Shown here in pieces: positions 1 to 36,050 of a DNA stretch of 36,050 bases. Position 1 is the first letter of the stretch; each line of letters opens with the position of its first letter. The notes beneath the pieces are model-generated. The model had not been told where the DNA came from, did not search any database, and saw only the letters and a program-made list of their open reading frames with translations. The translations under genes were made by a program, and so were the position numbers. The stretch comes from a virus, in the IMG/VR virus record IMGVR_UViG_3300025128_000146, positions 1 to 36,050 of that record; one strand, written 5' to 3'.

Positions 1-726
1 CACTTCTATTTAGAAGGAGAAGACGGCCAATACTCTAAGAGGATTGAGTGCAGACTCAAGACTAACATTATAGGAGATAATAAAATAGCAATAGAATTAT
101 CTGATGGTATTTGGGGTCAAATGTCTATTAGGGAATTAAACGTATATATGAACTCATATCTAAATAAAAAGAACCGAGGTAGTTGGTCTAATCTAACTCC
201 TTCCGCTTTGTGGGAGAAAGTAATGAAGAGACTACCAACTGAAGCAGAAGAACATCTTATGGTGGCTTTTCTAAATCAGAATAGAACTTCTAAGGTTGTT
301 AAAGAGCGAGCGAGGGATTTGATGGTTCATTTATCATCCCGTTATCCTGATAGAGTTAAGATTAATTGGGGTTCACCTGATAAATTACTAGATGTATCAG
401 AGAATCCTACTATAATGTATATCAATGGTAAGATTGCTGATTGGAAATTGACAGATAGAGGATTAAAATCACAGGGACAACAAAATGTTTCTACTTTCGT
501 TTGGATTCATGAAGAAGATAGCGAGAAAGGAGAATGGCGTGGCCCGATTTGTGTAGATAATTTAGATAATAAGTCACCTACTGGCGACCAATTCGTAACC
601 AGAGCATTAGGATTACTCAATGATGATTTATTAGTAAATAGAGTATCTACGATTAAGTCATACTTAAATAGTAGACACGAAGTAGCACAGAATGACCAAA
701 GAATTTCGCTGTTCCAAAAGGAATAG
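1..726 (+). CDS. Unknown protein, 5' end outside the window
   Basis: The reading frame is open from base 1, so the ATG at 121 is internal and the gene is cut by the left edge; at least 241 residues are visible. I do not recognise a family. The protein is soluble in appearance, with no membrane segment or signal peptide. The middle is helical and charged (LTPSALWEKVMKRLPTEAEE) and a beta-rich part follows with several Trp and Asp/Glu residues. It ends in NDQRISLFQKE, a short hydrophobic tail resembling a bacterial clamp-binding peptide but not a good archaeal PIP box. It lies 35 bases upstream of TFB on the same strand and probably belongs to the same early operon. No function is assigned. Confidence 0.75.
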   Translation, partial: HFYLEGEDGQYSKRIECRLKTNIIGDNKIAIELSDGIWGQMSIRELNVYMNSYLNKKNRGSWSNLTPSALWEKVMKRLPTEAEEHLMVAFLNQNRTSKVVKERARDLMVHLSSRYPDRVKINWGSPDKLLDVSENPTIMYINGKIADWKLTDRGLKSQGQQNVSTFVWIHEEDSEKGEWRGPICVDNLDNKSPTGDQFVTRALGLLNDDLLVNRVSTIKSYLNSRHEVAQNDQRISLFQKE

Positions 727-761
727 AGAACTGAAACGGTCATCCATTGGGGTGACAAAAC

Positions 762-1610
762 ATGAAATGCGTAGAGTGCGGAGCATCTTGTATAGAAGTA
801 AGAGGAGAACTATCCTGTATATCTTGTGGATTAGTAGGTGAAAGAGTTTTTGAGCCAATTAATAGATTTGATTCTAAAGAATTAGTTAGACATAAAGATA
901 CTATTTTAGGTAGTGTAATTGGAACTGACAACATAAAAGGTTGGGCTAAATTGAGAAGACTGGCGGTTACTTCTGGGTTAACTAAACAACAAAATTACCA
1001 GAGAGATATTAATTTTCACATAAGCGTGACTGCTAGTGAGTTTAACTTATCAGAATCCGCTAAATCGGATATGAGAATCTATTATGATAAGTTGCGTAAA
1101 GAGCATATCTTTACCACTAGAATGAGGTATGAAGAGCGAATGGCTGCTATAGGTTATATGGTTCTAAAAGAACACGGCTACTCTTATACTTTAAAGGAAG
1201 TATCTAAAATATTAGAGATTCCTTCTAAAACTATAAGTAGACTGTCTAGACTTTACGCTAGGAACTTAGGCAAGTCGCACGTATTTTCCAACACGAATTA
1301 TAATTCTTTATTGGAGAAGTTTTGTAGTAAGTTAGGTAAGGATAGAAGTTTCATTAATGATTGTGTAAATCTATATTCTTACTTAGATAAGATAGACTCT
1401 AATTATCCGTCTTCTTCTCATCTTTCTGGTATAGTTTATTTTGTAGAAACTACTAGACCCGTTAGAGAGTCTACTCAAAAACAGATAGCGGCTGAATTTA
1501 AAATATCGGTGATGTCAGTTAAGAATCATTACAATAAAATATTAAATCTATTGGCTATTAAAAATACTAATGGGTTAACTGTGGATAATATAGTGGAGGG
1601 AATAAGATGA
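762..1610 (+). CDS. tfb: Transcription initiation factor B (TFB/TFIIB homologue)
   Basis: TFB bridges TBP bound at a TATA box and archaeal RNA polymerase. The N-terminus carries a zinc ribbon (C3, C6, C19, C22), followed by a short GLVGERVFEP stretch like the TFIIB ribbon end and reader. Two helical cyclin-like repeats follow, roughly residues 75-175 and 185-280. The second ends in a helix-turn-helix-like stretch (QKQIAAEFKISVMSVKNHY) that would match the BRE-binding helix. At 282 residues it is close to cellular TFB (about 300). The start at 762 has a GGGGTGA Shine-Dalgarno at 749-755. It heads the visible operon and overlaps the next gene by ATGA. A viral TFB could direct host polymerase to viral promoters (inference). 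The family call is firm; the promoter specificity is unknown. Confidence 0.9.
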   Translation: MKCVECGASCIEVRGELSCISCGLVGERVFEPINRFDSKELVRHKDTILGSVIGTDNIKGWAKLRRLAVTSGLTKQQNYQRDINFHISVTASEFNLSESAKSDMRIYYDKLRKEHIFTTRMRYEERMAAIGYMVLKEHGYSYTLKEVSKILEIPSKTISRLSRLYARNLGKSHVFSNTNYNSLLEKFCSKLGKDRSFINDCVNLYSYLDKIDSNYPSSSHLSGIVYFVETTRPVRESTQKQIAAEFKISVMSVKNHYNKILNLLAIKNTNGLTVDNIVEGIR

Positions 1611-1870
1611 TTAGAGAAATAATTCAAAAGGTAAATGATACCACTATCATAGTTTATGATGATACCAACTTGAGTGGTTATAGGTTCATAAATAAAACAG
1701 GTAAAAACACCTATGCAGGAAATAGTGTTTACTTTACCTTAACGGATAATTACCCCAATCAACCTATCTTAGTGGAGAAAAAGAAGAGGTTTGCACCAGT
1801 GGTTATAGCGATTGGTCAACAAGATATAAATGAATATATTATGTTAAGTAAGATAATAGAGGAGGAATAA
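1607..1870 (+). CDS. Hypothetical protein, 87 aa
   Basis: Not recognised. The small protein is predicted to be mostly beta, with strands such as TTIIVYDD, SGYRFINK, NSVYFTLTD and PVVIAIGQ and an acidic end (IIEEE). It has no cysteine cluster, membrane segment or signal peptide. Its start overlaps the TFB stop (ATGA), so translation is probably coupled to TFB; an accessory role in transcription is possible but unsupported. It lacks a C-terminal Gly-Gly, so it is not an obvious ubiquitin-like partner for the E1-like protein downstream. Confidence 0.7.
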   Translation: MIREIIQKVNDTTIIVYDDTNLSGYRFINKTGKNTYAGNSVYFTLTDNYPNQPILVEKKKRFAPVVIAIGQQDINEYIMLSKIIEEE

Positions 1871-1872
1871 TA

Positions 1873-2115
1873 ATGAGAGCAAAAAGCACTACCCATGTAG
1901 AATATGAAGTATGTAAGGCGATATTAGAATCACCTGAATTAGCAATAGTTATTGGTCAAGTTAAATCTAGACTAGTTCCTATGGCTGATGACGTAGCAGA
2001 AAAAAGATTTAATGTTGGAACTAAAAGTCTATCACAATTATTGCAGAATATTGTAGATAGAAGATTACATCGCATTCCAAAAGACCACCCAGATTATACA
2101 CCCAAAGGTGATTAG
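1873..2115 (+). CDS. Hypothetical protein, 80 aa
   Basis: Not recognised. The protein is helical and charged; residues 10-65 read as three helices (EYEVCKAILESPELAIVIGQ, MADDVAEKRF, SLSQLLQNIVDRRL), possibly a small winged-helix or other DNA/protein-binding fold. A strong GGAGG Shine-Dalgarno at 1861-1865 lies 7 bases before the ATG. The stop codon directly abuts the GTG start of the next gene. There is no direct evidence for a function. Confidence 0.7.
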   Translation: MRAKSTTHVEYEVCKAILESPELAIVIGQVKSRLVPMADDVAEKRFNVGTKSLSQLLQNIVDRRLHRIPKDHPDYTPKGD

Positions 2116-2418
2116 GTGGAAGAAGAGGACTTAGGTTCTCTAAGAGCAGAATGGTCGAGAACAGTTAGAGCAGATATGTTCAAAAAACTATTCTCCAATG
2201 CTCCTAAGAGAAGCAAATGTAAAATATGTAAAGTGAGTTATCCTAATTCTATTACTACTGGTAGTAGTATAGTTCACTGTATGTGTCCAGAGTGTATAAC
2301 TGGAATCATAGGAAAAAGGAAAGTTAAGAAGATTAACAAACCTGTGGAGGTTAAACCAATGGTAATCAAAGAAGAAGATTTGATGACATTAAAAGATTAT
2401 TTGGAGATGAAAATATGA
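2116..2418 (+). CDS. Small zinc-finger-like protein, 100 aa
   Basis: The centre carries two cysteine pairs (C-K-I-C at about 35-38 and C-M-C-P-E-C at about 55-60), forming a probable zinc-binding knuckle flanked by basic residues (FSNAPKRSKCK, KRKVKKINK). The likely role is nucleic-acid or protein binding. The start is GTG at 2116, immediately after the preceding TAG; a shorter start at an internal ATG (near 2176) would keep the zinc finger, so the start is uncertain. The end overlaps the next small gene by ATGA. Confidence 0.65.
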   Translation: MEEEDLGSLRAEWSRTVRADMFKKLFSNAPKRSKCKICKVSYPNSITTGSSIVHCMCPECITGIIGKRKVKKINKPVEVKPMVIKEEDLMTLKDYLEMKI

Positions 2419-2558
2419 AAGAATTTAATGAAAAGATTAAGAAAACAATAGACGCAGAATTAGCGAAAACCCCACCCAATATGAAATTAGAAGTTGATAT
2501 TGTTATGGAGAAAGAAGGAATTAGACTTAACTTTACTAGAGTTAAAAAGGAGGAATGA
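2415..2558 (+). CDS. Small hypothetical protein, 47 aa
   Basis: This 47-codon frame fills the otherwise empty gap between the zinc-finger protein and the E1-like gene, with ATGA overlap at its start. It reads MKEFNEKIKKTIDAELAK at the start and continues with a beta-hairpin-like VDIVMEKEGIRLNFTRVKK end. It is charged and soluble. Its last codons contain the AAGGAGG Shine-Dalgarno (2547-2553) of the next gene. Overlap spacing is the main reason to believe it; no family is recognised. Confidence 0.55.
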   Translation: MKEFNEKIKKTIDAELAKTPPNMKLEVDIVMEKEGIRLNFTRVKKEE

Positions 2559-2560
2559 AT

Positions 2561-3124
2561 ATGAAAAGAAAAGTATTGATTATAGGAACTGGTGGTATAG
2601 GGAGTTTCCTTATTCCGCTTTTAGATAAGACTGGATTGTATAGTATAACTGCTAATGACCCTGATATTGTGGAGAAGAAAAACATCTCTTATCAGAATTT
2701 TGAGAATAGTGACATTGAAAGTAAAAAGGTAGAGGTGATGAAGGATAGATACCCATCTATTAAGAAAGCCGAACCTTATTTTATTCTCACTGAGAAACAA
2801 ATCGAAGGTTATGATTTAGTTATTTGTTGTGCAGATAATCTAGATGTGAGGAGACTACTTTATAGGTCATCTTGTAAATGGTTGGATTTGAGGGCGCAGG
2901 GTCGTAATGGGGCTTACATTAGTTACAAGACTCCTAAGAATATGTATGATGTTGTTCTCGCAGGTCCAAATGGAAGTTTCTCATGTCAAGGTGATGAGTG
3001 GGATGGAGGTAAACAAAACTTACACTTCACCCATGTTGCCATTGCTGGAATGGCTGCTGAATGGATTCAAAGATGGTTTGTAAATAACGATGATGTGGCT
3101 GATTATAAGGTTGTGAATATTTGA
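2561..3124 (+). CDS. ThiF/E1-like adenylyltransferase
   Basis: The Rossmann-like E1/MoeB/ThiF fold activates the C-terminus of a ubiquitin-like or sulfur-carrier protein by adenylation. The glycine loop is VLIIGTGGIGSF near the N-terminus. An ANDPDIVEKKN acidic segment follows, then a lysine in ESKKVEVM that matches the conserved E1 lysine, and CADNLDVR, equivalent to the metal-binding D in MoeB CTDN. The usual arginine in the NLxRQ position reads as Tyr (NISYQNF). There is no C-terminal CxxC zinc pair and the protein is short (187 aa), a minimal domain. ATG 2561 is preferred over 2555 because AAGGAGG at 2547-2553 is 7 bases upstream of it. The gene overlaps the JAMM gene by TGATG, suggesting coupled function. 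Confidence 0.8.
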   Translation: MKRKVLIIGTGGIGSFLIPLLDKTGLYSITANDPDIVEKKNISYQNFENSDIESKKVEVMKDRYPSIKKAEPYFILTEKQIEGYDLVICCADNLDVRRLLYRSSCKWLDLRAQGRNGAYISYKTPKNMYDVVLAGPNGSFSCQGDEWDGGKQNLHFTHVAIAGMAAEWIQRWFVNNDDVADYKVVNI

Positions 3125-3588
3125 TGATATTAAATGGGCATTGGAAGATGGAGATAGAAGATACCTTCGATGATGGTAATGCCATCAATCAACTCTTTAG
3201 AGAAGAAGCAGGAGAATTTCTGAATACTATTTGGGAAATGAGTATGTCTGCCTTTGATTCACCAAGAGAAGTGCAAGTAGTAATAGATAATAATAATAAA
3301 TTATTCATTGATTATGGTAGTGCTTCGTTTGTAGAATTTAAAGACTCTGAGGGATTAACTGGAATGAAATTACCAATTAAGTGTTGGATACATACTCATC
3401 CATTTGGCTCTGCTTATTTTAGTGGAACTGATATGAGAACCATCAATACTTGGAAGATACATATGTTATCAGCGATAGTGTTGGGTGATGGTGAACATCA
3501 GTTATGGATGAACACTAGGCCCAATGAGGCTAAACATATTACTTATAGTAAAGTAAAAATTATAAAATTAGGAGATGAAGAAGAATGA
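3124..3588 (+). CDS. JAMM/MPN-domain metalloprotease (JAB family)
   Basis: JAMM proteins are zinc isopeptidases that trim or remove ubiquitin-like modifiers. The signature H-x-H-x7-S-x2-D is complete (IHTHPFGSAYFSGTDM, H90, H92, S100, D103). A candidate upstream catalytic glutamate lies in EEAGEFLNTIWEMS at about residues 28-40. At 154 residues it is about one MPN domain with no extra domain. The gene overlaps the E1-like gene by TGATG and the GroES-like gene by ATGA. The adjacent E1 and JAMM enzymes suggest a ubiquitin-like or sulfur-carrier pathway, but I see no modifier protein here. In some tailed phages JAB domains also act in tail assembly, so that remains an alternative. Confidence 0.85.
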   Translation: MILNGHWKMEIEDTFDDGNAINQLFREEAGEFLNTIWEMSMSAFDSPREVQVVIDNNNKLFIDYGSASFVEFKDSEGLTGMKLPIKCWIHTHPFGSAYFSGTDMRTINTWKIHMLSAIVLGDGEHQLWMNTRPNEAKHITYSKVKIIKLGDEEE

Positions 3589-3812
3589 AATTAGAAGCAT
3601 ATGGAGAGATGATTGTTTGTAGAGAAGCAAAAACCCAAGTGGGTAATTTCTCTATGAGTGAGAATAATAAAGCCTTAGTGGTATCTGTTGGGGATAAAGT
3701 GGATAACTTATCAGAGGATGAGTATATCTTTTATGAACCAAACAAGAAAGAAATTATTGGTGAGTTCTTTATTATTCATAATAGTAGTGTATTATGTAAG
3801 GTGATAGAATGA
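3585..3812 (+). CDS. groS: GroES-like co-chaperonin (probable)
   Basis: The 75-residue beta-rich protein has a GroES-like plan. An N-terminal strand (AYGEMIVCREAK) is followed by a disordered-looking loop with hydrophobic residues (TQVGNFSMSENN) in the place of the GroES mobile loop. Then come ALVVSVGDKV, matching the GroES 'vlavG' strand, EDEYIFYEPN, and a final strand with VLCKVIE, like GroES 'ilaive'. It is shorter than bacterial GroES (about 95) and lacks the roof hairpin. The strongest support is position: it is one small gene upstream of groL. It would cap the viral GroEL. The call rests on pattern and context, not on a search. Confidence 0.6.
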   Translation: MKLEAYGEMIVCREAKTQVGNFSMSENNKALVVSVGDKVDNLSEDEYIFYEPNKKEIIGEFFIIHNSSVLCKVIE

Positions 3813-4015
3813 ACTTCTATGACGAGGACGCTAATACTACTGGGCCAAAATGGTTTGAGTTTAAAGTTAATGTAACTCTATTGGGTTTCCATTTGGTCCA
3901 AGATTTAAATTATAGTGCTATGGATTTACAATCCTACTATGAGAACCCATACAAATGGACAGAAGAATACTTTGAACTAAAGAAAAATAGTTCACTAAAA
4001 AAGAAGGAGGAATAA
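3809..4015 (+). CDS. Hypothetical protein between GroES-like and GroEL genes, 68 aa
   Basis: Not recognised. It is rich in aromatic and acidic residues (YENPYKWTEEYFELKK) and ends in a lysine-rich tail (NSSLKKKEE). The gene overlaps the GroES-like gene by ATGA and ends two bases before the groL ATG; its last codons carry the groL Shine-Dalgarno (AAGGAGG). Its place inside the chaperonin operon hints at a chaperonin cofactor or substrate, but nothing in the sequence proves that. Confidence 0.65.
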   Translation: MNFYDEDANTTGPKWFEFKVNVTLLGFHLVQDLNYSAMDLQSYYENPYKWTEEYFELKKNSSLKKKEE

Positions 4016-4017
4016 AT

Positions 4018-5538
4018 ATGATTATATTAGGAGATGAAGCAAGAGAGAAGATGTTAGAGGGTATCAATTTGGCCGCCAATGCGGTTAAGCCCACCTTGGG
4101 ACCAATGGCTAGAACGGTGGTCTTGAAGGAGAGAGGAAAGCCAATTATTGTCAACGATGGAGTTACTGTAGCAAAAAGTATCCATCATGAAGATGAGTTT
4201 GTAGATATGGGTGCTAAATTATTGATTGAAGTAGCATCAGAAGCCCAAGATAAAGCGGGTGATGGAACTACTACTGCTTGTGTTTTAGCCCAAGCCTTTT
4301 GTCAAAAGGGTATAGGGGCAATAAATGCAGGAGCAAATCCAGTTGAAATATCTAACGAATTAATTGATTTAACAAATTCAGTTTCAGAATATCTACTTTC
4401 TATGGCTAAACCTATTGAAAATAGTGAAGAGGTTAAGAGTGTAGCATCTATTGCTGCTAACAATGATGAATTCATCGGTGAGTTAATCGCTAAAGCAGTA
4501 GAGACTGTCGGTAAAGATGGAGTAATTACTGTAGAGGAATCTAAGGATATGACTACTGGAGTAGATGTAGTTCAAGGTATAGAAATAGATAGAGGATATA
4601 GGAGTCACCATCTAGCATTAGATAAAGAAAACAATGTTACTGAATTAGATAATCCATATATTCTAGTATCTAACTTTAACATTATCAGATTTCAAGAACT
4701 AGTTCCTATACTAGAGTTAGTCGCAGAAACTAAGCGACCTTTACTAGTTATATCTCGTTCACTAGAACAACACGCATTAACTAATATGATTGTTAATGTA
4801 ATGAATGGTGTTCTACAATGTTGTGCTATTGAATCACCAGATTATGGTTACATATCTGATGCTCTATTAGAAGATATATCCATTATTACTGGTGGTAAAT
4901 TCTTAGATTATCAAACTAACATTAAACCTGAAGAGGTAAAGTTAGAAGATTTAGGGCAAGCCGAGAAGATAGTAGTTGGAGAAAGTAAAACTATTCTAAT
5001 TAATGGAGCAGGTTCTAAGGATGAAATAGATGTTAGAGTAAATATGATTCAATCCCATCTACCTGAAGCGAAGAATGAATTCGTGGCAGATAAGATGAGA
5101 ACTAGAGTTGCTAAACTATTGGGTGGAGTAGCCGTATTAAGAATCGGTGCTGCTTCAGAAGTAGAAATGAGAGACAAGAAAGAACGAGTTGATGATGCGT
5201 TAAATGCTACTAGAGCAGCAATGGAACTAGGAGTGATAGCGGGTGGTGGAACTTCTCTATTAGATTATAGTAATGGAGATAACATCTTTACTGTTTGTCT
5301 ATCTGCCCCATATGAACAAATATTATATAATGCTGGAATAGAAATAATTGATGATTATATATCTCTAAATGCTAAGACTGGTGAACCATGTAATATGATT
5401 GAAGCGGGTATTATTGACCCAGTGAAGGTTACTATATCTTCACTTCAAAGTGCTGCTTCTGTGGCAAGTTTAGTATTAACATCTGAAGTATTGGTAGGTG
5501 AGAAAGAAGATGATGTGCAGAACCAAGGGATGTTCTAA
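4018..5538 (+). CDS. groL: Group I chaperonin GroEL (Hsp60)
   Basis: An ATP-driven ring chaperone that folds client proteins in the cytoplasm. The equatorial ATP motifs are intact: PTLGPMARTVVL, NDGVTVAKSI, and GDGTTTACVLAQ with D82 equivalent to GroEL D87. The C-terminal equatorial part GGVAVLRIGAASEVEM, then VDDALNATRAAMELGVIAGGGTSLL, is textbook group I, not thermosome. Length is 506 against about 540 for bacterial GroEL; the flexible GGM tail is absent and it ends DVQNQGMF. A strong AAGGAGG Shine-Dalgarno precedes the ATG. Group I chaperonins are far less usual in archaeal settings than thermosomes, so acquisition from bacteria or phage is likely. With the GroES-like gene it makes a virus-encoded folding chamber, presumably for virion proteins. 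Confidence 0.95.
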   Translation: MIILGDEAREKMLEGINLAANAVKPTLGPMARTVVLKERGKPIIVNDGVTVAKSIHHEDEFVDMGAKLLIEVASEAQDKAGDGTTTACVLAQAFCQKGIGAINAGANPVEISNELIDLTNSVSEYLLSMAKPIENSEEVKSVASIAANNDEFIGELIAKAVETVGKDGVITVEESKDMTTGVDVVQGIEIDRGYRSHHLALDKENNVTELDNPYILVSNFNIIRFQELVPILELVAETKRPLLVISRSLEQHALTNMIVNVMNGVLQCCAIESPDYGYISDALLEDISIITGGKFLDYQTNIKPEEVKLEDLGQAEKIVVGESKTILINGAGSKDEIDVRVNMIQSHLPEAKNEFVADKMRTRVAKLLGGVAVLRIGAASEVEMRDKKERVDDALNATRAAMELGVIAGGGTSLLDYSNGDNIFTVCLSAPYEQILYNAGIEIIDDYISLNAKTGEPCNMIEAGIIDPVKVTISSLQSAASVASLVLTSEVLVGEKEDDVQNQGMF

Positions 5539-5626
5539 TTTTAGTCATAGAGGATTTAGGAAGTGCGTTCTCTGTATTAGAGGATACACTCCAGATAAAA
5601 GAGGTGAAAATAATGAAGAAGAATGA
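5513..5626 (+). CDS. Cysteine-rich microprotein, 38 aa
   Basis: A 37-codon frame bridges the 74-base interval between the groL stop and the next gene, overlapping groL by 26 bases and the next start by 14. The peptide starts MCRTKGCSNFSHRGFRKCVL and has C2, C7, C18 and C21, a plausible zinc knuckle. The tail is hydrophilic and acidic (GENNEEE). No good Shine-Dalgarno is evident beyond GAAAGAAGATG. The cysteine pattern and the lack of any other explanation for this gap are the support; it could be spurious. Confidence 0.45.
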   Translation: MCRTKGCSNFSHRGFRKCVLCIRGYTPDKRGENNEEE

Positions 5627-6134
5627 AGAAAAGAAAGAAGATAAAATTAAAGTTGTATTAGAGAAAGGTGAAGAGGATGTATCTTCTATGCAAAAATGTG
5701 TAGAGTTTGTTCTAAGTATGAGGGGCCAATTGATAGTTGGTCAAGCATTGGCTAACTCCATTAAAGCAATGGAAAATAGAGAACCTGAAATGTGGAGAGA
5801 GTCATCAAATATTTCTGATATGAAATATATATTGAAGAACTTTGGTATGGCTAAAGTCCTAACAGATATGACTAATAAAGATACTAAATATTTCGTAAAG
5901 AAGAATAGAGAGATAGTGGCTGAATATGATGATGCTATTTACAATGGTAAGATGGCAGTTGAAGTTGCTAAACATATGCATTCAGTTGATAGTGGTAATT
6001 ATTATTCGGCTAGTGTTGAAGTAACCTTTAGCCCTGTGCTTATTGATGGTGGTAGTAAAGAACCACAAGAGATTGGTTTATGGTCTTCTGACTCAGTAGC
6101 AACTGATGATGAATTTGATTTTGAGGGTGCTTAA
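5613..6134 (+). CDS. Hypothetical protein, 173 aa
   Basis: Not recognised. The charged N-terminus (KKNEEKKEDKIKVVLEKGEED) precedes a helical core at about residues 25-120 (CVEFVLSMRGQLIVGQALANS and onward). A short beta region follows (YYSASVEVTFSPVLI), then an acidic end (ATDDEFDFEGA). The start is ATG 5613, not the upstream GTG at 5604, because GAGGTG at 5601-5606 is a Shine-Dalgarno at 6 bases. The acidic tail is reminiscent of single-strand-binding protein tails but the rest shows no OB-fold pattern. It is cotranscribed with groL upstream and the PC4-like gene downstream. Confidence 0.7.
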   Translation: MKKNEEKKEDKIKVVLEKGEEDVSSMQKCVEFVLSMRGQLIVGQALANSIKAMENREPEMWRESSNISDMKYILKNFGMAKVLTDMTNKDTKYFVKKNREIVAEYDDAIYNGKMAVEVAKHMHSVDSGNYYSASVEVTFSPVLIDGGSKEPQEIGLWSSDSVATDDEFDFEGA

Positions 6135-6136
6135 TA

Positions 6137-6385
6137 ATGGCTGAAGATGACCAACTAGTAGGTCGAATCCCTAGAGATGCAACTAAAGAGTGGAAGATAG
6201 TCAAAGGAAGAAGTTGGAATATTGATTATATTGATATTAGACTTTATGAGAATAATAAACCAACTAAAAAAGGAGCGAGGTTTAACCTTGAAGAGATAGT
6301 AACTCTTAAACAAATACTACAAAAAGTAAAACAAGAAACAAAAGAACTAGATTGGAGTGATGAAAATGGTATGGATATACAATGA
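6137..6385 (+). CDS. PC4-like (transcriptional coactivator p15) ssDNA-binding protein
   Basis: PC4-type proteins bind single-stranded DNA and act in transcription or replication. The 82-residue protein matches the family layout. After a short N-terminus it has the strand series EWKIVKGRSWNIDYIDIRLY, then a loop with KKGARFNL equivalent to the PC4 'kkGisLs' strand, then the helix EEIVTLKQILQKVKQET. This is the whole PC4 domain with little else. The gene sits 2 bases after the preceding stop. With TFB in the same operon it gives the virus two transcription-linked DNA-binding factors. Recognition is by pattern; the fit is good but not verified. Confidence 0.7.
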   Translation: MAEDDQLVGRIPRDATKEWKIVKGRSWNIDYIDIRLYENNKPTKKGARFNLEEIVTLKQILQKVKQETKELDWSDENGMDIQ

Positions 6386-6743
6386 AGACGATTATAACGA
6401 GTGGGTAGAAACTCATGGGAAATGGATGAAAGATAATTTACCAAAAGAGATGGTAAATTCATTTGAGGGTGAAGTAGAATCAATGATTGGTGATAAGGAT
6501 AGACATGGTTTCATGTTATTCCATTTACTACATATGTCTACTCTAACTAAAGATGATAATTATAAATATGCTGAAGTGGCCCAAGAAGTTTGGAATTTAG
6601 CACTACCTATGATTCAGGCATTTAATACAATGGTTATGGGATTAGCAGGTCGAGCAGGTGATGAAAAGACATTACATGCAATTGGTCTATCTAATGCTTT
6701 AATGATGCAAATGTTTGCTCCTCAAAGAGATGAGGAAGAATGA
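6366..6743 (+). CDS. Hypothetical helical protein, 125 aa
   Basis: Not recognised. It is predicted all-helical and acidic, methionine-rich in the second half (NTMVMGLAGRAGDEK, NALMMQMFAPQ), with no transmembrane-length stretch. Frames open at GTG 6357 and ATG 6360, but GGAGTG at 6354-6359 is best spaced (6 bases) for ATG 6366. It overlaps the PC4-like gene by 20 bases and the next gene by ATGA. Confidence 0.7.
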   Translation: MVWIYNEDDYNEWVETHGKWMKDNLPKEMVNSFEGEVESMIGDKDRHGFMLFHLLHMSTLTKDDNYKYAEVAQEVWNLALPMIQAFNTMVMGLAGRAGDEKTLHAIGLSNALMMQMFAPQRDEEE

Positions 6744-6991
6744 ATGACCACCAAGATAGTGAACACTTCTCTTACTCCCGAAGTTGGGAAGAGATAGAAG
6801 GATTACTATTTGCGGCTGAACAAGAACAGAATAAGCATTACATGTTAATGCAAAATGGCGATAAGAAAAACCGAGTTTTTCATATGAGAAACTACAAAGG
6901 TTTGGAAGGAGTCATCAATGCACTTAGATGGGTGCTGGGTGATTTAAAAATAAATAGAGGAAAGGTCTTAGGGAGAGATAAACGTGAATGA
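6740..6991 (+). CDS. Hypothetical protein, 83 aa
   Basis: Not recognised. A small soluble protein with a histidine- and acid-rich N-terminus (MNDHQDSEHFSYSRSWEEIE) and a basic C-terminus (KINRGKVLGRDKRE). ATGA overlap with the preceding gene defines its start. It ends 8 bases inside the small membrane-protein gene that follows. Nothing indicates a function. Confidence 0.65.
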   Translation: MNDHQDSEHFSYSRSWEEIEGLLFAAEQEQNKHYMLMQNGDKKNRVFHMRNYKGLEGVINALRWVLGDLKINRGKVLGRDKRE

Positions 6992-7109
6992 TAAGTTAAT
7001 ACTAATGTTAGTAATAAGTGTATTTTATTTCTCAGCGGTAGGTGTATTTTATTTCTTAGGTAGAAAAGTGAGAAAAATAGAACAAGATATTTGGAGGGAT
7101 TTAGAATGA
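6984..7109 (+). CDS. Small single-pass membrane protein, 41 aa
   Basis: A 41-codon frame starting at GTG 6984 reads MNDKLILMLVISVFYFSAVG and continues with VFYFLG, one long hydrophobic helix, then a basic and acidic cytoplasmic-looking tail (RKVRKIEQDIWRDLE). It fills the gap between two genes and overlaps the ligase start by ATGA. The GGGAGAGATAAAC upstream offers a Shine-Dalgarno. Positive charges after the helix suggest the C-terminus stays inside. Function unknown. Confidence 0.6.
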   Translation: MNDKLILMLVISVFYFSAVGVFYFLGRKVRKIEQDIWRDLE

Positions 7110-8641
7110 AGTGGATAGAGTTTAGTAGATTAAATCAAGTGGTCGAGGGGCTAACCCCTAACCGCAGTATTAATCTGTTATCAAAAGACTTTGAACACAA
7201 TTATGATTTGATAAAAGTCCTATCTTTAGATTTACCAGTTAATAATTTGGCTAGTAAAAAGGCTTTCAAATGGATAGTTAATTCATTGGAGGTATTCCCT
7301 GAAGAAATAGAGATGTCTATCTATACTCATGGTGATATTGGAGAAGCAGTATATCATTTCGATGAAGGGTCAGAGGATTCTGATTTCTCACTAAGTAGTA
7401 TAGTCCAATTATTAAGTATGGATTGTAGTAAGAGTGATGGCGAATCTTATCGTAAATTCCATATATACTTCTCTAATATGTCAGCCTTAGAAAAGAAGTG
7501 GTTCATTAGATATTGGTTAAGAACTACTCGCAATGGAACTGGTGTAGGTTTGGTTAGGAAACTACTGGCTAAAGTCTACAATAGAACTAATGAGCAGGTA
7601 AAGAAACATAATCAATTACATAGTTTGGCAGATATATCTAATTACTATTTTAGAGGAGAAGAGCCACCTAACGATTTGAAAGTAGGTCGCTTCATATCAC
7701 CGATGTTAGCGAAGGTGGTCCCGAAAGAAAATTGGCCAAAAGACTACATTGTAGAATACAAATATGATGGTGCTAGGTATCAAATCCACAAAGGAGATAT
7801 AGTGGGCCAAGGAGAAACTATACTTATCTTCAATCGTAAAGGTAAGGTGGTGACTAATAAGTTTCCAGATATTGCTAGGATGGTTTTGTCTTGGGGTATC
7901 AAAGAATCGTTTATTATTGATACTGAGATATACCCCATTGATAGTGAGGGGAAACCTACACCATTCAAGAAGATGGGAACTAGAATACATTCAAAGAATA
8001 TCGAAGAGGCTATTGAAAAATGCCCTGTAAACTTGGGAGTATTTGATTGTATGATGTTCAATGATGAAAATCTAATGGATTCATCTTTGAGAAATAGAAT
8101 ACCTTTCATAACTAAATTTCCTAAACAAGCAGTTAGAACTCTAATTAAAACAGATAACGACACATTCTATAATCTAGCCATTAATGATGGTTATGAAGGT
8201 ATTATGATTAAGAATCTAGATACTACATATGAAAGTGGAAAGCGTTCAAAGGGCTGGGCTAAACATAAACCACCTAGATTTGAATTAGATGTAGTTGTAA
8301 TTGGTGCTAGATATGGGGATGGTAAAAGGTCAACCGTATTCGGCTCGTATGATATTGCTGTAAAGGATGGTAATGAATTCATATCAGTTGGTAGTATAGG
8401 AACTGGGTTTTCAGATATAGATTTATTATATTTGACTAGCGAAGGTAAAAAGATAGTAGAGAGAGTGTCTAATGGAACTTATGAATTACTACCTAGAATA
8501 GTTCTAGAAGTAACTTGTGACTTAATAACTACTGATGTGGATGGTAATATTGGTCTTAGATTTCCAAGGATGCTAAGAATAAGAACTGATAAACCAGTCG
8601 CAGATATAAATACAATACAAGATATTTCGGAGATGATGTAA
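7106..8641 (+). CDS. lig: ATP-dependent DNA ligase
   Basis: Seals nicks, joining Okazaki fragments. The nucleotidyltransferase signature is EYKYDGAR with catalytic K219. Further motifs are FIIDTEIYP (motif III), YEGIMIKNLDTTYESGKRSK (motif IV region) and GWAKHKP (motif V). An N-terminal DNA-binding domain (residues about 1-200) includes RTTRNGTGVGLVRKLLAKVY, and a C-terminal OB-fold region follows motif V. Length 511 is normal for archaeal/eukaryotic-type ligase. ATG 7106 is preferred over the TTG at 7091: GGAGG at 7093-7097 is 8 bases upstream and the ATG overlaps the previous stop. It abuts the next gene by TAATG. Confidence 0.93.
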   Translation: MKWIEFSRLNQVVEGLTPNRSINLLSKDFEHNYDLIKVLSLDLPVNNLASKKAFKWIVNSLEVFPEEIEMSIYTHGDIGEAVYHFDEGSEDSDFSLSSIVQLLSMDCSKSDGESYRKFHIYFSNMSALEKKWFIRYWLRTTRNGTGVGLVRKLLAKVYNRTNEQVKKHNQLHSLADISNYYFRGEEPPNDLKVGRFISPMLAKVVPKENWPKDYIVEYKYDGARYQIHKGDIVGQGETILIFNRKGKVVTNKFPDIARMVLSWGIKESFIIDTEIYPIDSEGKPTPFKKMGTRIHSKNIEEAIEKCPVNLGVFDCMMFNDENLMDSSLRNRIPFITKFPKQAVRTLIKTDNDTFYNLAINDGYEGIMIKNLDTTYESGKRSKGWAKHKPPRFELDVVVIGARYGDGKRSTVFGSYDIAVKDGNEFISVGSIGTGFSDIDLLYLTSEGKKIVERVSNGTYELLPRIVLEVTCDLITTDVDGNIGLRFPRMLRIRTDKPVADINTIQDISEMM

Positions 8642-9123
8642 TGAGTGTATGCATGTGGAAAGGTAAGTTATCTAGTGGTGGCATATTATGCAGTAAACCA
8701 CTAGAACATGCTCAGATAACCACTGATACTCATATAGTATCTTGCAAAGATTGTAAGATTGAATTAGCATCAAAGATTAATGCTAAAAGGCATATTCATC
8801 TCAATGTGAATTTCTTAGATGGGGCATTTCTAACAACTAATAATAGAGATGAACCCATTCTAAATTTTAAAGAAATGAAGAGTGGTAAGCCATTGTGTAG
8901 ACTCAGTAAGAATTATGCGACCACCAATGACCCTAAAGAGATAACTTGTAAACATTGTATCAATGGAGTGTGGGGTAGTAAGGATGCTAAGATATTCATA
9001 TTGGCTGGATTTATGACTGAAGGTGGTTTGAGTCTCATACAAGTGAGAAGTAAATTACGTTCCATGAGTAACCTCAAATTAAAAGAAATGCTAAATACAT
9101 TATTGTATGGTAACAAAGTATAA
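8641..9123 (+). CDS. Tandem zinc-knuckle protein, 160 aa
   Basis: Two related cysteine modules are visible. The first has LCSKPLEHAQITTDTHIVSC followed by KDC (C17, C35, C38). The second has PLCRLSKNYATTNDPKEITC followed by KHC (about C86, C103, C106). Both follow a pattern LC-x16/17-C-x2-C with a conserved threonine pair and a beta-strand before CxxC, which suggests internal duplication. Similar 'LCG...TTDP..VTC..C' domains occur in many phage and actinobacterial proteins (from memory). The C-terminal 50 residues are helical and basic (LIQVRSKLRSMSNLKLKEML). Probably a zinc-binding nucleic-acid or protein-interaction factor. Confidence 0.75.
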   Translation: MSVCMWKGKLSSGGILCSKPLEHAQITTDTHIVSCKDCKIELASKINAKRHIHLNVNFLDGAFLTTNNRDEPILNFKEMKSGKPLCRLSKNYATTNDPKEITCKHCINGVWGSKDAKIFILAGFMTEGGLSLIQVRSKLRSMSNLKLKEMLNTLLYGNKV

Positions 9124-9403
9124 ATGGGGGGCATTAATACCCACCTATATGATACAGTGGTTATTGAAGAAAATCCTATATTTGATGGGACTAGTATATG
9201 TTGTGATTGATAATTTTGTTAAATATCCTACCGATGAAATACTAGGAATAGAGATACATGAAGACTTAAGAATTTTAGATAGAAAACAATTATGCACATT
9301 CTTGGAAATAAAATATGGATTGGAAGATGGGGAATTTTGGTCTTTACCTTCCACCTCCAAAATAAGATTAGGATGTCAATTTGCATTCAGAGAAGATAAA
9401 TGA
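9107..9403 (+). CDS. Hypothetical protein, up to 98 aa, start uncertain
   Basis: Not recognised. The full frame begins at ATG 9107 inside the previous gene (17-base overlap) and reads through a hydrophobic stretch (IQWLLKKILYLMGLVYVVID) that could be a membrane helix. A start at ATG 9185 would give a soluble 72-residue protein (MGLVYVVIDNFVKYPTDEIL...). None of the candidate starts has a good Shine-Dalgarno. The C-terminal part is conserved-looking and acidic/aromatic (LEDGEFWSLP). The frame is probably real because it fills the interval between two genes. Confidence 0.55.
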   Translation: MVTKYKWGALIPTYMIQWLLKKILYLMGLVYVVIDNFVKYPTDEILGIEIHEDLRILDRKQLCTFLEIKYGLEDGEFWSLPSTSKIRLGCQFAFREDK

Positions 9404-9410
9404 ATGAGGG

Positions 9411-9773
9411 ATGACGTTGGAATTCTATACTGATAATAATATTAAGGAACAATGGTCTAATACCTATGGTAAAATAACAACTATGACCTTTATAGTTTAT
9501 AGTGAAATAGGGGATAGAGATATGTTAATGTTAAATCATGCTATAAGAGATACCATAAGTGTAGATAAGTTTGCTCAAGTTTTAGAATACATAGATTTGG
9601 AAATGGCAAAACTATTCGGGCTATACAGAGGAACTTGTATCCAATGGATATTCCCAACTGAGTTAGAAGAAGCAGATGAGTTATCTGAGTTAATATCAGA
9701 AGGCTTAGAATATATGAAAATTAAAAATGATTACTTAGGAGTGACAATAGATGTTTACACAAGAACAACTTGA
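9411..9773 (+). CDS. Hypothetical protein, 120 aa
   Basis: Not recognised. An alpha/beta protein with an acidic central helix (ELEEADELSELISEGLEYMK). The start could be ATG 9411 or TTG 9417; the GAGGG at 9406-9410 is better spaced for the TTG. It overlaps the LAGLIDADG-like gene by 23 bases, and its last codons carry that gene's AGGAGTG Shine-Dalgarno. Confidence 0.65.
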   Translation: MTLEFYTDNNIKEQWSNTYGKITTMTFIVYSEIGDRDMLMLNHAIRDTISVDKFAQVLEYIDLEMAKLFGLYRGTCIQWIFPTELEEADELSELISEGLEYMKIKNDYLGVTIDVYTRTT

Positions 9774-10152
9774 AGGTATTATATTGTCTATGGCTCATCC
9801 CGAAGTGGAAATCTATAGAGATATTAAACAATCTATAGGTTATAAGATTAGAATGAGAATCAATTTTAGGGCCACTAGTTTAGAGTTTTTATCTTTACTA
9901 CAAACTACACTACGAGAACACAATATACAATCTCTATTGAAAGATATAGAGAAAACCTCTAGACCTTATCCTTTACTAAGGGTAACTAGAACAGATAATC
10001 TGATAGAATTTTATAAACTGATTCCAGATTTACCATCATCAAATAATAGATTTGATTCATTTTTAGAGATACTTAGATTAGTATCTAATAAACACCATTT
10101 AACCCAAAAAGGGTTCGATAAAATATTAAGAATAAAGGAGTTATTGACTTGA
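9751..10152 (+). CDS. LAGLIDADG-fold protein with degenerate catalytic motif
   Basis: LAGLIDADG proteins are homing endonucleases or, when inactive, DNA-binding maturase-type factors. The C-terminal half fits the family well: a strand (LLRVTRTDNLIEFYKLIP), then a helix containing FLEILRLVSN, then KHHLTQKGFDKILRIKELL, like 'NKEHLTEEGLEKI'. The N-terminal helix that should read LAGLIDADG is LEGIILSMA, with Met where the catalytic Asp belongs, followed by YKIRMRINF, a typical DNA-contact strand. At 133 residues it is one half-size unit that could dimerise. It starts at ATG 9751 with AGGAGTG 7 bases upstream and abuts the clamp-loader gene, suggesting a domesticated DNA-binding role. Confidence 0.55.
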   Translation: MFTQEQLEGIILSMAHPEVEIYRDIKQSIGYKIRMRINFRATSLEFLSLLQTTLREHNIQSLLKDIEKTSRPYPLLRVTRTDNLIEFYKLIPDLPSSNNRFDSFLEILRLVSNKHHLTQKGFDKILRIKELLT

Positions 10153-10997
10153 GTTTAGTCGAAATGGGAAAGAAAGAAAGACCAATATTAATAACAGGAA
10201 AAAGCGGAACTGGTAAAACTACTATGGCTAAAACCCTAGTAGAGAACCCAATTATATTCTATGCGAATGAGATAGAAGATAGAGATTGGAAGTCTGTAAC
10301 TACTGATGTTATTATTGAAGAGGTTCATTACAAACCTAACAAAGATGTAATTATGAATGTTATACGTCATTGTAAAACTAAAGTCGTATTAACATCTAAT
10401 AACGAAAAGAATGTTCCAGCGGAAGTTAAGAACTCCTGTAAATTGAGGAGAGCGGGAACAGTAGTTTATTCAATAAACGAAATACAAGAACTGGCACCTA
10501 GAAGTCAAGAGCCTCATAAAATAGAGATGAGTGTTTTTGATTTGATAGGTGACTTCTTAAGAAATACTAACAGAGAACAAGTGTTAGAGAATTTAAAATT
10601 CAACAAACCCCCTGATGTTCAAATACTAACTTGGTTGGGTATTAATTTACATCCAAATAAGTTAGCATTTATTGATGGGGTAGTTAAACGAAGGTGGTCT
10701 TCAGACTACTTTTATGAACTATTAACTTACTGTCATGATGGCAGAATGTATTCTAAGGTTAGTTATCCATCTAAGGGTAATTATTCTAAAGTCCCAAATA
10801 TACTTAGAAGACTAAAACTCAAACCAAATCAAGGCTATTTGCTGCCTCAATTATTACAAGATGAAGAGTTTGAACAGTGGGCAAAGAAGAGATTGAAAAG
10901 TGAAGAGACTAGGATACTAGGAATCAAAGAAAGGGTAAGACCTAGAAATGCTCCTATTACTCCAGATAGAACATTAAAATTAGAAGGATGGTATTAA
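10149..10997 (+). CDS. AAA+ ATPase, probable divergent clamp-loader large subunit (RFC-L-like)
   Basis: The P-loop is ITGKSGTGKTTMAK (residues 15-28) and the Walker B-like stretch is DVIIEEVHY. A sensor 1-like strand, KVVLTSNNEKN, sits where RFC proteins have 'iiLtaNd'. After the ATPase part come helical segments as in clamp-loader collar domains, then a basic tail ending TLKLEGWY. That end resembles a PCNA-interacting peptide (x-x-x-L-x-x-W-Y). It is immediately upstream of the RFC small subunit gene (1 base between), which supports the large-subunit reading. It is much shorter than cellular RFC-L (about 480), at 282 residues. The start is TTG 10149: AAAGGAG at 10134-10140 lies 8 bases upstream. 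Another AAA+ role cannot be excluded. Confidence 0.65.
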   Translation: MSLVEMGKKERPILITGKSGTGKTTMAKTLVENPIIFYANEIEDRDWKSVTTDVIIEEVHYKPNKDVIMNVIRHCKTKVVLTSNNEKNVPAEVKNSCKLRRAGTVVYSINEIQELAPRSQEPHKIEMSVFDLIGDFLRNTNREQVLENLKFNKPPDVQILTWLGINLHPNKLAFIDGVVKRRWSSDYFYELLTYCHDGRMYSKVSYPSKGNYSKVPNILRRLKLKPNQGYLLPQLLQDEEFEQWAKKRLKSEETRILGIKERVRPRNAPITPDRTLKLEGWY

Positions 10998-10998
10998 C

Positions 10999-11910
10999 AT
11001 GTTATGGACAGAAAAATATAGACCAAAGAATATACAACAACTAGTAGGTCAAGAGACTTTCAAGTTAGATGCAGAGAACTGGATAGAGAATAAAGTAATG
11101 CCGAATGTATTGTTACACGGCTCCGCTGGTGTAGGTAAAACTGCTGCCGCTGGTATATTAGCCAACGAACTATTGAAGGCTGAGATAGATTCAAACTACT
11201 TTGAAATCAATGCTAGTGATGATAGGCGACTAGAAGTAGTTAGGACTACCATAAAAGATATCGCTCAACAGAGAGCAATAGGAGATGTCCCATTCAAAAT
11301 CATTCTATTGGATGAGATGGATGGTATGACTCCTGATGCTCAGAATGCATTGAAGAGAATCATGGAAAGATATTCAGATAATGTTAGATTTATTATTACT
11401 GCTAATGATAGGAGTAGAATCATCTATCCCCTACAATCTCGTTGTGCTAATTACTTCTTTTCTAAAATTGAAGGTGCTACAATTAGAACATTGCTCCAGA
11501 CAATCTTGACAAATGAGAACATTTCTCATCCCTCTCAAGAGGAACTGGACACGTTTATAAGTCACTACCAAGGTGATACTCGTAGAACAATAACGGAAAT
11601 GCAAGCCGCACTTGCAAGTGGATTAAGCCTACGAAAACAAACTGATAAAAGTCTAGAAAGATATGATAAGATATTAGATTTGCTAGTAAGTGAAAACTAC
11701 AACAAAGCACTAGAAGAACTACATAATGCCCTTTATACTGGAAAAACTGTAAAAGATATTTGTTATGGATTACATGAAGTTATTGTTAAAAGTGATATAA
11801 CTGAAAATCTAAAATTCAAATATCTAAGAGCAGTTGGTGAAGCAGAATGGAGAGGCAAATCAATGACCCCAAGAGTATTAGTTTCTTGGGTTATATCTCA
11901 ATTGAGGTAA
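10999..11910 (+). CDS. rfcS: Replication factor C small subunit (clamp loader)
   Basis: Loads PCNA onto primed DNA using ATP. The N-terminal RFC box reads LWTEKYRPKNIQQLVGQE. Walker A is HGSAGVGKTAAA, the following strand FEINASDDR is the RFC 'NASDeRg' motif, Walker B is IILLDEMDGM, sensor 1 is FIITANDRSRI and the arginine-finger SRC motif is PLQSRCANY. A helical collar domain follows from about residue 220. Length 303 is slightly shorter than cellular archaeal RFC-S (about 320). It begins one base after the large-subunit-like gene. A 37-base gap with an AAGGAGG site separates it from the SSB gene. Confidence 0.95.
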   Translation: MLWTEKYRPKNIQQLVGQETFKLDAENWIENKVMPNVLLHGSAGVGKTAAAGILANELLKAEIDSNYFEINASDDRRLEVVRTTIKDIAQQRAIGDVPFKIILLDEMDGMTPDAQNALKRIMERYSDNVRFIITANDRSRIIYPLQSRCANYFFSKIEGATIRTLLQTILTNENISHPSQEELDTFISHYQGDTRRTITEMQAALASGLSLRKQTDKSLERYDKILDLLVSENYNKALEELHNALYTGKTVKDICYGLHEVIVKSDITENLKFKYLRAVGEAEWRGKSMTPRVLVSWVISQLR

Positions 11911-11947
11911 TTACATTCCAAATGGAAAAAAATAAGGAGGAAAAAAT

Positions 11948-13177
11948 ATGAATGAAAATATGAAAACAGAAATAGAAAAATATGCTGAAGTTATTGGCGT
12001 TACTGTAGAAGAGGCAAGTGCTATCTTCGACGGTATTGTTAATGATAACAGTTTAGATGTTAATACCGATGAGGGACTATTAGTTGCTCGTAGTGTATTT
12101 AGGTCTAAGTTTGGTCAAGCGAGAGCGAGACTAAAGAAAGAAAGCGAAGGTGGAGAGAGTAATCAAACCACTGAATATACCGGCCCTACCTATACCCAAA
12201 AAGCAACTGGGTTCTTTTGGGCTGTTGAACAAGCAACTGACTGGGAAGAGAGAAACCGTAACAGTCTTTTGGCTGAATACCAAAGAGATGCTAACTCTCT
12301 ATTAATGAGTGGAAAGGTCGCTATGGCAGTTCAACTATCAGAGGGTAACTATGAAGTCTCTCTAATAAAAGATGGTGAGAATAATACCAAGGTTATGGAA
12401 AAATTACCAGATACAGAACCTATGCAAGTAGATGATGATAGATGGATTATTCCAGTCGATGATAGAAAGGCTTGGAATAGTGGACAACCTAATCCTAACT
12501 ACGGTAAACCTCTACCTGCTACTCGTTGGCAGAGAAGTCTACTCTTTGTTGGTAAAATAAATGATGGTGAATATCAAGAGTATGTTCTTAGAGTAAATGG
12601 AGAACAAGCAAAGACTTTCCAACCACGCACATTTGCATGGTGTGAGTTTGATTGTGTTCCTAACTCTAACAACCCATCTAATCTAAGTGCTAGAAAAGAT
12701 GGAAGCACAGTTGCTTCTCTCAACTACTTAGACTCCAGTGAGAATACTTTAGAAGTAATTCAATCGGTATTAGGAGAAAAGGTTTCTGCTCTAACTACAT
12801 TAGATAGTTATCACTCAGAGAACTCACACAAACCATACAATCAGAGACTAGTAGTAACTGATGGTAATGTGGCTAATATGAATCTACAAGCATACGATAA
12901 TGGCAACCGAGTTATCTTTTTGAGTGACTTGAATGCTGATTTCGATTATGAAGGAGAGGGTTTCTCTTCCACCGCTTGTTGGGTTCCAAGTCATGTTGAT
13001 ATTGACTTTGGTATCGGTAGCAATGTTATAATTGCAGGTCGAACTTCTCAACGTGAAGTCGATGGAGAACTCAGCAATGTGAGTATAAATGTTCTAGGAC
13101 TATATGTCGTTGACCGACATGGTAGTGCAGAAGTATATGTTCAGCCGGAGGAGGACAACGGCGACATTTGGTTTTGA
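11948..13177 (+). CDS. RPA/SSB-like single-stranded DNA-binding protein
   Basis: A 409-residue protein with a helical N-terminus (KYAEVIGVTVEEASAIFDG), then long beta-rich regions compatible with two or more OB folds (for example RSLLFVGKINDGEYQEYVLR and NVIIAGRTSQ). It ends with an acidic, aromatic tip, PEEDNGDIWF. That tip is built like the bacterial SSB tail (DDDIPF) that recruits partner proteins. A perfect AAGGAGG at 11934-11940 lies 7 bases before the ATG, suggesting high expression. Position between clamp loader and Sak4-like ATPase/PCNA supports a replication role. The OB-fold reading is inferred; no zinc finger is seen. Confidence 0.7.
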   Translation: MNENMKTEIEKYAEVIGVTVEEASAIFDGIVNDNSLDVNTDEGLLVARSVFRSKFGQARARLKKESEGGESNQTTEYTGPTYTQKATGFFWAVEQATDWEERNRNSLLAEYQRDANSLLMSGKVAMAVQLSEGNYEVSLIKDGENNTKVMEKLPDTEPMQVDDDRWIIPVDDRKAWNSGQPNPNYGKPLPATRWQRSLLFVGKINDGEYQEYVLRVNGEQAKTFQPRTFAWCEFDCVPNSNNPSNLSARKDGSTVASLNYLDSSENTLEVIQSVLGEKVSALTTLDSYHSENSHKPYNQRLVVTDGNVANMNLQAYDNGNRVIFLSDLNADFDYEGEGFSSTACWVPSHVDIDFGIGSNVIIAGRTSQREVDGELSNVSINVLGLYVVDRHGSAEVYVQPEEDNGDIWF

Positions 13178-13316
13178 ATGACATTCGCTGAATAGGAAAC
13201 TATTCAATGAACAATGGGGTTTATCTAATAATAATAGAAAAATCACAAAACTAGAGATAGTGGCCGTGTATCCACGAATCTATTTCCCCGTTAGTCATAC
13301 TCAAGGAGAGATAATT
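13178..13316 (+). other. Intergenic region, candidate folded leader of the Sak4-like gene
   Basis: A 139-base gap, one of only two above 100 bases in the + strand block. By eye it can fold as follows. ATGAC 13178-13182 pairs with GTCAT 13294-13298. A hairpin at 13189-13206 has a 7-bp stem (TGAATAG/CTATTCA) and a GAAA tetraloop. AATGGGG 13213-13219 pairs with CCCCGTT 13286-13292 (one G-T pair). AATAGA 13233-13238 pairs with TCTATT 13279-13284, and GTGG 13260-13263 with CCAC 13272-13275. The AAGGAG ribosome site (13303-13308) follows at once. AT-rich sequence gives chance stems, so the GNRA hairpin is the firmest part. Confidence 0.4.
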
Positions 13317-14195
13317 ATGAGTTTAACAACAATGAGTAAACCAAAGCAAGCAGTAGATACTGAAGTTCAAAAAGAATTACAATATCAACAGTGGAAGAAG
13401 ATGACCACTAAAGCCAGAAAGGAACAACTAGAAAGAAAACATTCTTTCATGGTTCTTTCTATAGAAGGTAAGGCTAAACAAGGTAAGTCAGGATTAGGAT
13501 TAGACATACGAACCAAGAAAGAAATAGAAGATGGACATATTATTCGCTTCTTAGATTTCGATGATGGTGCTGAAGTAACATGGAAATCATGTTGGGATTC
13601 AGACCCAAATATCTTTGTGTATTGTCCTAATCATTACAACACAGATGGAACAGAGAACTATGCATTAACTATGCAAAATGCAATTAATTTCGTTAGGGAA
13701 ACTGAAGAAATGATTGCTGATGATAAAACTAATGTTAGGGCTATTGTTACCGACGGTATGGATAAATGGAATGATTGTGTCACTAACAAACTTCGCTTTG
13801 AAAGAGTGAAGGGAGATAGAAAGAAGATGCGAGAACCTATTCCCCCAACCGCCTATGGTGCTAGGAATATAGACCACAATGAATTATTTATCAGTGTATT
13901 AAAACTACAATGTGATAAAGTATTCATTACCCATCTCAAGCCAACTTTTGGCGACCACATGAACCCAACCCCAACCGGCTTTGTTGCTAGTTGGAATAAG
14001 GATGTTCCTGATAAGATGATGCAAATGATTAGCATTAGAGATGAATCAGTAGGTAACAATACTAAGTATGTTGCTAGACTGAAAGCAAGTAAAACCAATC
14101 CACACATTGTAGGAAAGACTTGGACTATTTTTGAGTCCAATTCAAAAGAAGCGAAGTGGCTTGGTATCCCTGAAATGCAAAAGAGGGAAATTTAA
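13317..14195 (+). CDS. Sak4-like RecA-fold ATPase (phage nucleotide-binding protein, AAA_24 type)
   Basis: A RecA/RadA-related P-loop protein of the kind that promotes single-strand annealing or recombination together with SSB. Walker A is EGKAKQGKSGLGL (51-58 core), Walker B RAIVTDGMDKW, and a later strand KVFITHLKP resembles the sensor region of Sak4/AAA_24 proteins. Length 292 is typical. ATG 13317 has AAGGAG 8 bases upstream; the in-frame GTG at 13260 lies inside the structured leader and has no ribosome site. It sits between SSB and PCNA, consistent with a recombination/repair or replication-coupled role. The exact subfamily (Sak4 versus another RadA-like ATPase) is inferred from the P-loop context. 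Confidence 0.7.
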   Translation: MSLTTMSKPKQAVDTEVQKELQYQQWKKMTTKARKEQLERKHSFMVLSIEGKAKQGKSGLGLDIRTKKEIEDGHIIRFLDFDDGAEVTWKSCWDSDPNIFVYCPNHYNTDGTENYALTMQNAINFVRETEEMIADDKTNVRAIVTDGMDKWNDCVTNKLRFERVKGDRKKMREPIPPTAYGARNIDHNELFISVLKLQCDKVFITHLKPTFGDHMNPTPTGFVASWNKDVPDKMMQMISIRDESVGNNTKYVARLKASKTNPHIVGKTWTIFESNSKEAKWLGIPEMQKREI

Positions 14196-14196
14196 A

Positions 14197-14306
14197 CTCG
14201 CTAGAGTAGGGTTTGCTAAATAAAAATGACAAATCGCTTGGGCCAATTCTAGGTTTTCCTTCAGAATAGCGAGGGTAGGGGTATCCCGTCATTCCCTATT
14301 AGCGAG
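14197..14306 (+). ncRNA. Candidate structured RNA (or DNA) element in the PCNA leader
   Basis: About 110 bases fold by eye into nested helices. P1 pairs 14197-14203 with 14300-14306 (7 bp) and continues 14207-14211 with 14294-14298 (5 bp) across a small internal loop. P2 pairs 14225-14230 with 14288-14293, directly stacked on P1 on the 3' side. P3 pairs 14234-14238 with 14268-14272, and P4 pairs 14246-14250 with 14263-14267 and 14251-14253 with 14258-14260. A small GGG/CCC hairpin lies at 14278-14287, giving a three-way junction. The AAGGTGA ribosome site of PCNA (14310-14316) begins 4 bases after P1. It could be a cis-regulatory leader, a free RNA, or a DNA element such as an origin. Not a family I recognise. 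Confidence 0.45.
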
Positions 14307-14321
14307 AGCAAGGTGATTAAA

Positions 14322-15101
14322 ATGGAAATTAAAGTAAATAAAAAAGAGATGGTAGATGCACTGAAACAAGTCGAGATTAAAGGTAAGTGGGCAACCACTT
14401 CAGGTTTATCTTCAAAGTCTCTTGGTAAGTATATTCATTTTGAATTAAGAGAACAACAGTTATTCTTAGTCAATTCAGATGAATCAACCACAGCGGTTAT
14501 TCATGTTGATGTAGAAACAGAGGATGAAGATAGTTCTTTTGTTTTAGATATAGAGAATCTTAAAAAGTATATGGTTAAGATGTCTGATGAAATAACCTTT
14601 GAAGTTAATGATACTGCTGTTATGAAATCAGCAGGTAAGAGGGCTACAATGCCTATTGTAGTTGAACATCCTTTCGATGGTAGAATTAGAAGATTCTTAA
14701 ATCAATACCCTATAACTTGGGAGTCAGAATTAGAGACTATACCAACGGTTGGGGTTATAGATTTTAATGCTGGTATTCAAGTATCAGCAGAGGAACTGTA
14801 TAATGCGATAGATGCATGTGAGATTGTAAACAATGGAATCTATAAATTAAACTTTATGAGTTCAGATGATATAACTAGACCACAGTTTATCATTTCATCA
14901 GAGGAGATTATATCCTCTTATAGAGAGGAATTACCTTTCAATAAAGTTGTAGGTGAATCGGCTACTGTATTATTCAGTGGCCCATTACACAAATTCTTTG
15001 GTAAGAAAGGAACAATTAATATTTTTATTGGGGATGACCAACCCATAATTATGGTTACAGAAAATAGTGCGATAGTTCGTGCGCCGAGGATAGGGATTTG
15101 A
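14322..15101 (+). CDS. pcn: Sliding clamp PCNA
   Basis: The ring-shaped clamp tethers polymerase, ligase and nucleases to DNA. The 259-residue protein has the two-domain PCNA plan: MEIKVNKKEMVDALKQV at the start and FVLDIENLKKYMVKMSDEI closing domain 1. A linker near residues 100-130 follows. Domain 2 ends in strands INIFIGDDQPIIMV then SAIVRAPRIGI, equivalent to the PCNA 'P..ief...yllAPRi' end that binds PIP boxes. ATG 14322 is chosen over GTG 14313: AAGGTGA at 14310-14316 is a suitable ribosome site. Its upstream leader is structured. The clamp loader lies a few genes upstream and the polymerase directly downstream. Confidence 0.88.
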   Translation: MEIKVNKKEMVDALKQVEIKGKWATTSGLSSKSLGKYIHFELREQQLFLVNSDESTTAVIHVDVETEDEDSSFVLDIENLKKYMVKMSDEITFEVNDTAVMKSAGKRATMPIVVEHPFDGRIRRFLNQYPITWESELETIPTVGVIDFNAGIQVSAEELYNAIDACEIVNNGIYKLNFMSSDDITRPQFIISSEEIISSYREELPFNKVVGESATVLFSGPLHKFFGKKGTINIFIGDDQPIIMVTENSAIVRAPRIGI

Positions 15102-15102
15102 T

Positions 15103-16758
15103 ATGATAATTTGTTGGACAGATGGAGATAAATCTATCAAGATTAGATGGAGAGATGAGAATCGGGAAAGAAAAGAGAAGACCATCTCTAACTTCAATCC
15201 TTATTTCTTTATTCGTTCTACAGATATTAGACCTGAGACTTACAAGACTAAACACTACATGATTGGGGGTAAAGCGGTTAAACAAACTGGGTTCTTCAAA
15301 TATGAGAAGGGACAATATTATAATTTAGACAAACAATCTTTGACTAAAGTATTCTATACTCATCCTAAAGATATGAAGAATGCTAGAAAAAAGTTTGCCG
15401 CAACTTGGGAAGGAGATGTTCCTATACTTCGTAGATATTGCGTAGATGAATTAGAGAATGTTCCTGAATATGATATGCGTAAATGGTATTGGGATATGGA
15501 ATGGCTACCTAAAGAACATAAGAAACATGGTGGAGCCATTACTGCTATATCCGTTTACGATAGTTATACCAATAAAATTAATCTATATTGGTGGAGTGAT
15601 TGGCATGATGAATCTAATCGCATATTGAGAAGATTTAGTTCTGAGAAAGAAATGCTAGAAGCATTCTTAATTGATATTCAAAAGCAAGACCCTGATATGT
15701 TAATTGCATGGTGGGGTCTTCAATCAGATGTTCCTAAATTGATAGAGAGATTATCTGCTAATAAATTAGACCCAAGAAAACTATCACCTTACAAAGAAGT
15801 AAAGGGTGTAGGATTCAATGCTCTGGGTAATACTCAGTATAGTTCAATAGAACAACCCATTAGAGGTAGACTATGTTTAAATTTAGACTTAGCCTTTGAA
15901 CGACAATGGAATGATTCTCAAAGAGGGACACTACCGAGTGCATCTCTAGAGTATTGTGCTAGTGTATCTGTTGGTGAAGGCAAGAAGAAAGAATCTAAGT
16001 TCACAGATAGAAATGAATTCTTTATGAAAGCATGGGAAGAAGACACAACTAATTATCTTGAATACTGTATGCAGGATACTGAATTACTTTTCAAGATAGA
16101 TGAAGAGATGGGTCTTAGTGAAGGGGTATTAGCAATTCAGAAATTAATTAAGGCACCTTTTGAGGATTGCTTTTATGTTTCACATATGGGTAGCACATAC
16201 TTCATGCGTAACGCTTGGTGGAAAGCACCCACTGGTAAATATACTGAGAAGAAAGAATATGATGGGGCTTTGATTTATGACCCATTAGAAGAAAATACTA
16301 ATGGTTTACATAACAATGTTGCCGCTTTCGATTTCGCATCTTTGTATCCAAGTTGTATTCTTGCTAGAAATATTTCTTGGGAAACTAAAAGTGAAACTGA
16401 AACTGAATTCAAAGTGAACATAAAAACACCTAGAGATTTCTCAGAAGTAAAAGTAGAAGATTGGAAGTATTACAAAACTGATGAGTTGGGTCTATTACCA
16501 AACGCTATTGCTACTCTTAAACCATTGAGGAAAGAATACAAGATTAAGATGTTAGAAGCATTAAAGTCTGAAAATAAAAAAGAGTATGTTAAATGGAATT
16601 CAATGCAGATGGCCACTAAAAGATTATTGGCTTCATTCTATGGAGTTTGCGCTCTATCAGGATTTGGTTGGTATGATGTAGATTTAGCCGCTAGTATTAC
16701 TGCTAGTGCTAGAGAAGCAATTAGAGCAGCCGCATTTAAAGTGAGGGAGTTGGAATAA
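15103..16758 (+). CDS. polB: Family B DNA polymerase, N-terminal part (exonuclease + palm motifs A and B)
   Basis: This fragment holds the N-terminal, 3'-5' exonuclease and first polymerase segments. Exo I is WDMEW (D131, E133), Exo II WWGLQSDVP (D209, with the usual Asn not evident) and Exo III EYCMQDTE (Y321, D325). Motif A is FDFASLYPS with D410, and motif B KRLLASFYG with K506; Ala510 replaces the usual Asn of K-x3-N-S-x-Y-G. The frame stops at 16758 just after the motif B helix (AIRAAAFKVRELE), so motif C and the thumb are missing. They are encoded separately at 17380-18306. The pieces abut with little or no sequence missing, so a two-chain enzyme is expected. TAATG overlap with the HNH gene. 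Confidence 0.92.
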   Translation: MIICWTDGDKSIKIRWRDENRERKEKTISNFNPYFFIRSTDIRPETYKTKHYMIGGKAVKQTGFFKYEKGQYYNLDKQSLTKVFYTHPKDMKNARKKFAATWEGDVPILRRYCVDELENVPEYDMRKWYWDMEWLPKEHKKHGGAITAISVYDSYTNKINLYWWSDWHDESNRILRRFSSEKEMLEAFLIDIQKQDPDMLIAWWGLQSDVPKLIERLSANKLDPRKLSPYKEVKGVGFNALGNTQYSSIEQPIRGRLCLNLDLAFERQWNDSQRGTLPSASLEYCASVSVGEGKKKESKFTDRNEFFMKAWEEDTTNYLEYCMQDTELLFKIDEEMGLSEGVLAIQKLIKAPFEDCFYVSHMGSTYFMRNAWWKAPTGKYTEKKEYDGALIYDPLEENTNGLHNNVAAFDFASLYPSCILARNISWETKSETETEFKVNIKTPRDFSEVKVEDWKYYKTDELGLLPNAIATLKPLRKEYKIKMLEALKSENKKEYVKWNSMQMATKRLLASFYGVCALSGFGWYDVDLAASITASAREAIRAAAFKVRELE

Positions 16759-17264
16759 TGGGTAGTACTCTTAAACAATCAATACGCAGAAGAATAAGAC
16801 CTTTCTGGCGAGAACATGAAGGTAGCAAATACTTCAATGAAAATTGGGATGATGGTAAGACCTGTTTCGCTTGTGGGTTAGAGTGTGAAACATTATGTGC
16901 TGCTCACATAAAACCAAGAATGCTCTTTGAAGATAAGGCCGAAGCCGATGTGGAAATTAACTTACATCTTCTATGTGAGGTATGTCATGTTAGTAGTGAA
17001 AAATTGATAGGTAACGCTTACTGGTTTTGGATGGATTTAATGAGACAATGTTATAGTAAAGGGTTAGTGGGATTACAAAATGTCGCTAAACAACATAATG
17101 GAACCTTAGCAATAGTATCTCTTTCTAAAATCGTATTACCCTCAAGATTAGAAAAACCGAGACAAGGTGCAAGATTTACTCATTCTTATGAGGATTCAAC
17201 AGGTAAGCCATTTGTCTATGAAGAATGGATGGATGTGTATAACATAGAGGAGATGGAAGCATGA
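16758..17264 (+). CDS. HNH endonuclease inserted between the two polymerase genes
   Basis: The ββα-metal nuclease signature is clear: a zinc pair C36/C39 (CFAC), AHIKPR with H50, N68 in INLHLLC, and C73-x2-C76-H77 (CEVCH). A basic N-terminus (LKQSIRRRIRPFWREHEG) could bind DNA. Free-standing HNH genes often act as mobile homing endonucleases that cut intronless or unsplit alleles and so spread. The position inside a split polB gene, at a place close to the known intein site at motif C, fits a homing history (inference). It starts with TAATG overlap and ends with ATGA overlap, so it is fully embedded in the operon. Confidence 0.85.
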   Translation: MGSTLKQSIRRRIRPFWREHEGSKYFNENWDDGKTCFACGLECETLCAAHIKPRMLFEDKAEADVEINLHLLCEVCHVSSEKLIGNAYWFWMDLMRQCYSKGLVGLQNVAKQHNGTLAIVSLSKIVLPSRLEKPRQGARFTHSYEDSTGKPFVYEEWMDVYNIEEMEA

Positions 17265-17389
17265 GTGACTTACCTTGTAAAGAATGTAAAGAAGAGAAAG
17301 GTATATCTAAACATTATTTAAGATGTATATTTTGTTATACCACGATTACTAAAGTAGAATTGATGGAGTTGAAAAGACAATGCAAGTAG
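17261..17389 (+). CDS. Zinc-ribbon microprotein, 42 aa
   Basis: A 42-codon frame with CKEC near the N-terminus and CIFC at about residues 22-25, a classic two-knuckle zinc ribbon, followed by a charged helix (VELMELKRQCK). ATGA overlap with the HNH gene sets its start, and its end overlaps the next polymerase fragment by 10 bases. It is one of four such small cysteine-pair proteins in the window. Function unknown; a DNA-binding or polymerase-associated role is possible from position. Confidence 0.65.
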   Translation: MSDLPCKECKEEKGISKHYLRCIFCYTTITKVELMELKRQCK

Positions 17390-18306
17390 TTTACGCCCAC
17401 ACTGATTCACTCTATGTCCCTATACCTTCTATTGAGAAGGCTCAAGAGATAAGAGAGATTCTAAACAAACACATTCAAGATGAGATATTTCCCAATCTAA
17501 TGGGTTTAGATGACCATCCTATGGATTTAGAATTCGAGAAATACTATTCTGTATTAGGAGTAGGGGCGACTAGAAACAGAAATGCTGGATTCATCAATTG
17601 GAAAGATGGAGTATATCTAAATGAACCTGAATTTGTAAGCACTGGTTTCGCATTAAAAAGAATCGCTGAATCTAAGATAGGTAAAGAGGTTCAAAAGACT
17701 ACCATAGAGATGTGGATTACTCAGAAACCAAAAGAAGACATCATTAGTTATACTAAAAAGATGTATAATGATATTCGTAAAGGTCTAGTTGAGAAATTAG
17801 ACTTAGTTAAAAGAAGTCGAGTAAAAGAGAATCGCCTTACATTAAAATGTAAATGTAGAAAAACTTACTCGGTTGATTATGTTAGGAGATTATTAGGAAT
17901 TGTTCCTGACTCCTTATGTGAAAAAGATAACTGTAATGCCAAATTAAAAGATTGCACAACAGTAGAAGGTAAAAGACCAGTATTTGGAGGAGGGTTTGCA
18001 GGTATGTTATATTATAATGAACACGTTAACCCCAAAGATAAGATTGATGATTCCTTTTACCATCTGAAAGCCAAGTTCAAAAGTAATCAGATTAATACCT
18101 TTACTAACTGGAACGGTGACACTAGAAAAGCGGAGTATATTGCGGTAAAAAACTTAGAAGAGTTTGAACCCTTTAATCCCGACTGGAACTTTTTAGCCGA
18201 ATCAGAAGTAATAAAGAAAATAAAACCCGTATTTGAGGCTATGAATTGGGACTTAGATGCGGTAAAGAAAGACGATAGACAGAGAGATTTAGGAGAGTGG
18301 TTTTGA
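17380..18306 (+). CDS. polB: Family B DNA polymerase, C-terminal part (motif C + thumb, PIP box)
   Basis: The fragment starts exactly at the motif C strand: MQVVYAHTDSLYV. The second motif C aspartate (D9) is present but the first is His (YAHTDS for the usual YGDTDS). The thumb region follows. An unusual cysteine set (CKC at about 148-150, then C and C in SLCEKDNC) could bind zinc inside the thumb. The C-terminus is QRDLGEWF, a textbook PCNA-interacting peptide (Q-x-x-L-x-x-W-F). ATG 17380 is the only reasonable start; GGAG at 17365-17368 is 11 bases upstream. With the part at 15103-16758 it rebuilds one enzyme. It overlaps the next gene by TGATG. Confidence 0.9.
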   Translation: MQVVYAHTDSLYVPIPSIEKAQEIREILNKHIQDEIFPNLMGLDDHPMDLEFEKYYSVLGVGATRNRNAGFINWKDGVYLNEPEFVSTGFALKRIAESKIGKEVQKTTIEMWITQKPKEDIISYTKKMYNDIRKGLVEKLDLVKRSRVKENRLTLKCKCRKTYSVDYVRRLLGIVPDSLCEKDNCNAKLKDCTTVEGKRPVFGGGFAGMLYYNEHVNPKDKIDDSFYHLKAKFKSNQINTFTNWNGDTRKAEYIAVKNLEEFEPFNPDWNFLAESEVIKKIKPVFEAMNWDLDAVKKDDRQRDLGEWF

Positions 18307-18452
18307 TGGGTATAACAATTAAATGTTCTAATTGCCACACAGTTATGGAATTCGTAATCTACTATTCTAACGCAAAACAATGTCCATATTGTAATAAGAA
18401 ATGGGACTATTCAAAAATAAGTAGCACTAAATTAAGGAGGAAAGATAAATGA
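18306..18452 (+). CDS. Zinc-ribbon microprotein, 48 aa
   Basis: A 48-codon frame with CSNC (7-10) and CPYC (26-29), a compact zinc ribbon, followed by an aromatic and basic tail (KKWDYSKISS, LRRKDK). The start overlaps the polymerase stop (TGATG) and the end overlaps the Cas4-like gene (ATGA). Its last codons hold the AAGGAGG ribosome site of the next gene. It resembles rubredoxin-like or ribbon-type viral small proteins; no specific function. Confidence 0.65.
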   Translation: MGITIKCSNCHTVMEFVIYYSNAKQCPYCNKKWDYSKISSTKLRRKDK

Positions 18453-19312
18453 CAGAATATACATACCAATGGAACCCAGAATGGGAAGATAACCCAACCA
18501 TGCCACAACTTAAAGTAACGAAATCATCGTTAAACACTTTCGAGTTTTGTCATAAGCAATATGAATTTAATTATATTGAGGGTAGAAAGTCTGAACCTAA
18601 TGCTGCTATGGCTAGAGGTTCAGCGGTTCACAATTCATATGAGGATTTCTATAATGATTTTGATATGAAAAAAGCAGAAGGATTAGACCAAAACAATCTA
18701 TATGAATATTGTATGGGTTTATTTCCTATTGATGACTACGGAGAAGTATATCAGACTATGGCTGCCTTTGAAACAGAGAGGTATCTAAGTTCTAAGTTAT
18801 CAAAATCAATAGATAATTATCTACCAGTAGGTAATGAAATTAGATGTAACGCTAAATTAACTATACCTAAAGATGTAGGTATGGGAGGAAGAGGTAAAAA
18901 GTTCATGTTAAAGCGTGACTATACTATCCATCTTCAAGGTATCATTGATAGAGTGTTTCAAGAAGGGGATGGAGTCATACCAGTTGAATTAAAGACTGGG
19001 CAATGGAAGGCTAGAAAACAAGCACACATGAGAAAAGAAATGGCTTTCTATAAGGTGCTAATGGATGCTGACCCAGACTGTAATTTAGACCCAATAACTC
19101 ATTGGGCTTGGTATTATCCAGACTCAAATTATTTTGAAGTTGAACCAGTTAGAAGTCATCAAATAAATAGCATACCTAAGCGCATTGGTAAACTAATTTA
19201 TGCTTATGAGCAGGGTATATTCCCCGCATCTTATTTCGCTAAAAAGTGTCAGTTCTGTTCTTATATAGGAATCTGTGACTCGGCCCAACAAGCAGAACTA
19301 TGGGAGTGGTGA
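18449..19312 (+). CDS. Cas4/RecB-like PD-(D/E)XK nuclease with Fe-S cysteines
   Basis: A RecB-family exonuclease acting on DNA ends, like Cas4 and AddB nucleases. The active site is GIIDRV (D167) and VELKTG (E180, K182), followed by KEMAFYK, the usual helix with the extra conserved residues. Four cysteines placed for a [4Fe-4S] cluster are C34 in FEFCHKQY and C267, C270, C276 (CQFCSYIGIC). The end QAELWEW resembles a PCNA-interacting peptide. Length 287 suits a Cas4-like nuclease. No Cas1 or repeat array is present, so a CRISPR role is unlikely; DNA end processing in replication or recombination fits better. Confidence 0.85.
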   Translation: MTEYTYQWNPEWEDNPTMPQLKVTKSSLNTFEFCHKQYEFNYIEGRKSEPNAAMARGSAVHNSYEDFYNDFDMKKAEGLDQNNLYEYCMGLFPIDDYGEVYQTMAAFETERYLSSKLSKSIDNYLPVGNEIRCNAKLTIPKDVGMGGRGKKFMLKRDYTIHLQGIIDRVFQEGDGVIPVELKTGQWKARKQAHMRKEMAFYKVLMDADPDCNLDPITHWAWYYPDSNYFEVEPVRSHQINSIPKRIGKLIYAYEQGIFPASYFAKKCQFCSYIGICDSAQQAELWEW

Positions 19313-19313
19313 T

Positions 19314-19532
19314 TTGAAAGATAGAAGTAAAAAAGTAGGACTGCTACTAATAGATGGATTAACTGTGTTATTCTTATTAGTGTGGAACGTTGGTATAATA
19401 GTAGTATTAGGAGTGGCTTTATTTCCAGTCTTAATATGGAGGTTCTTATTTGGAACTAAAGAAGAAATAAAAAGATACACTAAGGAGGGATTGAAACATG
19501 AAGGAAAAGATAATGAGAAAGATAAACAGTAA
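19314..19532 (+). CDS. Small membrane protein, 72 aa
   Basis: A strongly hydrophobic stretch spans residues 8-45 (LLLIDGLTVLFLLVWNVGII and VVLGVALFPVLIWRFLF), long enough for one long or two close membrane helices, followed by a hydrophilic charged tail (KHEGKDNEKDKQ). The start is TTG 19314: GGGAG at 19302-19306 is a fair Shine-Dalgarno 7 bases upstream and the frame above it overlaps the nuclease. Function unknown; small viral membrane proteins often act in lysis or host-membrane modification, but nothing here proves it. Confidence 0.6.
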   Translation: MKDRSKKVGLLLIDGLTVLFLLVWNVGIIVVLGVALFPVLIWRFLFGTKEEIKRYTKEGLKHEGKDNEKDKQ

Positions 19533-19950
19533 AAATTGGAAGTTTCACGAATTGTTGAAACTGAAAGAAGTGGCATCTTCAGTCTCAGGTGAACTATATC
19601 ATGAGTTGGACTTGAAAGACCAACTTGAACTAATATGGGAAGTTAAAGTAGGTAAAGATTTAACCTTCGGTTCTTTGTTTAAACAGACAGTAATAGATTC
19701 ATTAGAAGATGAAGTGATGAATGCCTTTCAAGAAAAGTTTGAATCAGCAACCGTTAACTTTGATGGTGATGAAGAAACTATTACCCCTACACTTCCAGTG
19801 GAGAAACCAACTTCTTTAACTAGTAAGTATTCTGCTAAAGAGCCAACTATGGAAGATTTAATTTCAGGTAAAGATGTTCAACCTTCTTTAGTAGAAAAGG
19901 ATGGTAAAGTGCAAACTAGAGCCGGTAATGTAAAAGTGGAGAGGGTATGA
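19498..19950 (+). CDS. Hypothetical protein, 150 aa
   Basis: Not recognised. The N-terminal half is helical and charged; the second half is low-complexity, proline/serine/threonine-rich and acidic (TITPTLPVEKPTSLTSKYSA). AAGGAGG at 19482-19488 lies 9 bases before ATG 19498. It overlaps the small membrane-protein gene by 35 bases and the next gene by ATGA. The disordered C-terminal part suggests a linker or interaction protein. Confidence 0.65.
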   Translation: MKEKIMRKINSKNWKFHELLKLKEVASSVSGELYHELDLKDQLELIWEVKVGKDLTFGSLFKQTVIDSLEDEVMNAFQEKFESATVNFDGDEETITPTLPVEKPTSLTSKYSAKEPTMEDLISGKDVQPSLVEKDGKVQTRAGNVKVERV

Positions 19951-20105
19951 TGGTTTTTGAAGAAATGTTAGAAGGTCAAAAGAAATTAACTGAAACAATG
20001 GAGGAGATACATGCTACTCTTAAGTTCAGTAATAGAATAATTATGATGGTTAATGTAGTTAATATTGCCACTATTATTGTAGTGGGAATGGTGTTATTAA
20101 AATGA
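19947..20105 (+). CDS. Small C-terminally anchored membrane protein, 52 aa
   Basis: A short helical N-terminus (MVFEEMLEGQKKLTETMEEI) is followed by one hydrophobic helix (IIMMVNVVNIATIIVVGMVL) ending at the C-terminus. ATGA overlap with the preceding gene and a TGA/ATG overlap with the primase define it. Such tail-anchored small proteins recur in this window; function unknown. Confidence 0.6.
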   Translation: MMVFEEMLEGQKKLTETMEEIHATLKFSNRIIMMVNVVNIATIIVVGMVLLK

Positions 20106-21181
20106 AATTTCCTAGAGAAGTATGGCCAAGTGCTAATAAACAAACATCAACTTTTGCTAGTAAAAGAAAGTTAGTTCATAATCAAGAACAGTTTAACGAG
20201 TTCGTTAAAATGTATAATGGTAAAATGAATGTCTTTACATCAGTATATGATTACGGGCAATATACTATTAAACAAGCAGTAGTATCAACTGTAATTCTAG
20301 ATAGAGTGTTTTTAGATTTCGATGCCCATCATGGGGAAGTCAACAAACATACTGGAGCGCAACTAATTAACCAAGAAGCAATACAAAGTTGTTTAGAAGA
20401 TTTAAGATGTGTGATGGATTACTTGGAAGAAAAAGATTACAAATATGATATGTCTTTTTCTGGAAGAGGGTTTCATGTATATGTTTATGGAGAACCCATT
20501 AAAGATATACGCAGACTAAATGCTTTCTTTAATGAAGTAAAGGAAGTTACAGTTAACGGAACTTTAGATAGTTCCGCTATATCTAGTAGAAGATTAAGAA
20601 GAGTTAGAAACACTATGAATATGAAAGCCTCTTATGGAGATGGCTGCTATTATTGTGTGCCTTTAGATTGGGCTAAGATGAAGGGGTTAGGAGTGAGCGA
20701 TTTCCTCACTATGTCTAAAACCCCTAACACAATCGCCTTGCCTATGCGAGGGACTAAGTTGGTTAATTGGCCCGAAGTTCCTCCTATAGAGGAATCAGAA
20801 ATAGAGGCTGAAGTAATTAATGTAGGTAATTTACCTATGCCACCATGTATGCATAGCGCAATCATGGTAGAGAACCCAACTGATGAAGCAAGAGCATATC
20901 TTGTTAGTTGGTATAAAGACCTATTGTTATGGGCTGACCCCAATGTGGGGTTTGCTGATACTAAGGTAACACCTAGTAGAGATACTAGACAAAGAATGGT
21001 GAATAAAATCACCACGGAGATTAAAGGATTACATGAAAACCATAATGTTTGGTTGGATTTTAATGAAGAGGTAACTAAGTATAGAGTTGGTTTTATCGTA
21101 GATGGGAATTATAATTTTCCCAATTGTGATAAACTAATCAATAACGGTTACTGTATTGGAAAATGTTGGAGGATGAAATAA
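20102..21181 (+). CDS. priS: Archaeo-eukaryotic primase PriS fused to a PriL-type Fe-S domain
   Basis: Makes primers for DNA replication. The AEP catalytic core is present: LDFDAHH (D72, D74), SFSGRGFHVYVYG (nucleotide-binding S118-H125) and a third acidic/basic motif LDSSAISSRRLRRVRN (D156). The C-terminal region looks like the large-subunit Fe-S domain: MPPCMHS (C249) then, after about 90 residues, NCDKLINNGYCIGKCWRMK (C342, C351, C355). A helical segment with NPTDEARAYLVSWYKDLL between them resembles PriL 'neaRfalasFLl'. So one 359-residue chain seems to combine both functions, as in the plasmid PolpTN2 type. It sits before the tandem-motif microprotein and the helicase-like gene. Confidence 0.8.
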   Translation: MKFPREVWPSANKQTSTFASKRKLVHNQEQFNEFVKMYNGKMNVFTSVYDYGQYTIKQAVVSTVILDRVFLDFDAHHGEVNKHTGAQLINQEAIQSCLEDLRCVMDYLEEKDYKYDMSFSGRGFHVYVYGEPIKDIRRLNAFFNEVKEVTVNGTLDSSAISSRRLRRVRNTMNMKASYGDGCYYCVPLDWAKMKGLGVSDFLTMSKTPNTIALPMRGTKLVNWPEVPPIEESEIEAEVINVGNLPMPPCMHSAIMVENPTDEARAYLVSWYKDLLLWADPNVGFADTKVTPSRDTRQRMVNKITTEIKGLHENHNVWLDFNEEVTKYRVGFIVDGNYNFPNCDKLINNGYCIGKCWRMK

Positions 21182-21267
21182 TGAGACAAACTACGCTATT
21201 TGAATATGGAATGAGATTAGAAGGACAGATGACTTTAGAAGATTTCGGTTTAACTTTTGAGGAATAA
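21181..21267 (+). CDS. Microprotein with two tandem PCNA-interacting-like motifs, 28 aa
   Basis: A 28-codon gene too short for ordinary gene finding. It contains two copies of one motif: QTTLFEYG (residues 3-10) and QMTLEDFG (16-23), both Q-x-T-L-x-(E/D)-(Y/F)-G, joined by a five-residue linker. This fits the PIP-box pattern Q-x-x-L-x-x-aromatic; archaeal PIP boxes such as QATLFDF are close. Support for real translation is good: GGAGG at 21168-21172 is 8 bases upstream, TAATG overlap with the primase, and 2 bases to the next start, whose own ribosome site lies in its last codons. Likely role: bind one or two PCNA subunits and modulate clamp use (inference). Confidence 0.65.
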   Translation: MRQTTLFEYGMRLEGQMTLEDFGLTFEE

Positions 21268-21269
21268 AT

Positions 21270-21965
21270 ATGAATTTAATTATTGATAGTAGAGAAGTCT
21301 CTGCTTTATCAGATGAGGTGGAAAGTAAAGCCACCAGTATGAATATTATTACTAAAAAGCAATGGATTGAAGTTGGAGATTATGTTATAGGGAATACTTG
21401 CTTTGAGGCAAAATCTACTCATGATTTCTTATCATCGGTTATTAGTAAAAGGCTGTGGACTCAATTAGATAATATGGATAGGTGCTATGATAATAATATA
21501 GTTATCATCTATGGCTCTTTAAGAGATGCACTGACCTATACTAAATATTCTGCCAAGTATAATTCTATGCCTAGAAATAGAAAGATGCAATTATTAACCA
21601 ATAAATTCTATGGTGCATTAGGTAGAATCATTTTAGACTCAGACATTAAACCAGTTTGGGTTCTAGATGAATTCGCAGCAGCATCAATTATCTGTAGTGT
21701 TGCTAAGATGCAACCAGTAGATAGACCACCAATTAAACCTCACATGTTTAAGCGGTTCACAACAGACGATGTGAGAATAAATATGTTAACTACCGTTAAG
21801 GGAGTTAGCGAAAAGAAAGCAAAGATGCTTATCAAAAAATATGGTTCACTTATGGAGATAGGTGACTGTGATAAAAGAGAACTATGTTCTCTAGAAGGAA
21901 TAGGGGATACTACTGCGGATAGAATCCTATCTATTTTTAACTCAGAAAAGAAGGTGATACAATGA
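21270..21965 (+). CDS. ERCC4/XPF-family nuclease with C-terminal helix-hairpin-helix
   Basis: A structure-specific endonuclease cutting branched or flap DNA. The nuclease domain shows LIIDSRE (D6, R8, E9), EVGDYVI (D37) and FEAKSTHDF (E46, K48), equivalent to the ERKxxxD motif with Ala in place of Arg. A tandem helix-hairpin-helix DNA-binding domain follows (TTVKGVSEKKAKMLIKKYG and LEGIGDTTADRILSIF). At 231 residues it matches the short archaeal XPF type without helicase domain. Archaeal XPF nucleases depend on PCNA, which makes the tandem-motif peptide directly upstream notable. Start GAGGAA 7 bases upstream of ATG 21270. Confidence 0.85.
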   Translation: MNLIIDSREVSALSDEVESKATSMNIITKKQWIEVGDYVIGNTCFEAKSTHDFLSSVISKRLWTQLDNMDRCYDNNIVIIYGSLRDALTYTKYSAKYNSMPRNRKMQLLTNKFYGALGRIILDSDIKPVWVLDEFAAASIICSVAKMQPVDRPPIKPHMFKRFTTDDVRINMLTTVKGVSEKKAKMLIKKYGSLMEIGDCDKRELCSLEGIGDTTADRILSIFNSEKKVIQ

Positions 21966-23518
21966 ATTATGAAGAAGAATACTATTACAATGTGGAAGAA
22001 ATACAAGAAGAAAACATTCAAGTTTCAGAACAAGACTTACCAGCAATTGTTAGGAATTGGGAAAAGGTGGCCATATCATATTCCAGATATAATAACATAC
22101 CCGCAATAATTTCATATTACAATTTATTAGGTGATTTGGTTAAAAATATGGTAGAGATTCCATTCGGGCCAACCACTAATGATACTAGAATTCACTTTTG
22201 TTGGATTCAAACTGCTAGAACTGGAAAGACCACATTGATAATGTATGTTCTAACACCAGTTGCTAAGTCTATCTATGAAGACTTGCATGACGATGAGTAT
22301 GTAGATTCAGATGTAGTTAATTTTGCTGATTATAATACTGCTTCCTTAGTAGGTAGTCACACTGAGAATAAAAATTTCAGTGAAAACGCAGAAGAAATCT
22401 ATGGTAGAGAGATGCAAGAGATTGATGAGAATATAATCTATACTGTTGATGAAAGAACAGAAGCGATAAGGTCTGCTAGAGAAAAAAGGGATGCGAACTC
22501 TTCTAGATGGAATGTTCACTTGGGTCCAATTCATGGAGAAGGTATTTGGTTTGCTGATGAGTTTGAAGGAAGTGGTGTTTTTAAAGATAAAAATCACAAG
22601 GAGAATATGAACATTGTTTTCCAGACTTTAATGAATAACTTCCACAATGGTTCAAATGTATATGAAAAGATTCTAACTGGTAAGCCAGTAATACCATTAG
22701 ATTGTAGATATTCTCTTATGGCTTGTACTTTTCCACCAGACCAATTATTGAAAACGGTAGCAGAAAAGGGTATCCTTCAAAGATTTCTACCATTTATTTG
22801 GGATGTTCCCGATGATACCAAGACTGAAATGAGAAAAGATGTAATAAAAGGGTTTGGAACTATATCTAAAACTAAAGGGCCACCTTTACATCTAAAGAAG
22901 GGTATCTTAGAAATATACAAATTAACTAAAGCCCGATTTGAATCGGTAGGTAAAGATAAATTAAAAACTATTAGTTACAATCCAGACGCAATGGAGGCGT
23001 TAGATAGCGCACACAATGTTTTATTAGAGTATATTTCTAATGTCAACCCTAGAATTAGAGACATAATTCGTTTATTTGAAATGAATCTAGTAGAATACAT
23101 AGGTAAGTTAGCAGTATTAAATTGTATATCTATGTCTAAAGGTATCACTAATCCTGATGAAAGATTCATCGTTTCAGTTGCTAATGTTAGACAGGGAGCC
23201 TATGTAGTTAGGAAATGTTACATGGCTTTAGTGCAATGGTTAGAAAATGCTATGAAGGGTGAAAGGAAAACTATTGCCGCAAAAAGTTCACTTAAGGAGT
23301 TCCAACATGCTTATCAAGTAGCATTGGATAGGGCTAAACCACAGGAACAGTTAGAAGGGGGATATGTCTGGAAGAAACTAATCTTAGATGATGCAGGTAA
23401 AATTCTAGAACAATCTCCCGCATGGATTTATAATAAATACAATACTCTAAGTGAAATGTTTGAGTCTAAAAAGAAAGGTAGACAGGCATATATCAGACCA
23501 AAAAAACAGGAGGAATAG
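21962..23518 (+). CDS. P-loop ATPase, probable replicative helicase
   Basis: A 518-residue ATPase with Walker A WIQTARTGKTTL (about 81-92) and Walker B GIWFADEFEG (about 193-202), then further motifs around CRYSLMACTFP and GILQRFLPFIWDVP (sensor and arginine-finger-like). The C-terminal half is helical, with RIRDIIRLFEMNLVEYIGKLA. The layout resembles DUF3987-type or MCM-like helicases rather than DnaB. The acidic tyrosine-rich N-terminus (MNYEEEYYYNVEEIQEENIQ) is likely disordered. Position one gene after primase and ERCC4 nuclease supports a helicase role. I cannot settle which helicase family; another AAA+ function is possible. Confidence 0.6.
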   Translation: MNYEEEYYYNVEEIQEENIQVSEQDLPAIVRNWEKVAISYSRYNNIPAIISYYNLLGDLVKNMVEIPFGPTTNDTRIHFCWIQTARTGKTTLIMYVLTPVAKSIYEDLHDDEYVDSDVVNFADYNTASLVGSHTENKNFSENAEEIYGREMQEIDENIIYTVDERTEAIRSAREKRDANSSRWNVHLGPIHGEGIWFADEFEGSGVFKDKNHKENMNIVFQTLMNNFHNGSNVYEKILTGKPVIPLDCRYSLMACTFPPDQLLKTVAEKGILQRFLPFIWDVPDDTKTEMRKDVIKGFGTISKTKGPPLHLKKGILEIYKLTKARFESVGKDKLKTISYNPDAMEALDSAHNVLLEYISNVNPRIRDIIRLFEMNLVEYIGKLAVLNCISMSKGITNPDERFIVSVANVRQGAYVVRKCYMALVQWLENAMKGERKTIAAKSSLKEFQHAYQVALDRAKPQEQLEGGYVWKKLILDDAGKILEQSPAWIYNKYNTLSEMFESKKKGRQAYIRPKKQEE

Positions 23519-23522
23519 ATAA

Positions 23523-23759
23523 ATGAAAGCGACATGGGAAAATAAATATGTGGTATTTGATGTTAATGATGGCCCAAAAACTATGATTGACGCACTGAAC
23601 TTGGAAGGAGCAGAAGGTTGGGAAGTAGCCTCAATTGTTAGCGTAGCCGGTAACAAATTGTGTGCTTTCCTTAAGCGAGGCAATTATATTGTTGAGCCTT
23701 CTCCTGAACAAGAGAAAAGAGAAGAAGTGCTGAAATTATGGGGCGGAAAGAATGAATAA
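23523..23759 (+). CDS. DUF4177-like small protein
   Basis: The 78-residue protein follows the DUF4177 layout: WENKYVVFDVNDG, a loop, then ALNLEGAEGWEVASIVSVAG and LCAFLKRGNY, i.e. 'LN..G.eGWElvs...' ending in a strand with LKR. The function of the family is not known. An AGGAGGA site 4-10 bases upstream gives a good start. The C-terminal tail is charged and helical (SPEQEKREEVLKLW). Overlaps the exonuclease gene by 8 bases. Confidence 0.65.
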   Translation: MKATWENKYVVFDVNDGPKTMIDALNLEGAEGWEVASIVSVAGNKLCAFLKRGNYIVEPSPEQEKREEVLKLWGGKNE

Positions 23760-24351
23760 TGTCATGGCTATTGATTTAGAAACTAAAAACCTATCAACTG
23801 ACATTGGAGGATGGGGTAACACCCATATGTTTCTAGTATCTACTGTAACCACTTGGAATGGAGATACTGGAACTGTCTATGTAGATGAACCAGTATCTGA
23901 TACCTTTTCTAAATCAGGAGTCCAAACTAAACCATTAAGGGAATTAAAATTCGATTTAGATAATCATTTCCAAAAAGGTGGTCAACTATTAGGACATAAT
24001 ATTGTGGCCTTTGATTTACCAGTTCTTAGAGATGCAATGGATATTTACTGCATTAGAAAATATATTACTAACAAACAATACATTGATACTAGCCAATATT
24101 TCGTATCAAATCATGGAGAGAGATATTCTCTAAACAATTTAGTTGACCACACTTTAGGTAAACAAAAGACCTTAGATAGTATGGACGCTCCAAAACTATG
24201 GAAGAAAGGTGAATATGATATTGTTGTGGATTACTGTTTAAAAGATTCTCAATTAGTATATGAATTATGGAAACACGGACAAGACAACGGAGTTGTCAAA
24301 GCATTCAACATAGAGAAAGAACAAGAAATAGAAATGGAGGTGGAATGGTAA
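23752..24351 (+). CDS. DEDDy 3'-5' exonuclease (DnaQ-like, RNase H fold)
   Basis: A stand-alone proofreading-type exonuclease. Exo I is AIDLETKN (D8, E10), Exo II GHNIVAFDLP (N83, D88) and Exo III YCLKDSQL (Y161, D165), the DEDDy type. Length 199 matches a single exonuclease domain. The start may be ATG 23752 or 23764. It could support the split polymerase, whose own Exo II lacks the usual Asn, or act in repair. It is near the end of the replication block and overlaps the next small gene by 7 bases. Confidence 0.88.
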   Translation: MNNVMAIDLETKNLSTDIGGWGNTHMFLVSTVTTWNGDTGTVYVDEPVSDTFSKSGVQTKPLRELKFDLDNHFQKGGQLLGHNIVAFDLPVLRDAMDIYCIRKYITNKQYIDTSQYFVSNHGERYSLNNLVDHTLGKQKTLDSMDAPKLWKKGEYDIVVDYCLKDSQLVYELWKHGQDNGVVKAFNIEKEQEIEMEVEW

Positions 24352-24509
24352 TGGAAACTGGCGAAGTATTTGGATGGCTTTTGTTTTTGATTTTTATTAG
24401 CGTTTTATTTTTTGCGGCGTTTGGTAGTGCTTCTGTAACAGAAGATACTGTTGAAGAGTATATCAACAACCTAATGGCTGAAGAAAATAATAATAAAAAG
24501 ATGAGATAG
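24345..24509 (+). CDS. Small single-pass membrane protein, 54 aa
   Basis: One hydrophobic helix (VFGWLLFLIFISVLFFAAFG) is followed by an acidic, asparagine-rich cytoplasmic-looking tail (EDTVEEYINNLMAEENNNKK). Starts at ATG 24345 or 24351, after GGAGG at 24336-24340; the longer frame above 24345 is only an out-of-frame read through the exonuclease gene. Function unknown. Confidence 0.6.
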   Translation: MVMETGEVFGWLLFLIFISVLFFAAFGSASVTEDTVEEYINNLMAEENNNKKMR

Positions 24510-24511
24510 AA

Positions 24512-24643
24512 ATGGCTTTAAAATATAAATGTAACAATTGTGGCAGGTATATCATCCCTAGAAGGATAAAGGGAAACTATATTGGTGATAATGAGATTAT
24601 CAAAATTTGGGAATGCCCAAACTGTAATCACCTTTGGAGATAA
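24512..24643 (+). CDS. Zinc-ribbon microprotein, 43 aa
   Basis: A 43-codon frame with CNNC (7-10) and CPNC (about 35-38), the last gene of the + strand block, ending 3 bases before the end of the oppositely oriented CBS gene. The middle is basic (IIPRRIKGN). It begins two bases after the previous stop, with a weak ribosome site (ATGAGATAGAA). Probably nucleic-acid binding; unknown. Confidence 0.6.
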   Translation: MALKYKCNNCGRYIIPRRIKGNYIGDNEIIKIWECPNCNHLWR

Positions 24644-24646
24644 CTA

Positions 24647-25030
24647 TCAAGCGTTATAGGATGCAATCGCATCCCTATAATCATTAGGGCTAAAATAACC
24701 TACTAGTTTTAGATTATCATCTACCACTGTAACCGCTATAGGCTTCTTTACATTCATCATTAAAGCCGCCTCTTTAACTGTGCTATTATAATTTACAGAT
24801 AAGATATTGGAATCTAAGTGGTCTTCACATTTTTCAACTCTACAATCTAAATCATTAGACATGGCAACTAACATGTGGGAATCTGTAACTATACCCATAG
24901 GTAGTTTATCATCCACGACTACCAATACCCCTCTTTCTAATGCTAATATTTTCTTAGCGGCTTCACTAAGAGTGGCATGTTTGCTTATGGTATCATATTC
25001 ATCAGTTATATTCAAGTCGGAAATCCGCAT
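24647..25030 (-). CDS. CBS-domain pair protein
   Basis: Two tandem CBS domains, the usual AMP/ATP/SAM-sensing unit. Domain 1 covers about residues 4-62 and domain 2 about 67-125; each ends in a typical 'G.v...d': MGIVTDSHMLVAM and LVGYFSPNDYRDAI, with the strand GVLVVVDDKLP in domain 1 and AVTVVDDNLKL in domain 2. Nothing else is fused, so the protein is regulatory or a partner subunit. ATG at 25030 gives 127 residues; a TTG at 25042 is an alternative. It is convergent with the + strand genes and separated from the structural operon by its own promoter-like region, so it may be expressed on a separate schedule. Confidence 0.85.
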   Translation of the reverse strand: MRISDLNITDEYDTISKHATLSEAAKKILALERGVLVVVDDKLPMGIVTDSHMLVAMSNDLDCRVEKCEDHLDSNILSVNYNSTVKEAALMMNVKKPIAVTVVDDNLKLVGYFSPNDYRDAIASYNA

Positions 25031-25074
25031 GGGTCTTATCAAAGTGAATTTAGTTAAGAAGTTTTTGAAGTATA

Positions 25075-25107
25075 GGGGAGGAGGCTTCGGCCTCTTCCTC
25101 TTTTTTT
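25075..25107 (+). terminator. Hairpin terminator with UUCG loop and T-run
   Basis: Bases 25075-25085 pair with 25090-25100 (11 bp including two G-T pairs) around a TTCG loop closed by C-G, an extra-stable tetraloop. Seven T follow at 25101-25107 and more T-rich sequence after. It points along the + strand, so it would stop transcripts of the replication block that read past 24643 through the CBS gene. Its complement also lies in the likely 5' leader of the CBS gene. Confidence 0.7.
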
Positions 25108-25152
25108 ATTTTATTTTATATTGGGGTAGATTTATCCACCCTAATTTAAATC

Positions 25153-25161
25153 TATTTATAA
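25153..25161 (-). promoter_or_regulatory. TATA-like box, likely promoter of the CBS gene
   Basis: On the - strand the sequence TTATAAATA is a good archaeal TATA box. A start about 25 bases downstream would fall near 25130, leaving a leader of about 100 bases that contains the hairpin at 25075-25100 and a second short inverted repeat at about 25123-25140. No clear BRE is visible. Spacing and composition support a promoter; not verified. Confidence 0.45.
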
Positions 25162-25207
25162 GTGATTACAATTAAGAGCATAGATATTTCACTAGGATTT
25201 CAACATT

Positions 25208-25237
25208 AAAACTTAGAAAAACTAAAAATTGCAAAAA
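25208..25237 (-). terminator. T-tract terminator after the structural operon
   Basis: Read on the - strand, just after the stop of the last structural gene (25251), there are T5, T5 and T4 tracts (complement of 25233-25237, 25224-25228, 25217-25220) in an AT-rich stretch. Archaeal RNA polymerase terminates at such T-tracts without a hairpin. The region 25043-25250 contains no gene. Confidence 0.5.
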
Positions 25238-25250
25238 TTAGATACTTTTT

Positions 25251-25709
25251 TCAAGGATTTATGAATACTAATTCAAATGCGCCTTGACTACTACCACCAC
25301 TATTAGTAGCAGTAATTTGTAATTCAAATATTGCCATTTCCCCACTTCTTGAACTGAAATTTATAGCGTAATTAGCCCCAGTCCAATTTTGAGTAGAAGG
25401 TGGTGTTGGGGTAGAAGAAACGACTAATCCCGCACCATTATCAACTACGACTATACCCCATGACCAAGAAGCAACTGTTCCTCCACCAGTAGTGTCTCCA
25501 TAAGCACTAATGGATATGGTTTGTCCCAATAATGAACTTATATCAAGAGGATTACCGTTATCTATAGTTCCACTTCCACCACCAGAAGCAGAGAAATTTA
25601 CTTTGTCAGCATTTCCACCAGAATCTTCTACTCTTGCGCCAGTAGGAGCAGAAACAGAAACAGATGCTCCACCTTGAACAACTCCTAATTGCCAATGAAA
25701 CCCTACCAT
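25251..25709 (-). CDS. Predicted virion/tail-associated protein, 152 aa
   Basis: Not assigned to a family. Glycine-, serine- and threonine-rich beta protein (ASVSVSAPTGARVEDSGG; ISISAYGDTTGGGTVASWSW), probably an Ig-like or jelly-roll structural module. It is last in the - strand structural operon, 4 bases after the fibre-like gene. A TCACCC on the + strand (AGGGTGA on the - strand, 25714-25720) is its ribosome site. Likely a fibre tip, capsid decoration or host-binding protein. Confidence 0.65.
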   Translation of the reverse strand: MVGFHWQLGVVQGGASVSVSAPTGARVEDSGGNADKVNFSASGGGSGTIDNGNPLDISSLLGQTISISAYGDTTGGGTVASWSWGIVVVDNGAGLVVSSTPTPPSTQNWTGANYAINFSSRSGEMAIFELQITATNSGGSSQGAFELVFINP

Positions 25710-25713
25710 TCAA

Positions 25714-27792
25714 TCACCCTATTCTCTGCCATTCATCGGCAGCAAATTGAATAAAGGTGTAAACCTTATCATCGGCAATACTTACTTGCCCACTTGAAGG
25801 AACGGCTCCATTTACTTTACAATTACTTGCATCTCCAGTTGTTATACCATCAGCAATCGTTCCACCACCTGCATTAATAACAGTAAATTGTGTTCCTATT
25901 GTAGAAGTATTCGGAATATCAGGTAATACTACTTTAGAAGTGGTAGTTGTTAAAACAATAACTATCCCAGTATCAGCGGTTGTAGCCGTATAAGTAGTAG
26001 ATGCTGCTAAAACTACAGTGGTTGCTCTACCCGCAATACCTGCGTAAGTAGTAATATTAGAACCAGAAGATGCTGTTAATGTATCAGGTGGCCCAACTGT
26101 CGCTAAAATAGTTGACACTATATCTTTATCTTCATCAATTAAAGATACACCGAATTTAAGATTACCACCTTTATCAGCATTTGAATGTATTTCTGTAGCG
26201 TAACTCGTAATAAATGCAGAGGCTTCTGTAACTGAACTAGGTTCACTACCAGCAGCATCAGCAGAATCAAAACCAATACCACCGAGTAAATCACCATCGC
26301 CCGTTGAGTTGTCATCTCTAACAACTAATATTCCATCGTCATTATCTGCCCCTTTATGGTTGACCTGTAAAGAATTATTTACTGTTCCAGTATAATTAGC
26401 ATCCCCATTAATGAGGTTTCCATCAGGAGTTAATCTAATTCTATATTCTAAGTTGCCACCTTTTCTAATTCTTATAGCGGTTTGAGAATCTTCTGTTCCA
26501 GTAGTAGTATCTACTATTTCCCAAAATTGGTCAGCATATCTAAAATCAGCAAAAGTGCCACTACCATTATCGTTTCTTCCCCTAATAAGAAGGTGGGCTA
26601 AATCATCACCATCAGCGGGGTCATCAGCACTATTACGATATAATACAATATCTGGAGCCGCACTAGCACCGTCATCTGTACTCTCAATAATTAAAAAGTC
26701 ACTATTTCCTTTTCCTTCAAAATGAGCAATTGGGCCAGTAGAATCGTTTCTAACATATAATGGGATAACACCAGTAGCACTAACATGGTCATTATGAATA
26801 TTTAATAATCTTCTAGTGTTAGTATTGGAAGCGTCACTATGTAAATGTAATAATCTACCTGTGGTCAATGCATCTCCGTTTATTTCAGCAACCGCATCTG
26901 TAGTCACCGAATCTCCAGTGACCAACAACGCTGTGTTGTTTATACCAGAAGTAACGCCTAATTGATTACCATTAAAAGTTAAATTGTCTTCACCATTTAA
27001 TGCACTAGCAGAAGTGAATGTAGGAATTCTATTATTAGCACCACTAGCCACAGAAGTAATTGGTATTCCAGTAAAAGTGCCATCCCCTGCAACTGAGAAC
27101 TTAACTGCATCAGAATTATCTCTTACTTCAAACGCAGTAGCAGAAGTATCAGTCCCCAATCTCATAACTATTTTTTTATCTTGGTCTGTATTATCAATTA
27201 TAAAATCTCCACCAGCACTTCCTACTTCCACAGTTGTTCCAGTGGCAGCAGAACTTATTTTTGACATTTCAGTATATACATTAGAATTAGAGTAACCAAT
27301 AGATAATGCGTTTTCAGTCTTACTAGTAGTGAATGTTTGAAATGCTGCTGTGCCATGAGTATCAGTTGATTGTATTTTAATAAGAGATATAGGAGTGCTA
27401 CCAGCAGTTAATTCTGGAACCACCCCATCAGTTGAACCTAGAATAATATCAGCGGTTCCAGTTCCATCACCATCATCAGTAAATACTGCCCAATGATAGA
27501 ATGCTCCGGTAGCAGGTTGTGTTAAATCGTGAGCAGATAAAGCATCAACCGCTATGTATTTACCATCTGAAAATCCCTTTCCCGCTGTTAATGCTACTCT
27601 TATTACTCCACTACTTGTAGTGAAGGTGTGAGCAAATCCTAATGTTGAAGCGTGGTCCTTCAAAGCATAATTACCTTGAGCCATAGAGTGAATGCCAGTA
27701 AATAATCCTGAATGAGGAGAATCTACCTTATCGGTTAATATGGCTGTGGGGTTTGAGTTTATTGTACTTAGTTTTCCAGAATTGGCTACCAT
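25714..27792 (-). CDS. Tail-fibre-like structural protein, 692 aa
   Basis: Long, beta-rich and low in Cys; rich in Thr, Ser, Asp, Gly and Asn. Segments such as IVMRLGTDTSATAFEVRD and FSVAGDGTFTGIP resemble the trimeric fibre style of marine phage tail fibres. The C-terminus ends KVYTFIQFAADEWQRIG, a closing segment of the type common in phage fibre tips (from memory). The N-terminus (ANSGKLSTINSNPTAILTDK) would attach to the virion. A GGAGGT ribosome site precedes the ATG at 27792 on the - strand. Likely the host-binding fibre; exact role inferred. Confidence 0.7.
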   Translation of the reverse strand: MVANSGKLSTINSNPTAILTDKVDSPHSGLFTGIHSMAQGNYALKDHASTLGFAHTFTTSSGVIRVALTAGKGFSDGKYIAVDALSAHDLTQPATGAFYHWAVFTDDGDGTGTADIILGSTDGVVPELTAGSTPISLIKIQSTDTHGTAAFQTFTTSKTENALSIGYSNSNVYTEMSKISSAATGTTVEVGSAGGDFIIDNTDQDKKIVMRLGTDTSATAFEVRDNSDAVKFSVAGDGTFTGIPITSVASGANNRIPTFTSASALNGEDNLTFNGNQLGVTSGINNTALLVTGDSVTTDAVAEINGDALTTGRLLHLHSDASNTNTRRLLNIHNDHVSATGVIPLYVRNDSTGPIAHFEGKGNSDFLIIESTDDGASAAPDIVLYRNSADDPADGDDLAHLLIRGRNDNGSGTFADFRYADQFWEIVDTTTGTEDSQTAIRIRKGGNLEYRIRLTPDGNLINGDANYTGTVNNSLQVNHKGADNDDGILVVRDDNSTGDGDLLGGIGFDSADAAGSEPSSVTEASAFITSYATEIHSNADKGGNLKFGVSLIDEDKDIVSTILATVGPPDTLTASSGSNITTYAGIAGRATTVVLAASTTYTATTADTGIVIVLTTTTSKVVLPDIPNTSTIGTQFTVINAGGGTIADGITTGDASNCKVNGAVPSSGQVSIADDKVYTFIQFAADEWQRIG

Positions 27793-27793
27793 A

Positions 27794-28210
27794 CTATTCT
27801 ACCTCCACCGTATATATTACTTCGATAGTATCACTAGTTGAAAAGTTTCCTATTGGGTCAAAGTTAATTCTAGAAAGCATAATATTTTCAACTGGGCTAT
27901 AATTATATCCACTAGTATCTATTACTGCCATCTCTGCATCAGTAGGAACATCTCCAAAGAATCCTACTTCTCTAATAGTGTAACCTTGTAATTCAGTCCC
28001 TGTAAAATCTCCTCTAAATTCTACAACCTTATCATCAGAAGAACTAGAGGTGGTGGAAGAATCTGTGCTGACTGGTAATGGAACATCGAGAGTAGTAGAA
28101 GTAGGATTGGTTCCACCTCCACCAACTCCTAGTTTAACTTTGCCTGATGTGCTACCAAAGAATTCTCTAAGGAATAGTGCCATTTTCTTTTTAGTATTGT
28201 CTGTTATCAT
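27794..28210 (-). CDS. Tail/baseplate-associated structural protein, 138 aa
   Basis: Soluble beta-type protein with a basic N-terminal helix (TKKKMALFLREFFGSTSGKV), a serine/threonine-rich linker (STDSSTTSSSSDD) and a structured second half (LQGYTIREVGFFGDVP ... DTIEVIYTVEVE). The second half resembles collar/fibre-attachment proteins of tailed phages, which carry a 'v.EvGff' strand and end in a 'v.y.v.v' strand. It overlaps the giant protein gene by ATGA and precedes the fibre gene by one base. Probably links fibre and baseplate. Confidence 0.6.
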   Translation of the reverse strand: MITDNTKKKMALFLREFFGSTSGKVKLGVGGGGTNPTSTTLDVPLPVSTDSSTTSSSSDDKVVEFRGDFTGTELQGYTIREVGFFGDVPTDAEMAVIDTSGYNYSPVENIMLSRINFDPIGNFSTSDTIEVIYTVEVE

Positions 28211-31200
28211 ATAAAATCCTCATCTATTATTATTTCTGTGACTGTTTCTTGTGGCCCCATAGTTGTCTCAAAGTCTAGTTTTCTTTCCGTCAATGTTTGG
28301 AATCCTAATGTGAACGCATTACTGTCTACTAAACCGACCCTTTTAATCATCAGTCTTAATTCTTTCAGTTTAACTGAATCAAAGAAGTCTAGTGGAGAAG
28401 TGGTCGAAGTGAATTGACTACCCCTGATAGAGGCAGAATTAGATTTATTAGTCATAGATAATTCAGCAAAACGATTCGCTAAATCCTTTCTGTAAGTTCC
28501 GGCCTCTAATTCGAGGAGTCCTTTTAACTCCCTTCTTATCTCATAAACTTTGTAAGTATCAGCAGGGACTCCTTCACTTGGGAAATCTAAGGTAATGATA
28601 TCTCCCGCTTTTATGAATTCGACTCCCTTACTCGACATCTTAATTGTGAACCTATCATCACCATCAGAGTGCGCTTTCAGGAGTTTCTTAGCACGGATGT
28701 CTACATCGTCTTGTGAAATAAGTTCCATATTTACCTCTTCTAAAGTTTTCTTACCAAACTTGTCTATACTCTTGCGATTTCTTTTAATGGCTTTCTTTCC
28801 ATTACCATATACAATTATTTCATTGTATAAATCAAAGGTAGATTTATTTCTAGTTACGCTAATAATTCTTAAATCTTTATTATCATAAGATAATACAATA
28901 TCCCTAAAGTCTAAATCATTACTCTGTTTAATAAGAGATACTCCCTTTTCGTCTACCCTTATTTCTTTTTCTTTATATTTAGCAGCGAAGTTAGTAGCAT
29001 TGAATAAATCCACACCTTGGAAATTAGGAGTGAGATAATAAGGGTATTCTCTATTATCAGAAATATCATACTGTATATCTTCCCCTGATAATAAGTTATT
29101 AATAATGTCCTCAACTTCTTCTCCAATGGCCACTGTAGAACCTATCTTAGCAGAAGTTACATTTGGTAAATTAGTAGGCACATTACTTTTAATTGAGAAT
29201 ATTTCTCCGAAAGAAACTAATCCTAATAAATCATTTTCAATTTTACCAATAGATAATCTACACAATGCTCTATCGTGATAATAATCTGCCTCTACACCCA
29301 TAGATATTTTTTGCTTATTTAATCCATCAGTGAGTAACATATTGTATGCTTCTCCACTTTTGAAAGTATTTCTATTTCCACTAGGATTGAATAAATGTGC
29401 GTAATCTCTAAGAACCGTAAATGTATTATTTAGAAGATGAACAGTCGCCCCACTCAAAGCAGAATCACTAGCAAATCTACCTGCTATTGTAACATTTAAT
29501 CCATTAGCAGATATAGATTTAACATAACATTTTTGATTACCTAGTTTTAGTTTATCTCCAACTTGTATATCATTAGCAACAGAGGAATTGAAAACTACTA
29601 CATTTTCACCAATAGCGATAGTAGCAGTTTGCGTTAATTGCTTTTGTTGAGAATGCCTAGCATCCATATCTACTGCAACATACATTGACATCACCGCTTC
29701 ATTTTCTCCAAATTTAGTACTGGTGTCAAGAGTAGTAGAACCAATATTAGAACCAGTAAAATTATGTTGATTAGAAACTCTTGATTGGCTAGGGGTATGA
29801 CCATACATTGCATTACTTTTTGGCATTTTTGTAGTCTGAGCAGATAATTTATACATATCTATTTCATTTGGAGAAGTGGCCCAAAGACAATGTTCAGCGG
29901 GGCGCATAACCCTATAATTATTATAAAATCTAGGATTACCTTCCTTATCTAATGGTACATTATCAATTAGTAATTCATGTGCTACTTCTTTACCTGTAAT
30001 ATTTCTTCTATGTTCTTTGATATAAATTACATGGTCAGGGACTACCATCATATTCTCACAACTACCCTCTGCTTTATGTATGCCCCTCGCTATACTTCTC
30101 CCTTTTACACCATTCGTAAATACACCATCAGTCTGTTTAAAGATGCTGTGATTAATAAGTAGTTCAAGTGACTGTGGGGCAACAGTAGCCTCACTATTAA
30201 ATGGAACAGCACCTAATAAATCTACTGCGTGATTTGCACCCCCAACACTAACAGCATATTGATTGCCACTCGTAGGATTATCCCCAGCAGAAAATCCAAA
30301 ATTACCAACCAAATACATTCCGGTTAAATCTGTAAAGTTTAAGAAATGATTCCATTTAAATGGGGCTTCGGAAAAACTAAGAGTTTGGCCAGTAAAACTT
30401 GTTCCTGATGAATGGTCAAAAATACCATTCATTTCAAATGAAGTTACATTCACTCCCTCTGTTCCCGCATTGATACTAGTAACTACTGCATTGCTAGGCA
30501 TAGATGATACAGTAGCACCAACTCCCCCTTGTACATACAATTCCATTCCCACTCTTATTGCTGCTGCGTTACAGGTAACAGTAGCATCGTTATGAGTTAA
30601 GACTACACCACTTACCTCAAAACTCCAATCATCTGCATTAACTAATCCACTTATGGGTGGCCTTGTTATTATTTTTAATACCCCCTCCTTGGAATTACTA
30701 CCATTAATGGAATTGAATGTAACTACCCCTTGTTTTATTTCACTATCTACATCCGCATTACTAATTACATTTGATTTTAGACCATGAAGGAGTGAACCTA
30801 ATTCATTTGTAATTGAATCTAAACATAGTTGAGGAACAAAGGCTGAATAAACTCCCGCTGCTACATAATTAGAAGATTCAGAATCAAAGAATGGTTCAGA
30901 ATCACTATCATCATCTGAATTAAAGGTAGCATAACCTGACGTTCTAAGGTTAGGCTCAATGGTCACAAATGAATATTCTCCACTACGACCATTAGCAAAA
31001 TCAGCATCAGGAGCATTACCACTTCCATACTTTATCGTATGGCGACCAGACATACTATCGGCTAAGGGATTAGTAACCGCATCATTTTTAGACTTAGAGT
31101 GAGCAAAATTTTGAGGATATATACCACCCCATGCCGTTCCTATTTTTCCCCCAATGCTAGGTTTAGTTATTGAGTTTTCAACAGAGTAAGAACCCAAAAA

Positions 31201-34200
31201 TACAATATCGCAACCGTAATATGGATTACCTCCGTTTTGCATCCATTCTAACACATTAGAAGCGTGAGCATATTCTGTATCACGATTGTTAACTACCGTA
31301 CCAACAGCCGCATCATCAATAACCAAATCTTCCTTTGAAGCCATAGCGTTGATGGTTCTATGAGTGTCATGTTTAAGTGTCGTTACTGCACCGAAATCTA
31401 ATCTTTCAGAATAAAAAGTCCTAAATGCGGGAGGTAAAACAAAAGTTCCATTATTTATAAATGAATTCGTTACAGATGACGACGTTGTGTTAATTTTATC
31501 TTGCAAGGTTGAAAAATTTCTACTAAAGTGATTTAAAAATTTATTTTCTGTTATTCCAGAATCTCTAATATCTAAACTTGGAGTAGTAAGATTATAGATT
31601 GATGGGATACCTGAACCTCTCGGTAAACGAGTTATGCCTCCATCTTGACTACCTGATGGGGTAGGAGAAATTGTTATTGTATTAGCGGAAGTATCTCTCG
31701 CAGTAACTACCGCTCCACCATAAATATTTTTACCCGCAATTCCCATACCTGTGCTATAGTTAGCCGCATCAGCAACAGAGATTACACTCCCAAGACTATA
31801 AGTTGCACCAGTCTCTATAGTTCCCGTTATAGTTCCATAAGGAACTTGTTCTTGATTATTAGTCCCTCCATGTTTGGCCGCATTAATCATTGATTGTAGC
31901 ATATTTAATTTTAAAGATTCACCAACTTCAGTAAAGGTATTAGTTCCTCCTCTACCTTTAGTTGTAAACTGATAAAATGAATCTGAAGTTTCCCTATCAT
32001 GAATTCCAGTAGTTCCATCTCCACAAACATGAACATAACCAAAGTATTGTGCTTTATCTCCATCAGATTTGAATATATTATGTTTAAGGTAATCCCCCAA
32101 CATAGTAATGGTGCTTGCATCAGTAACATCATTTAATGTATGCACCTTTCCAATATACCTTCCCTCATCAGTGAATATTTGGTCCCCCTGTTGGAGATGA
32201 CTGGTAATATCACTAACACTTGTTGTTAACACATCACCACTAGTATCATAACCTGTAATTTTAGCATCTAATCTTCTTAATGGTTGGAACCTTGTATATT
32301 CAAAATTAGGAGTAGTTAGTTTAGTCATATCTCTTGGTAATCTTTCAGGGTCAATGAGGTTAAAATGCCAATCATAAGTGCAATCAATTAATCTCATTAA
32401 ACCAAATCTTTTAATTTCGGATGGGAGAATAGAAGCAGTAGTAATTGGTAAAGTATCATATTGGTCATCTGTTTCTATCTCTTCTTCTAAAGAACCCTCA
32501 TAAAATTCATGTGAGGTATTACTTTTAGTGAATGTTCCCTGTCCCTTTAACATAATATTGTAGTCAGTAAAACTTCTACTTATTCCCGAATAGCCAATAT
32601 GATGTTTTCTAGACATTGAATCTGGATACATATCAGCAGGAGAAAATATGTGCCATCTCATTGTTTTGGGGTCGGGTAATTCCCAATGGTCTTTTGCTCT
32701 AGTAATGCCATCAAACTTAGGACCAATATGTGGAGGATAAAGAATGGTTAGTTCCTCAAAACCACTAGCACTAACATCGCCCGTAAGTTTACCTACCGCT
32801 TGAACGGTAGAAGTACCAGAACTATCCCAATGCGTATAAGGGGGTATGAGGGTTCTAATATTCGCATCACCACTACCGGATGCTCCTAATTTAAAGGCAC
32901 GATTTATTACACGGTCATTATAATTGCTTAATTTAATCCATCTATTACTAATAGCGGCGGGAAAGGGTCTAGTGTCAGAATTGGCTTCGTATTCTATATC
33001 CCAATTAAGGTCAGTAGTATTATCTACATTTAATTTAAATCTAAAGTTAGTATCACTACTTACGCTAGTAATTCCATTATTAGCCGTGAATTTTTTGTAA
33101 ATGATAGAATCGTCTATATTATTAACAGGGGCTTCCATATCTTCTTGCCAATCCCCTCCACCAAAATTATCATGAATTCTAGGCATAAATCTAGGATACT
33201 GTAAAGTCCTATGGTCAATATCATCGGGGGAAGTTACATATGTTCCGTGTTTATCAAAATCAGCAAAATTACTACCTAATATTGGTCTAAAATCTCTAGA
33301 TTCTGGAGAAAGATATTCTAAGAAATATGGGTGTGTGGAGATATCACTGTTCGCATCATATAAAGAAATTAAATATGGTGAGGATATATTGGGGTCATAC
33401 ATATTAACATTCCAAGCGAAATCATTATTATGATAAGCGTAAGGATAAGTATAAACATCTTTTATTCCAAACTTAGCATCTGCTATTCTATATGCACTAG
33501 AATACCCGATAACTCTACCTTTTTCTGTAGAATAAGTTTCTTTAATTTGCCCATCTTTCCTTCTTCTATTAATGTATGAGAGATATCTACCCCTTTGTAA
33601 TCCAAAATATCGCCATTTAGTATTACCATATCTGTCTATTACATCACTGAATATTACTGGTTCTGAAGCATTAAGATTATATCTAGTAAGACTACCCTCA
33701 GTGCCATCAACTGTAATAGAGTTATCAGTAATAAAGTGATGCAATCCCCCTGAATATTTAATTGGTTTACAAGTATTATCATAAGCGTTAGGGCTAGATA
33801 GATAATTATTAGTTAAAGTTAATATTCCACCCTGAGTTAATCCTTGGGTGTTTAGGAAATATAATCCTTGAGTGAAGTAATCGGTTAATACTGTTATTCT
33901 AACAGTGAATGAAGAAGATGTATGACTATGAACGTGAAATGCATTAACAGAAGCCGCTGCATTTTTTCCACTTTCTATTTTTCTAGAATTGATATGAACT
34001 GATGGAGTATCCTCACCGAAAATACTTTCATCATCAACAAAGACATGGGTTATTGAAAACACCCCATTCATATTAGCATCATCTCCACCTTCTATTCTTA
34101 TTCTCATATTAGGTTTTAAAGTTCTCAAAAAATCTTTACTAGCAGTAGTACTAGCCGTCAATCTACTAGCCATATAATTAGTTCCAGATAAATTAGCGAG

Positions 34201-36050
34201 GCCAGTAGTAGTGCCAAAATACATACCCGTACCATTATAATGACCATCATGTGTGCTACTAGTATAATATTTACAAATGGATGTGCTAGAAGTTACTGCT
34301 TCAAACAGTGGTCTATCTAAAGTAATAGTGAATAAATTTCCTTCTAACACGGCTTCGCTAGTATCTACCCCTGTACTCCCTACACTAATATCAATAATTT
34401 GGCCATATAATTCCCCACTAGAACTAAAGATATAATCTCCCATCTTTAACTCTCTAATCCATGTAGAAAATTCAATAGGACCATTATATCCACTAGAATA
34501 AGAGGTGGGGAAATTACCATCCATAGTTACCAATATTTTATCTCTACCATCTAAAGGATTATTATCTATTCTCGCTAATACTGCTGGACAAATAGGGGCT
34601 ACTTCTATTGTAGTTTCTGTTTTATTAGAATTAACACTAATAATATCATACTCTGTTAAGGAATTAACAGTGTTCAAATTAGTATAATCAATAGTATTAG
34701 TCCCAGTTATTTCATCAGCGAAATGACAATAGAAAGGTAAATCATAATCTATACTTCCTATTCCGTGAATACTATATCCCTTGGCTAAAGGATTAGTAGA
34801 GGCTGAAGTTCCAACTAATGTATTACCCTCTCCCACTGGCGCACCATTAGTTAAAGTTAGAGAATTACCACCTGTGAATATAACCCCCTTATTACTGGCT
34901 CCGACTAAAGAACTAACCCTAGTGGTATTGTATGGATTAGAACTCATAGCCTTTGAAAAACTAATCATATTACCTTTGGCTTTAAAGTCATCTCCTTGGC
35001 TACCACTTATATCTGTAAATGATTGAGGAGTTTGATTAAGTAAATATGCTGATGCATTACCACTAATAAAAATAGATTCATCATCTTTTAATCTAGTAGG
35101 TATGCCTTCTTCAAAGGTAACAGTATAAGGGTCGCCACTTCCAGTAATAGAATATATTCTACCTAAAAAAGTACCAGTGGCGGTATAAAGCATATCCCCA
35201 GCAGTAGCATTAACTGGGGAACCTTCTTGAGTGGCACTATTATAAGAGATTCCACTTATTTTAATCGCTGTAGTTCCCACTTCATATATTCCAGCAGCAG
35301 TATCATGGTTAATTTGACTTAGTTGAGCCATTCTTTCTATCGGACCAACAGTAGAATAAATAATATCATCTGTAAACTTAAAATCTTTATTTATTACTGG
35401 ACCTAGTAAATCAGAAATATTATTTCTACCTTTAATTTTTAATTTAAACATTCCATCTTCAATAACTTGCTCTACACTTTCTACTACTCCAGAAAACACT
35501 CTTCTCTCTATATCTATAGCACCATTAAAATAATCTAGATAACTAAGAATTCCTCTAACATAGGGGTATAATGAGGTATTAGACCTAGCCAAATCATATC
35601 TGAAAGCACCATTACTAGGGTCAACTGCACTATTAATAAAATAACTATACAAAGAAACATTAGAGAGTTTATCTAAATAAGGTGCAACATCAGTACGATT
35701 AAAGTTCTCTAAAAATCTTTCATCTTTAAGGTGAGTCTGTAATTTCAAAAAACTATTATGTTTATCTCCATAGGCCACTTTAATTCTATGCCCTGTTAAC
35801 TGGCCACCCTTTAACACTAGATGGATATCATTTAATCTACTCTGTGAAGACTTTTCTAATTTCACTTCCCCAATATTAACTGTAGGTTTAGTATTAGCAC
35901 CACTACCAGTATAATCGTTAACTGGATTACGGGTTGTAAGGATAGTATCGAAATCAGTTACGTTTCTATTCCAATTAGTATCATTAGCAGCACCATTACC
36001 ATCTAAAATATAATTAGTTATTTTAGTGTCGATGGGTATGTTGGTTATGA
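28207..36050 (-). CDS. Giant tail/baseplate-hub-like structural protein (N-terminus outside window)
   Basis: The frame is still open at base 36050, so the GTG at 35865 is not the start; at least 2,613 residues are visible. An early part (FSGVVESVEQVIEDGMFKLK, then IKGRNNISDLLGPVINK) resembles baseplate hub proteins. The C-terminal 250 residues (VNMELISQDDVDIRAKKLLK, IKAGDIITLDFPSEG, TYKVYEIRRELKGLLELEAG) also look like a hub/tail-tip ending. Between them lies about 2,000 residues of Ser/Thr/Asn/Gly-rich beta sequence with recurring GD-x-hydrophobic-(F/Y)-(S/T) plus G-x3-G modules. No signal peptide or membrane segment is visible. Probably a tail tip that contacts the cell; function inferred from layout. 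Confidence 0.7.
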   Translation of the reverse strand, partial: ITNIPIDTKITNYILDGNGAANDTNWNRNVTDFDTILTTRNPVNDYTGSGANTKPTVNIGEVKLEKSSQSRLNDIHLVLKGGQLTGHRIKVAYGDKHNSFLKLQTHLKDERFLENFNRTDVAPYLDKLSNVSLYSYFINSAVDPSNGAFRYDLARSNTSLYPYVRGILSYLDYFNGAIDIERRVFSGVVESVEQVIEDGMFKLKIKGRNNISDLLGPVINKDFKFTDDIIYSTVGPIERMAQLSQINHDTAAGIYEVGTTAIKISGISYNSATQEGSPVNATAGDMLYTATGTFLGRIYSITGSGDPYTVTFEEGIPTRLKDDESIFISGNASAYLLNQTPQSFTDISGSQGDDFKAKGNMISFSKAMSSNPYNTTRVSSLVGASNKGVIFTGGNSLTLTNGAPVGEGNTLVGTSASTNPLAKGYSIHGIGSIDYDLPFYCHFADEITGTNTIDYTNLNTVNSLTEYDIISVNSNKTETTIEVAPICPAVLARIDNNPLDGRDKILVTMDGNFPTSYSSGYNGPIEFSTWIRELKMGDYIFSSSGELYGQIIDISVGSTGVDTSEAVLEGNLFTITLDRPLFEAVTSSTSICKYYTSSTHDGHYNGTGMYFGTTTGLANLSGTNYMASRLTASTTASKDFLRTLKPNMRIRIEGGDDANMNGVFSITHVFVDDESIFGEDTPSVHINSRKIESGKNAAASVNAFHVHSHTSSSFTVRITVLTDYFTQGLYFLNTQGLTQGGILTLTNNYLSSPNAYDNTCKPIKYSGGLHHFITDNSITVDGTEGSLTRYNLNASEPVIFSDVIDRYGNTKWRYFGLQRGRYLSYINRRRKDGQIKETYSTEKGRVIGYSSAYRIADAKFGIKDVYTYPYAYHNNDFAWNVNMYDPNISSPYLISLYDANSDISTHPYFLEYLSPESRDFRPILGSNFADFDKHGTYVTSPDDIDHRTLQYPRFMPRIHDNFGGGDWQEDMEAPVNNIDDSIIYKKFTANNGITSVSSDTNFRFKLNVDNTTDLNWDIEYEANSDTRPFPAAISNRWIKLSNYNDRVINRAFKLGASGSGDANIRTLIPPYTHWDSSGTSTVQAVGKLTGDVSASGFEELTILYPPHIGPKFDGITRAKDHWELPDPKTMRWHIFSPADMYPDSMSRKHHIGYSGISRSFTDYNIMLKGQGTFTKSNTSHEFYEGSLEEEIETDDQYDTLPITTASILPSEIKRFGLMRLIDCTYDWHFNLIDPERLPRDMTKLTTPNFEYTRFQPLRRLDAKITGYDTSGDVLTTSVSDITSHLQQGDQIFTDEGRYIGKVHTLNDVTDASTITMLGDYLKHNIFKSDGDKAQYFGYVHVCGDGTTGIHDRETSDSFYQFTTKGRGGTNTFTEVGESLKLNMLQSMINAAKHGGTNNQEQVPYGTITGTIETGATYSLGSVISVADAANYSTGMGIAGKNIYGGAVVTARDTSANTITISPTPSGSQDGGITRLPRGSGIPSIYNLTTPSLDIRDSGITENKFLNHFSRNFSTLQDKINTTSSSVTNSFINNGTFVLPPAFRTFYSERLDFGAVTTLKHDTHRTINAMASKEDLVIDDAAVGTVVNNRDTEYAHASNVLEWMQNGGNPYYGCDIVFLGSYSVENSITKPSIGGKIGTAWGGIYPQNFAHSKSKNDAVTNPLADSMSGRHTIKYGSGNAPDADFANGRSGEYSFVTIEPNLRTSGYATFNSDDDSDSEPFFDSESSNYVAAGVYSAFVPQLCLDSITNELGSLLHGLKSNVISNADVDSEIKQGVVTFNSINGSNSKEGVLKIITRPPISGLVNADDWSFEVSGVVLTHNDATVTCNAAAIRVGMELYVQGGVGATVSSMPSNAVVTSINAGTEGVNVTSFEMNGIFDHSSGTSFTGQTLSFSEAPFKWNHFLNFTDLTGMYLVGNFGFSAGDNPTSGNQYAVSVGGANHAVDLLGAVPFNSEATVAPQSLELLINHSIFKQTDGVFTNGVKGRSIARGIHKAEGSCENMMVVPDHVIYIKEHRRNITGKEVAHELLIDNVPLDKEGNPRFYNNYRVMRPAEHCLWATSPNEIDMYKLSAQTTKMPKSNAMYGHTPSQSRVSNQHNFTGSNIGSTTLDTSTKFGENEAVMSMYVAVDMDARHSQQKQLTQTATIAIGENVVVFNSSVANDIQVGDKLKLGNQKCYVKSISANGLNVTIAGRFASDSALSGATVHLLNNTFTVLRDYAHLFNPSGNRNTFKSGEAYNMLLTDGLNKQKISMGVEADYYHDRALCRLSIGKIENDLLGLVSFGEIFSIKSNVPTNLPNVTSAKIGSTVAIGEEVEDIINNLLSGEDIQYDISDNREYPYYLTPNFQGVDLFNATNFAAKYKEKEIRVDEKGVSLIKQSNDLDFRDIVLSYDNKDLRIISVTRNKSTFDLYNEIIVYGNGKKAIKRNRKSIDKFGKKTLEEVNMELISQDDVDIRAKKLLKAHSDGDDRFTIKMSSKGVEFIKAGDIITLDFPSEGVPADTYKVYEIRRELKGLLELEAGTYRKDLANRFAELSMTNKSNSASIRGSQFTSTTSPLDFFDSVKLKELRLMIKRVGLVDSNAFTLGFQTLTERKLDFETTMGPQETVTEIIIDEDFI

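Follow-up and report, generated by a model that had tools for sequence, protein, structure and literature searches.

A short frame between the primase and the ERCC4 nuclease

The question raised by this locus is whether an open reading frame of only 28 codons, lying between two genes of a viral replication cassette, is a gene at all, and if so what its product would do. The frame belongs to the window, i.e. the whole analysed stretch of 36,050 nucleotides (IMG/VR record IMGVR_UViG_3300025128_000146), and has the following features in and around it.

20102..21181, plus strand: primase-like protein (PHROG 16345/9660)
21168..21172, plus strand: Shine-Dalgarno-like GGAGG, 8 nt upstream of the microprotein ATG
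21181..21267, plus strand: tandem-PIP microprotein gene, 28 aa, with ATG, conserved Shine-Dalgarno, purifying selection and motifs kept
21187..21210, plus strand: PIP-like motif 1, QTTLFEYG
21226..21249, plus strand: PIP-like motif 2, QMTLEDFG, 13 residues from motif 1 (Q to Q)
21259..21262, plus strand: GAGG in the last microprotein codons (..FEE*), likely the Shine-Dalgarno of the ERCC4 gene
21270..21965, plus strand: ERCC4-domain nuclease with helix-hairpin-helix

The translation of 21181-21267 (+) is MRQTTLFEYGMRLEGQMTLEDFGLTFEE, followed by a stop, and its 28 codons hold two near-repeat motifs of the PIP-box (PCNA-binding) pattern exactly as the first-pass annotation described. The translation signals it had pointed to are likewise borne out by the sequence: besides the Shine-Dalgarno-like site, the primase stop TAA (21179-21181) shares one base with the microprotein ATG, and the microprotein stop lies 2 nt upstream of the ERCC4 ATG at 21270. 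The window microprotein has no Pfam match. Two motifs in one such short frame are not a chance outcome, since none of 200,000 residue shuffles of the 28-mer contained two Q.[TS]L.[ED][FYW] motifs, and 400 simulated windows gave a mean of 0.0000 short ORFs with two motifs vs 1 observed.

The replication cassette around the gene comprises a clamp, a split PolB, a Cas4-like nuclease, the primase and the ERCC4 nuclease, with the two parts of PolB placed around an HNH gene. When the gene layout was compared with the description of magroviruses (order Magrovirales) in PMC10768690, the window was found to have the split PolB NTD/CTD with an endonuclease, PCNA, primase and two opposed gene clusters. 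Magroviruses are viruses of marine Poseidoniales, and as the layout of the window matches the published one, the assignment of a Poseidoniales host is taken from the literature (PMC10768690). On the minus strand, the window also encodes a protein with a CBS-domain pair (24647-25042; Pfam E 5e-14) and a 2552-aa protein (28207-35865) without Pfam match, which is probably structural.

Conservation in related viruses

A sample of relatives was drawn with the ERCC4 protein as query, giving 80 related contigs. The short frame between primase and ERCC4, which had been proposed as the thing to look for, is found there with both motifs: it lies just 5' of ERCC4 in L002-L007, L009 and L012, and further upstream in L008, where another ORF separates it from ERCC4. 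A divergent version, MDKNKLSARQTRLNEYGIILTIADTMRQTKVDEWLLC, occurs in L019, L021 and L022, in which ERCC4 identity falls to 56%. Purine-rich sites like GGAGG precede most of the relatives' frames. The pairwise dN/dS, also proposed as a check, ranges from 0.02 to 0.44 in 20 comparisons among relatives (one additional pair is without synonymous changes), and therefore the microprotein frame is under purifying selection. In alignment A2, the Q and L of motif 1 are invariant and its E is nearly invariant; in motif 2 the Q is invariant and the L nearly so. The motifs are conserved, the flanks are not, and across deep clades the surviving positions are the Q, the L, the acidic and the aromatic residues. 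The conserved C-terminal E-E may owe more to the Shine-Dalgarno of ERCC4 than to protein function.

At the same site some relatives (L010, L011, L013) carry a small ORF that is unrelated, and in most members of the large clade around L015-L081 there is none. The first-pass annotation had named a frame lost from relatives, or kept without the Q-x-x-L-x-x-aromatic positions, as telling against its reading; what the search returned is a frame kept with them. The open frame, the conserved Shine-Dalgarno, the dN/dS values and the retention of frame and motifs altogether establish a real gene.

A wider family of tandem-motif proteins

A codon-degenerate pattern of two motifs 13 residues apart was scanned over all IMG/VR contigs. 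It matched 32 stretches, every one on a contig with other genes of the window virus's group, and 31 of the 32 are frames no longer than 71 codons in which the two motifs form the core. L106 alone is different, with a frame of 158 codons that has the tandem motifs at its start. A permuted control pattern whose information content is nearly the same gave 4 viral matches vs these 32. The identical pattern, applied to 84,980 cellular genomes, matched 17 times; these matches lie in long genes or at places with no plausible small gene, which is a non-specific, chance level. An origin by chance or artefact is thus ruled out by the permuted control, the cellular-genome control and the shuffles. Moreover, variable-spacing patterns added about 30 contigs of the same virus group, so that the total for magroviruses and a sister lineage comes to 51 distinct tandem-PIP proteins with lengths of about 27-80 aa, after L128, L129, L130, L131, L135, L139, L141, L148, L155, L160 and L161 were left out as chance matches.

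The consensus of the 104 motif copies is Q-T-x-L-x-[E/D]-[F/Y/W]-G, with T at position 2 in 81 copies, L at position 4 in 98, E or D at position 6 in all 104, F, Y or W at position 7 (71, 20 and 13 copies) and G at position 8 in 73. All copies, with L/I/V at position 4 and F/Y/W at position 7, conform to the PIP pattern Q-x-x-[L/I/M/V]-x-x-aromatic, though the second aromatic of the canonical PIP box is usually missing at position 8. As the motif pattern was itself part of the search, the independent support comes from the persistence of the motifs in the primase-site orthologues fetched via ERCC4. The Q-to-Q spacing is 13-15 residues in 46 of the 51 proteins. Some types carry additional parts: a CxxC region in L145, L147 and L159, a charged C-terminal tail in L132 and L133, and a third motif in L136. 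No significant PHROG match was found for 22 members.

Genomic sites and history of the gene

The tandem-PIP gene occupies four sites, all in the replication half of the genomes:

primase-ERCC4 interval
directly or shortly 3' of PolB, in the sister lineage, where PolB is unsplit
flanked by homologues of window ORFs 3121-3588 and 7091-8641
between homologues of window ORFs 10999-11910 and 11948-13177

In a quick ERCC4 tree with long branches, the gene is present in all deep magrovirus clades but one large clade (26 sampled rows), and is absent as well from L010/L011/L013 and L063; 7 changes are needed to explain its presence and 10 its position. The ERCC4 search also supplied 22 contigs that are large or near-complete; only 4 of them have the gene, with seven of the 22 scanned directly as a check. 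Most simply read, this is an old gene with at least one relocation and several losses; a repeated independent origin is conceivable. The absence from one large magrovirus clade marks the gene as accessory.

These positions also dispose of two narrower ideas. A special or functional tie to the ERCC4 nuclease, the adjacent gene whose family the first-pass annotation called PCNA-dependent, did not hold, since in other lineages homologous or analogous genes lie 3' of PolB or at different places. An extension of the primase by translational frameshift is ruled out as well, for in L090 more than 300 nt separate the motif from the primase match upstream of it, and the tandem gene of other groups does not adjoin the primase.

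The viral clamp and the polymerase tails

Two further features of the window concern the putative binding partner.

14313..15101, plus strand: viral sliding clamp of PCNA fold, likely binding-partner family (PHROG 947, AlphaFold2, Foldseek)
18280..18303, plus strand: C-terminal PIP box of PolB-CTD, QRDLGEWF

A PCNA-type clamp of the virus's own, which the first-pass annotation presupposed, is shown by the PHROG assignment, by an AlphaFold2 model with pLDDT 89.5, and by Foldseek matches of that model to archaeal PCNAs (E about 1e-13), including the PCNA of P. furiosus in complex with a PIP peptide. The sister-lineage clamp also has the PCNA fold by model and structure match.

Of 34 distinct PolB tails from magroviruses, 33 have the ending Q..L..W[FW]. 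These tails resemble the microprotein of the same virus group in the Q-x-x-L-x-x-aromatic pattern, and differ from it as a single motif at the extreme C-terminus with W-F/W at positions 7-8 where the microprotein has F/Y-G. The PIP box is absent from the sister-lineage PolB, whose polymerase therefore probably meets its clamp differently; the tails common to this lineage (L223-L301: ..PK.YW, PKSYF, PKAYGWW, PRPATYW) are perhaps an alternative clamp-docking tail. When 80 sister-lineage PolB loci were fetched regardless of the microprotein, a tandem-PIP ORF was found within about 200 bases of the stop in 22, so the microprotein is not an obligatory PolB tail, and a strict supply of the PIP in trans to a PIP-less PolB is rejected as a general model.

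Besides PolB, a viral AAA/RecA-like ATPase of about 280 aa (L194:6623-7462, L199:550-1389, L207) has a PIP-like C-terminus (QKTLGDYL, QQTLEEYI, QSSLEDFM), and hence PIP use beyond PolB seems likely in these viruses.

A proposed two-headed ligand of the clamp

The reading of the two motifs as PIP boxes stood as far as the pattern is concerned: they match archaeal and p21-type PIP boxes, and they are the conserved part of the gene. Binding of the microprotein to a clamp is what these motifs would predict, and we regard it as highly probable. A search with the profile of A2 against PDB sequences, with E up to 10, gave four weak matches, two of which are PCNA-bound p21 peptides (RRQTSMTDFY; E 0.66 and 0.69, alone not significant).

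The best explanation overall, which we favour with moderate confidence, is a free-standing, two-headed p21-like clamp ligand that would compete for partner sites. The microprotein is probably unstructured, and its two PIP motifs would dock in the partner pocket of the clamp. Two weak-to-moderate motifs on one chain could provide avidity via rebinding, or by binding two rings at once. In filling the partner sites the peptide would displace PIP proteins in the fashion of p21, and a competitive action of this kind is reasonably probable. Host PCNA would in this way be blocked or diverted, with viral replication going on with its own clamp.

That tandem copies can give avidity is known from a pull-down in which PCNA was captured efficiently by GST carrying two to four PIP repeats in series and hardly at all by a single copy (PMC10087552). 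The p21 motif binds with 80 nM vs 3-45 uM for the other PIPs tested, and binders with deviations from the canonical PIP motif are known (PMC6881253), so that G at position 8 leads us to expect a lower affinity per site, still compatible with binding. The tandem arrangement may plausibly offset the missing second aromatic. Both the weakening to be expected from this G and the non-significance of the p21 match on its own count against the best explanation.

Cross-linking within the clamp trimer, as raised in the first-pass annotation, looks doubtful when two protomers of one ring are meant. By the general dimensions of PCNA, the distance between pockets would probably exceed the reach of a 5-7 residue linker, and intra-ring chelation is accordingly unlikely; the linking of two rings, or rebinding, is possible.

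Host clamp or viral clamp

As for the target of such a ligand, we lean slightly to host PCNA rather than the viral clamp, with a regulator of the viral clamp nearly as likely; the host clamp as main target is quite conceivable, if somewhat short of probable. The lean comes from the sister microproteins, which keep a canonical PIP though their PolB is without one, and from a gene that is accessory and relocating. The patchy distribution, the mobile position and a motif type unlike that of PolB are points for the host. A block of host PCNA would be the most likely use, since the clamp that the virus encodes is a divergent one and the PIP type of PolB differs (W-F/W vs F/Y-G). In its stronger form, that bivalent p21-like microproteins poison or cross-link host PCNA rings in magroviruses equipped with their own orthogonal clamp, the proposal is a tentative one.

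An action on the viral clamp, whether as a replisome accessory moderating partner exchange, as a bridge between two clamps or as a separate docking tail for PolB, is also a serious possibility, short of probable. The gene is encoded in the replication cassette, at primase-ERCC4 or soon after PolB, and this location in the viral replication half, which suits a viral-clamp regulator equally well, tells against the best explanation. Moreover, the gene is known only from a virus group with its own clamp, and the 22 adjacent ORFs among the 80 loci stand beside a PolB without PIP. However, the other 58 PIP-less loci and many large contigs have no tandem-PIP ORF (profile-detectable, for the contigs), so PolB is not dependent on the microprotein; the PolB of the window virus already has its own PIP, and a large magrovirus clade does without the gene.

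It is rather improbable that the motif binds another hub protein, such as a clamp loader or a structural or single-strand binding protein. Such a partner would suit the single QTTLxEF copies in unrelated small viral proteins, some of them possibly virion-associated, and the usual G in place of an aromatic at position 8, but the PIP pattern itself, the similar Q-x-x-L-x-x-aromatic motifs at the ends of viral PolB and AAA ATPase, and the presence of the p21 PIP peptide in the profile's short list of PDB matches all speak for the clamp. Finally, a translated leader coupling primase and ERCC4 translation, whose peptide has no function, would account for the stop/start overlap, the 2-nt gap and the likely ERCC4 Shine-Dalgarno in the last codons, yet it is most improbable given the purifying selection, the motifs kept without their flanks, the sites distant from primase/ERCC4 and the extra ORF before ERCC4 in L008.

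Relation to known clamp ligands

The PIP peptide of p21/WAF1 (PDB 1axc, 5e0u), RQT-x-x-T-D-F-Y, is close to the viral motifs, in particular to QTKLTDFY of the L147 group. We propose a likeness of the viral microprotein to p21, itself a short, disordered ligand by which other PCNA partners are outcompeted, and claim no homology. The single PIP of p21 forms part of a larger regulator, and the viral protein has two motifs in 28 residues. The tandem PIP fusions of CtPolD4, whose serial copies raise PCNA capture, are a laboratory construct, not a natural gene (PMC10087552).

Neither PIP boxes nor small inhibitors of clamps are new in themselves; a natural family of essentially only paired PIP boxes appears to be. 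In a search limited to open-licence papers, no report of tandem-PIP viral microproteins was found, and as far as this search shows the family would be the first one described in nature that consists almost only of tandem PIP boxes.

The Thermococcales inhibitor of PCNA, TIP, is reportedly about 59 aa, larger than the viral microprotein, and is said to break the PCNA trimer. The phage protein Gp168 (PDB 7evp) is reportedly a small virus-encoded protein directed at the host sliding clamp; it is said to be folded and to target the bacterial beta clamp without a PIP motif. TIP (PDB 5da7) is a small archaeal PCNA binder, cellular unlike the viral microprotein, and was not among the PDB matches of profile A2 up to E 10, a short profile of little power.

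The motif pattern points to a class of viral clamp-binding microproteins that seems not to have been described before and may control or block the replication of DNA; the viruses concerned are abundant in the surface ocean and have archaea as hosts. Genes this short are readily overlooked by annotation, and the family may give a handle on clamp traffic or host replication control in magroviruses, none of which is cultured. If the host proposal were true, it would amount to a shut-off of host replication, a strategy open only to viruses with a private clamp. Natural bivalent clamp ligands are moreover potential tools.

Other proteins with PIP-like motifs

Several longer proteins bear related motifs. 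In L331, the record of L106, N-terminal tandem PIP motifs are followed directly by a hydrophobic stretch up to LAGC, MSDRQTTLDEFTNSKTRQTRLTEFGIVLLFLCSSLAGC..., which looks like a lipoprotein signal. L317, L332 and L313 have QTTL/QTSL motifs and similar N-termini (..AW..LK / MSWKNILK), possibly a shared delivery or packaging signal; L317 also has a weak, sub-cut-off ADP-ribosyltransferase match (Pfam ART-PolyVal, E 0.004). A small conserved protein starting MSRIEDEVCKKI, which sits 3' of PolB in many sister-lineage contigs, carries in L293 one PIP motif, MKQTTLDEFGLSME, fused to its C-terminus.
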